The translations under genes were made by a program, and so were the position numbers. The notes beneath the pieces are model-generated. The model was not told where the DNA came from and ran no database searches. It worked only from the letters and a program-made list of their open reading frames with translations. DNA of 43,658 nt from Bacteroidales bacterium (GTDB taxonomy: Bacteria; Bacteroidota; Bacteroidia; Bacteroidales; UBA932): NCBI GenBank assembly GCA_024398075.1, contig JAKSJM010000020.1, positions 1 through 43,658 on the forward strand, written 5' to 3'. This document shows, one piece after another, positions 1 to 43,658 of the stretch (positions are counted from its first letter, which is position 1; the number at the start of each line of letters is the position of its first letter).

Positions 1-54
1 ACTCGCGACCCTCAGCTTGGAAGGCTGATGCTCTACCAACTGAGCTACTTCCGC
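1..54 (-). tRNA. tRNA-Gly (TCC), partial
   Basis: Read on the minus strand, the sequence starts GCGGAAGTAGCTCAGTTGGT, a 5' acceptor strand plus D-arm. An anticodon stem-loop follows, with loop CTTCCAA and anticodon TCC, which reads GGA glycine codons. The window edge removes the T-arm and the 3' acceptor strand. It is the last of three tRNAs in a minus-strand cluster, probably transcribed from the promoter at 288-318. Confidence 0.9.
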
Positions 55-65
55 AATAAAGTGGG

Positions 66-148
66 TGGGAAGAGGAGGATTCGAACCTCCGAAGCGATGA
101 CGCAGCAGATTTACAGTCTGCCCCCGTTGGCCACTTAGGTATCTTCCC
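66..148 (-). tRNA. tRNA-Tyr (GTA)
   Basis: The minus strand gives a complete class II tRNA. The acceptor arm is GGGAAGA paired with TCTTCCC. The anticodon loop CTGTAAA carries GTA (Tyr), the variable arm is long, and the T-loop is GGTTCGAATCC. The long variable arm together with GTA is diagnostic for bacterial tRNA-Tyr. No CCA is encoded. It lies about 11 bases upstream (in transcription order) of tRNA-Gly and about 31 bases after tRNA-Thr. Confidence 0.95.
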
Positions 149-179
149 AAAATCAAAATGCATTAGCATGTTGACACAG

Positions 180-253
180 AGCCGATAGAGGGAGTCGAAC
201 CCACGACCTCGAGATTACAAATCACGCGCTCTAGCCAACTGAGCTATATCGGC
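180..253 (-). tRNA. tRNA-Thr (TGT)
   Basis: The minus strand begins GCCGATATAGCTCAGTTGGC and ends with the matching acceptor strand TATCGGC plus one discriminator base. The anticodon loop TTTGTAA carries TGT, which reads ACA threonine codons. The T-arm is GTGGGTTCGACTCCC-like. It is the first gene of the Thr-Tyr-Gly cluster and lies about 35 bases downstream of a consensus promoter. Confidence 0.93.
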
Positions 254-287
254 AATATTTCAATTCCTTACTTTCGTTAAGGGATTG

Positions 288-318
288 CAAAGATAGGGAC
301 TTTTTCTGATTCTGCAAA
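288..318 (-). promoter_or_regulatory. Bacteroidetes-type promoter of the tRNA cluster
   Basis: On the minus strand a TTTG box (plus-strand CAAA at 315-318) is separated by exactly 19 bases from TATCTTTG (plus-strand CAAAGATA at 288-295). This matches the TTTG-N19-TAnnTTTG consensus of the Bacteroidetes housekeeping sigma factor in full. The -7 box is followed by CAATCCC, the same seven bases that follow the tRNA-Val promoter at 43308-43315. Transcription should start near 280, about 27 bases before tRNA-Thr. Confidence 0.75.
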
Positions 319-324
319 TATTTT

Positions 325-2202
325 CTATGAAATTTGCATCAGATTCTTTAATTTTCTTTCAATTGTGTCCTTATCGAGTCCACAAAGAGTTCTTTCGTCA
401 CTTTGCTTGCCATGAGCGATGAATTCGTCTGGGGATCCACAGCCTTCTATGTGTATAAGGTGGCCTTTTTCAGCCATATATTCGCATACTGCGCCGAACA
501 GTCCTCCCTTTAATGTACCATCCTCGAGTGTAAGTATGGTGTCAAATTCTGCCGCTTCTTCAAGGATCTGCTCGTCCAGGGGCTTGAGGAACCTCATGTC
601 GTATACGCTTGGACAAATGCCGAACTCATTGGCCAAATCCTTGGCAGCCTCGGCGGCTCTATGCGCTGCAGGACCAAGCGCTAGCACAGCTACGCGTTTT
701 CCGTCCACGAGTTTGCGTCCCTTTCCGACAGGTGTCTCGTATGGCTCCACATCTCTCCATCTGACTCCTTCGCCCATACCTCTTGGGTACCTTATTATAT
801 AAGGGCCTGCGTCATGGGCTAGCGCTGCGTGCATCAGCGACTTCGTCTCCATCTCGTCCGATGGGGCTGAGATCACCATCCCGGGCACGCTTCTGTAAGC
901 GGCGAGGTCCAGCATTCCGTGATGTGTCGGGCCGTCTTCTCCCACCACTCCGGCTCTGTCGAAGCAGAATACCACTGGCAGATGCTGAAGGGCTACGTCG
1001 TGGATAATCTGGTCATAGGCGCGCTGCGAGAAGGTAGAATACATGTTGCAGAAAGGCTTCATGCCGCCCGCTGCGAGGCCTGCCGAGAAGGTTACCGCGT
1101 GCTCCTCCTCTATGCCGACGTCGAAAAACCTCGATGGAAGCTCCTTCTGTAGGAGCGTCATGCCGCAGCCGCTGGCCATTGCTGGCGTGATTCCGACTAC
1201 TCGCTCATCTTCCTTGGCAATGTCCACGAGCACCTGGCCGAACACATCCTGATATCTGTCTGCGGCCCTTGGCGAGATGATTCTCTCTCCGGTGGTCGGG
1301 TCAAACTTGCCGGGAGCGTGCCATGTGGTAGGGTCCTCCTCTGCTGGGGCGTAACCCTTGCCTTTCTTTGTGAGGCAATGTATGATGCGTGGCCCCTTGA
1401 GGTCGCGTAGCTTCGTGAAGGTCTCTACGAGTTTCTCCACATCGTGGCCGTCTACGGGACCGAAGTATCTGAATCCCAGTGCCTCGAAGAGATCGCCTCC
1501 ACTCTTTTTCACGAGTCCGGACTTGGTGCTGTGCACCATGCGCTGTATGCCATCCCTTATGCGTCCTTCGCCAATGGTCTCCCACACATGTCCCTTTATC
1601 TTATTGTAGAATGGACTGGTGGTGAGGGTGAGCAGGTGCTCGTGAAGAGCTCCTCTGTTTGCGTCGATGGAGTGATTGTTGTCATTCAGGATGACAAGGA
1701 GGTCGGCTGCACTGGCGCCGGCGTTGTTCATACCCTCGAAGGCGAGTCCGCCGGTGAGTGCGCCATCGCCGATCAGCGCGATCACCTTCTCGTGTGTCTG
1801 CTTTAGTCTTGCTGCCTCAGCGTAACCGAGCGCGGCGGAGATGGAAGTGGACGAGTGGCCGACGCCGAAAGCGTCGTAAGGGCTCTCGGACATCTTCGGG
1901 AAGCCGCTGATGCCACCGCTTGTCCTGTTTGCCTTGAAAGCCTCTCTGCGGCCTGTGATTATCTTGTGTGCATAGGCCTGGTGACCTACGTCAAATATGA
2001 ACTTGTCTTTCGGGGTGTCGAACACGTAGTGTACTGCCACAATGAGTTCCACGGCACCTAGGCTAGATGCAAGATGCCCTGGATTCTTCGAGCAACACTC
2101 GATCATGTATGCTCTGATTTCGGCACACAGTTCCTTTAGCTCAGGTATGGAGAGCTTCTTAAGATCCTGTGGGCTGTCGATTTTATCTAGTAATTCGTAC
2201 AC
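325..2202 (-). CDS. dxs: 1-deoxy-D-xylulose-5-phosphate synthase
   Basis: Dxs condenses pyruvate and glyceraldehyde 3-phosphate, using thiamine diphosphate, to make DXP, the first step of the MEP isoprenoid pathway and a precursor for thiamine and pyridoxal. The 625-residue length is normal for the family. Visible signatures are GHLASSLG (42-49), GHQAY (73-77), the TPP/Mg site GDGALTGG (145-152) with NDN (173-175), and the second-domain DRAG...GEDGPTHHG segment. The start codon is GTG at 2202-2200; no in-frame ATG lies between it and the upstream stop, and the N-terminus MYELLDKIDSP fits the family. It is a single gene, divergent from the transporter pair at 2285. I see no clear terminator hairpin before the tRNA promoter downstream. 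Confidence 0.97.
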   Translation of the reverse strand: MYELLDKIDSPQDLKKLSIPELKELCAEIRAYMIECCSKNPGHLASSLGAVELIVAVHYVFDTPKDKFIFDVGHQAYAHKIITGRREAFKANRTSGGISGFPKMSESPYDAFGVGHSSTSISAALGYAEAARLKQTHEKVIALIGDGALTGGLAFEGMNNAGASAADLLVILNDNNHSIDANRGALHEHLLTLTTSPFYNKIKGHVWETIGEGRIRDGIQRMVHSTKSGLVKKSGGDLFEALGFRYFGPVDGHDVEKLVETFTKLRDLKGPRIIHCLTKKGKGYAPAEEDPTTWHAPGKFDPTTGERIISPRAADRYQDVFGQVLVDIAKEDERVVGITPAMASGCGMTLLQKELPSRFFDVGIEEEHAVTFSAGLAAGGMKPFCNMYSTFSQRAYDQIIHDVALQHLPVVFCFDRAGVVGEDGPTHHGMLDLAAYRSVPGMVISAPSDEMETKSLMHAALAHDAGPYIIRYPRGMGEGVRWRDVEPYETPVGKGRKLVDGKRVAVLALGPAAHRAAEAAKDLANEFGICPSVYDMRFLKPLDEQILEEAAEFDTILTLEDGTLKGGLFGAVCEYMAEKGHLIHIEGCGSPDEFIAHGKQSDERTLCGLDKDTIERKLKNLMQIS

Positions 2203-2239
2203 TATACTTCCAAATAAGAGTGCTAAGTTACTACTTTAT

Positions 2240-2271
2240 TTTGACATTTTTCCCAAAATAGCCTAACTTAG
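2240..2271 (+). promoter_or_regulatory. probable promoter of the transporter pair
   Basis: TTTG (2240-2243) is followed after 20 bases by TAACTTAG (2264-2271), a 7-of-8 match to the -7 consensus TAnnTTTG. The predicted transcription start is near 2277, leaving a leader of only about 8 bases before the ATG at 2285. A TTG codon at 2276 is in frame but falls at the predicted transcription start, which argues for the ATG. Confidence 0.45.
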
Positions 2272-2284
2272 CGAGTTGTTGGTT

Positions 2285-3613
2285 ATGAAAAAGCTAAGGA
2301 TACCAAATACCTATGTCATCATATTCGCCATCCTCGTACTGTGTGCGGTGGCGACAATTTTTGTGCCAGGGGGGCAGTATGTGACAGGGGAGGATGGCAC
2401 CCTGAGCTATCAGAGCATGGATTCGGAGCCTCAGCTGCTTCAGGTTTTCTCTGCTCTTTACAATGGTTTCGTGAAGCAGGCCGGCATCATTGTCTTCATC
2501 CTCGTGGTGGGTGGCGCATTCTGGCTGCTGAACACCACTGGAGCCATTGCTGCTGGCATTCGTAAGTTCATCTCGAAGGTGGGGAAGCGAGACAAGCTCG
2601 TCATCATTGCCCTAACCATACTTTTTTCATTGGCCGGAGCCGTGTTTGGCATGAGCGAGGAGACCATCCCCTTCGTGGGAATCGTGGTGCCACTCGCCAT
2701 CTCGATGGGATACGATGCGTTCCTGGGCATGCTCGTCGTGTATGTGGCGGCAAACATAGGCTTCTCGGCTGCGTTCCTCAACCCATTCACGGTAGGCATC
2801 GCGCAGGGCATGGCCGAGCTGCCGCTCTTCTCAGGACAGGGCTACCGCCTATTCTGCTGGGCGCTGCTCACGGGACTGCTCATAGTGTTTGAACTCATCT
2901 ATGCTAAGCGCGTTCATCGTGCGCCAATGCTGCAGCAGACAGAGGCCACTGAGGACAATGATCTTACAGGCAGGCAGATAGCCATCCTTCTGGTGCTGCT
3001 GCTCACAGTGGTGCTGCTCGTTGTGGGAGTGACCTGCTGGGAGTGGTACATGGCGGAGATATCGGGGCTGTTCCTTTGTATGGGCATAGTCTGCGGCGTG
3101 ATCGCCGGCTTCTCGCCAAACAAGATAGCAGATGAGTTCATCGATGGCGCGAAGGATATCCTTTCGGCCGCGCTGGTGGTGGGCTTCGCATCCGGAATCA
3201 TTGTCATAATGCAGGATGGACACATCGTGGACAGTATCCTTCACTCTATGCAGGAGGGGCTTGACGGCACGGGAAGGGTGACTTCGCTCGGCGCGATGTA
3301 CGGCATCCAGACCATCATAAACATTGTCATTCCTAGTGCCTCTGCGAAGGCGGCCATCACCGTGCCTATCATGGCACCGTTTTCCGACCTTGTCGGCGTG
3401 TCACGTCAGGCAATGGTACTGGCATTCCAGTTTGGCGATGGCTTCACAAACATGATCACTCCGACTTCTGGCGTGCTCATAGCAGCGCTTGCCATGGCGC
3501 GCATCCCATACACGGATTGGGTGAAGTGGTCCTGGAAGAAGGTGCTGCTACTCGTGCTGCTCGGCTTCGTGCTGCTGGTGCCTACTGTATTTATCTCATT
3601 ATCAGGATTTTAA
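2285..3613 (+). CDS. YfcC/DcuC-family inner-membrane carrier
   Basis: This is a polytopic membrane protein of about 442 residues with roughly a dozen hydrophobic segments. The opening MKKLRIPNTYVIIFAILVL, the early VPGGQY motif and the conserved GMSEETIPFVGI and PSASAKAAITVPIM segments match the YfcC/DcuC-like carrier family (C4-dicarboxylate carrier superfamily). Characterised or proposed members move dicarboxylates or basic amino acids, so the substrate cannot be assigned. I chose the ATG at 2285, which gives a typical positively charged N-terminus. An MFS gene follows after 18 bases with no hairpin between them, so the two are probably co-transcribed. Codon choice (many GTG, CTG and GGC) differs from the MFS gene's strong preference for CTC, ATC, GGT and GCA. 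Confidence 0.85.
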   Translation: MKKLRIPNTYVIIFAILVLCAVATIFVPGGQYVTGEDGTLSYQSMDSEPQLLQVFSALYNGFVKQAGIIVFILVVGGAFWLLNTTGAIAAGIRKFISKVGKRDKLVIIALTILFSLAGAVFGMSEETIPFVGIVVPLAISMGYDAFLGMLVVYVAANIGFSAAFLNPFTVGIAQGMAELPLFSGQGYRLFCWALLTGLLIVFELIYAKRVHRAPMLQQTEATEDNDLTGRQIAILLVLLLTVVLLVVGVTCWEWYMAEISGLFLCMGIVCGVIAGFSPNKIADEFIDGAKDILSAALVVGFASGIIVIMQDGHIVDSILHSMQEGLDGTGRVTSLGAMYGIQTIINIVIPSASAKAAITVPIMAPFSDLVGVSRQAMVLAFQFGDGFTNMITPTSGVLIAALAMARIPYTDWVKWSWKKVLLLVLLGFVLLVPTVFISLSGF

Positions 3614-3631
3614 TTTTAATGTTTTTATATT

Positions 3632-5056
3632 ATGGCAGAAAAAGTTCAAAAACTTCTCAATGACAGCGCGGCAGCCAGATGGACTGTCCTCGTGCTCATT
3701 GCACTCGCGATGTTCTTCGGCTACATGTTCGTCGACGTGATGTCACCTCTCCAGGCTCTCATCGAGGCTGAGAAAGGCTGGACCCCAGGTGTCTTCGGTA
3801 CCTACGCCAGCGCTGAGTACATCCTCAATGTCTGCGGTTTCCTCATCCTTGCAGGTATCATCCTCGACAAGATGGGTGTCCGTTTCACAGGTATCCTTTC
3901 AACAGGTATGATGCTCGCTGGTGCCTGCATCAAGTACTATGCTGTAAGCTCTGCTTTCGCTGGCTCAGGCCTCGAGAATTGGCTTAATTCATGGTGGGTT
4001 TCCATGCCAGGTAGCGCAAAGCTTGCGTCACTCGGTTTCATGATCTTCGGCTGCGGCTGTGAGATGGCTGGAACCACAGTGTCCAAGATCATTGCCAAGT
4101 GGTTCAAGGGCAAGGAGATGGCGCTCGCAATGGGCATCGAGATGGCTCTCGCACGCGTGGGCGTGTTCGCCATCTTCTCCATCAGCCCAGTGCTCGCTGC
4201 GAAGATGGGCTCTGTAGCAGGTCCTGTAGGATTCTGCACCGTGCTCCTCATCATCGGTTTCATCAACTTCATCGTGTTCTCAGTGATGGACTCCAAGTTC
4301 GACAAGCAGCTCGTCGCAGCCGGCCAGGCTACCTCTGAGGATGGCTCTGACGAGGAGTTCCACATCTCTGACCTTGGCAAGATCCTCTCTTCAAGAAGCT
4401 TCTGGGTAGTGGCTCTGCTCTGCGTGCTCTACTATTCAGCCATCTTCCCATTCCAGAGATATGGTGCAAACATGCTTCAGTGTAACATTGGTGACCTTAC
4501 CGCAGCTCAGGCAGCAAACATCTTCCGCTGGTTCCCAATGGGAGCAGCTGCAGTTACTCCATTCCTCGGAGCATACCTTGACCATAAGGGCAAGGGCGCG
4601 ACCATGCTCATCTATGGCGCACTCCTTCTCATCGTGTGCCATCTCATCTTCGCATTCGTGCTCCCTGTGACACATAGCAGCGTGATCGCTTACATCACTA
4701 TCATCGTGCTTGGTATCAGCTTCGCACTTGTTCCTGCAGCCCTTTGGCCTTCAGTTCCAAAGATCATCGACGAGAAGATCCTCGGTTCTGCTTACTGCCT
4801 CATCTTCTGGGTTCAGAACATCGGCCTTTGCTTCGTGCCAAAGCTCATCGGTAGCGTTCTTGAGTCTTCAAATGCTACAAACGAGGCTGTCCTCGCAGCT
4901 AAGGCTGCAGGTGCAGAATTCATCCCTTATAACTACACCATTCCGCTCATCATCTTCGCTTGCTTCGGTGTAGCCGCCCTTCTCATTGCCATCTATCTCA
5001 AGGCTCTCGATGCCAAGAGACACCTCGGCCTTGAGCAGCCAAACATCCAGAATTAA
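3632..5056 (+). CDS. major facilitator superfamily transporter
   Basis: The 474-residue protein has about 12 membrane segments in two six-helix halves. A hydrophilic central loop (about residues 222-248, acidic, SEDGSDEE) separates them. The cytoplasmic loop motif between TM2 and TM3 is reduced to LDKMGVRFTG, and a related LDHKGKGATM sequence occurs in the second half, as in MFS proteins. The substrate is not evident; organic anion, nitrate-type or peptide MFS branches are all possible. Its codon usage looks like that of a highly expressed gene, similar to the SusC/SusD pair. The start is preceded by TTTTTATATT, an AT-rich leader and not a Shine-Dalgarno. It is second in a two-gene unit that ends at the hairpin at 5082-5114. 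Confidence 0.88.
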   Translation: MAEKVQKLLNDSAAARWTVLVLIALAMFFGYMFVDVMSPLQALIEAEKGWTPGVFGTYASAEYILNVCGFLILAGIILDKMGVRFTGILSTGMMLAGACIKYYAVSSAFAGSGLENWLNSWWVSMPGSAKLASLGFMIFGCGCEMAGTTVSKIIAKWFKGKEMALAMGIEMALARVGVFAIFSISPVLAAKMGSVAGPVGFCTVLLIIGFINFIVFSVMDSKFDKQLVAAGQATSEDGSDEEFHISDLGKILSSRSFWVVALLCVLYYSAIFPFQRYGANMLQCNIGDLTAAQAANIFRWFPMGAAAVTPFLGAYLDHKGKGATMLIYGALLLIVCHLIFAFVLPVTHSSVIAYITIIVLGISFALVPAALWPSVPKIIDEKILGSAYCLIFWVQNIGLCFVPKLIGSVLESSNATNEAVLAAKAAGAEFIPYNYTIPLIIFACFGVAALLIAIYLKALDAKRHLGLEQPNIQN

Positions 5057-5081
5057 TTCATTCAGGACATAAATTAGATAT

Positions 5082-5114
5082 GCCGCATCGATTGAAAAAT
5101 TGGTGCGGCTTTTC
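5082..5114 (+). terminator. intrinsic terminator after the MFS gene
   Basis: The arms GCCGCATCGATT (5082-5093) and AATTGGTGCGGC (5098-5109) pair over 12 positions with two G-U wobbles around a GAAA loop. TTTTC follows. The hairpin directly abuts the -33 box of the next gene's promoter. It also shows that the in-frame ATG at 5080 is not the start of the sigma factor gene. Confidence 0.8.
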
Positions 5115-5146
5115 TTTGTGTTTCTTTTGCCAACACACTATCTTTG
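5115..5146 (+). promoter_or_regulatory. promoter of the ECF sigma factor gene
   Basis: TTTG (5115-5118) and TATCTTTG (5139-5146) are separated by 20 bases, a full match to the Bacteroidetes housekeeping promoter. The -7 box ends only five bases before the ATG at 5152, so the predicted transcription start lies at or next to the start codon. The transcript would be leaderless or nearly so. Confidence 0.65.
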
Positions 5147-5151
5147 TACTT

Positions 5152-5706
5152 ATGTCTAGCTATGATATCATATCCAGAATCAAGTCGGGAGACAGAGATG
5201 CATTTGACATCCTGTGCAGGGAGAGGTATGCCTCGATGATATCGTACGCAAGACTTTTTCTCAAGGGCGATTGGGCTGAGGATGTAGTCCAGGATGTCCT
5301 GTTCGGAGTTTGGCAGCGTCGTGAGACTCTGGATGAGGAGCAGAATCTCCAGGGTTATCTCATCCGTTCCATCTATAATCGTTGCATGAACTATCTGGCA
5401 GATGAGAAGCGCTCGAAGCAGTATGCCAGCTACTATCAGCGTAAGGTGGCTTCTCTCATGGCTTCCTACTATTCTCCCGACAATAATCCTACTATCCTCG
5501 GACTGTACAATGCAGACCTTCGACAGAAGCTCGAAAAGGCCATTGAAAGCCTTACACCTCGCTGTCGTGAAGTGTTCACACTCAGTTATATAGAGCATCT
5601 CTCCGAGAGGGAGATCAGCGAGAGGCTCGGTCTGTCACTCAGTACAGTGGAGAACCACATGTATCTGGCTCTGAAGCAGCTCAGACTTTCTTTGACAAAT
5701 ATTTGA
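5152..5706 (+). CDS. RNA polymerase ECF-type sigma-70 factor
   Basis: A 184-residue extracytoplasmic-function sigma factor. Region 2 spans about residues 15-80 (DAFDILCRERYASMISYARLF, then AEDVVQDVLFGVW). Region 4 spans about 127-180 (LTPRCREVFTLSYIEHLSER and the helix-turn-helix ISERLGLSLSTVENHM). Such factors in Bacteroidales pair with a FecR anti-sigma and switch on a neighbouring susC/susD locus; both partners follow here. The ATG at 5152 was chosen because region 2 begins right after it. The upstream ATG at 5080 would place a terminator and promoter inside the gene and add a Cys/Phe-rich tail unlike the family. The first gene's promoter is of housekeeping type, so basal expression need not depend on the sigma factor itself. 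Confidence 0.93.
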   Translation: MSSYDIISRIKSGDRDAFDILCRERYASMISYARLFLKGDWAEDVVQDVLFGVWQRRETLDEEQNLQGYLIRSIYNRCMNYLADEKRSKQYASYYQRKVASLMASYYSPDNNPTILGLYNADLRQKLEKAIESLTPRCREVFTLSYIEHLSEREISERLGLSLSTVENHMYLALKQLRLSLTNI

Positions 5707-5712
5707 TTTTTC

Positions 5713-5746
5713 TTTGGGTACTTTAGGCGGCTTGCTTGTATATTTA
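5713..5746 (+). promoter_or_regulatory. candidate promoter before fecR (weak)
   Basis: TTTG (5713-5716) and TATATTTA (5739-5746, 7 of 8 to TAnnTTTG) are separated by 22 bases, slightly long for the consensus. The predicted start lies about 14 bases before the fecR ATG at 5766. It could also be where the ECF factor acts, since the next gap (fecR-susC) is only 18 bases. Confidence 0.3.
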
Positions 5747-5765
5747 GCACTAACTGCCACTAAAG

Positions 5766-6767
5766 ATGACCGATTTCGATCTGACCATTTTACAGGATTT
5801 TCTTTCAGGTACTGCTTCTGAAGAGCAGGAAAGACTTGTGTGTGAATGGCTTGAGTCTTCTGAGGAGAACCGTAGGTTCTTCGCGGAGTTCACTACAAAT
5901 ACCACTCTGCACGAGACAGTCGTGAATCCTGATTTCGACGAGCACAGAGAAGATATGCTCGTCCGTCTCAACTCACGCATTGATGCGAGCGAAAGGGAAA
6001 GCGCTCGTCATTCATTCTCCTTTGCGAGCGCGGCTGCAGGCTTCTTGGCCGCCATGGCGGTGGCTGCAGTGGTCGCTCTGTGCGTAATCCTGCCACGTCA
6101 AACGCCGGTGCAGGTGGATAAGGTTGAACCAGCAGTGTTTATGCATAGCTACGCAAATACTTCGGCTTCGGTTAAATCTGTGCTTCTGGCAGATGGCACG
6201 AAGATTTTCCTGAAACCAGGTTCGGAGCTCGAGTACAATGTGACCGGCTACGACGACAAGAGAGAGGTGGTGCTTCGTGGAGAGGGCTACTTCGATGTCG
6301 CCAAGGATAGCCTCAGACCAATGTTTGTCCATACAGAAAACCTTTCGCTCAAGGTCCTCGGCACCGCATTTTCTGTGAAGACAAATTTCATGGACGAAAA
6401 GGTGGAAGTGGTGCTGGAGCGCGGCTCCGTACGCCTTCTTTCTCCAGAAGGCACAGGACTGGTGCGACTTAGCCCGAACCAGATGGCGAGCTACGATCCT
6501 TCCACAGGCGACCTTACTCTCGAGACTCTCAGGGCTGTGCCATTCATCATCGAGCAGTTCAACCTTGAGTCTTTGGACAATGTGACTGTATCCCAGATCA
6601 TCCGTCATCTGGAGCATATATATGGCGTGCGCATAGAGTCGCATATCAAGCATCCCGAGACGCGCTACTACTTCAACTTCCTCAAGACCGACACCATAGA
6701 CGAGGTCCTGAACATCGTAGAGCGCCTTACCGGCGAGAAATGCAAATTATCCACTAATACATATTAA
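5766..6767 (+). CDS. FecR-family anti-sigma factor
   Basis: The 333-residue protein has an N-terminal cytoplasmic sigma-binding region (1-85), one membrane helix at about 88-110 and a periplasmic FecR domain. The FecR domain shows LADGTKIFLKPGSELEY near 141-157 and REVVLRGEGYFDVA near 166-179. The C-terminal part (about 265-333, ending in NIVERLTGEKCKLS) matches the DUF4974-type domain of Bacteroidetes FecR proteins. It should hold the ECF factor (5152-5706) inactive until the STN domain of the adjacent SusC signals ligand. The gene sits 59 bases after the sigma gene and 18 bases before susC, so FecR and SusC are almost certainly on one transcript. Confidence 0.93.
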   Translation: MTDFDLTILQDFLSGTASEEQERLVCEWLESSEENRRFFAEFTTNTTLHETVVNPDFDEHREDMLVRLNSRIDASERESARHSFSFASAAAGFLAAMAVAAVVALCVILPRQTPVQVDKVEPAVFMHSYANTSASVKSVLLADGTKIFLKPGSELEYNVTGYDDKREVVLRGEGYFDVAKDSLRPMFVHTENLSLKVLGTAFSVKTNFMDEKVEVVLERGSVRLLSPEGTGLVRLSPNQMASYDPSTGDLTLETLRAVPFIIEQFNLESLDNVTVSQIIRHLEHIYGVRIESHIKHPETRYYFNFLKTDTIDEVLNIVERLTGEKCKLSTNTY

Positions 6768-6785
6768 TAACAAAACAGTAAAAGT

Positions 6786-9700
6786 ATGACTAAGAAACTC
6801 ATTCTTCGTCTAAGTGTCGCTGTGACGATGTTCCTGTCAATGGTGGGAATAGCGTCAGCGCAGCGTAGCTATGACGTGGATTTGACAATGTCCTCTGCGA
6901 CAGTCAAGTCTTTTACCGATGCGTTGACCAGCCAGACTGGCGTGGCATTCTCATTTGAGTCGTCACTTGCCACAAAGGCATTGGGTAGCGTATCAGTACA
7001 CGAGAAAGGCGCCTCAATGGCGAAGATTCTCGATCAGGTGCTTGCCCCTAAGGGTATAGCATACAATGTAGCTGGCAGTACTTACGTACTCAGCTTGAAG
7101 AAGTCAGGCCCTGTCACCATCAAGGGTAAGGTGTCTGATGGAAATGGCGATCCTCTTCCTGGCGCCGGCGTACTTATCAAGGGTACCACCAAGGGAACCG
7201 TGACAGATATGGATGGTCGTTACGACATCGTTGCAGATGCCTCTCAGACCCTCGTATTCTCATACATTGGCTTCAAGGACAAGGAAGTCCTCGTGGGCTC
7301 GCAGAGCGTGATCGACGTTGCCCTGCGCGATGACCAGAACCTTCTCGACGACGTTGTGGTCGTGGGTTATGGTACACAGTCCAGAAAGACCCTTACCACC
7401 GCCATCGCGAAGGTGGACGGCGACAAGATCATGGACGCACCTGTATCTACAGTCGGTGATGCATTGAAGGGAAAGGTGACCGGTCTTCACATTGTCTCAA
7501 ACAACAACCTTCCTGGTGAGGCTCCTAAGTTCCTCATCCGTGGTGGTTCTTCCATCAACAGAAGTAACTCTCCTCTCTGCCTCGTGGATGGCGTGGAGCG
7601 TTCTTTCGAGGACCTCAACCCAAATGATATCGAGAGCATCGAAGTCCTGAAGGACGCCGCATCAGCAGCCATCTATGGTAGCCGTGCATCAAATGGTGTA
7701 ATCCTCGTCACCACAAGAAAGGGTAACCAGTTCAAGGGCCCTCAGATCGTGTTTGACGCACAGATGGGTTACAATGCTCCTGCACGCACATGGAGACTTG
7801 CAAATGCCACTGAGTACCTCAGCGTGGTTCGTCCTGCTGCATTCCAGGGTCCAAACGCATCCCTCGTGCTTTCAGGTGGAAACGGTGCAGGTGTGGGTAA
7901 TACCTCTCCTACATCAGTTTACTCTACCCGCTATCTCGAGGACGGCGAGGCTGTCCCTGCAGGCTACCTCTCAATGGCAGACCCTATCGACGCATCGAAG
8001 ACCATCATCTATACCGACAGAGACTGGCAGAAGGAGTGGTATGCACCTGCTTTCTACCATAAGGAGTATGTAGGTATCAACGGAGGAAACAAGGAGATGA
8101 AGTATGCTGCATCCATCGGTACCATCCAGGACATGGGTATGGTCGCAATGAGTGGATACAAGAACTTCACCATGCACGGTAACACAAGCTTCAAGATTAC
8201 GAAGAACCTCGAGGCTTCTACCACTTTCGACTTCACCAAGAACCTCAAGAACCCTCTGACCAGCAACTATTTCAATGCTCTCGGTCGAGGTCTCATGATG
8301 TCTCCTACCCACATCGGCAAGTATCCTGACGGATCATTCGCTACCGGTGGTACAAATGCAAACCAGCAGTCTGCAGAGTTCTACGAGGCATTCTATGACC
8401 GCGAGAACAGCCGTCAGAAATTCATGGGTAACATCGGCCTCAAGTGGAACATCACCGACTGGCTCACTGCAAATGCACAGTATGCTTACTATGACAACTC
8501 ATATCGTGGAAGCTACTATACCCGTGGCCAGGTTATCTCTGATCAGGGCGGTGTGACTGACAACTTCATCTCTGGTACCCGCGCTACAAGTGAGTCTCGT
8601 ACACAGACAGCTCGCCAGAACTTCCAGGCATATCTTTCCATGAACAAGAAGCTCGGCAAGAGCAAGATCGACGGAACCTTGGGTTATGACTACTCATACT
8701 GGTCTTACTATTCACTCTCAGGCTCATCATCAGGAGCTAAGAACGACAAGCTTCCTTATCTCCAGAGCGGTGACAAGGGTGATGTAGTAGCCGGAACAGT
8801 ATCTACATTCGACGCATCGAACGAGGAGTATGATACAGCTCTCATCTCTTACTTCGGCCGTGTAGGCTATAACTATGCTGACCGCTACATCCTTTCAGCT
8901 ACGTTCCGTGCCGATGGTTCTTCACTCTTCGCGAAGGGCAACAAGTGGGGATACTTCCCAAGTGCATCTGCAGCGTGGATCATCAGCGAGGAGCCTTTCT
9001 ACGGCTCACTCAAGGAGAAGATGAACACCCTCAAGGTACGTGCATCATATGGTATGACCGGTAACAATGATATCAGCCGTACCGCACCTCTTGGATCATA
9101 TGGCCTCAGTGACTACGCTGGTTACTCAGTCATCCTTCCTTCGGTCATGCAGAATGCAGGCCTCCGCTGGGAGACCACCACTCAGCTCGACCTCGGACTT
9201 GACATGGGCTTCTACAACGACCGTATCCGCGTGATCCTTGACTACTATAACAAGACTACAGACAACATGATCTTCGCTATCACCCTTCCTGATACTGGCC
9301 AGTTCAGCAGCGTACAGGCAAATGTAGGTAGTGCAAGATTCTATGGTGCTGAGCTTGAGCTCCACACCGTGAACGTCCAGACCAAGGACTTCTCTTGGGA
9401 TACAGATTTCACCTATTCATTCAGCAGAAACAAGGTGCTCTCACTTCCTGAGGACTATGCCTACGAGATCATGGACATGGATGGAAATCCTACAGGCGAG
9501 ATCGGATATCGTATCGGTGGTTACACCACAGCCAACGGCTACCGTTTCGGTGGTACCGCAGTAGGTGAGCCTCTCGGACGTATCTGGGGTTATAAGGTGG
9601 CAGGTGTCCTCCAGAATGACGTGGAGGCTGCAGCTGCTCTCTATGATACCCAGAGCCATGGTTATCGTCGTTCTGACGGCATGTCAATCACAGGTCGTAA

Positions 9701-10358
9701 GGATGCCGGTGACTTCGAGTGGGTGAACAGATATGGTACAGCGAAGACCTCTGACGGAAGGGAGCAGATCGATGCTACAGATATGTTCTGCCTCGGAAAT
9801 GTGGCTCCTCATTCTACCGGTGGTATCTCGAATACCTTCCACATCAAGCGTGTGACCTTCCAGGTTTACATGGACTACGCCCTCGGTCACTCTATCTACA
9901 ACTACATGAAGACCCGTATGGTTCAGAACACTCTCGGTTACTCAAACTCAAACCTTGACATGAACCTCTTCAACCAGACCTGGAGACATCCAGGCGATGA
10001 GTCAAATGTAGCTCGTTTCTTCCCTAATGATGCTGACTACGGTAACCGTAACTACTCACGTGCATCCGACTTCAACGTGGAGAAGGCAAGCTATATCTGT
10101 CTGCGTGACGTTTCTCTCTACTATGACCTTCCTGGCAACTGGATCAAGAGGGCTGGCATGAAGAAGCTCACCGTAGGACTTACCGGCAACACCCTTTACT
10201 ACTTCACAAGGATCAGCGGAGCGATCTCTCCTGAGACCGGTATCGCATCCGATGCAGGTGGTAGCGACATGTATACATCAGTCCAGATGGGTGCATCAAA
10301 CTCTAACATCATGCCTGCTGCCCGCAAGATGATGCTTAACTTGAAGATAACATTCTAA
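6786..10358 (+). CDS. SusC/RagA-family TonB-dependent outer-membrane transporter with STN domain
   Basis: The 1190-residue protein has a signal peptide (about 1-25, cleavage after ASA). A secretin/STN signalling domain follows (about 28-105), then a carboxypeptidase-regulatory-like beta-sandwich (about 110-190, KGKVSDGNGDPLPGAGVLIK). Next come the SusC signature DDVVVVGYGTQ and plug (about 195-320, with RGGSSINRSNSPLCLVDGVE), and a 22-strand-type barrel ending in LNLKITF. It imports ligand captured by the SusD partner using TonB energy. The STN domain is the hallmark of SusC proteins wired to FecR/ECF pairs. Codon bias is strong, suggesting high expression. The ligand is not determinable from the barrel; the neighbouring phosphodiesterase-type lipoproteins suggest a phosphodiester-containing compound. 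Confidence 0.95.
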   Translation: MTKKLILRLSVAVTMFLSMVGIASAQRSYDVDLTMSSATVKSFTDALTSQTGVAFSFESSLATKALGSVSVHEKGASMAKILDQVLAPKGIAYNVAGSTYVLSLKKSGPVTIKGKVSDGNGDPLPGAGVLIKGTTKGTVTDMDGRYDIVADASQTLVFSYIGFKDKEVLVGSQSVIDVALRDDQNLLDDVVVVGYGTQSRKTLTTAIAKVDGDKIMDAPVSTVGDALKGKVTGLHIVSNNNLPGEAPKFLIRGGSSINRSNSPLCLVDGVERSFEDLNPNDIESIEVLKDAASAAIYGSRASNGVILVTTRKGNQFKGPQIVFDAQMGYNAPARTWRLANATEYLSVVRPAAFQGPNASLVLSGGNGAGVGNTSPTSVYSTRYLEDGEAVPAGYLSMADPIDASKTIIYTDRDWQKEWYAPAFYHKEYVGINGGNKEMKYAASIGTIQDMGMVAMSGYKNFTMHGNTSFKITKNLEASTTFDFTKNLKNPLTSNYFNALGRGLMMSPTHIGKYPDGSFATGGTNANQQSAEFYEAFYDRENSRQKFMGNIGLKWNITDWLTANAQYAYYDNSYRGSYYTRGQVISDQGGVTDNFISGTRATSESRTQTARQNFQAYLSMNKKLGKSKIDGTLGYDYSYWSYYSLSGSSSGAKNDKLPYLQSGDKGDVVAGTVSTFDASNEEYDTALISYFGRVGYNYADRYILSATFRADGSSLFAKGNKWGYFPSASAAWIISEEPFYGSLKEKMNTLKVRASYGMTGNNDISRTAPLGSYGLSDYAGYSVILPSVMQNAGLRWETTTQLDLGLDMGFYNDRIRVILDYYNKTTDNMIFAITLPDTGQFSSVQANVGSARFYGAELELHTVNVQTKDFSWDTDFTYSFSRNKVLSLPEDYAYEIMDMDGNPTGEIGYRIGGYTTANGYRFGGTAVGEPLGRIWGYKVAGVLQNDVEAAAALYDTQSHGYRRSDGMSITGRKDAGDFEWVNRYGTAKTSDGREQIDATDMFCLGNVAPHSTGGISNTFHIKRVTFQVYMDYALGHSIYNYMKTRMVQNTLGYSNSNLDMNLFNQTWRHPGDESNVARFFPNDADYGNRNYSRASDFNVEKASYICLRDVSLYYDLPGNWIKRAGMKKLTVGLTGNTLYYFTRISGAISPETGIASDAGGSDMYTSVQMGASNSNIMPAARKMMLNLKITF

Positions 10359-10371
10359 GGAGGACATGCAT

Positions 10372-11889
10372 ATGAAAAGATATATTTTAAACCTTCTTTT
10401 GATCTGTGCCGGTGCTCTTTCTTTGAGCTCTTGCCACAAGGATCTCGATATCGTATACGGAATGACCTTGAACTCCACCAACATGTGGAAGGATCCTTCA
10501 GACCTTGAGCAGTCAGTTCCTGGTATCTATCTCCGTCTTCGCAATTATTTCTCGGCAAACGAGTGTAATGTCTTCTATCTTGGTGAGATCCGCGTAGGTG
10601 ACTCCATGTGGGGCCCATCTCTCGAGTCAAAGGTAGCCGACAACTTCAAGATCGCTTGCCGTCACAGCACTCTCAACGGTGCTCAGACCATCGGTTGGTC
10701 TGGCCTTTACTCGGCCATTGACCAGGCAAATGCAGTCATCAAGTACGCAGACCAGTGCCGCGCATCTCAGTCTATTGTGGACTGGGCTCTTGCTCAGGCA
10801 TATTTCGCACGTGCTTATTCATACTTCTGGGCAGGTAGGACCTGGGGTTATTGTCCTATCAACCTCCTCCCTGTGGAGTCTACCACCCAGCCAGAGTGCT
10901 ACCCAGAGCAGCACACACCAGCTGAGGTCTACGCTCAGGTAGAGAGCGACATCGCTGAGTGCGAGAAGCTCGCCGCATCACTCGGAACCAGCAAGTACAT
11001 GGCTACAGCAGACGCTCTCATGATGCTCAAGGCAGAGTATGCTCTCTGGATGTACACCACCCAGAACGGCGGTAGCTCATACCTTTCTATGGCAGAAAGC
11101 GCTCTTGATGCCATCGGCATCTCTTCAGCCAAGCTCCTTTCAAACTACGCTGACGTATTCAGCCGCACAAACAAGGTGAACAGTGAGGTGATCTTTGCTC
11201 TCAACAACAATGCTACCTCGAAGGCTGGTTACCAGTTGTATTTCTGCCATCCTGCAAACCTCATTGCTGCTGCATACCAGAACAAGAACGGTGGCCCAGT
11301 GCCTATCAACTCTACCCAGTGGTGGGCGTATCCACAGTCTTTCGTGGATTACCTCAAGGCATCTGAGAAGGCTGGTGACACCCGCGTAGCCACAAACCTT
11401 GGCTATGGCCCTTATTCTTCAGCTACCGACAAGCACGAGATCACTTGGTGCAACAAGTTCCTTGGTGACATGTCCAAGGCGCCTGTAGTCCTTGACAATG
11501 ACCTCTTCTACTATCGTTACGGCCAGGCTGTGATGATGTATGCAGAGCTCAAGTACTACCAGAAGGACTATGCTGGAGCAAACAAGGCTCTCAATATCAT
11601 TGCAAAGAGAGCTTATGGCGTAGACTCAAAGTACACCAGCACAAACGCTGCAGATGTTTATGATGCCCTTATCAACGAGTACAAGCTCGAGTTCCCTGCA
11701 GAAGGCGTGATTTGGTTTGCACTCATCCGTACAGGCGCTATCTGGAGCATGGCTCCTAACAGCGAGCAGCCAGACGTCACTTTCGAGGCTCTTAAGGCAA
11801 AGAACCCTAATATCCTCCTTTGGCCTATCGCTAATGGTTCTATCAACAAGAACCCTGAGCACATCCATCAGGTAGAAGGTTGGTCTTAA
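10372..11889 (+). CDS. SusD/RagB-family nutrient-binding lipoprotein
   Basis: About 505 residues from the ATG at 10372 (an ATG two codons earlier, at 10366, is equally in frame). A lipoprotein signal with LSLSSC gives a lipidated Cys at about residue 21. The helical, TPR-like RagB/SusD fold is indicated by ANAVIKYADQ, AQAYFARAYSYFWAGRTWGY and a C-terminal segment ending EHIHQVEGWS. SusD proteins sit as a lid on SusC at the cell surface and bind the ligand. An AGGAGG-like sequence lies just before the start, which is rare in this window. It follows susC by 13 bases in the same operon. Confidence 0.94.
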   Translation: MKRYILNLLLICAGALSLSSCHKDLDIVYGMTLNSTNMWKDPSDLEQSVPGIYLRLRNYFSANECNVFYLGEIRVGDSMWGPSLESKVADNFKIACRHSTLNGAQTIGWSGLYSAIDQANAVIKYADQCRASQSIVDWALAQAYFARAYSYFWAGRTWGYCPINLLPVESTTQPECYPEQHTPAEVYAQVESDIAECEKLAASLGTSKYMATADALMMLKAEYALWMYTTQNGGSSYLSMAESALDAIGISSAKLLSNYADVFSRTNKVNSEVIFALNNNATSKAGYQLYFCHPANLIAAAYQNKNGGPVPINSTQWWAYPQSFVDYLKASEKAGDTRVATNLGYGPYSSATDKHEITWCNKFLGDMSKAPVVLDNDLFYYRYGQAVMMYAELKYYQKDYAGANKALNIIAKRAYGVDSKYTSTNAADVYDALINEYKLEFPAEGVIWFALIRTGAIWSMAPNSEQPDVTFEALKAKNPNILLWPIANGSINKNPEHIHQVEGWS

Positions 11890-11901
11890 TAGAAATGAAG
11901 T

Positions 11902-12339
11902 ATGAAAAAGATATTATCATCACTTATTATCGCCGCTTCACTCGTGTTCACCCTCACTTCTTGTGAGAAGGTAGAGATGGGTGGCGCCGATCTGAAGACT
12001 CTTAGTCTCTCATACGACTTGGATGGAAACACCCTTCCTACTATCCCATCAGAGGGTCAGGTCATCACCAAGGCCGTGGTCATCAACCAGGGCGGTGTGA
12101 ACCGCGACGTAGAGTGGGAGGTGTCAGTGGACAATGCCCCTTCATGGGTCAAGGTAGAGAAGACCACCGTTCAGAACCATTTCAATGGTACTTACGGCGG
12201 TGACGACTGCGACATCACCCTCAAGGGTGTCACCATCACCGTGGATGCAAATGATTCTGGTGCCAAGCGCTCAGCGGTCATCCGCTATACTGTAGCTGAC
12301 GGCAGCTCGATCTCCACTATGCTCACTCAGTCCAAGTAA
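11902..12339 (+). CDS. small BACON-like surface lipoprotein
   Basis: The 145-residue protein has a lipoprotein signal (MKKILSSLIIAASLVFTLTS followed by Cys21). One beta-sandwich domain of BACON type follows, recognisable from WEVSVDNAPSWVKVEK, then DCDITLKGVTITVDANDSGAKRSAVIRYT and the closing LTQSK. BACON domains are common in Bacteroidota surface proteins and are thought to bind carbohydrate or mucin, or to act as spacers. It lies 12 bases after susD and 2 bases before the GDPD gene. This is the position where SusCD loci usually encode an accessory surface glycan-binding protein (SusE/F-like), so an auxiliary ligand-binding role is a reasonable inference. Confidence 0.8.
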   Translation: MKKILSSLIIAASLVFTLTSCEKVEMGGADLKTLSLSYDLDGNTLPTIPSEGQVITKAVVINQGGVNRDVEWEVSVDNAPSWVKVEKTTVQNHFNGTYGGDDCDITLKGVTITVDANDSGAKRSAVIRYTVADGSSISTMLTQSK

Positions 12340-12341
12340 TT

Positions 12342-13256
12342 ATGAGAAGGACAGTAAAATCCATAACCATGCTGCTTGCAGTGGCGCTTCTCGGCGCCGC
12401 TGGATGCGGCAAGGAGCCAGTGATCCCACCTCCACCAACCCCAAACGGTGAGACTGGAGAGGAGACGGTGACCCTGGAGGAGCCGGAGCCATGCTCAAAC
12501 AAGATTGTCGCCCATCGTGGCGGATCTTCAGAGTGCGGCGCTCCGGACAACTCCATCGCTTCGCTCAAGTACGCGATGTCATTGAAACTGTATGGCTCTG
12601 AGTGCGATATTTATTGGACTAAGGACAATAATGTCGTCGTTGCGCATGCGACCAGCGACTACAAGATCAACGGCCTCATCCCATGGGAGCACTCCCTTAA
12701 GGAGATCCAGGCTGCGGGACGCCTCTCGAATGGCGAGATGATCCCTTCGCTGGAGGATTACCTGAAGACCGTCATGGTCAGCGGCAGCTGCACACGCCTT
12801 TGGCTTGATATCAAGGCGACCAGCCCTGCCGACTATGCTGTGAAGGCAGTCCAGCGCGCCTGCGAGATCATCAAGGAGAAGAAGGCGCAGAAGTTCTGCG
12901 AGTTCATCTGCACCAGCAATGCCACTACGGCAAGGGCTGCGGCAGCCTGCATGACCGCCTACGGTATCCCTGTAGGCTGGATGTCAAACTCGGCACCTTC
13001 AAACCATATCGCGGCAGGTTTCACATGGGCAAACCTTTCTGCGAAGAGCGCGATGACTCCGTATGGCTCTCATAGCATTGACGAATTCACCAGGGCAGGT
13101 ATGGAAATCAGTGTGTTCAATGTGGACAAGGCAGGTAGTTCAGATGGCAATGCAGTCACATCCGACAGCGATGTGGACTACTATATCAAGAACTATTCGT
13201 CCATGAAGGCTATCTGTACAAACTACCCAAACTGGCTTAAATCAAAACTTAAATAA
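12342..13256 (+). CDS. glycerophosphodiester phosphodiesterase-family lipoprotein
   Basis: The 304-residue protein has lipobox LGAAGC (Cys22), a Pro-rich linker (28-50), then a GDPD TIM-barrel domain. Visible active-site elements are HRG (58-60), ECDIYWTKD (87-95) and the second histidine in VVVAH (102). At two positions where the family normally has Glu this protein has Asp: PDN instead of PEN (69) and LDIK instead of a Glu-containing motif (156). Family members hydrolyse glycerophosphodiesters to glycerol 3-phosphate and an alcohol; some cleave teichoic acids or sphingolipids. The signal places it outside the cytoplasm, probably on the surface next to SusCD. It is one of two phosphoester-cleaving enzymes in the locus. 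Confidence 0.88.
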   Translation: MRRTVKSITMLLAVALLGAAGCGKEPVIPPPPTPNGETGEETVTLEEPEPCSNKIVAHRGGSSECGAPDNSIASLKYAMSLKLYGSECDIYWTKDNNVVVAHATSDYKINGLIPWEHSLKEIQAAGRLSNGEMIPSLEDYLKTVMVSGSCTRLWLDIKATSPADYAVKAVQRACEIIKEKKAQKFCEFICTSNATTARAAAACMTAYGIPVGWMSNSAPSNHIAAGFTWANLSAKSAMTPYGSHSIDEFTRAGMEISVFNVDKAGSSDGNAVTSDSDVDYYIKNYSSMKAICTNYPNWLKSKLK

Positions 13257-13268
13257 TAAACAGGTATC

Positions 13269-16200
13269 ATGAAATTAAGAAACATAGTAATGACGGCATT
13301 CTCAGCGTTCGCACTCGTTTCGTGTGTGACCAATGAGCTCGTGCCTTCACAGTCTGCTCCAGCAGTGGCTTTCGTAACCAAGACTGCTGGTGATGCCCAG
13401 GTGGAAATCTCCCGCAGAGGTGAGACCAAGCAGGTGGGCATCAAGGCTACATGCGACTGGACACTCACCACTGACAGTGACTGGGTGAAGATCAGTCCTA
13501 TGTCAGGTACTGAGGCTACCAAGGACATCACTGTCACTGTGGACTCTGAGAACAATGCTGACGATGACCGCACTGCAAAGGTCATCATCTTCAAGGCTTC
13601 TGACTCACTTCCTTGTGACACCCTCTTCGTTATCCAGAAGGGTGCTGCAGGTGAGTTCGACGGCAGAATCAAGAGCGCTGAGGCTTTCGTCTCATTCATC
13701 GCTCAGGCAGGTGAGCTCGTAGAGACTGACGAGGTTGAGCTCATGGCCGATATCGATCTCGCAGGCGCAGTCATCGCCCCTGTCGACAAATTCTCTGCTA
13801 TCTTCAACGGTAACAATCACAAGATCTACAACTTCACCATCGCTTCTGAGAAGGCTGAGGCTGGTATGTTCCTCGCAAACTATGGTACTATCCGTGACCT
13901 CATCGTTGGTTCAAAGGATGGCCAGAGCTGGGATGGTTCTTCAAAGATCAGCTTCGCAGATGGCATGACCGGTAACAGCGCAGGTATCGTGGCTGTGAAC
14001 TACGGTACTGTGGAGAATGTCAAGAACTTCGCTTCTGTAGACTTCAACGCAGCGAATGCTTCTGACGCTGATTCTTCAGTCGGTGGTATCGTAGGTCTCG
14101 TTGGTTCTGTATCATCAGTCATCAAGAACTGTGAGAACTACGGAACCATCACTTACACCGGTGCACAGAACTACCGTTCATCAATGGGTGGTGTGCTCGG
14201 TCTCAGCGGCCAGTCTGGCGCTGTCATCGAGAACTGTCTCAATGCGGGTGCTATCGTGAAGGCTACCGCAAACCAGAAGGAGTTCGCAATGGCTGGTGTA
14301 GTAGGTCGTGCAAATGACCAGCTCATCATCAAGAACTGTACAAACGAGGGCCCTGTATCTTATGAGTCTACAGAGAAGCCAGGTTCTTATATCCACATCG
14401 CCGGTATCATCGGTGCTGCATACAAGAACTCACAGATCTCTGGCTCAAGGAACAAGGGTGAGGTTACCTCAGTCATCAACCAGGTTAACCGTATCGGTGG
14501 TATCGCTGGTACCATGAACACCGGTGGTGTGATCGAGGACTGTATCAATGACGGTGCAGTGAGCGTAAAGCAGGCTGCAAACGCAAACTGGCAGGCTGCT
14601 GCAGGTATCTGTGGATTCGAGGAGAAGGCTACTTCTACTATTCCATTCATCATCAGAAACTGTACTAACAACGCTGCTGTATCTCTCGAACTCGAAAATA
14701 CTACGACCCATGCAAACAAGGCATCTGTGGGTGGTATCATCGGTCTCGCTTGCTCGGTAGTAGAGTTCACAGGAAACACAAACAACGGTAAGATCTCAGC
14801 CAAGAACACTGGTGGTACCCCTGTTTATGCCGGCGGTATCATTGGTAACAACAGCAAGGGTACCATGACACTTACTGGTAATACAAATACCGGTGCTGTC
14901 TCATTTGAGGCTGCAGATGGTACTGCAGGCGGTGTCATTGGCTTCGCTCAGGCTGCTGGTGCTGTCATCAAGGAGAATATTGACAGAGGAAATGTAAGTG
15001 GCTCAGTGGCTTCTGCAATCGGTGCGGTAGCTGGTATCACCGCTGCATCTCTCAACTCTTGTGCTGTGGGTTCAGACGTGACCGTTGGTGGTCAGACCGT
15101 GACCATGGCGAACCTCGCAGCCCTCATCCAGGGCTCAGCCAGCACAGGCGCACCTGTAGCTTGCTACGTAGAGGGTGCCGCTCCTGTAGATTACCTCTCA
15201 GCTGCTCCTGCAGAGCTTGCATTTGTCGCTGCTGGTGAGGCTAAGACCATCACAGTGTCCTCGAACTGCGAGTGGACCGCTACCTCTTCTGAAAGCTGGC
15301 TCACTCTCTCTGAGACCGCTGGCAATGGTGAGGCTACCATCACAGTGACCGCTGCCGAGAACCCTGCAAAGCAGGAGCGTACGGCAGTCATTACCATTGT
15401 CGCAAAGAACGACGCTACACTCAGCGCTACAGTGAATGTAAAGCAGGCTGAGAAGCCAGGCGCACTCCCTGGAAACCAGATCAAGAGCGCCGCTGACCTC
15501 AAGACCTTCCTCACCATCGCAGCTGAGGCTGAGGCTGGTGAGACCTTCACCATCGAGAGCGACATCGACTACACTTCAGAGACTCTCGTCCCTGCAGATG
15601 CATTCGCCGGTGTGCTTGATGGAAAGAACCACAAGATCACCTTCGCTACCGAGGCTGATGCGGCGTTCATCGCACTCATCAAGACCCTTACCGGTACAGT
15701 GAAGAACATCACTACCGCTGGTTCGCTCAAGTCTACATACTCAGGTACCGGTGAGCACTTTGTCACCTCTATCGCTGCCTATGTGGACGGTGGTCTCGTT
15801 GAGAACTGTACAAATGAGGCAGCTATCACACTCGCTTCTACCGGTACAGGCTCGTATGCATACCTTTCAGGTGTCGTTTCACATTTCAGACTCGACGGCG
15901 CTACAGTGAAGAACTGTACAAACAAGGGCAAGCTCACCCTGAGCAACGCCTGCCAGACCATCCTCGGTGGTGTCGCTGCATATGGTGTGACCAACGCCAA
16001 TGCACCTACCCTGAGCCTGATCGACTGCGTGAACTCTGGTGATATCGAGATCAACCACGAGGGTGCGAACTGGGACTATATCGGTGGTGTAGTAGGTAAG
16101 ATGGGTGCTTCTTCAAACCCATTCACCATGTTCTACATCAAGAACTGCAAGTTCAGTGGAAAGATGACTGTCACCAAGGCTCCAAAGATCCGTGGTGGTG

Positions 16201-16700
16201 GCGTATTCGGCTCATGCGGTGCATCTACCGACTACGAGGTGTCTGGCTGTGAGTTCTCAGGAACCATTGACATTACTGATACCCAGGCAGTTGATCGCCT
16301 CTTCGGTGGCGTAGGCCCAGGCTTCTCTGAGACAGCAGCTTCAGGTACCATCTCTAACTGCGTATTCAATGGCGACATCAAGGCTGTCACAGGTGGCAAC
16401 CTCTATCTCGGAGGTATCTTCGGAAACAATGGTGCCGCTACCATCGTCATCGATGGCTGTAAGGCTACAGCGAAGTCTTCTATCGGCGGATATAGCTCGG
16501 CTAAGTCTATCGGTGTTATCGCAGCTCGTCCAAACAAGGCTGGCTTCACAGTGAAGAACTGTAAGGTGGCTGGTAAGGTTACATCTGCAGCAGGTGAGGA
16601 GATCACCATCTCTGCTGACAATGTAGCTGATTGGATGTTCAAGGGTTCTGCCACTACAGTAGCTGTAACTCTCGAGAACAATGGCTTTAATGCAGAGTAA
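13269..16700 (+). CDS. large BACON and GLUG-like repeat surface lipoprotein
   Basis: The 1143-residue protein has a lipoprotein signal (Cys19 after FALVS). It is built from two similar halves. Each half starts with a BACON domain (about 33-127, CDWTLTTDSDWVKISP; about 640-730, CEWTATSSESWLTLSE). An IKSA...F segment follows (from 134 and from 738) with a D/GNNHKI or D/GKNHKI turn, then many glycine-rich repeats of roughly 30-50 residues. These repeats follow the pattern GG(I/V)(I/V)G...I.NC.N.G.(I/V), resembling GLUG-type repeats that form a beta-solenoid. I see no catalytic motif. A role as a surface-exposed binder, adhesin or scaffold for the locus's ligand is inferred. It is the last gene before a strong terminator. 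Confidence 0.85.
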   Translation: MKLRNIVMTAFSAFALVSCVTNELVPSQSAPAVAFVTKTAGDAQVEISRRGETKQVGIKATCDWTLTTDSDWVKISPMSGTEATKDITVTVDSENNADDDRTAKVIIFKASDSLPCDTLFVIQKGAAGEFDGRIKSAEAFVSFIAQAGELVETDEVELMADIDLAGAVIAPVDKFSAIFNGNNHKIYNFTIASEKAEAGMFLANYGTIRDLIVGSKDGQSWDGSSKISFADGMTGNSAGIVAVNYGTVENVKNFASVDFNAANASDADSSVGGIVGLVGSVSSVIKNCENYGTITYTGAQNYRSSMGGVLGLSGQSGAVIENCLNAGAIVKATANQKEFAMAGVVGRANDQLIIKNCTNEGPVSYESTEKPGSYIHIAGIIGAAYKNSQISGSRNKGEVTSVINQVNRIGGIAGTMNTGGVIEDCINDGAVSVKQAANANWQAAAGICGFEEKATSTIPFIIRNCTNNAAVSLELENTTTHANKASVGGIIGLACSVVEFTGNTNNGKISAKNTGGTPVYAGGIIGNNSKGTMTLTGNTNTGAVSFEAADGTAGGVIGFAQAAGAVIKENIDRGNVSGSVASAIGAVAGITAASLNSCAVGSDVTVGGQTVTMANLAALIQGSASTGAPVACYVEGAAPVDYLSAAPAELAFVAAGEAKTITVSSNCEWTATSSESWLTLSETAGNGEATITVTAAENPAKQERTAVITIVAKNDATLSATVNVKQAEKPGALPGNQIKSAADLKTFLTIAAEAEAGETFTIESDIDYTSETLVPADAFAGVLDGKNHKITFATEADAAFIALIKTLTGTVKNITTAGSLKSTYSGTGEHFVTSIAAYVDGGLVENCTNEAAITLASTGTGSYAYLSGVVSHFRLDGATVKNCTNKGKLTLSNACQTILGGVAAYGVTNANAPTLSLIDCVNSGDIEINHEGANWDYIGGVVGKMGASSNPFTMFYIKNCKFSGKMTVTKAPKIRGGGVFGSCGASTDYEVSGCEFSGTIDITDTQAVDRLFGGVGPGFSETAASGTISNCVFNGDIKAVTGGNLYLGGIFGNNGAATIVIDGCKATAKSSIGGYSSAKSIGVIAARPNKAGFTVKNCKVAGKVTSAAGEEITISADNVADWMFKGSATTVAVTLENNGFNAE

Positions 16701-16721
16701 ATCTGTAAAATATATATGGAG

Positions 16722-16746
16722 GGCCGGTAGAAATACCGGCCTTTTT
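16722..16746 (+). terminator. intrinsic terminator after the BACON/GLUG gene
   Basis: GGCCGGTA (16722-16729) and TACCGGCC (16734-16741) form a perfect 8-bp stem with a GAAA tetraloop, followed by TTTTT. It ends the fecR-to-GLUG transcript. The downstream EEP gene therefore depends on read-through or on its own promoter. Confidence 0.9.
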
Positions 16747-16761
16747 CATATCTTTATGACT

Positions 16762-18510
16762 ATGAAACGACGTGTCCTTACATTGGTGGTCCTGGGAGCA
16801 TTGGTGGCTTGTACAAGAAACGAGCTACCCAAGCCTCCTGTGCATGAAGTTGAGGAGGAAGAGGAGAGCGGCGCCGTCCTCTTTTCTGCCACTTTTGATG
16901 AATGTGTACTGAAGGAAGGACCTCAGATTCAGTCAGATAACTTCAAGGATGATTGTGAAAATCCTCTCAGCCACATTTCCTTCAAGTCCACGCAGTGGAA
17001 GACTGTCGGTTCTTCACATGTGTGTGAAGATGAGTACATGAGGAGCAGGGGATTCCAGGACTGGGTATATCTTTTCCGGGTATCTGAACGTCCAGGGTAT
17101 CTTGCATGTGGCGTGAACTCCGATGGCAAGAGGGGCATCATACAGTCTCCGATGATGTCGAAGATCCATCAAGTGTCAGATGTGAAAGTCAGTTTCCAGG
17201 TTAAACCCGACGACGCGATGTCGGACGACATCTGCTTCAAGGTCTGCCTCAGCGGAGTCATAAGCAAGGCTACCGTAAACGGCTATGCCTATAGCCTTAC
17301 GGATCCCCATGACGGTATAGAGCATTCGCTGACCATATCCCGTCAGTCGTTGAGTCCTGGGTGGAACAAGGTCGTTGTAGAGGTGGAGAAGGCGACAAAT
17401 GGCACCATGTTCTACTGGGCAGGCGCATCGTCCGCCAAGACCCTGAATCATGGCTTTTATCTGGACAATGTAAAAGTCTACGAAACTCAGCAGATGTCGC
17501 GCCCGCAGAAGTCTCTGCGTGTGCTCTACTGGAACATTCAGAACGGCATGTGGAGTGATCAGGCCAATGATTTCGCTCGCTTCAGGGACTTTGTGAAAAA
17601 ATACGACCCTGATGTATGCGTGTGGTGCGAAGCGCAGTCTATCTACAAGGATAGAAGCACTTCTATGTGCGGCGAGAACGAGAGATTTTTCCCTGCAGGA
17701 TGGCAGAATTTTGCATTAAGCTATGGACATGCGTACACTGCTATCGGTGGATATAGAATCTATGCAGATGATTATTATCCTCAGGTCGTGACTTCAAAGT
17801 ATCCTATCAGGACTCTTGAGACTATCACGGAGACAGATTATGAGCATCAGAGGCTTGCCGACTCATTCACTGACGGGAAAAGCCATTCTGAGGAGTACCA
17901 CGCACATTGTGCCGAAGGCTACTGCCCTGTGGCTCATGGCGCCGCCGTGCAGCAGCTGGATGTGGATGGCGTGAAGGTGAACATCGTCACGCTGCATCTG
18001 TGGCCTCACGCGTATAGCTACTACGCCAAGTTTGTACTGAAAGACCAGAAGTATGACGCGGACAATAGCGCAGGAGGAAATGTGCAGAGGGAGAAAGAGA
18101 TAAGGTATATCTGCTCGAAAAGCGTTGAGGACCCTCGTTTCGCGGGAGAGGAGAATTGGCTTATGATGGGTGACTTCAACACCCGTAGCCGTCTGGACAA
18201 CTGGAGATACAAGCTTGCAGATGACAGCCCGTTCCTTAGCAGTCACGACTACATCCTCGACCATACATTCTATAAGGATATCATTGGCCTGAAATATCCG
18301 GGACAGTTTTTCGCTACACGCACGTGGGCAAATGACGCCGCGGGAAACTATCCTCCGCGATATGACTTCGTGTACGCTTCGCCGGCGATGTATGATAAGG
18401 TGGCCAATGCTCTGGTACTCAATGAGGAATGGACAAACATGGTGTGGGCAATGTCAAACTACTACGACTCATCTGACCACAGGCCTATACTCGTCGACTT
18501 CAAATTGTGA
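16762..18510 (+). CDS. endonuclease/exonuclease/phosphatase-family lipoprotein
   Basis: The 582-residue protein starts MKRRVLTLVVLGALVAC, with lipidated Cys17. An acidic linker (30-36) and an N-terminal beta-sandwich of about 210 residues (38-242) precede a C-terminal EEP (DNase I/sphingomyelinase-like) domain from 251. Catalytic motifs are intact: WNIQN (257-261), Glu290 in CEAQ, LHLWPH (411-416), GDFN (470-473) and SDHRP (571-575). EEP enzymes cleave phosphodiesters in nucleic acids, phospholipids or inositol phosphates, or phosphomonoesters, so the substrate is open. An in-frame ATG at 16681 is rejected because it overlaps the previous gene and the terminator. The sequence TATCTTTA (16749-16756), five bases before the ATG, resembles a -7 box, but no -33 box is present. 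Confidence 0.88.
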   Translation: MKRRVLTLVVLGALVACTRNELPKPPVHEVEEEEESGAVLFSATFDECVLKEGPQIQSDNFKDDCENPLSHISFKSTQWKTVGSSHVCEDEYMRSRGFQDWVYLFRVSERPGYLACGVNSDGKRGIIQSPMMSKIHQVSDVKVSFQVKPDDAMSDDICFKVCLSGVISKATVNGYAYSLTDPHDGIEHSLTISRQSLSPGWNKVVVEVEKATNGTMFYWAGASSAKTLNHGFYLDNVKVYETQQMSRPQKSLRVLYWNIQNGMWSDQANDFARFRDFVKKYDPDVCVWCEAQSIYKDRSTSMCGENERFFPAGWQNFALSYGHAYTAIGGYRIYADDYYPQVVTSKYPIRTLETITETDYEHQRLADSFTDGKSHSEEYHAHCAEGYCPVAHGAAVQQLDVDGVKVNIVTLHLWPHAYSYYAKFVLKDQKYDADNSAGGNVQREKEIRYICSKSVEDPRFAGEENWLMMGDFNTRSRLDNWRYKLADDSPFLSSHDYILDHTFYKDIIGLKYPGQFFATRTWANDAAGNYPPRYDFVYASPAMYDKVANALVLNEEWTNMVWAMSNYYDSSDHRPILVDFKL

Positions 18511-18542
18511 AGATTTTCTCACTCATTGTCAAATAAAGTCCA

Positions 18543-18550
18543 TATCTTTA
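18543..18550 (+). promoter_or_regulatory. possible -7 element for ssb
   Basis: TATCTTTA matches TAnnTTTG at 7 of 8 positions and would give a leader of about 36 bases before the ssb ATG at 18592. No TTTG lies at the right distance upstream, so support is limited. A short hairpin (GCGGTG 18554-18559 with CGCCGC 18567-18572, one wobble) falls in the predicted leader. Confidence 0.3.
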
Positions 18551-18591
18551 CAAGCGGTGGAGTTGACGCCGCCAGTTAAAATTTTTATATT

Positions 18592-19131
18592 ATGTCACTT
18601 AATAAAGTAATGCTGATCGGTAACGTTGGTAGAGACCCAGAAGTACGTTACCTCGAAGGACAGGGCGCCCAGGGCGCCACTAAGGTAGCCACATTCACTC
18701 TTGCGACCACTGAGAGATTCAAGGATCGCGCAGGAGAGTTGAGAGAAAACACAGAATGGCATAACATCGTAGCGTGGAGAAATTCCGCAGATGTAGCTGA
18801 GAAGTATATCCGCAAGGGTACTCAGCTTTACGTCGAAGGCAAGCTCCGTACACGTTCATGGACTGATGCCTCAGGAGTGAAGAAGTTCACCACAGAGATA
18901 GTTGTGGATACTCTTCAGCTCCTTGGTAAGAAGGAGGACAACCCAGGAGTGGGTGCAGCGCCTATTGCTTCGGCGCCAGCGGCTCCTGCCGCACCTCGCC
19001 AGGCAGCTCCAGCTGCTGCTCCTAGCTATTCGCAGCCAGCCGGTTTCCAGCCTCGTCAGGCTCCAGCCACTGCTCCTGCAGCCGCACCAGCCGCAGCTAT
19101 GGATGATGCAGGTGACGACCTCCCATTCTAG
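18592..19131 (+). CDS. ssb: single-stranded DNA-binding protein
   Basis: The 179-residue Ssb coats single-stranded DNA during replication, recombination and repair. The N-terminal OB fold (about 1-110) begins MSLNKVMLIGNVGRDPEVRY and contains EWHNIVAWRNSADVAEKYIRKG. An Ala/Pro-rich flexible linker (about 120-170) follows. The acidic tip DDLPF is the canonical docking peptide for RecJ, RecO, PriA and other partners; recJ lies 3.6 kb downstream. The ATG is preceded by an AT-rich leader (TTTTTATATT) shared with the MFS gene start, and no Shine-Dalgarno is present. It is probably monocistronic, ending at the palindromic terminator at 19154. Confidence 0.97.
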   Translation: MSLNKVMLIGNVGRDPEVRYLEGQGAQGATKVATFTLATTERFKDRAGELRENTEWHNIVAWRNSADVAEKYIRKGTQLYVEGKLRTRSWTDASGVKKFTTEIVVDTLQLLGKKEDNPGVGAAPIASAPAAPAAPRQAAPAAAPSYSQPAGFQPRQAPATAPAAAPAAAMDDAGDDLPF

Positions 19132-19153
19132 AGATTTTTTTCTGCATTTTCTT

Positions 19154-19194
19154 GAGCTTGTGCCATACGTATGGCACAAGCTCATTTTATTTTT
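19154..19194 (+). terminator. perfect 30-bp palindromic terminator after ssb
   Basis: GAGCTTGTGCCATAC (19154-19168) is followed directly by its exact reverse complement (19169-19183) and then ATTTTATTTTT. It can fold into a long hairpin with a minimal ACGT loop. The T-run is only on the plus strand, so it acts for ssb and not for the convergent aroE unit. Confidence 0.9.
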
Positions 19195-19218
19195 GTGGCT
19201 GTTATAAATGAAAACAGC

Positions 19219-19353
19219 ATGAAAAATAAAAAGGATTCTGAGCTTGAGCTCATAGAAAAATACGCATTCATCCTCGGTAGAAAGGATTCCACCGAGGATG
19301 TAGTAGAGTCTTATAGGGATACAGCAGAAGAGCTTGGCTGCTTTTCCTTCTAG
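19219..19353 (+). CDS. hypothetical 44-residue acidic protein
   Basis: I do not recognise a family. The predicted peptide starts MKNKKDSELELIEKYAFILG, is rich in Glu, Asp and Lys, and looks mostly helical. It has no signal peptide, no membrane segment and no Cys pair. An in-frame ATG at 19171 is less likely because it lies inside the ssb terminator. The ORF begins 25 bases after that terminator's T-run, so it would need its own promoter, and I see no clear one. Its stop codon abuts the aroE stop codon (19354) on the opposite strand with no intervening base. It may be a real small protein or a chance ORF. Confidence 0.4.
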   Translation: MKNKKDSELELIEKYAFILGRKDSTEDVVESYRDTAEELGCFSF

Positions 19354-20253
19354 TTAGATTTTGTCGGCCATTGCGCCTATCGAAGGCACCTCTCCGGTGA
19401 GGATAGGGTAGCCAGCGACTGCCTGGTAAAGAAGCCATTTCTTTCCGGAGATGTACAAAGCTCCAGCCTGGTCTATGGCGTCCATGGCTTCACCTGTGAA
19501 TGATGGGTTCCTGTAGTTTGCTTCCAGGATCATCTTTGTGTAGCCGCCAGCGGCGTAATCTTCTGCCGTAAGCGAGTCGAGCACATCGTGCTTGACTGGC
19601 AGGCAGTAGATGATGAGCTGGCTTTCACGGAATGCTTCCTTGAGGTCTGATGCTATGGTCATTCCGAATTCAGGAAGGCCTTTGATGAATTTTTCGGCCT
19701 TCTCTGCGGTTCTATTCCAGACTATTACCTGGTAGCCCATCTCGGCGGCAGCTACGGCAGCAGCGCTGCCTGCGCCGCCAAGGCCTACGATGAGGGCTTT
19801 TGGTTTGGTCGCAAACTCAGCTGCGAGGATTTGTTTCATAGCCTGATGAACCTTGATGTGACCTCTGGCTCCGAACTCCTGGTAGCACCTGTTCACTATG
19901 CCAGGAGCAAACATCTCAGCTACTGTGAGTATCACGCCTGAGAAGTCTGAGTTGTGGCATGCCACACCTTCTTCTGTCTTCACGAGGATATTTGCCGCTC
20001 CGATGAGCATGCATGGTCCCGACACCACCTCGGCCTTCTCGTATGCCTTCTCCTTGAACGGAGCGGTGATGTTTATGCCCTCGTAGCCCTTCGTGAACCT
20101 TATGTATGACTCCTCGAAGTACTGGCCTTCGATGAGGTCGTAGCTGAGCTGGTCGTCAGGATGTTCTGCATTCCACTTGGTGAATCCAGCATTGAATAGT
20201 GTAGGGCTCATCGAGTGCTCGATGGGATGTCCTATGAGTCCGAACTTTTTCAT
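19354..20253 (-). CDS. aroE: shikimate dehydrogenase
   Basis: AroE reduces 3-dehydroshikimate to shikimate with NADPH. The substrate-binding N-terminal domain shows HSMSPTLFN (13-21), NITAPFK (61-67) with catalytic Lys67, GAANIL (85-90) and HNSDF with catalytic Asp103. The nucleotide-binding loop is GLGGAGSAAA. At 299 residues it is slightly longer than the common form of about 270; an extra helix-rich stretch (about 118-145, RCYQEFGARGHIKVHQAMKQ) precedes the NADP loop. It is the last gene of the lysS-methyltransferase-aroE unit, starting one base after the methyltransferase stop. The next shikimate pathway gene, aroK, lies at 24467-24976 on the same strand in a different operon. Confidence 0.94.
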   Translation of the reverse strand: MKKFGLIGHPIEHSMSPTLFNAGFTKWNAEHPDDQLSYDLIEGQYFEESYIRFTKGYEGINITAPFKEKAYEKAEVVSGPCMLIGAANILVKTEEGVACHNSDFSGVILTVAEMFAPGIVNRCYQEFGARGHIKVHQAMKQILAAEFATKPKALIVGLGGAGSAAAVAAAEMGYQVIVWNRTAEKAEKFIKGLPEFGMTIASDLKEAFRESQLIIYCLPVKHDVLDSLTAEDYAAGGYTKMILEANYRNPSFTGEAMDAIDQAGALYISGKKWLLYQAVAGYPILTGEVPSIGAMADKI

Positions 20254-20254
20254 A

Positions 20255-21103
20255 TTATGAGTTTCTTTGGCGGACAGCCTCGAAGAGGAGTATGGCCGCT
20301 GATACTGATGCGTTCAGCGAGTCAAGCTGTCCAAGCATTGGGATCTTGATGTGTGCATCTGCAGCCTCGCGCCACTGGTCAGTAAGACCGGTCGCCTCAG
20401 TGCCGATGACGATGGCTGTGCCCTTCTTCATGTCGGTGTCGTAGTACCATGAACTATCCTGAAGCTGGGCGGTAAGGATCTGGATTCCATGGGCTTTCAG
20501 CCAGCCAATGGCCTCTTCGGAAGAGCAGCACACCACTTGCGTGGTGAAGACTGCGCCTATGCTCGCGCGCACCAGATTCGGGTTGTACAGGTCTGTGAGC
20601 GGGTCACAGATAAGCACCGCGTCTGCCCCTGCAGCGTCCGCGCTACGCAGTACGGCGCCCAGGTTTCCAGGTTTCTCCACACCCTCAAGCACGACCACGA
20701 GCGGCGCCTCGCCTACGCTGAGTGAAGCGAGCTCGCGCTCTCTCCACTCCATCTCAGCGATCACGCCTTCCGTGCCACCTCTGTAGGCTACCTTGTCGTA
20801 GATAAACAGAGGGATGTCCACTACAAGTGGAGCATCTACATCGGCTTCCATGGCTTCGTCCAGCAGGCCTTTATAGTCATTCTTGGCTAGCCTGTATGAT
20901 GCGTCGGTGAAGTCCCTGATAAGTATTTCCGTGCAGCAGAAAAGGGTCTTTATACGGAATCCGGCACGCAGGCAGTGTCCAAGTTCCCTTCTACCTTCCA
21001 CTACGAAAAGACCCTTCTCGCGTCTCAGTTTCGTTTTTTCCTGAAGCGCGAGAAGGTCCTTTATCTTCGGGTTCTGTGCCGAAGTGATATATTCTGTTCT
21101 CAA
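20255..21103 (-). CDS. TrmH/SpoU-family RNA 2'-O-ribose methyltransferase
   Basis: The 282-residue protein has an N-terminal substrate-binding domain (ITSAQNPKIKDLLAL, 6-20) and a C-terminal SPOUT knot fold. The three SpoU motifs are NLGAVLRSADAAGADAV (147-163), IVIGTEATGL (231-240) and IPMLGQLDSLNASVSAA (254-270), containing the SAM-binding knot. Such enzymes methylate a ribose 2'-OH in tRNA or 23S rRNA; the exact nucleotide cannot be told. The start codon is TTG at 21103, two bases after the lysS stop. The N-terminal motif begins immediately after it and no ATG fits, so translational coupling to lysS is likely. Confidence 0.9.
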   Translation of the reverse strand: MRTEYITSAQNPKIKDLLALQEKTKLRREKGLFVVEGRRELGHCLRAGFRIKTLFCCTEILIRDFTDASYRLAKNDYKGLLDEAMEADVDAPLVVDIPLFIYDKVAYRGGTEGVIAEMEWRERELASLSVGEAPLVVVLEGVEKPGNLGAVLRSADAAGADAVLICDPLTDLYNPNLVRASIGAVFTTQVVCCSSEEAIGWLKAHGIQILTAQLQDSSWYYDTDMKKGTAIVIGTEATGLTDQWREAADAHIKIPMLGQLDSLNASVSAAILLFEAVRQRNS

Positions 21104-21105
21104 GA

Positions 21106-22638
21106 CTAGTCCTCTTTCTTAGGAGCGGTCTTCTCTGGCCTCATCTGAGGGAAGAAGAGCACATCCTGGATGGTGGTCTGACCAGTCATGAACATGGTGA
21201 GTCGGTCGATACCCATGCCAAGTCCTGAGGTAGGAGGCATACCATACTCAAGTGCACGTACGAAGTCGTAGTCAATGAACATGGCCTCATCGTCGCCCTT
21301 GCTCTTGAGAGCTGCCTGCTCCTCGAAGCGCTCGAGCTGGTCGATAGGGTCGTTAAGCTCTGAGTATGCATTTGCGAGCTCCTTGCCACATACGAAGAGC
21401 TCAAAGCGCTCTGTAAGTGTAGGGTCCTCGCGATGTCTCTTGGTAAGAGGAGACATCTCCACTGGGTAGTCGGTGATGAATGTAGGCTGGATGAGCTTCT
21501 CCTCAGCGTAAGCGCCAAAGATAGCGTCGATGAGCTTGCCCTTGCCCATAGATGGGTCGATCTCTACGTTAAGCTGCTTGCAGGTAGCGCGGAGCTGATC
21601 CTCGTCCATGCCCTTGACGTCTACACCAGCGTACTCCTTGATGGCCTCAAGGATAGGGAGACGACGGAATGTGCCGCCGAAGTCAACCTCGTGCTCGCCG
21701 ATCTTCACCTTGGTGGTACCGTTAACCTTGAGAGAGATCTTCTGGAGCATCTTCTCTACGAAGTCCATCATCCAGATGTAGTCCTTGTAGGCTACGTAGA
21801 TCTCCATGCAGGTGAACTCTGGGTTGTGGGTCTTGTCCATACCCTCGTTACGGAAGTCCTTGGCGAACTCGTAAACGCCTGAGAAACCACCTACGATGAG
21901 TCTCTTAAGGTAGAGCTCATTCGCGATACGAAGGTAGAGCGGAATGTCGAGAGCATTGTGATGAGTGATGAAAGGACGCGCTGTAGCACCGCCTGGGATG
22001 CTCTGGAGGATAGGTGTCTCCACCTCAAGGCAGCCTGCTTCATTGAAATACTCACGCATTGTGGCAATGATCTGTGATCTCTTGATGAAGGTCTCCTTCA
22101 CCTGAGGGTTCACGATGAGGTCCACGTATCTCTGACGATAGCGGAGCTCAGGATCGGTGAATGCGTCGAATACCTTTCCGTCCATCTCCTTGACGATAGG
22201 GAGCACCTTGAGTGACTTCGAAAGGAGGGTGAGCTCCTTCGCGTGTACTGAAAGCTGACCTGTCTGGGTGATGAATGCGAAACCCTTGATACCGATGACG
22301 TCACCGATGTCGAGGAGCTTCTTCCAAACGGTGTTATACATAGTCTTGTCCTCGCCTGGACAGATCTCATCTCTCTTTACGTAGATCTGGATGCGGCCGG
22401 TCTCGTCCTGGAGCTCTCCGAATGAAGCTGCTCCCATGATGCGGCGGCTCATCACGCGGCCAGCGATGCATACCTCCTGGAAATTTCCTTTCTCTGCGTC
22501 GTAGCCCTCTGTAATCTCCTTCGCTGTGGCGTTCACTGGATAGAGTGGAGCTGGATATGGCTCGATGCCAAGTTCGCGAAGCTTCGCGAGCGACTCTCTT
22601 CTGAGGATCTCCTGCTCGCTGAGTTCAATGTTTGCCAT
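21106..22638 (-). CDS. lysS: lysyl-tRNA synthetase, class II
   Basis: The 510-residue enzyme charges tRNA-Lys. The N-terminal OB anticodon-binding domain (about 60-170) contains [18 protein letters not shown] and [11 protein letters not shown]. The class II catalytic core follows, with PGGATARPF, motif 2 ([15 protein letters not shown], about 260-277) and motif 3 ([12 protein letters not shown], about 472-484). The length is close to that of the E. coli enzymes. It heads a three-gene operon with the methyltransferase and aroE and is divergent from recJ, sharing a 98-base AT-rich intergenic region that holds opposing -7 elements. Confidence 0.97.
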
Positions 22639-22681
22639 ATATGTTTGATTTTAAATTATCTGGTAGTCTTAAATGTATCTA

Positions 22682-22689
22682 CAAAAGTA
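22682..22689 (-). promoter_or_regulatory. -7 element of the lysS operon
   Basis: On the minus strand TACTTTTG matches TAnnTTTG exactly. It predicts transcription starting near 22676 and a leader of about 38 bases before the lysS ATG. The -33 position holds only a T-rich sequence (TTTTTA), so the element is supported by the -7 box alone. Confidence 0.45.
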
Positions 22690-22722
22690 GCATTTTTAAT
22701 TCAAAAATTAAAAACTTTTGGG

Positions 22723-22730
22723 TATCTTTG
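22723..22730 (+). promoter_or_regulatory. -7 element of recJ
   Basis: TATCTTTG matches TAnnTTTG exactly and is identical to the -7 box of the ECF sigma gene. It ends six bases before the recJ ATG at 22737, predicting a leaderless or nearly leaderless mRNA. No TTTG box is found at the expected distance upstream; the region is A/T-rich. Confidence 0.5.
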
Positions 22731-22736
22731 TCCAAT

Positions 22737-24470
22737 ATGGCAATTCAGTGCAAATGGGTAGTTAAGGAGCAGTCTGATGTCGCGACGGTTGAAAAACTCG
22801 CCGCGGAGGTGGGTATTGACAAGGTCCTCGCAGAACTTCTCGTGCAGCGTGGAGTCACCACTTTTGAGGAGGCTCGCTCGTTTTTCCGCCCTTCGCTGAA
22901 CAGCTTGCATGATCCTTTCCTCATGAAGGACATGGACTTGGCCGTCGAGAGACTCCGTAAGGCCGTCATCAGTCGCGAGAAGATTCTCGTCTACGGCGAC
23001 TATGACGTGGACGGAACCACCGCTGTATCATTGGTTTACTCATTCCTCATCCGATACACCAGAGACATTGATTTCTACGTCCCAGACAGAAATGACGAGG
23101 GCTACGGCGTGTCGTATAAGGCGCTCGACTGGGCGTATGAGAATGGCTTTACCCTCATCATTACGCTTGACTGTGGCATCAAGGCCATCGAGAAGGTGGA
23201 GTATGCGAAGGAGCGTGGCATGGATGTGATCATCTGCGACCACCATCTTCCTGATGCTGAGCTTCCTCATGCCGTAGCAGTCCTCGACCCGAAGAGGGAG
23301 GACTGCCACTATCCTTTCGATGACCTCTCAGGATGCGGCGTGGGCTTCAAGCTTGTCCAGGCGTATGCGCAGCGCTATGATATCCCATTTGAGAATCTCA
23401 TTCCGCTTCTGGACTATCTCGTAGTCAGCATATCGTCTGACCTTGTGTCCATGGTAGGGGAGAACCGTATTCTGGCTTACTTCGGCCTCAAGCAGCTGAA
23501 TGAGTCGCCTCGCGCAGGACTTTCTGCGATGATCACCCTCTCGAACCTCGAGCCTGGGCATGTGACCATCGACGATATCGTCTTCAAGATTGGCCCTCGT
23601 ATAAATGCCGCTGGCCGTATGGAGACCGGTCGCCTCGCAGTGGAGCTTCTCACTGCTACGGCTACTTCCGACGCGATGCGCATCGGCGAGAAGATTAATG
23701 ACAATAATAACGAGCGCAAGTCCATTGATCGCGAAATCACCCAGGAAGCACTTGAGATGGTGCAGAGTGGCCAGTGCCTCGCGAGCGAGAACGCCACCGT
23801 CGTGTATAATCCGAACTGGAACAAGGGAGTGGTCGGAATCGTGGCGTCACGCCTCGTGGAAGCGTTCTATAAGCCTACCATTGTACTCACTAAGTCCAAT
23901 GGTTTCGTGACCGGCTCGGCAAGAAGCGTCCAGGGCTTTGACCTGTACGGCGCCATCGAGAGCTGCGCAGACCTCCTCGAGAACTTCGGAGGTCATGTCT
24001 ATGCAGCTGGTCTTACCTTGAAGGAGGAGAATCTTCCTGAGTTCAGTGCGCGCATCGACAAGTTCGTCGCTGGCAAGGTGACAGAAGAGATGCTTACGCC
24101 TGTGGTTTACCTCGACGCTCGTCTCGACTTTTCGAGCATCACCCCGAAGTTCTTCCGCATACTGAAGCAGTTCCAGCCATTCGGACCTGGAAACATGAAT
24201 CCTCTGTTCCTTACCGAGGATGTATATGATAGCGGAAATGGTCGCAAGGTGGGAGCTGGTGGTGTACACATGAAGCTTGATCTCATTCAGGAGTCACAGC
24301 CTTACCATCCTATTCCAGCCATTGCATTCAACATGTCTGACATGTATGACTACATCAAGGAAGGAAATCCTTTCGATGTTTGTTATTCTGTCGTAGAGAA
24401 TTACTACAGAGGTAGTTCTACCATCCAGCTTCGCGTGAAGGACCTTCACGAGAGAGAGGAGTTCATTTAG
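22737..24470 (+). CDS. recJ: single-stranded-DNA-specific exonuclease RecJ
   Basis: RecJ degrades single-stranded DNA 5' to 3' in recombination and repair. The 577-residue protein has the DHH domain motifs GDYDVDG (87-93), TLDCGI and CDHH followed by LP, the GCGVGFKLVQ segment, and the DHHA1 domain with GVVGIVASRLVEAF and GGHVYAAGLTL. A C-terminal OB-like domain completes the family architecture. The ATG at 22737 is chosen. An in-frame ATG at 22632 would overlap lysS, add an AT-derived tail (ends of both genes) and lie upstream of the predicted promoter. The stop overlaps that of aroK on the opposite strand by four bases, leaving no space for a terminator. Confidence 0.95.
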   Translation: MAIQCKWVVKEQSDVATVEKLAAEVGIDKVLAELLVQRGVTTFEEARSFFRPSLNSLHDPFLMKDMDLAVERLRKAVISREKILVYGDYDVDGTTAVSLVYSFLIRYTRDIDFYVPDRNDEGYGVSYKALDWAYENGFTLIITLDCGIKAIEKVEYAKERGMDVIICDHHLPDAELPHAVAVLDPKREDCHYPFDDLSGCGVGFKLVQAYAQRYDIPFENLIPLLDYLVVSISSDLVSMVGENRILAYFGLKQLNESPRAGLSAMITLSNLEPGHVTIDDIVFKIGPRINAAGRMETGRLAVELLTATATSDAMRIGEKINDNNNERKSIDREITQEALEMVQSGQCLASENATVVYNPNWNKGVVGIVASRLVEAFYKPTIVLTKSNGFVTGSARSVQGFDLYGAIESCADLLENFGGHVYAAGLTLKEENLPEFSARIDKFVAGKVTEEMLTPVVYLDARLDFSSITPKFFRILKQFQPFGPGNMNPLFLTEDVYDSGNGRKVGAGGVHMKLDLIQESQPYHPIPAIAFNMSDMYDYIKEGNPFDVCYSVVENYYRGSSTIQLRVKDLHEREEFI

Positions 24471-24976
24471 TTTATCACCTTGAATATCTCATGCGCCACG
24501 CCCATGGGCGTGAGCTCGTCTGTGGCCACTTCGAAATCGGCCACGGATGCGTATATGCCCGCACGCTGCTCCATGAGGCGGTGAATGCGCTGCTCCAGGG
24601 ACTCTCCCTGCAGCAGAGGCCTTTTCGTGTCGCCACTAAGTCGCTTCTGGAGCGTCTCCTCGCTCGCAGTCAGGTAAACGCAGACTGCGTGCTGCCTGAT
24701 GAGGCTGACGCACTCAGGCGTCGTTACGGCGCCGCCTCCAAGTGCTATCACGAAATCGCCTTCCACAGGCCTCTCCAGAAGCTCGCGGAGGCATTGGCAC
24801 TCAAAGACGCGAAAACCTTTCTCTCCCACTTCTGTGAAGATGTCGGCTACGCTCTTTCCTGCACGCTCTACGATATAGTCGTCCAGGTCCACAAAGGAGC
24901 AGGAAAGCAGCTTCGCGAGTCTCCTCCCGACGCTGCTTTTTCCGCATCCCATGAATCCTGTAAGTGTGATAATCAT
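24467..24976 (-). CDS. aroK: shikimate kinase
   Basis: AroK phosphorylates shikimate at the 3-hydroxyl using ATP, fifth step to chorismate. The 169-residue protein has Walker A GFMGCGKS (7-14), shikimate-binding DLDD (30-33) with Arg56 in GFRVFE, the GGG loop (80-82) and lid Arg119 in KRPLL. The start ATG directly follows the parC stop (TAAATG), so the genes are likely translationally coupled. It is the final gene of the minus-strand run and its 3' end overlaps the end of recJ. Confidence 0.96.
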   Translation of the reverse strand: MIITLTGFMGCGKSSVGRRLAKLLSCSFVDLDDYIVERAGKSVADIFTEVGEKGFRVFECQCLRELLERPVEGDFVIALGGGAVTTPECVSLIRQHAVCVYLTASEETLQKRLSGDTKRPLLQGESLEQRIHRLMEQRAGIYASVADFEVATDELTPMGVAHEIFKVIN

Positions 24977-27715
24977 TTAGAATAGAGTAAGTTCGCCGTC
25001 CTCCTCGATAGGAGGGACGTCTACCTTGGACATGTCTACCTCGGGGATTTCGATATCCATTGGGTCAATGGCATCGTCCATGATCTCGCCTGCGAGATTC
25101 TCTGGCTCCTCCGGCTCTGCCTCCTCAATCTCGTCCTCTGGCTTCACCAGAGGCTCGATGAACTCGACCTTCTTGATGTCGAAGGTATGGCATTTCTTTC
25201 CCTTGGCGGTGATACCCTTCTTCGCTATGAATTCCTCTGCGTCAAGCACTTCCGCCTCTCTGTGCTCATGCTTGCCACCGAAGGTGACGAGCACCTGAGG
25301 ATGCTTGTCGTCGCTGAGTTCCACAAGCTTGGAACCCTTGCCATCCGCAATGAACAGCAGTGGCGTATTCTCGCTAGGAACAAATGAGAATCTCTTTATA
25401 TAGAAGGCCTTCACGGTGGCATCCCAGTAGAGTGCTGTGTAGGTCTTGTTCGGATCGAGCTTCTCTATCTTAAGCACATCTCCCTGATACTTGTTTGACA
25501 AGTCAAACGAAGTGGTATAGTAGGTTCCGTTCTTGAAGATAGCGAGTATCTTGTCATCGTTCTCAAACTGACCGAGGTACAGTCCTCTGCCATCTTCGTT
25601 GAGGCTCTGTATGTCTGTGTCATACCAGATGTCCTTGCCACCGATGGTAGAAGCTCCCTTGCTCTTGAGCTGGATCTTGGAGATGGCATTCTTGCTTACG
25701 AGGTTTCCTCTTGAAGCCTTGCCCTTGATGGCGAGGGTAGAGAAGTCGTACTCGATGGTAAGCTTCTTCAGTTTCGCCTTCGCCTTGAGGTATATCTTCA
25801 CGGACTCGGCCTCACCATTGTGGTTTGCTGTAAACCACTGAAGCACAGAACCTGGCGTACCGCTTGTGATGTCGTACCACTTGTCCCTGGTCACAGAAGT
25901 GATGTTAAATCTCTTCGCGTAGTAGACGGTGCTCTTTCCGTCACGGTAGATTACGTTGTAGATGGTTCTGGAGTCGCCTCTTGTGAATACGTCAGCATAG
26001 AGAATGTCCTTGCAGAAGAACTCCTTCTCTGATACCTTCTTCACGATGTACTGGCCTTCCTTGTTTATGACGATGACCTCTGAAAGGTCTGAGCAGTCGC
26101 AGACGTACTCCACGCCGTCCTCCTTCTTCAGGTTTGTGCCCACAAAGCCTTCAGCTCTATTTACATAGAGCTTGGCGTTGTTGTTCACTACCTTTGTGGC
26201 GGCAATGGACTCGAATGAAGTTATCTCAGTAAGTCGAGGAAAATCCTTTCCGTACTTCTTCTTGATGCCCTTGAACCAGTCGATGGTGAACTCGGTCAGA
26301 TGCTCTATCTTGTCCTTGACCTCCTTGATCTCGTCCTCTATGGCGTGAATCTTCTCATCGATGGCCTTGGTGTCGAACTTGGAAATCTTTCTGACTGGCT
26401 TCTCCACGAGCTTGAGGATATCCTCCATCACGATCTCCTTGCGGAACAGATCCTGATAGGTCTTCATCTCGTCAAATACATCCTTGATCTGTGTGTCCCA
26501 GTCCTTCTGGTCCTGCTCGAGGATCTTATAAATCCTGTTCTCGAAGAATATCCTTTCGAGCGAGCTGTAGTGCCACTCGTTCTCGAGCTCGGAGAGCTTG
26601 ATCTGCAGCTGCTGGCCGAGGAGGTCTCTGGTGTGCCAGGTGTCGTACTCGAGAATCTGGTTTACGTCAAGGAACTGTGGCTTGTCGTCCATGATGACAC
26701 ATGCATTTGGCGCAATGTTGAACTCGCAGTCGGTGAATGCGTACAATGCGTCAATGGTCTTGTCTGGAGACACATCATTAGGCAGGTGGATGAGGATGTT
26801 CACATTTGATGTGGTCATATCCTCCACCTTCTTTATCTTTATCTTGCCCTTATCCTTGGCCTTGAGGATTGAGTCAATGAGCATCTGAGTGGTCCTTCCA
26901 TAAGGAATCTCAGTGATTGCAATGGTGTTCTTGTCGATCTTCTCGATGCGGGCACGCACCTTCACTGTACCACCTCTATGTCCTTTCTGATACTTGCTGC
27001 AGTCTGCAAGACCTCCGGTAGGGAAGTCTGGGTATAGCTCGTAAGGCTTTTCTTCAAGTATGGCAACTGATGCGTCAAGGAGCTCATTGAAGTTATGAGG
27101 AAGAATCTTCGATGACATACCCACGCCGATACCCTCGGTACCCTGCGCGAGAAGTAGAGGGAAGCGAACAGGGAGCTCTACAGGCTCCTGGTTCCTTCCA
27201 TCGTACGATGTCATCCAGTTTGTGATCTTCGGATCGAAAAGAACTTCCTTGGCGAACTTGCTAAGACGAGCCTCGATGTATCGAGGCGCTGCATTTGCAT
27301 CACCGGTGAGGATGTTACCCCAGTTTCCCTGACAGTCAACAGCAAGTCCCTTCTGGCCGAGCTGTACGAGAGCGCCCAGGATGGACGCATCACCGTGGGG
27401 ATGATACTGCATGGCCTGTCCGACGATGTTTGCCACCTTTGTGTAAGCACCGTCATCCATTCTATACATAGCGTGAAGCACGCGCCTCTGCACAGGCTTA
27501 AGTCCGTCCACGATATGTGGCACGGCTCTGTGCAGGATTACATAAGAGGCATAGTCAAGATACCAGTCCTTGAACATTCCAGAGAGCTTGAAGTGATGGC
27601 TGTCACTTCCCAGCAGTCTGTCATATTTCCCCGAAGGCACAGCATCTTCCGCAAGTCCCTCATCCAGATCCTCGTCCTCTCTGATCTCTTCTCCGTCGTT
27701 GTACTCTTCGTTCAT
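24977..27715 (-). CDS. parC: topoisomerase IV subunit A (ParC/GyrA family)
   Basis: The 912-residue type IIA topoisomerase cleavage subunit decatenates or relaxes DNA with ParE. After an acidic N-terminal tail (1-30) comes the winged-helix/tower core with catalytic Tyr146 in APRYIEARLS. A coiled-coil segment (about 440-490) and a beta-pinwheel-like C-terminal part follow, then a strongly acidic tail (about 865-912). The GyrA-box QRRGGKG is not visible, which favours ParC over GyrA. In the quinolone-resistance region, YHPHGDASILGALVQLG has Ala110 where E. coli GyrA/ParC has Ser, and Gly114 where they have Asp/Glu. It sits between era and aroK with gaps of 14 and 0 bases. Confidence 0.92.
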   Translation of the reverse strand: MNEEYNDGEEIREDEDLDEGLAEDAVPSGKYDRLLGSDSHHFKLSGMFKDWYLDYASYVILHRAVPHIVDGLKPVQRRVLHAMYRMDDGAYTKVANIVGQAMQYHPHGDASILGALVQLGQKGLAVDCQGNWGNILTGDANAAPRYIEARLSKFAKEVLFDPKITNWMTSYDGRNQEPVELPVRFPLLLAQGTEGIGVGMSSKILPHNFNELLDASVAILEEKPYELYPDFPTGGLADCSKYQKGHRGGTVKVRARIEKIDKNTIAITEIPYGRTTQMLIDSILKAKDKGKIKIKKVEDMTTSNVNILIHLPNDVSPDKTIDALYAFTDCEFNIAPNACVIMDDKPQFLDVNQILEYDTWHTRDLLGQQLQIKLSELENEWHYSSLERIFFENRIYKILEQDQKDWDTQIKDVFDEMKTYQDLFRKEIVMEDILKLVEKPVRKISKFDTKAIDEKIHAIEDEIKEVKDKIEHLTEFTIDWFKGIKKKYGKDFPRLTEITSFESIAATKVVNNNAKLYVNRAEGFVGTNLKKEDGVEYVCDCSDLSEVIVINKEGQYIVKKVSEKEFFCKDILYADVFTRGDSRTIYNVIYRDGKSTVYYAKRFNITSVTRDKWYDITSGTPGSVLQWFTANHNGEAESVKIYLKAKAKLKKLTIEYDFSTLAIKGKASRGNLVSKNAISKIQLKSKGASTIGGKDIWYDTDIQSLNEDGRGLYLGQFENDDKILAIFKNGTYYTTSFDLSNKYQGDVLKIEKLDPNKTYTALYWDATVKAFYIKRFSFVPSENTPLLFIADGKGSKLVELSDDKHPQVLVTFGGKHEHREAEVLDAEEFIAKKGITAKGKKCHTFDIKKVEFIEPLVKPEDEIEEAEPEEPENLAGEIMDDAIDPMDIEIPEVDMSKVDVPPIEEDGELTLF

Positions 27716-27729
27716 TGTCTTTGTCTCTT

Positions 27730-28629
27730 TTAGTCTTCGTAACCGAATCTGCGGAGCTCCCTACGGCTCTCTCTCCATCCTGCGTCCACCTTGACAAACA
27801 GGCTGAGGAAAACCTTCTTCTGGAAGAACTCCTCCATCTCGATGCGGGCTTCTGTGCCCACTTTCTTCAGTGACGCGCCTTTCTTGCCGATGATGATGCC
27901 CTTCTGGCTGTCTCTCATCACATAGATGACGGCGCTGATGTCATATCTTTCAGCTCCTTCCTTGAAACTTTCCACTACCACCTCGCAGCTGTAAGGGATC
28001 TCCTGGTCATAGTTCAGGAGTATCTTCTCGCGGATGATCTCGGAAGCGAAGAAGCGAAGGTTCTTGTCTGTGAACGCATCCTTGTCATACCAAGGAGGGC
28101 ACTCTGGGAGCGCTCCCACCACAGTGTCGAAGATGCTGTCAAGGTTGAATTTCTCCTGCGCTGATGCAGGTATGACAGTAGCCTTTGGCACCTGCTCCTT
28201 CCAGTATGAAATCTTCTCCACGACCTTCTCCTGAGTGCTGATGTCTATCTTGTTGATGACGATCACCACTGGACAGTCGAGGTTCTGGAGCTTCTTCACA
28301 TACTCCACATTCTTGTCGGCAGTCTCCACTGTGTCGGTGACATAGAGGATGATGTCGGCGTCTCCTATGGCAGTGTCCACGAAGTTCAGCATGTTCTGCT
28401 GAAGTCTGTAGTTAGGCTTGAGGATACCAGGGGTGTCGGAATACACGATCTGATAGTCCTCGCCATTCACGATGCCCATGATGCGGTGGCGCGTGGTCTG
28501 TGCCTTGGCTGTCACGATGGAGAGCTTTTCACCCACCATCGCGTTCATAAGTGTGGATTTGCCAACATTTGGGTTTCCAATGATGTTGACAAATCCAGAC
28601 CTGTGTTTCTTTGTGCTGTTCTCAGTCAT
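27730..28629 (-). CDS. era: GTPase Era
   Basis: Era is an essential GTPase that binds the 3' end of 16S rRNA and assists small-subunit assembly. The 299-residue length is normal. Motifs are G1 GNPNVGKS (18-25), G3 DTPG (65-68) and G4 NKID (126-129), with the switch region containing TTRHRIMGI. The KH RNA-binding domain follows with GIIIGKKGASLKKVG and ends in VDAGWR. It lies six bases after the rluB-like gene and 14 before parC, so the ribosome-related genes rluB-like and era form a unit. Confidence 0.97.
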   Translation of the reverse strand: MTENSTKKHRSGFVNIIGNPNVGKSTLMNAMVGEKLSIVTAKAQTTRHRIMGIVNGEDYQIVYSDTPGILKPNYRLQQNMLNFVDTAIGDADIILYVTDTVETADKNVEYVKKLQNLDCPVVIVINKIDISTQEKVVEKISYWKEQVPKATVIPASAQEKFNLDSIFDTVVGALPECPPWYDKDAFTDKNLRFFASEIIREKILLNYDQEIPYSCEVVVESFKEGAERYDISAVIYVMRDSQKGIIIGKKGASLKKVGTEARIEMEEFFQKKVFLSLFVKVDAGWRESRRELRRFGYED

Positions 28630-28635
28630 TATCTA

Positions 28636-30105
28636 TTAAAGGTAAGCTCCCATCTTGAGGATGTTCACCTCGCCTTCGGTGAGGAATCTCCACTCGCCCT
28701 TCTTGAGGCCCTTCTTTGTGAGGCCTGCGAAGTATACTCTGTCAAGGGCACGTACCTCATATCCGAGTGACTCGAAGATACGGCGTACGATGCGGTTCTT
28801 TCCAGAGTGGATCTCGATGCCGAGCTTTCTCTTGTCATCTGCGTCGATGTACTGGAGCTCATCTGCTGCTACAGGACCGTCTGTAAGTTCAACGCCTGCG
28901 AGAATCTGATCGTAATGCTCCTGCTCGAGCTGATGGTCAAGGATAACCTGGTAGATCTTCTTCTTGTCGTAAGAAGGGTGTGTGAGGCGCTCAGCGATCT
29001 CACCATCGTTTGTGAACATAAGTACACCAGTGGTGTTCTTGTCGAGACGTCCTACAGGGAATACTCTTGATGTGCAGTTCTTGAGGAGGTCCATGACTGT
29101 CTTCTCGGCGTGAGGATCGCTTGCTGTGGTCACGAAGCCCTTAGGCTTGTTCATGACGATGTATACCTTCTCCTCGCCCTTGAGTCTCTCGCCGTTGAAA
29201 CGAACGTCGTCAGTGAGGACGTTAACCTTGGTTCCGAGCTCTGTAACTACCTCTCCGTTCACTGTCACTACACCAGCCTGGATGTAGGTGTCAGCCTCGC
29301 GGCGTGAGCAAACTCCTGAGTTTGCGATGTACTTGTTAAGACGCATCTCCTCCTGGATGCCAGTCTGAACGTAATCATTGTCCGAGAACTGAGCATCTAC
29401 CTGAGGATGCTTGTTTATCATGAGATTGATTCCAGACTCCTCTCCCTCGTTGAAGGTGTAGTCGTTCTTCTTTCTGAATGGCTTTCTCTCGAATGATGGC
29501 TTGCCACCGAATCTGCGGTCGCCCTGAGGTCTTCCGCCAAATCTACGCTCGCCCTGTGGTCTGCCGCCGAATCTGCGCTCACCCTGTGGCCTGTCGCCAT
29601 AGCTTCTGCGCTCTCCGCTGAATGCAGGACGCTCTCCGTAGCTTCTCTGTGGTCTATCCTGTCCTTCGCCTGCTGCGAATGGCCTTCTCTCACCGAAGCT
29701 TCTCTGAGGACGATCACCGAAGTTTCTCTGTGGGCGATCGCCATAACTTCTCTGAGGGCGATCTCCGTAGCTTCTCTGTGGTCTGTCGCCATAGCTTCTA
29801 CGCTCGCCGCTGAAAGATCTGCGCTCCTGTGAGTCGCCGCCTTCCCTGCGCTCTCCGTAGCTTCTCTGTGGTCTGTCGCCATAGCTTCTACGCTCGCCGC
29901 TGAAGTTTCTCTGTGGGCGATCTCCATAGCTTCTCTGTGGTCTGTCACCGAAGCTTCTTCTCTCGCCTCCCTCTGAGGACTCACCGAATGAGACCTTCTT
30001 GCGTGGTCTTAGCTTTCTTCCTTCTGAAGAATAGTTTCTGTTCTCTGAATGTCCGTACTCTCTACGGTCTTGACGACTCTCGCCGTCCTTGTGAAAATTG
30101 TTCAT
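28636..30105 (-). CDS. RsuA/RluB-family pseudouridine synthase with long arginine-glycine repeat N-terminus
   Basis: The 489-residue protein has an N-terminal low-complexity half (about 10-215) dominated by units such as SYGDRPQR, NFSGERR and RFGGRPQGE. An S4 RNA-binding domain follows (about 254-300, RLNKYIANSGVCSRREADTY), then the RsuA/RluB catalytic domain with VGRLDKNTTG and catalytic Asp355. The enzyme isomerises a uridine in ribosomal RNA, in the family case near the 23S peptidyl transferase region. The N-terminal tail is highly basic, predicted disordered and reminiscent of RG-rich RNA-binding tails. The encoding DNA (29494-29955) is a tandem-repeat array prone to length change. Era follows after six bases. 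Confidence 0.9.
   Translation of the reverse strand: MNNFHKDGESRQDRREYGHSENRNYSSEGRKLRPRKKVSFGESSEGGERRSFGDRPQRSYGDRPQRNFSGERRSYGDRPQRSYGERREGGDSQERRSFSGERRSYGDRPQRSYGDRPQRSYGDRPQRNFGDRPQRSFGERRPFAAGEGQDRPQRSYGERPAFSGERRSYGDRPQGERRFGGRPQGERRFGGRPQGDRRFGGKPSFERKPFRKKNDYTFNEGEESGINLMINKHPQVDAQFSDNDYVQTGIQEEMRLNKYIANSGVCSRREADTYIQAGVVTVNGEVVTELGTKVNVLTDDVRFNGERLKGEEKVYIVMNKPKGFVTTASDPHAEKTVMDLLKNCTSRVFPVGRLDKNTTGVLMFTNDGEIAERLTHPSYDKKKIYQVILDHQLEQEHYDQILAGVELTDGPVAADELQYIDADDKRKLGIEIHSGKNRIVRRIFESLGYEVRALDRVYFAGLTKKGLKKGEWRFLTEGEVNILKMGAYL
29494..29955 (-). repeat. degenerate tandem repeats encoding SYGDRPQR-type units
   Basis: This stretch encodes residues 51-204 of the pseudouridine synthase. 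It consists of many imperfect 24-base units (SYGDRPQR, SFGERR, NFSGERR), then three nearly identical 30-base units (RFGGRPQGER and relatives). The repeats are long and similar enough for slippage or recombination, and unit lengths are multiples of three, so the frame would be kept. Confidence 0.85.
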
Positions 30106-30120
30106 CTTGTGTAAAAATTA

Positions 30121-30128
30121 TAAATATA
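30121..30128 (-). promoter_or_regulatory. possible -7 element before the pseudouridine synthase gene
   Basis: On the minus strand TATATTTA matches 7 of 8 positions of TAnnTTTG in the 34-base gap between tonB and the pseudouridine synthase gene. It would give a leader of roughly 10 bases. The -33 region falls inside the end of tonB and has no TTTG. It may let rluB-era-parC-aroK be expressed apart from exbBD-tonB. Confidence 0.3.
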
Positions 30129-30139
30129 CTGCCTTTCGG

Positions 30140-30913
30140 CTATTTTAGCTTGAAAATGTATGTTATGGTTCCCTGCTGTAGTGCAGGAGCCTCAGGAGAC
30201 ATGTTGAAATGAGCTTTCATGGCTGCATTTCTAGCTGCATTCCAGAGGTCGGTATCGGTCACTGTGGTGCCGTCAGCTCCCGCCTGGGCCTTGGTGACTG
30301 TACCATACTGGTCTACCCAAATGCTTACGACCACGATGCCTTCCTTCTGTGTGGTGCCGGCAGGGTGAGGTAGATTGCCTACTACGTTTCTGCCCTTCAG
30401 GTGGGCGTTTGGCTTGCCAGTGGTCTTTCCGCTGTCTGTGTTTCCTTCAGGATGACCTGCCTTGAATGTGGCAGATCCTTCCCTCGCAGAATGTGGCGCC
30501 GTGAGTGAAGTGTCTTTCTTCGACATGCCTGGGAATGCTGCACGTGGGTCAAGCTCTGGCTCTTCCTTTGTCGCAGGCACGTCCACATCTCCGTGCGCAT
30601 CGTTCTTCGTGGCTGGAGTGAGGTTCTCCTTCTTCGATACGTATGGAGACTCTGCCTTCTGCACAAGCTCAATGGGCTTGGTGAGATCCACTTCTTCGGC
30701 CTGTGGCGCTGATCCCTTGAAGGTCTGCTCCATCTCTATCTCCTCTGAGAAGTCAAGCACAAATGTGTTCTCCTGTGGAGGTGGATAGAGATATTTCATT
30801 CCGCTGAAAGAACAGAATACAGCGGCGAGCACCGGGATGGCTACTGCCATCGCGGCTCCCAGGATGTTGCTGGTATTCTCGGTCTTCTGTCTTTCCTGCA
30901 GATATGGTTTCAT
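30140..30913 (-). CDS. tonB: TonB-family energy transducer
   Basis: The 257-residue protein has a short cytoplasmic N-terminus, one membrane anchor (about 17-38) and a long periplasmic linker rich in Lys, Glu and Pro (about 45-165). The C-terminal TonB domain (about 170-257) contains KEGIVVVSIWVDQYGTVTKA, then AARNAAMKAHFN, and ends YIFKLK. TonB carries proton-motive energy from ExbB-ExbD to outer-membrane transporters such as the SusC at 6786. The canonical YP motif before the last strand is not obvious, as in many Bacteroidota homologues. It lies 10 bases after exbD. Confidence 0.88.
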   Translation of the reverse strand: MKPYLQERQKTENTSNILGAAMAVAIPVLAAVFCSFSGMKYLYPPPQENTFVLDFSEEIEMEQTFKGSAPQAEEVDLTKPIELVQKAESPYVSKKENLTPATKNDAHGDVDVPATKEEPELDPRAAFPGMSKKDTSLTAPHSAREGSATFKAGHPEGNTDSGKTTGKPNAHLKGRNVVGNLPHPAGTTQKEGIVVVSIWVDQYGTVTKAQAGADGTTVTDTDLWNAARNAAMKAHFNMSPEAPALQQGTITYIFKLK

Positions 30914-30923
30914 CTTCTTCTGT

Positions 30924-31334
30924 CTATTCCGGCTGTGTGGCCAGGATTACTTTGTAATGGTTTCTCTTCGCGATGTTCATCATCGCTACGACTTCCTTCA
31001 CTGGTACGCTCTCGTCGCTGTAGATGGAGAAGGTAGGGTCCTCCTCTGCCTGGAGAAGCTCCACGAGCTCGTCCTCAACCTGCGCGTACGAGGACGCCTG
31101 CTCGTTACCATTGACATGATAAGTGCATTTTCCTGCGCCCCAATCCTTGATGGAGACGCTCACGGTGGCCTTCGCTGACACCTGGCCTGTGCTCTTCGGA
31201 AGGAGGAGCTTCAGTGCATTTGGGTTCACCAGTGTGGAGGTCACCAGGAAGAAGATGAGCAGCAGGAAGACGATGTCCGTCATAGACGACATCGACATCT
31301 CTGAAGTCACCTTGGTGTGTCTTTTGATTGCCAT
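30924..31334 (-). CDS. exbD: biopolymer transport protein ExbD/TolR
   Basis: The 136-residue protein has one N-terminal membrane helix, SSMTDIVFLLLIFFLVTS, containing the conserved proton-path Asp20. A periplasmic domain (about 45-136) follows. It works in the pore of the ExbB pentamer to power TonB. It starts two bases after exbB, so coupled expression is clear. A TolR role cannot be excluded, but the adjoining tonB favours ExbD. Confidence 0.93.
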   Translation of the reverse strand: MAIKRHTKVTSEMSMSSMTDIVFLLLIFFLVTSTLVNPNALKLLLPKSTGQVSAKATVSVSIKDWGAGKCTYHVNGNEQASSYAQVEDELVELLQAEEDPTFSIYSDESVPVKEVVAMMNIAKRNHYKVILATQPE

Positions 31335-31336
31335 GA

Positions 31337-32062
31337 TTACTCTTCGTTTGCAGGCTCATTGAGCAAGTCCATGAACTCGATGGTAGCGCTCTCCATCTTG
31401 AATACGAGGTCAGAGATGCGTGCTGAGAGGTAGTTGTATCCGAAGTATGCAAGGATACCGACGATAAGACCGCCCACTGTGGTCACCATAGCGGTGTAGA
31501 TACCGCTTGAAAGGAGGGTGATGTCTATGTTGTTTCCTGCCTGTGACATGTTGAAGAATGCCTGGATCATACCGATGACGGTACCGAGGAATCCGATCAT
31601 AGGTGCACCTCCTGAGATGGTGGCGAGGAATGGAAGACCCTTCTCGAGGCGTGCTACCTCTACGTTTCCGGTGTTCTCCACTGCAGTCTGGATGTCGGCG
31701 AGAGGACGGCCAATGCGCTCGATGCCCTTACCTACAAGGCGTGCGACAGGGGTGTCATACTTCTCGCAGAGGGTGAGTGCTGACTTCACCTTTCCTGAGT
31801 GGATGTAGTCGCGGATGTCGTTCATGAAGTTCTTGTCCACCTTTGATGCCTTGCTGATCACCCACCACTTCTTTCCGAAGATGTAGATGGCAATGATCGA
31901 GAGGATGAGAAGGACGAGCATGAGCCAGCCACCCTTTGTGGCCATCTCGATGAGTGAAAAGCTCATTTCCTGCTGCTGAGGGGCAGCCTGCATAGCCTCC
32001 ATGGCCTGTGCTGCTACCTCTCCGAGTGAGTCAACATTTGACTGAAGAAGATTAAAAAGCAT
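31337..32062 (-). CDS. exbB: MotA/TolQ/ExbB proton-channel family protein
   Basis: The 241-residue protein has three membrane segments: about 45-64 (GGWLMLVLLILSIIAIYIFG), about 145-168 (the MotA/TolQ/ExbB signature PFLATISGGAPMIGFLGTV) and about 187-212 (IYTAMVTTVGGLIVGILAYF). The cytoplasmic loop (65-140) is typical. A Gln/Ala-rich N-terminal tail (12-35) is characteristic of some Bacteroidota ExbB proteins. It heads the exbB-exbD-tonB operon. Confidence 0.94.
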   Translation of the reverse strand: MLFNLLQSNVDSLGEVAAQAMEAMQAAPQQQEMSFSLIEMATKGGWLMLVLLILSIIAIYIFGKKWWVISKASKVDKNFMNDIRDYIHSGKVKSALTLCEKYDTPVARLVGKGIERIGRPLADIQTAVENTGNVEVARLEKGLPFLATISGGAPMIGFLGTVIGMIQAFFNMSQAGNNIDITLLSSGIYTAMVTTVGGLIVGILAYFGYNYLSARISDLVFKMESATIEFMDLLNEPANEE

Positions 32063-32144
32063 ATCTGTCTATATTTTGATTATCTGTCAATTGGCTTCAG
32101 GACGTGCAAATACCGTTCCTATGAGCGCCTATTATTTCAATCTG

Positions 32145-32152
32145 CAAATATA
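32145..32152 (-). promoter_or_regulatory. -7 element of the exbB operon
   Basis: On the minus strand TATATTTG is an exact match to TAnnTTTG and identical to the tRNA-Val -7 box. It predicts a leader of about 75 bases before the exbB start at 32062. No TTTG occurs at the proper distance upstream, where the weak truA hairpin lies. Confidence 0.4.
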
Positions 32153-32170
32153 AACAAAAAATCCGTATTA

Positions 32171-32187
32171 CCATCCCATAGGGATGG
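32171..32187 (-). terminator. weak hairpin after truA
   Basis: CCATCCC and GGGATGG form a perfect 7-bp stem with a 3-base loop just past the truA stop codon. On the minus strand the T-run (TTTTTTG) comes only about nine bases after the stem, so termination may be inefficient and truA may read into exbB. Confidence 0.4.
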
Positions 32188-32191
32188 GAAA

Positions 32192-33001
32192 TTACCTGCT
32201 TTCGGGGTAGTCTATCTCAGAGAGGAAAAGGGCGTGTCCTGGCACTGACTCACCGGCCCTGCAACGGTTCGGCTTGTGAGGGGCTTCAAGACCAGTCTCG
32301 GGAGGAAGTACAAGTGAGCGGAAATCCTCGATCGACCGGCGTCCGCGACCTACCTCCAGAAGGGACCCGACAATGGCTCTGACCATGTTTCGAAGGAACC
32401 TGTCAGCGGCTACTCTAAAATAGATGTAATCGCCTGGTTCTGAGGCGTATCCCATGATGCCGACATGTGTCGGTACATAGGTCTCCCAATGCGCTTCCGT
32501 GATGGTGCAGATCGAGGTGTGATTGTCGGCCCCGACCTTCTCGAAACAGCTGAAGTCATGGGTGCCCAAAAGGCTCTTTGCGGCCTCGTTCATGAGGTCC
32601 ACGTCGATGGGGAAGGTGTACTGTAGAGAGTACTTCTCCACGAAGGGGTCTTTCTTCTTATGAAGAAAATACGTATATTCGCGCCTCGAAGCGCCAAATC
32701 TGGCATGGAAATCTGGAGCTGCTGGCTCAATGCTATGCACATGGATTCCGTGAGGCAGGATGGCATTTATTTTGTAGCCGATCAAGGTCGCGTCAAAAGG
32801 GATATCACAGTCGAAATGAGCGATGTATCCGATGGCATTTACGCCAGTGTCGGTACGGCCGGCTCCAGTCACGCTGATGTCGGTCCTCAGGAGCGTGGAG
32901 AGCGCCTTTTCGAGGTCCTCCTGCACAGTTGGGGCATTTGGCTGGATCTGCCAGCCGCAGAATGCTGATCCGTCGTAGGACAGTTTGATGATATAACGCA
33001 T
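32192..33001 (-). CDS. truA: tRNA pseudouridine(38-40) synthase TruA
   Basis: TruA makes pseudouridine at positions 38-40 of the anticodon stem-loop in many tRNAs. The 269-residue protein begins MRYIIKLSYDGSAFCGWQIQ, carries the catalytic Asp51 in GAGRTDTGV (46-54), and has FHARFGASRREYTY and a second-half RFLRNMVRAIVGSLLEVG motif typical of the family. It is divergent from moxR with a 51-base gap and stands upstream of exbB on the same strand. Confidence 0.96.
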   Translation of the reverse strand: MRYIIKLSYDGSAFCGWQIQPNAPTVQEDLEKALSTLLRTDISVTGAGRTDTGVNAIGYIAHFDCDIPFDATLIGYKINAILPHGIHVHSIEPAAPDFHARFGASRREYTYFLHKKKDPFVEKYSLQYTFPIDVDLMNEAAKSLLGTHDFSCFEKVGADNHTSICTITEAHWETYVPTHVGIMGYASEPGDYIYFRVAADRFLRNMVRAIVGSLLEVGRGRRSIEDFRSLVLPPETGLEAPHKPNRCRAGESVPGHALFLSEIDYPESR

Positions 33002-33027
33002 TTGACGCAGTGTGAAGGTTAATGATG

Positions 33028-33035
33028 CAAAAATA
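33028..33035 (-). promoter_or_regulatory. -7 element of truA
   Basis: On the minus strand TATTTTTG is an exact match to TAnnTTTG, leaving a leader of about 20 bases before the truA ATG. The -33 region would overlap the first codons of the divergent moxR gene and holds no TTTG. No corresponding plus-strand element for moxR is seen in the 51-base gap. Confidence 0.4.
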
Positions 33036-33052
33036 TTAAAAAGAAAACATAA

Positions 33053-34045
33053 ATGGAAAGCGTAAACATCAAAGAACTAAATGAACGCATCCAGAAAGAG
33101 AGCTCTTTCGTAGATCTTCTTTCGCTTGAGATGGGCAAGGTCATCGTAGGCCAGAAGTCCCTTGTGGAGAATCTTCTCATCGGCCTTCTCGCAGGTGGAC
33201 ATATCCTTCTTGAAGGTATGCCAGGACTTGCAAAGACCCTCGCCATCAACACATTGGCACAGGCAGTGAACGCCAAGTTCAGCCGTATCCAGTTCACCCC
33301 AGACCTCCTCCCATCCGATGTTATCGGTACACTCATCTACTCCCAGAAGAAAGAGGAGTTCGAGGTGCACAAGGGACCTATCTTTGCAAACTTCGTCCTC
33401 GCAGATGAGATCAACCGTTCTCCTGCAAAAGTGCAGTCAGCACTTCTCGAGGCCATGCAGGAGAAGCAGGTTACCCTTGGAGAGCAGACTTACAAGCTTC
33501 CAGATCCATTCCTCGTCATGGCTACCCAGAACCCTGTGGAGCAGGAGGGAACCTATCCTCTTCCAGAGGCTCAGGTGGACCGTTTCATGCTGAAGGTCCT
33601 CGTCGACTACCCGAAGAAGGAGGAGGAGCGCCTCATCGTGAGGATGAATAACCAGGGCTCTTTCCCTAAGGCAAACGCTGTGGTAAGCCCAGAGGACATC
33701 ATCCGCGCAAGGAATGTGGTGAAGGAAGTCTACATGGATGAGAAGATCGAGCGCTATATCGTGGACATCGTATATGCTACACGTACTCCTGAGGAGTATG
33801 GTCTGGGTAAGCTTAAGAACCTTATCTCATACGGTGCGTCTCCACGTGCCAGCATCTCTCTCAGCCTTGCGGCCAAGGCTTATGCCTTCATCAAGCGTAG
33901 AGGCTATGTCATCCCAGAGGATGTAAGGGCTGTGTGCCCAGAGGTGATGCGTCACCGTATCGGTCTCTCATACGAGGCTGAGGCAGAGAATGTAACCACA
34001 GAGCAGATCATCTCAGAGGTTATCAACGCAGTGATCGTTCCATAA
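33053..34045 (+). CDS. MoxR-family AAA+ ATPase
   Basis: The 330-residue MoxR ATPase has Walker A GMPGLAKT (55-62), Walker B with VLADEINR (115-122) and sensor-like ATQNPVEQEGTYPLPEAQ, all typical of the MRP branch. The C-terminal lid contains LISYGASPRASISL. MoxR proteins are chaperone-like and act with VWA-domain partners, usually in metal insertion or complex assembly. The VWA partners BatA and BatB are encoded downstream in the same operon. Its stop codon overlaps the next start by one base (TAATG at 34042-34047). Confidence 0.95.
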   Translation: MESVNIKELNERIQKESSFVDLLSLEMGKVIVGQKSLVENLLIGLLAGGHILLEGMPGLAKTLAINTLAQAVNAKFSRIQFTPDLLPSDVIGTLIYSQKKEEFEVHKGPIFANFVLADEINRSPAKVQSALLEAMQEKQVTLGEQTYKLPDPFLVMATQNPVEQEGTYPLPEAQVDRFMLKVLVDYPKKEEERLIVRMNNQGSFPKANAVVSPEDIIRARNVVKEVYMDEKIERYIVDIVYATRTPEEYGLGKLKNLISYGASPRASISLSLAAKAYAFIKRRGYVIPEDVRAVCPEVMRHRIGLSYEAEAENVTTEQIISEVINAVIVP

Positions 34046-34935
34046 TGGAAAACAATGCCACGACAGAACTTCTCAAGAAAGTTCGAAAGATAGAGATCAA
34101 GACCCGCGCGATTTCGCATCAGGTCTTCGCTGGAGAGTACCATTCAGCCTTCAAGGGCCGTGGAATGGCATTCAGCGAAGTGCGCGAGTATCAGTACGGT
34201 GACGATGTCCGTAATATGGACTGGAACGTCACCGCGCGTCTTCGCTCTCCTTACGTGAAGGTGTTTGAGGAGGAGAGAGAGCTTACTGTCGTGCTGCTCA
34301 TCGATGTCAGCCGCTCTGGCCTGTTCGGTACTGCCGAAATGACCAAGCGCGACCTCATTGCCGAAATCGCGGCGGTTCTGTCTTTCTCGGCTATCCTGAA
34401 CAATGATAAGGTGGGCGCACTCTTCTTCAGCGACAAGGTGGAGAAGTTCATCCCTCCGAAGAAGGGTAGGAGCCACCTGCTTCATATCATTCGCGAGATC
34501 ATTGAGCTGAAGCCTACATCCGATGGTACGGATATCGGCGAGGCTCTGCGTTTCCTCACGAATGCATTGAAAAAGAAGTGTACTGCATTTCTTTTAAGCG
34601 ATATGCTGGATGTACGCGAGGACGGCACGCCAAGGTACGAGGATGCCCTCAAGGTGGTGGTGAATCGCCACGACCTCTCTGTGCTCAAGGTTTATGACCC
34701 TAGGGAGCAGTCGCTCCCGAATGTCGGTCTTGTGCATGTGAAGGATGCCGAGTCGGGCAAGGCTTCGTGGGTAAATACAGGCAGCAAGAAGGTGCGTGAC
34801 TCCTATGCAGAGTGGTTTCGCACCGTCTCTGCAGCAGAGACCAAGCTCTTTAACAGATACCAGATAGACTGCGTGGACATTGCCACAAACGAGGACTATG
34901 TCAAGCGTCTCAGAGTATTCTTTGGAAAGAAGTAG
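34045..34935 (+). CDS. DUF58 domain protein (VWA-like) of the bat operon
   Basis: The 296-residue soluble protein has the DUF58 core signature KGRGMAFSEVREYQYGDDVR followed by MDWNVTAR (about residues 37-64). A VWA-like fold follows, in which LLIDVSRSGLFG (about 91-102) supplies a DxSxS-type site. DUF58 proteins are nearly always found next to MoxR and are thought to be a client or partner of it; their biochemical role is unproven. It overlaps moxR by one base and ends three bases before the next gene. Confidence 0.92.
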   Translation: MENNATTELLKKVRKIEIKTRAISHQVFAGEYHSAFKGRGMAFSEVREYQYGDDVRNMDWNVTARLRSPYVKVFEEERELTVVLLIDVSRSGLFGTAEMTKRDLIAEIAAVLSFSAILNNDKVGALFFSDKVEKFIPPKKGRSHLLHIIREIIELKPTSDGTDIGEALRFLTNALKKKCTAFLLSDMLDVREDGTPRYEDALKVVVNRHDLSVLKVYDPREQSLPNVGLVHVKDAESGKASWVNTGSKKVRDSYAEWFRTVSAAETKLFNRYQIDCVDIATNEDYVKRLRVFFGKK

Positions 34936-34938
34936 AGA

Positions 34939-35916
34939 ATGAAAAGATACATTTTGATCATTGTGGCGGCTTGCCTCGCGGCGTTTTCGGCTTCAGCTCA
35001 GGTGAATGAGGTGAAGGGCGCGTTCGTGGAGCAGCTCCAGAAGCGGGATTCCATACTCATTGCCGATCAGCTCAGGTATGGTTTCCAGCTCAATGATGTC
35101 GAAGACGGCACAAGGATCTTCCTTCCTGAGCTCGCTGACACCCTTATGAGGGATGTCGATGTGATCAAGGGATGGCAGATAGACACATTGAAGACTCACA
35201 AGAAACCATCGTTGAGGCATGACATAAGCGGATCCATCGTGATCGCACCATGGGAGGAGGGTGAGTATCACCTGCCTCGTCTCGCTGTGCGCAGGGTGTC
35301 TCCTTCAGGCGTTGTGGATACGCTTGTCTTCGATGAACAGGTGATGGATGTACGCACCATGCCTGTAGACACTGCTACATTTGTCATCAAGGACGTGAAG
35401 GAGCCCGTGAACTATCCTGTGACTTTCGCAGAGGTGCTGCCTTACATACTTGGATTCCTCGGTGTCGCCGCTCTTATCGCAGGCATCGTGGCGTGGATTG
35501 TAGCGAGAAAGAAAAAGAAGGAGCAGGAGCAGCACAAGGAGCCTGCGTATATCGTAGCTCTGCGTAAGCTCGACAAGTTCAGGGGTGACAAGTTCTGGGC
35601 TCCTGAAAAGCAGAAAACATATTATTCTGGTATCACCGATGCTCTTCGCGAGTACATTGAGGCTCGATTTGAAGTAGACGCGATGGAGATGACCACCGCT
35701 GAGATCTTCGACGCTCTCAAGGGAGCGAAGGATATCACTCCAGACTTGTACAATGAAACCAAGGATCTCTTTGAACTGGCTGATTTCGTGAAGTTTGCCA
35801 AGCACACTGTTTCGGATGACGAGAATGCGAAGGCTCTCCCATCTGCTGTGCGCTTTGTCACCAGCACCTATCAGACCCAGCTTGAGGAGGAATCCACAGA
35901 AAAGGAGGCTAAGTAA
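34939..35916 (+). CDS. bat-operon membrane protein with periplasmic and cytoplasmic domains
   Basis: The 325-residue protein has a signal peptide (1-20, cleavage after ASA). Its periplasmic beta-rich domain is about 25-160, with IVIAPWEEGEYHLPRLAVR resembling the cohesin-like folds of BatD. A single membrane helix lies at about 165-188, followed by RKKKKEQE and a helical cytoplasmic domain (about 195-325). It occupies the place between DUF58 and BatA where Bacteroidota bat operons carry a poorly characterised membrane protein (DUF4381-like). It probably joins the Bat membrane complex. Its last codon overlaps the batA start by one base. Confidence 0.8.
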   Translation: MKRYILIIVAACLAAFSASAQVNEVKGAFVEQLQKRDSILIADQLRYGFQLNDVEDGTRIFLPELADTLMRDVDVIKGWQIDTLKTHKKPSLRHDISGSIVIAPWEEGEYHLPRLAVRRVSPSGVVDTLVFDEQVMDVRTMPVDTATFVIKDVKEPVNYPVTFAEVLPYILGFLGVAALIAGIVAWIVARKKKKEQEQHKEPAYIVALRKLDKFRGDKFWAPEKQKTYYSGITDALREYIEARFEVDAMEMTTAEIFDALKGAKDITPDLYNETKDLFELADFVKFAKHTVSDDENAKALPSAVRFVTSTYQTQLEEESTEKEAK

Positions 35917-36899
35917 TGTTTTTCGAGTATCCTAAACTACTTTGGCTCCTTGCCATTCCGGTCCTGCTCATTGCGCTTTATGTCCTGCGTGAGCTTACTG
36001 GGAAGGAACCTCATTTGAGAGTGTCATCAGCGGCTCAGTGGCGCGCAGGCGGCAGTTCGGTGCTGTCGGTTATACGTCACTTGCCTTTCGTTCTTCGCAT
36101 AGCGGCCATTTCGCTCATCATCGTGGCGCTCGCAAGACCTCGCTCATCCACCCAGACCGAGAAGATTGATACCGAGGGTATCGACATCGTGCTGACGATG
36201 GACGTTTCGACGAGTATGCTCGCGCGCGACTTCACACCGGACCGTATCAGTGCAGCGAAGGACATTGCCATCGAGTTCATTGCCCAGCGCCCATCGGACC
36301 GTATCGGCATCGCAGTGTTTGCAGGTGAAAGCTACACTCAGTGCCCGCTTACCACTGACCGCGCTACGCTCATAAACCTCATGAAGGAGGTGCAGACAGA
36401 CCTCATCGAGGATGGTACCGCGATAGGCAATGGCCTCGCGACTGCGGTAGCCCGCATGATGGACTCCGACGCCCCAAGCCGCGTGGTCATACTCCTTACG
36501 GATGGTGTGAACAATTGTGGCGAAATCGCTCCTGAGACTGCGGCCGAAATCGCTAAGACCTACGGCGTGAGGGTGTATACCATCGGTGTGGGTGCCAATG
36601 GTACAGCTCCCTATCCAGTTATGACGCCATGGGGTATGGAGCTTCAGAATGTGAAGGTGGAGATCGATGAGGAGCTGCTCAAGAATATCGCTGAGACTAC
36701 TGGAGGCAAGTATTTCCGTGCTACGGATAACACCAAGCTCGCTGAGATTTATACTGAAATTAACAAGATGGAGAAGGCGCGTACGACAGTCGACAGTTTC
36801 CCTGTCTACAAGGAATTGTTCCTCAAGTACGCCATCATGGCTCTTGTGTGCCTGCTTCTCGAGATATTGATTCGTTTGCTGCTAAGGAGGCTTCCATAA
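35916..36899 (+). CDS. batA: BatA, VWA-domain membrane protein
   Basis: The 327-residue protein has an N-terminal membrane hairpin (about 5-25 and 57-74, with ALARPR after it), a VWA domain (about 88-290) and a C-terminal membrane helix (about 305-325). The MIDAS metal site is complete in its first motif, DVSTS (96-100). The genes batA to batE were described in Bacteroides fragilis as affecting oxygen tolerance; the mechanism is unresolved. It overlaps the preceding gene by one base and is followed by batB after three. Confidence 0.94.
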   Translation: MFFEYPKLLWLLAIPVLLIALYVLRELTGKEPHLRVSSAAQWRAGGSSVLSVIRHLPFVLRIAAISLIIVALARPRSSTQTEKIDTEGIDIVLTMDVSTSMLARDFTPDRISAAKDIAIEFIAQRPSDRIGIAVFAGESYTQCPLTTDRATLINLMKEVQTDLIEDGTAIGNGLATAVARMMDSDAPSRVVILLTDGVNNCGEIAPETAAEIAKTYGVRVYTIGVGANGTAPYPVMTPWGMELQNVKVEIDEELLKNIAETTGGKYFRATDNTKLAEIYTEINKMEKARTTVDSFPVYKELFLKYAIMALVCLLLEILIRLLLRRLP

Positions 36900-36902
36900 G
36901 AT

Positions 36903-37904
36903 ATGCTGTATTTCGCTAATTTCAGGTTTTTGTGGCTGCTGCTACTTGTTCCCGTGCTCCTCGTGGGCTACGGAGTGCTCATGGGCCTCAGACGCAGGAG
37001 GCTTCGCAAGCTTGGCGACGAGAAGCTCGTGAAAGCGCTCATGCCATCTTACTCTCCAGCCAAGGGCTGGGTGAAGATGGTCCTTTTCGCGCTTTCATTC
37101 GCTTTCTTCTCGCTTGCTCTTGCGCGCCCGCAGATGGGCGCTAAGCTCAGTGAGCACAAGGCTAAGGGTGCGGAGATCATCATCTGCCTTGATGTGTCGA
37201 ACTCTATGCTTGCCCAGGACTACTCTCCAAATCGTCTGGACAGGGCTAAACTTGCCATCTCTCGTATAGTCGACAAGCTTCAGGACGATAGGATAGGACT
37301 TATCCTTTTCGCTGGAACTTCATTTGTCCAGCTGCCTATCACCTCGGATTATGTGTCAGCGAAGATGTTTATGAATTCGATTGACACTCAGTCGGTTCCT
37401 GTTCAAGGTACGGCTATAGGAGATGCTATTCATACTGCGATGAAAAGTTTCAGTGCGCAGAGCGAGAAGAGCCGCGCCATCATCGTGATCACTGATGGTG
37501 AGAACCATGAGGACGATCCTGTGGATGTGGCGAAGCAGGCCGCAGAGATGGGTATAAAGGTTTATACGATCGGTGTGGGTTCCCTCCAGGGACAGCCTAT
37601 CCCGATGAATGGAGAACTCCTCAAGGACTCGAACGGAGAGATAGTTGTCACCAGGCTCGATGAGGGCACACTCAGACAGATAGCTGAAGTGGGTGGTGGC
37701 GCATACGTGCACGCAGGCAGCGAGGAGTTTGGACTGAACCCTATCATCGACGACATCCGCAGGATGGAGGCTGAGGAGTTCCAGTCAGTGGTTTTCGAAG
37801 AATACGATGAGCTTTACATGTACCCTCTGGCTGTGGCGCTTGTGCTGCTGATCATGGAGGTGCTCGTGGGGAGCAGGAAGATGAAAAGAAGCCTTTTTGA
37901 GTAA
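36903..37904 (+). CDS. batB: BatB, VWA-domain membrane protein
   Basis: The 333-residue paralogue of BatA has the same layout: membrane segments near 8-28 and 58-76 (ending LALARPQMG), a VWA domain with MIDAS motif DVSNS (97-101), and a C-terminal hydrophobic helix (about 310-327). The second MIDAS region reads TDGENHEDD. BatA and BatB probably form a heteromeric VWA complex at the inner membrane served by MoxR. Five bases separate it from batC. Confidence 0.94.
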   Translation: MLYFANFRFLWLLLLVPVLLVGYGVLMGLRRRRLRKLGDEKLVKALMPSYSPAKGWVKMVLFALSFAFFSLALARPQMGAKLSEHKAKGAEIIICLDVSNSMLAQDYSPNRLDRAKLAISRIVDKLQDDRIGLILFAGTSFVQLPITSDYVSAKMFMNSIDTQSVPVQGTAIGDAIHTAMKSFSAQSEKSRAIIVITDGENHEDDPVDVAKQAAEMGIKVYTIGVGSLQGQPIPMNGELLKDSNGEIVVTRLDEGTLRQIAEVGGGAYVHAGSEEFGLNPIIDDIRRMEAEEFQSVVFEEYDELYMYPLAVALVLLIMEVLVGSRKMKRSLFE

Positions 37905-37909
37905 GGAAT

Positions 37910-38650
37910 ATGAAGGGAAAGTTTATGCTTGTAGCGGCAGCGCTGCTGCTTTCTGCAGTCCAGGTCTTCGGGCAGGTGGACAGAAGGGAAGTGCGTGCCG
38001 GCAACAGAAAGTATAAGAAAGAGGATTTCAAGACAGCGGAGATAGAGTTCCGCAAGGCTCAGGCCAAGGATTCCACTTCGTTCTCGGCAGCCTATGACTT
38101 AGGTACCACCCTGTACAAGCAGGGCGAGTACGAGGATGCAGGCAAGGTGATGGACAAGGTCAAGGAGCAGGCGGAAGTCTCAGAGCACGCCGACAGGTAC
38201 TTCTTCAACCAGGGCGATGTAGCCCTGCAGAAGAAGGACTATCAGGCGGCGGTCGAGGCGTTCAAACAGTGCTTGCTGCGTGATCCAGGCGACCTGGACG
38301 CGAAGGAGAGCTACATCTACGCGAAGAAGATGCTGGAGAATCAGAACAATGGTGGTGGCGGTGGCAATGATCAGAACCAAGATCAGAATCAGAACCAGGA
38401 TCAAAACCAGAACAACGATCAGGACCAAAATCAGGACCAGAACAACGATCAGAACCAGGATCAGAATAACGACCAAAACCAGAATAAGGACCAGAATCAA
38501 GGACAGCAGCCTCAGGAGTCCAAGGTGTCGCCTCAGCAGGCTCAGCAGATGCTGAAGGCCATTCAGGCCAAGGAAAAGGAGACACAGGACAAGGTGAACA
38601 AGGAAAAAGCCGACCTTCTGAAATCCAAGGAGAAAGAAAAGAATTGGTAG
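37910..38650 (+). CDS. batC: BatC, TPR protein with Asn/Gln/Asp repeat tract
   Basis: The 246-residue protein has a signal peptide (1-21, VFGQ), then tetratricopeptide repeats (about 28-142, with AAYDLGTTLYKQGEYEDAGK and GDVALQKKDYQAAVEAFKQC). A 58-residue run made almost only of Asn, Gln and Asp with a Gly5 lead-in follows (143-200), and a charged helical tail ends in KSKEKEKNW. The TPR part should scaffold Bat proteins in the periplasm. The Asn/Gln tract is disordered and prion-like in composition. A start-stop spacing of one base couples it to batD. Confidence 0.9.
   Translation: MKGKFMLVAAALLLSAVQVFGQVDRREVRAGNRKYKKEDFKTAEIEFRKAQAKDSTSFSAAYDLGTTLYKQGEYEDAGKVMDKVKEQAEVSEHADRYFFNQGDVALQKKDYQAAVEAFKQCLLRDPGDLDAKESYIYAKKMLENQNNGGGGGNDQNQDQNQNQDQNQNNDQDQNQDQNNDQNQDQNNDQNQNKDQNQGQQPQESKVSPQQAQQMLKAIQAKEKETQDKVNKEKADLLKSKEKEKNW
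38336..38509 (+). repeat. coding microsatellite (NQDQ-type codons) in batC
   Basis: A hexanucleotide-like array of CAGAAC, CAGGAT, AACGAT and similar codon pairs encodes residues 143-200 of BatC. Units are multiples of six bases, so copy-number changes would preserve the frame. Confidence 0.85.
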
Positions 38651-38651
38651 T

Positions 38652-41276
38652 ATGATGAAAAGATATATGCTCTTGGCGCTGAGCTTGCTGTTTGCGCCTA
38701 TACTCGTGTTCGCGCAGAACTCCATCAAGGTTCAGGCACCAAATGTGGTGGCTGCTGATGAGCAGTTCAATGTAACCTTCATCATAGAAGGTGAGGGCTC
38801 TCCATCTTCATTCACGTGGAGCGAAGGAGATGCATTTCAGCTGGTGTGGGGACCACAGAAAGGCACCTCTACGAGTATCAGTATCATAAACGGCAAGCGT
38901 TCGAAGTCGACCCAGTCCACTTACACATACGTGCTTCTGGCGAAGAAGACGGGCAATCTTTCCATACCTGTAGCGACAGCGGAGGTGAATGGAAAGACCA
39001 TCAGCTCAAATCCTGCCACCATAGAAGTGGTGGCTGGAGGGTCTTCGGCCAGCTCATCGTCTCAGCAGCAGTCGTCAGGCTCGTCGTCGGCCTCTACGGG
39101 CGAAGTATCAAGGGATGACCTTTTCCTTAGATTCTCGCTCAGCCGCACAAATGTAGTGGTAGGAGAGCCTATCAACGCCACCCTCAAGCTCTACCAGAGA
39201 GTGAATGTGGCTGGTTTTGAGGATGCCAAGTTCCCTACCTTCGCTGGCTTCTGGAGCCAGGAGACATTTGCCCCTCAGCAGATAGAGTTCAAGAGGGAAA
39301 ATGTAGACGGAAAGATCTATAACACAGCTGTTCTTCGTAGTTATGTGCTCATTCCTCAGCAGGCAGGAAACCTCACCATTGACCCGGCAGAACTGGTTTG
39401 TCTAGTGAATGTGAGGGCTCCACACAGCTCGTCAAACAGCATCTTCGACAGCTTCTTTGAAGACGAGTATCGCACCATCAGAAAGAGAGTGACCTCATCT
39501 GGCGCCACTGTTCATGTGGGTAAACTGCCAGCTGGCGCTCCAGACTCATTCGGCGGTGGTGTGGGTACATTCGACATTAAGGCATCGCTCTCAAAGGAGA
39601 ACCTGAAGGCGCATGATGCTGCGTCTCTCATGGTGACCATTTCCGGAAAGGGCAATGTTTCACTCCTCGAAGCTCCGAAGGTGGATTTCCCATCTGATTT
39701 CGAGGTGTACGACGTGAAGACTTCGGACAATACAGATAAGTCCAACGGACGCATCAGTGGTTCGAAGACCTTCGAGTACCCATTCATCCCACGTAGCCAC
39801 GGAGAGTTTGTGATTCCTCCAGTGAAGTACAGCTACTACGATGTCAATGCTGGTCGTTATGTGACTGCATCCACAGACTCCCTGCACGTGAGCGTGGAGA
39901 GGGGAACTGCTACGGAAAATACCACTGAGGTTCACTCAGGTGTCCCTGTGAACAACAGAAAGGATGTGAAGAGCCTCGGCGAGGACATCAGGTTCATTGT
40001 CACTTCGACGCCTTCATTCTCAAAGAAGGGATCGTTCTTCCTGGGCTCGGCGCTCTTCTGGATACTCTCTGTACTGATAATTCTCGTGACGGTAGGCTTC
40101 TATTTCGTGTTCAAGGGTCTTGAGGCACGTCGCGCCGATGTCGCTGGAAGCAAGAATCGTCAGGCATCCAAGATGGCAAGAAAACGCCTTTCAAGGGCCG
40201 GTAGCTACCTTAAGGACAACCTTCACACTGCGTTCTATGAGGAACTTCACAGAACGCTCCTGGGCTTTGTTTCCGACAAGTTGAACATGGACAGCACAGA
40301 CATGAGCAAGGAGAACATAGCAGCCTCGCTCATGGCTTCTGGAGTGAGTGAGTCCTTGGCTACTTCATTTACAGACCTTCTCGATGCATGCGAGTTCGCA
40401 AGGTATGCTCCAGAATCTGGACATGATGCCATGAACTCTCACTATGAGACAGCCGTTGAGGTTATATCTTCAATTGATTCGAGCATGAAAAGAAAACCAT
40501 CCGCAAAGGGCACAGTGAGCGCTGTCCTCGCGCTTCTTCTCCTTCTTCCTGCGACTATGAATGCCGCTCCTTCACAGTCTGAAGGACTCTGGCAGGCTGG
40601 TGTGGAGTACTATTCAAACAGCCAGTGGGATGAGGCAATAGCCAGCTGGACAGCGGTAGATGAGATGGGCCTTGAGTCTCCAGAACTCTACTATAACATA
40701 GCAAATGCCTACTTCAAGAAAACTGATTATGCTCATTCCATCCTTTTCTATGAGAGGGCTCTCAAGCTGGATCCTTCTTACAAGGACGCCAGAGCAAATC
40801 TTGAGTTTGTGAATTCCTTTGTTCAGGATCGTATAGAGTCAGTTCCCGAATTTGTAGTCAAGACTTGGTTCAGAAATCTCTGCTGGAAGGCTTCCTCTGG
40901 CACTTGGGCCGCACTTTTCCTTGTCTTCCTTCTTCTGACATCAGCTCTCGTCGTGCTGTTCCTCCTTGCAAGAGGACGCTCGGGAAGGACCTGGGGCTTT
41001 TTCGGAGGCATTGCTTCACTTGTTCTCGCAGTTCTGTTCCTGTCCCTTTCTATATGGGAAAAGTCTGGCTATGAGGCAGATGACATGGCAGTAGTCATGG
41101 TACCAGTTACTTCAGTGAAGAGCGCTCCAGGTTCAGAATCCACCAAGGATTTGTTTGTCCTTCATGAGGGCACAAAGGTGGAGGTCCTCGAGACAGTGGG
41201 TACCTCGTGGACCAAGATAGAGCTCTCAGATGGTCGTCAGGGCTGGATGAAGGCTAGTGATATCGAAATTATCTAA
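38652..41276 (+). CDS. batD: BatD-BatE fusion protein
   Basis: The 874-residue protein reads as two Bat proteins in one frame. Residues 1-611 are BatD: signal peptide (1-22, VFAQ), beta-sandwich domains up to about 450 with a Ser-rich linker (130-147), a membrane helix (about 459-483) and a cytoplasmic helical domain. From Met612 a second signal-like segment begins (KRKPSAKGTVSAVLALLLLL, then MNAAP). It is followed by TPR units (about 640-715), two membrane helices (about 748-775 and 785-808) and a bacterial SH3-like domain (about 815-874), the architecture of BatE. The embedded signal would act as an extra membrane crossing that returns the chain to the periplasm. An internal start at 40485 could also release a separate BatE. 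Confidence 0.88.
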   Translation: MMKRYMLLALSLLFAPILVFAQNSIKVQAPNVVAADEQFNVTFIIEGEGSPSSFTWSEGDAFQLVWGPQKGTSTSISIINGKRSKSTQSTYTYVLLAKKTGNLSIPVATAEVNGKTISSNPATIEVVAGGSSASSSSQQQSSGSSSASTGEVSRDDLFLRFSLSRTNVVVGEPINATLKLYQRVNVAGFEDAKFPTFAGFWSQETFAPQQIEFKRENVDGKIYNTAVLRSYVLIPQQAGNLTIDPAELVCLVNVRAPHSSSNSIFDSFFEDEYRTIRKRVTSSGATVHVGKLPAGAPDSFGGGVGTFDIKASLSKENLKAHDAASLMVTISGKGNVSLLEAPKVDFPSDFEVYDVKTSDNTDKSNGRISGSKTFEYPFIPRSHGEFVIPPVKYSYYDVNAGRYVTASTDSLHVSVERGTATENTTEVHSGVPVNNRKDVKSLGEDIRFIVTSTPSFSKKGSFFLGSALFWILSVLIILVTVGFYFVFKGLEARRADVAGSKNRQASKMARKRLSRAGSYLKDNLHTAFYEELHRTLLGFVSDKLNMDSTDMSKENIAASLMASGVSESLATSFTDLLDACEFARYAPESGHDAMNSHYETAVEVISSIDSSMKRKPSAKGTVSAVLALLLLLPATMNAAPSQSEGLWQAGVEYYSNSQWDEAIASWTAVDEMGLESPELYYNIANAYFKKTDYAHSILFYERALKLDPSYKDARANLEFVNSFVQDRIESVPEFVVKTWFRNLCWKASSGTWAALFLVFLLLTSALVVLFLLARGRSGRTWGFFGGIASLVLAVLFLSLSIWEKSGYEADDMAVVMVPVTSVKSAPGSESTKDLFVLHEGTKVEVLETVGTSWTKIELSDGRQGWMKASDIEII

Positions 41277-41280
41277 CCAT

Positions 41281-43185
41281 ATGATTATGAAAAGAATACT
41301 AACCGTCTTCTGTATGATGGCCATTGCCCTTTCGGCGTTTGGTCAGCAGCAGATCAAGTTTGCGTTCCTTACGGACTTGCATTATTCCAATGGATCAGAC
41401 GCTGGACAGCATGTGCAGGCATGCGTACAAGACATTAATTCAAGAGGTGACATTGACTTTGCCCTCATCGGTGGAGATATCACTGATTTCGGAACAGATG
41501 AGGAGCTTGCGAGCATAAAATCCATCCTTGATGGCTTCAATGTGCCATATTATGTGGTAGCCGGAAACCACGATGCCAAGTGGTCGGAGAGTGGCTGTAA
41601 CACTCACCTGAAGGTGTTTGGATACGAGCATTTCGAGTTTGAGTTTGGAGGATGGAGATTCCTTGGCTGCAATTCAGGACCAGATATGCGCATGGCTCCA
41701 GCCCTGCTTCCTCGTGAGAGCATGGACTGGCTTCAGAGCATCAAGGGAGACAAGAAGTCTATTTTCATCAATCATTTTCCTCAGGATAGCTCGGTTCTGA
41801 ACTATTTCGATGTGACCAAGGCCTTGAAGAAGGCGGATGTGCGCTTCGAAATCGGAGGACATTGGCATAACAACACCATCTTGAACTACGATGGCATCCC
41901 TGCGGTGCTTTGTAGGTCTACATTGCCTACAAAGGGAATCATTGGATACACTATCTTCACCCTGAAGGACGACCACATCGAGGCATGTGAGGTGCAGGCG
42001 CACGCTGGCCAGGCAGACTGGAAGGTGCTTGCTCCATGGTACGAGAAGCAGCTCGTGCGCATTGAGGACAAGACTCATTATGATGACCATGGCATAGCAG
42101 ACAGTTATCCTTGGATGCGTTATGATGTGAATGACAAGTATCCAAATGTCAAGGAACTTTGGAAGATTCAGGACAACTCAAACATTGTGTCGGGAACTGC
42201 AGTGAAGGGGAACGTGGCATACTATGCCACTGCTTCAGGATGGGTACGCGCAGTGTCCCTCAAGGACGGTAAGCGCCTCTGGACCAAGCAGCTTCCTGGC
42301 AAGATATTCTCTACTCCTGCAGTGAGTGGCAAGTTCCTGGTGCTCGGTTGCACCGATGGAAACATCTACGCACTTAATGCGAAGAATGGCAAGGAACTCT
42401 GGAAGAAGAGCGCACGCAAGTCCGTGCTCGGATCGCCAGTCATCCGTGGCGGTGTCGTGTATATAGGCGCATCCGATGGATGCTTCCGCGCCTTGAACCT
42501 CAAGGACGGCAGCTCGATCTGGACCTACTCGGAGGTCAAGGGTTTCGTGGAGAGCACTCCATACGTCGATGATCAGCAGGTGGTATTTGGTACTTGGGCA
42601 AACAAACTCTACTCGCTTGACCCTAAGAATGGTCATCTCCAGTGGATATGGGAGTGCACCAAGCCTACCAGAATGTATTCCCCTGCGGCTACGGTGCCTG
42701 TGAAGTCGTCATACCGCATCTTCGTGGCTGTGCCTGACCGTCGCATCTATGCTATCGATGCATCTACTGGCAAGCAGCTTTTCTATGTGTCAGGAGGCCG
42801 CGAGGCTATTGGCCTCTCAGAGGATGGCACCACAGTATACGGAAAGACCATGTTCCATAAGTCATACGCCTTCCCGGCTGCCACTTTCACGAACAATCTT
42901 ACCGCCGACGGCGAGCTGCCTAAGTCTTCTCTCAACTGGGAGGTGGAGAATGGCATGGGCTATGAAATCTCTCCTACAGCCATCGTTGAGCACAATGGTG
43001 TCGTATATTTCCCATCGGACAAGGGCAATGTCATCGCTCTCTCAGCCAAGGATGGCTCGTACCTTTGGGCACACAAGATCTCGCTTGCGCTCGTGAATCC
43101 TATCAAGGTCTGGACAGACAAGAGTGGTACATACATGCTCGCTTCCACAATGGACGGAGTGGTATCACTCATGAAGATAGACTAA
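41281..43185 (+). CDS. metallophosphoesterase with C-terminal PQQ-type beta-propeller
   Basis: The 634-residue exported protein has a signal peptide (1-21, AFGQ), then a calcineurin-like phosphoesterase domain (about 25-270). All metal ligands are visible: DLH (32-34), GGD (64-66), GNHD (95-98), His164 and GHWH (193-196). From about 300 a PQQ-like propeller follows, with repeated blades of form DGKRLWTKQLPG, NGKELWKKS, DGSSIWTYSE, NGHLQWIWE and DGSYLWAHK. The protein could be a periplasmic or surface phosphoesterase; the propeller may bind a partner or ligand. The gene starts four bases after the batD-batE stop and ends at the bat operon terminator, so it is co-transcribed with it. In-frame ATGs at 41281 and 41287 both give a good signal peptide. 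Confidence 0.88.
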   Translation: MIMKRILTVFCMMAIALSAFGQQQIKFAFLTDLHYSNGSDAGQHVQACVQDINSRGDIDFALIGGDITDFGTDEELASIKSILDGFNVPYYVVAGNHDAKWSESGCNTHLKVFGYEHFEFEFGGWRFLGCNSGPDMRMAPALLPRESMDWLQSIKGDKKSIFINHFPQDSSVLNYFDVTKALKKADVRFEIGGHWHNNTILNYDGIPAVLCRSTLPTKGIIGYTIFTLKDDHIEACEVQAHAGQADWKVLAPWYEKQLVRIEDKTHYDDHGIADSYPWMRYDVNDKYPNVKELWKIQDNSNIVSGTAVKGNVAYYATASGWVRAVSLKDGKRLWTKQLPGKIFSTPAVSGKFLVLGCTDGNIYALNAKNGKELWKKSARKSVLGSPVIRGGVVYIGASDGCFRALNLKDGSSIWTYSEVKGFVESTPYVDDQQVVFGTWANKLYSLDPKNGHLQWIWECTKPTRMYSPAATVPVKSSYRIFVAVPDRRIYAIDASTGKQLFYVSGGREAIGLSEDGTTVYGKTMFHKSYAFPAATFTNNLTADGELPKSSLNWEVENGMGYEISPTAIVEHNGVVYFPSDKGNVIALSAKDGSYLWAHKISLALVNPIKVWTDKSGTYMLASTMDGVVSLMKID

Positions 43186-43190
43186 AAATA

Positions 43191-43233
43191 GACGCCAGCC
43201 AGGATGTTCTTTTCTGGTTGGCGTCTTTTTTTT
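43191..43233 (+). terminator. terminator of the bat operon
   Basis: GACGCCAGCCAG (43191-43202) pairs with CTGGTTGGCGTC (43214-43225) over 12 positions with one wobble. A run of eight T follows. It lies six bases after the stop of the metallophosphoesterase gene, marking the end of the roughly 10-kb transcript starting at moxR. Confidence 0.93.
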
Positions 43234-43284
43234 GCCCAAAAAGCATCCTGAATAGCGTTTTTTTGCGAGAAATGCATCGAAAAA

Positions 43285-43315
43285 TTTGGAGTGTAAGATT
43301 TTTGTCGTATATTTG
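43285..43315 (+). promoter_or_regulatory. consensus promoter of tRNA-Val
   Basis: TTTG (43285-43288), 19 bases, then TATATTTG (43308-43315) match TTTG-N19-TAnnTTTG in full. The -7 box is followed by CAATCCC, as at the tRNA-Thr promoter on the other side of the window. The tRNA begins 12 bases after the -7 box. Confidence 0.8.
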
Positions 43316-43326
43316 CAATCCCATTC

Positions 43327-43401
43327 GGGAGTTTAGCTCAGTTGGTTTAGAGCATCTGCCTTACAAGCAGAGGGTCGGGGGTTCGACTCCCTCAACTCCC
43401 A
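43327..43401 (+). tRNA. tRNA-Val (TAC)
   Basis: A complete cloverleaf: acceptor GGGAGTT paired with AACTCCC, D-arm AGCTCAGTTGGTTTAGAGC, anticodon loop CTTACAA with TAC (valine), T-arm GGGGGTTCGACTCCC and discriminator A. No CCA is encoded. It is a single-gene unit with its own consensus promoter and two downstream hairpins. Confidence 0.96.
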
Positions 43402-43405
43402 CTCC

Positions 43406-43432
43406 AAAGACTTGCTTCATGCAAGTCTTTTT
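43406..43432 (+). terminator. terminator of tRNA-Val
   Basis: AAAGACTTGC (43406-43415) and GCAAGTCTTT (43421-43430) form a perfect 10-bp stem with a TTCAT loop and end in a T-tract. It starts five bases after the tRNA. Confidence 0.85.
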
Positions 43433-43460
43433 ATGTTTAAATAAAACGAGTGTTTCGCCC

Positions 43461-43658
43461 CTAGAGACTCGCAGACGCCATCTGCGAGTCTCTATTTTTT
43501 TCTTGGTAGATCGCAGCGCTGCTCACAGTGGTTCCGGCCATGATTTGGTCAATTTTGTGTCCGTCGATGCAGTCTGACGTGGTTCTGGCCATGATTTTGC
43601 CTGTTTTGTGTCCGTCGATGCAGTCTGACGTGGTTCTGGCCATGATTTTGCCTGTTTT
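43461..43658 (-). CDS. possible C-terminus of a 17-residue-repeat protein (partial)
   Basis: The minus strand is open from the window edge to a TAG at 43463-43461. It encodes 17-residue units MARTTSDCIDGHKTGKI, MARTTSDCIDGHKIDQI and a degenerate MAGTTVSSAAI, then a non-repeat tail. The 51-base period is a multiple of three, which fits coding. Against it, the tail and stop codon lie inside the palindromic hairpin 43462-43494, and the plus strand of the repeat is open as well. I recognise no family. The start, and any signal peptide, lie outside the window. Confidence 0.3.
   Translation of the reverse strand, partial: KTGKIMARTTSDCIDGHKTGKIMARTTSDCIDGHKIDQIMAGTTVSSAAIYQEKNRDSQMASASL
43462..43501 (+). 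terminator. second strong hairpin with T-run
   Basis: TAGAGACTCGCAGA (43462-43475) and its exact reverse complement (43481-43494) enclose a five-base loop and are followed by seven T. It is a strong plus-strand terminator shape and a back-up to the one at 43406. On the minus strand the same bases encode the last residues of the repeat-containing ORF described at 43461-43658. Confidence 0.75.
43528..43658. repeat. 51-bp tandem repeat array, continues past the window
   Basis: The unit starts GTGGTTCTGGCCATGATTTT and recurs at 43528, 43579 and 43630, exactly 51 bases apart. The second and third copies are identical as far as the third can be read (29 bases). The first copy differs at five positions and looks like a degenerate edge unit. 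Units are directly adjacent with no unique spacers, so this is not a CRISPR array. Confidence 0.9.

What the first reader, a model, noticed from the sequence alone, without database searches (positions are those of the whole stretch)
5152..18510. SusCD uptake locus centred on phosphoester-cleaving enzymes instead of glycosidases
The sequence shows ECF sigma, FecR, STN-SusC, SusD, a BACON lipoprotein, a GDPD-family lipoprotein, a BACON/GLUG-like lipoprotein and an EEP-family lipoprotein with intact catalytic motifs. No glycoside hydrolase, polysaccharide lyase, sulfatase or protease is present. By analogy with known Sus loci, ligands are cut at the surface and imported through SusC. The inferred target is therefore a phosphodiester-rich compound such as glycerophosphodiesters, phospholipid head groups, teichoic-type polymers, inositol phosphodiesters or nucleic acid. 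I cannot choose between these from sequence.
Basis: partly seen in the sequence, partly recalled or inferred. Interest (0 to 1): 0.7.

Follow-up and report, generated by a model that had tools for sequence, protein, structure and literature searches.

The report
Probable glycerol-phosphate diester uptake locus
A gut bacterium carries a nutrient-uptake gene set of the kind normally used for sugars, but armed with enzymes of phosphate-bond-cutting families; relatives often place it beside a glycerol-phosphate-type importer, so it probably feeds on glycerol-phosphate compounds, which remains to be tested.

Summary
In detail: window 5152-18510 encodes ECF sigma, FecR, SusC, SusD, a BACON lipoprotein, a GDPD lipoprotein, a large BACON lipoprotein and an EEP lipoprotein; none of the eight matches a glycoside hydrolase, lyase, sulfatase or protease. 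Key GDPD and EEP residues are invariant among relatives. Of 45 related loci, 34 keep SusC/SusD with the GDPD; the EEP was found in 7 of 34, so it is accessory. In 14 of the 27 loci with at least 3 kb downstream a GlpT-like antiporter lies within 5 kb; a few have a glycerol-1-phosphate-dehydrogenase-like gene or a second GDPD, and 11 of 27 have none of these. The window's own genome keeps GlpT-GDPD on another contig. In genus relatives the flanking mfs and ssb genes are neighbours without the locus, so it is a discrete accessory unit. Best reading: a substrate-induced SusCD system for glycerophosphodiesters or poly(glycerol phosphate). The EEP substrate is unknown. Flavobacterium "PusCD" loci are the published precedent: a new variant of a known kind.

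The parts
5152..5706 (+). ECF sigma-70 factor (Bacteroidetes family TIGR02985)
5766..6767 (+). FecR anti-sigma factor
   Evidence: FecR 1e-12, FecR_C 5.5e-8
6786..10358 (+). SusC TonB-dependent transporter with N-terminal STN-like signalling extension
   Evidence: in relatives 22 of 22 long SusC have fecR directly upstream, 0 of 7 short ones do
10366..11889 (+). SusD lipoprotein; closest solved SusD by sequence is NanU (4l7t, E 4e-23)
11902..12339 (+). small BACON-domain lipoprotein, probable surface binding protein
12342..13256 (+). GDPD-family lipoprotein; H58, R59, E87, D89, H102 invariant in 25 of 25 aligned sequences
13269..16700 (+). large BACON lipoprotein related to GLUG-type proteins; in 7 other loci a relative is fused to a GDPD domain
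16762..18510 (+). EEP-family lipoprotein with an extra N-terminal region; N258, E290, H412, D471, N473, D535, D572, H573 invariant in 8 of 8 sequences (accessory: found in 7 of 34 core loci)
3632..5056 (+). MFS transporter; left boundary marker, not part of the locus
18592..19131 (+). ssb; right boundary marker, not part of the locus (named from its sequence; no family scan)

Best explanation
It is an accessory, substrate-induced SusCD uptake locus for glycerol-phosphate diesters: deacylated phospholipid head groups such as glycerophosphoglycerol, or poly(glycerol phosphate) chains. Proposed working: surface lipoproteins (SusD, the two BACON proteins) bind the ligand; the GDPD lipoprotein cuts phosphodiester bonds and, in this version, the EEP lipoprotein makes a second kind of cut; SusC takes fragments across the outer membrane and, through its STN domain, signals to FecR and the sigma factor to raise expression; glycerol phosphate crosses the inner membrane by a GlpT-type antiporter and enters glycolysis after oxidation by a glycerol-phosphate dehydrogenase. 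Shown here: gene content, conserved catalytic residues, conserved order, repeated neighbourhood with GlpT-like, G1PDH-like and second GDPD genes in part of the relatives, mfs-ssb adjacency without the locus in relatives, and the SusC-length/FecR correlation. Inferred: surface location, substrate, direction of flow, induction.
For: GDPD and EEP families with conserved catalytic residues. 34 of 45 related loci keep SusC/D with GDPD. A GlpT-like OPA antiporter lies within 5 kb downstream in 14 of 27 loci with at least 3 kb held, in 12 of the 27 on the same strand within 2 kb, 8 of those 12 at 31-147 bp behind the core. The representative scanned (L020) has E. coli GlpT 1pw4 as best solved relative (6e-59), with the R, K, H, R residues that bind phosphate in GlpT (recalled) aligned. 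G1PDH-like gene 98-131 bp behind the core in L007, L024, L040 and in the same stretch in G013. Of 8 genus genomes with this SusC (own included), 5 have GlpT 4.9-7.4 kb behind SusC, just past the space of susD-gdpd-bac2, and one 14.6 kb behind; own and G344 do not. These genomes may overlap with those. Own genome has GlpT-GDPD on contig C47. A GDPD, G1PDH-like, GlpT-like and HAD gene run with a DeoR-type regulator exists in another family; no SusCD was detected in the 15 kb held. GlpT adjacency needs at least 8 changes on the SusD tree (gains and losses not told apart). In 7 loci GDPD is fused to a relative of the large lipoprotein.
Against: In the window itself GlpT and G1PDH are not linked to the locus. 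11 of the 27 informative loci, the closest relative L001 among them, have neither GlpT nor G1PDH nor second GDPD within 5 kb. The GDPD match is modest (9e-7) and its third acidic ligand seems to be D (LDIK) rather than E. The antiporter scores below NCBIfam's cut-offs and better to PgtP's subfamily (307 bits) than to GlpT (263 bits), and the G1PDH-like protein is far below its cut-off (145 against 413 bits), so other organophosphates are possible. Enzyme I, mannitol PTS and MtlD genes (12, 9 and 7 of the 34 core loci) share the neighbourhood and are not explained by glycerol phosphate. One paper shows a GDPD gene beside GH65, GH97 and GH13 genes (PMC9131120, one figure-legend passage), so GDPD also occurs in ordinary sugar loci. 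EEP specificity is unknown; no structure could be predicted.
Confidence: 0.55

Rival explanations
1. A phosphate-scavenging locus of the PusCD type: the enzymes serve to free phosphate under Pi limitation, with any phosphodiester as substrate.
For: PUS loci combine SusCD with phosphodiesterases or phosphatases and, in part, inner-membrane organic-phosphorus transporters; PUSII has a FecR-like regulator (PMC8115612, passages and section 16). Histidine-type phosphatases lie beside the GlpT-GDPD cluster in the own genome.
Against: None of the eight genes is a phosphomonoesterase by Pfam; own sigma/FecR pair with a signalling SusC. G1PDH-like and MtlD neighbours in some relatives point to use of the carbon skeleton. 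The PUS main text has no mention of PF03009, PF03372 or GlpT. Pho-box sites were not searched for.
Confidence: 0.2
2. A locus for a phosphate-decorated glycan (phosphoglycerol-, phosphocholine- or phosphoethanolamine-substituted): GDPD and EEP strip the decorations and SusC imports the sugar chain.
For: An EEP subfamily removes phosphocholine/phosphoethanolamine from GlcNAc (PMC10704324, abstract and passages). Table rows in PMC4666044 assign GH16 to Sphingobacterium proteins annotated as GDPD (one passage), which probably explains the 'glucanase' name of 7ww4, whose GDPD-like part is residues 6-232. A GDPD gene sits by GH65/GH97/GH13 genes in PMC9131120 (one passage). Glucosamine-6-phosphate-isomerase-like genes lie near L005 and L029.
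Against: No glycoside hydrolase in the locus, and one (opposite strand, L026) among 50 scanned of 86 unassigned flanking ORFs, 16 of the 50 being without any match.
Confidence: 0.15
3. A nucleic-acid uptake locus: the EEP is a nuclease and SusC imports oligonucleotides.
For: EEP superfamily includes nucleases (PMC10704324 passage); L018 has an S1/P1-type nuclease next to the EEP.
Against: EEP was found in 7 of 34 core loci while GDPD is in all 34 by definition of the set; GlpT-like and G1PDH-like neighbours have no obvious role in nucleotide use.
Confidence: 0.06

Closest known systems
Flavobacterium phosphate utilisation systems (PusCD), PMC8115612 (passages and section 16 seen)
   Same: SusCD-like pair with phosphodiesterases or phosphatase instead of CAZymes; proposed targets include lipid head groups and nucleic acids; inner-membrane organic-P transporters co-localise with some; PUSII has a FecR-like regulator
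   Different: PUSI/PUSII enzymes are listed as PF00149, PF16670 and PhoA, not GDPD/EEP; induced by Pi depletion; here GlpT-like, G1PDH-like and MtlD genes are the recurrent neighbours. Induction of the present locus is unknown
Polysaccharide utilisation loci with ECF sigma/FecR regulation (recalled)
   Same: Sigma, FecR, STN-SusC, SusD, surface lipoproteins and enzymes in one direction
   Different: No CAZyme; enzymes of phosphodiester families
GlpQ/GlpT glycerophosphodiester pathway of E. coli (recalled); GlpQ of B. subtilis on teichoic acid (PMC7086022, passages)
   Same: GDPD frees glycerol phosphate; a GlpT-like antiporter is at hand
   Different: Here coupled to SusCD and lipoproteins; GlpQ is specific for sn-glycerol-3-phosphate, whereas G1PDH-like neighbours in a few loci suggest that sn-glycerol-1-phosphate may also arise
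GlcNAc-PDase subfamily of EEP enzymes (PMC10704324, abstract and passages)
   Same: secreted EEP phosphodiesterase of gut bacteria
   Different: mostly clostridial single-domain proteins; membership of the window's EEP in this subfamily not tested

Membership tests
SusCD nutrient-uptake (PUL-type) locus | adjacent susC and susD | tested here: met
SusCD nutrient-uptake (PUL-type) locus | carbohydrate-active enzymes in the locus (required for a PUL in the strict sense) | tested here: not met
   on all eight genes
SusCD nutrient-uptake (PUL-type) locus | SusC STN domain paired with sigma/FecR (one regulatory type) | tested here: met
   STN below cut-off; 22 of 22 long SusC with fecR; 7 of 7 short without
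Phosphate utilisation system (PusCD) | SusCD next to phosphodiesterase or phosphatase | tested here: met
Phosphate utilisation system (PusCD) | induction by phosphate depletion | not testable with these tools
   no expression data
Phosphate utilisation system (PusCD) | orthology to PusCD1/2 | not tested
   sequences of the Flavobacterium genes were not fetched
GDPD family PF03009 | profile match above curated cut-off | tested here: met
   (29.6 bits, cut-off 23.6)
GDPD family PF03009 | two histidines and E-x-D metal ligands (recalled) | tested here: met
   (H58, E87, D89, H102 invariant in 25 of 25)
GDPD family PF03009 | hydrolysis of glycerophosphodiesters | not testable with these tools
   needs enzyme assay
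EEP superfamily PF03372 | profile match above cut-off and catalytic N, E, H, GDFN, D, SDH motifs (recalled) | tested here: met
   (26.6 bits, cut-off 24.5)
EEP superfamily PF03372 | assignment to nuclease, sphingomyelinase or GlcNAc-PDase subfamily | tested here: inconclusive
OPA antiporter (GlpT type), neighbour gene in relatives | close homology to GlpT with phosphate-binding residues | tested here: met
   on one representative (L020)
OPA antiporter (GlpT type), neighbour gene in relatives | NCBIfam glpT equivalog cut-off | tested here: not met
   (262.6 against 632.55 bits; also below the cut-offs of PgtP and UhpT models)
Glycerol-1-phosphate dehydrogenase, neighbour gene in relatives | NCBIfam equivalog cut-off | tested here: not met
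   (144.8 against 413 bits); best solved relative is a G1PDH, 9h4x, 3.7e-28

The most novel reading that the evidence does not exclude
The locus and its kin are a polyol-phosphate polymer utilisation system: herbivore-gut Bacteroidales forage on teichoic-acid-like poly(glycerol phosphate), possibly with hexitol phosphate, from Gram-positive neighbours (or on glycerol-1-phosphate lipids of archaea). They cut the polymer at the surface with GDPD and other phosphodiesterases, import the pieces by SusCD, and burn the resulting polyol phosphates through GlpT, G1PDH and MtlD.
Probability: 0.2. Interest if true: 0.8.

Novelty: new variant of a known kind. Interest (0 to 1): 0.5.

Why it matters
SusCD systems are read almost automatically as carbohydrate importers. 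A conserved family of SusCD loci whose constant enzyme is a GDPD, and about half of which sit near a GlpT-like gene, would extend these systems to glycerol-phosphate nutrients in herbivore guts, where membrane lipids and Gram-positive walls are plentiful. It makes a clear prediction (growth on glycerophosphoglycerol or teichoic acid) and would help to name other CAZyme-free SusCD loci.

Tried and rejected
Considered and set aside. (1) MFS and DcuC genes upstream as part of the locus: rejected. Own genome excluded, 35 of 60 sampled genus genomes gave an mfs hit (E<=1e-100) and 32 of these also an ssb hit (E<=1e-35); in 21 the two share a contig, in 20 of those they are about 16-1573 bp apart and in G333 2741 bp, with no room for the locus; in 11 they lie on different contigs (counted by eye). 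Orientation of the pair varies, so the site is not simply colinear. (2) GDPD fold as a glucanase because of 7ww4: set aside; the match covers residues 6-232 of 480 and GH16 is reported in proteins annotated as GDPD. (3) EEP as core enzyme: rejected by distribution, though 7 of the 34 loci have under 3 kb downstream. (4) EEP relatives outside the locus as a clue: the profile matched 4 of 295 order genomes including own at E<=1e-30; the other three are 40-41% alike by blastp and no GDPD of this family was detected in the 19, 6.9 and 8.4 kb held. (5) Viral contigs and plasmids: no EEP match. (6) Literature: PMC full-text searches listed no described SusCD-GDPD-GlpT locus. Searches found 0 papers, 22 found 2, 54 found 11; some searches listed only the best 15 of 494, 379 and 540. 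Subscription papers are not in that library, so absence from print is not shown. Searches asked other things. (7) Independent-pairs tests had too few pairs to reach significance (4 pairs for STN/FecR, p 0.125). (8) GDPD-family matches in the order at large (19 of 295 genomes at E<=1e-25): of the 21 short stretches L074-L094 inspected (under 4 kb each), one (L090) shows SusC-like genes beside the GDPD.

Full report
What is there. The window (43,658 bp, 51% GC; contig C13 of a 2.49 Mb, 71-contig genome) carries eight collinear genes at 5152-18510: ECF sigma, FecR, SusC, SusD, a 145-aa BACON lipoprotein, a 304-aa GDPD lipoprotein, a 1143-aa BACON lipoprotein and an EEP lipoprotein. Gaps are 2 to 61 bp if the EEP starts at 16762. 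SusD and the four proteins after it begin with a lipobox-like motif; surface exposure is inferred. None of the eight matches a glycoside hydrolase, lyase, sulfatase or protease in Pfam.

The enzymes look intact. In 25 aligned GDPD sequences (the window's, 22 of the 47 listed and two further second copies), including three second-copy GDPDs, H58, R59, E87, D89 and H102 never vary; these correspond to the catalytic histidines and E-x-D metal ligands of GDPD enzymes (recalled). The third acidic ligand appears to be D in LDIK instead of E. The best profile match in the PDB is a glycerophosphodiester phosphodiesterase, 3mz2 (2e-27), followed by 7ww4/7wwc ('beta-1,3(4)-glucanase', GDPD-like half only) and 3no3. 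In eight EEP sequences the N, E, H, GDFN, D and SDH residues never vary. No PDB chain matches the EEP convincingly by sequence or profile, so its subfamily remains open.

The family of loci. One scan of GTDB contigs gave 45 loci, 44 titled as Bacteroidales, Bacteroidia, Rikenellaceae or Alistipes and one as Eubacteriales; many titles name rumen, omasum, cecum or horse feces. Thirty-four hold the GDPD with SusC and/or SusD. The order susC-susD-bac1-gdpd-(bac2) is nearly constant (L030 has bac2 before gdpd). EEP was found in 7 of 34 (L001, L004, L018, L024, L026, L027, L045; in L004 and L024 it lies upstream, in L024 without the N-terminal region). On a SusD tree EEP presence needs at least 3 changes. 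Seven other loci (L031, L033-L037, L044) have a GDPD fused to a relative of the large lipoprotein, with neither SusC nor SusD detected in the stretches held.

Regulation. Of 29 loci where the upstream side is visible, all 22 with a long SusC (1173-1207 aa) have fecR directly upstream and all 7 with a short SusC (1106-1111 aa) do not. The three short ones whose N-termini were printed begin without the STN stretch. So the extension and FecR come and go together, as expected for a trans-envelope relay; only four independent pairs support this on the tree (p 0.125).

The neighbours that suggest the substrate. Of 27 loci with at least 3 kb downstream, 14 have an OPA-type MFS gene within 5 kb, 12 of them on the same strand within 2 kb, 8 of those at 31-147 bp behind the core and 4 at 1459-1580 bp behind one further gene. 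The representative from L020 scores as OPA family in NCBIfam (PgtP subfamily 307 bits, GlpT 263 bits, both below cut-off). Its best PDB match is E. coli GlpT (6e-59), and the residues known to hold phosphate in GlpT (R45, K80, H165, R269; recalled) are aligned identically. L007, L024 and L040 have a gene of a G1PDH-like cluster directly behind the core; the L024 member scores 145 bits against a cut-off of 413 in NCBIfam and has G1PDH 9h4x as best solved relative. L018, L024 and L027 have a second GDPD. L027 adds a GDSL esterase and L018 an S1/P1 nuclease. Eleven of the 27 have none of GlpT, G1PDH or second GDPD within 5 kb. GlpT adjacency needs at least 8 changes on the tree, gains and losses not told apart. 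For scale, the own genome has matches at four OPA-like places in 2.49 Mb, so a chance neighbour within 5 kb would be rare; the loci are related, so no p-value is given.

A second sample, which may share genomes with the first. Five (G013, G023, G027, G341, G342) have GlpT 4.9-7.4 kb behind it and G338 14.6 kb behind; the own genome and G344 do not. In G013 GDPD, MtlD (opposite strand), G1PDH-like and GlpT-like genes lie within 5.0 kb. In another family of the order, G054 has GDPD, G1PDH-like, GlpT-like and HAD hydrolase genes in one run beside a DeoR-type regulator, no SusCD being detected in the 15 kb held: these genes also keep company on their own. In the window's genome such a set sits on contig C47: GlpT-like, GDPD, a PTS enzyme I-like gene, a gene resembling the mannitol PTS at its N-terminus, flanked by histidine-type phosphatases with MtlD nearby; three G1PDH-like genes lie elsewhere.

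Unit and boundaries. Without the own genome, 32 of 60 sampled genus genomes have both an mfs and an ssb hit; in 21 they share a contig and in 20 of these they are about 16-1573 bp apart (2741 bp in G333), too close for the locus, among them G013, G023, G027, G341 and G344, which carry their SusC elsewhere (counted by eye; orientation varies). Sigma-to-EEP is therefore a discrete accessory unit. GDPD matches at E<=1e-20 occur in own plus 3 of 36 same-genus and 1 of 24 other-order genomes.

Carbohydrate enzymes outside the order. Of 86 unassigned ORFs over 140 aa within 5 kb of the 34 cores (seven large clusters were set aside and covered by one representative each), 50 were scanned directly with Pfam. 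One is a glycoside hydrolase, a GH3 on the opposite strand in L026, beyond a SpoIIE-type gene. Sixteen matched nothing. L003 has a protein with CHB_HEX_C/Fn3-associated domains; peptidase-family genes occur in L004 (Mx1, in a second SusCD set) and L019 (M49). The other 36 were covered only through cluster mates or not at all.

Interpretation. The constant enzyme (GDPD) and the recurrent importer and, in a few loci, dehydrogenase (GlpT-like, G1PDH-like) converge on glycerol phosphate. PMC7086022 (passages) reports that lipoteichoic acid is made of sn-glycerol-1-phosphate and wall teichoic acid of sn-glycerol-3-phosphate in B. subtilis, and that phosphatidylglycerol carries a free sn-glycerol-1-phosphoryl end; a G1PDH beside the locus therefore fits phosphatidylglycerol head groups or lipoteichoic acid, but it was seen in only three of the 34 loci. 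Enzyme I, mannitol PTS and MtlD genes accompany 12, 9 and 7 of the 34 core loci and are unexplained; they are the seed of the bolder polyol-phosphate reading.

Known precedent. PMC8115612 (passages and section 16) describes SusCD-like PusCD loci with phosphodiesterases or PhoA, some with inner-membrane organic-phosphorus transporters, induced by phosphate depletion. Same idea, different enzymes and neighbours; whether regulation differs is unknown. The searches of the open library listed no SusCD-GDPD-GlpT locus, but three of the lists were capped at 15 and subscription journals are not covered.

Noticed in passing
window 7001-16500 against L001: susC to bac2 is 93-99.6% identical in 500-bp steps to Horse_feces46 (L001), while both flanks (including sigma, fecR and EEP) are 74-95%: probably a recent exchange of the core cassette between related species.
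   Followed up: partly
L029 12232-20898, minus strand: Facing the core: a second SusC-like and SusD gene, a calcineurin-like phosphoesterase, MtlD, a second GDPD and a GlpT-like gene, i.e. another phosphoesterase-armed SusCD locus.
   Followed up: partly
L031, L033-L037, L044: GDPD domain fused to the C-terminus of a large lipoprotein of about 1140-1160 aa related to the window's bac2; no SusC or SusD detected in the stretches held.
   Followed up: partly
L096 3402-9000: GDPD, G1PDH-like, GlpT-like and HAD hydrolase genes in one run with a divergent DeoR-type regulator in another Bacteroidales family.
   Followed up: partly
L095 3911-15298: In a genome of another family (G316) a GDPD (31% identical) sits beside two oppositely oriented SusC-like sets with SusD-like genes.
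   Followed up: no
L059 (own genome contig C47) and L020 12864-20792: Mannitol PTS, PTS enzyme I and MtlD genes cluster with GlpT-like and GDPD genes in several genus genomes; why they belong together is unexplained.
   Followed up: partly
window 41257-43185: Protein with a calcineurin-like phosphoesterase domain followed by a PQQ-type beta-propeller; no link to the locus was examined.
   Followed up: no
L043: A contig titled Eubacteriales ends in a GDPD fragment about 62% identical to this family; possibly a mis-binned contig.
   Followed up: no
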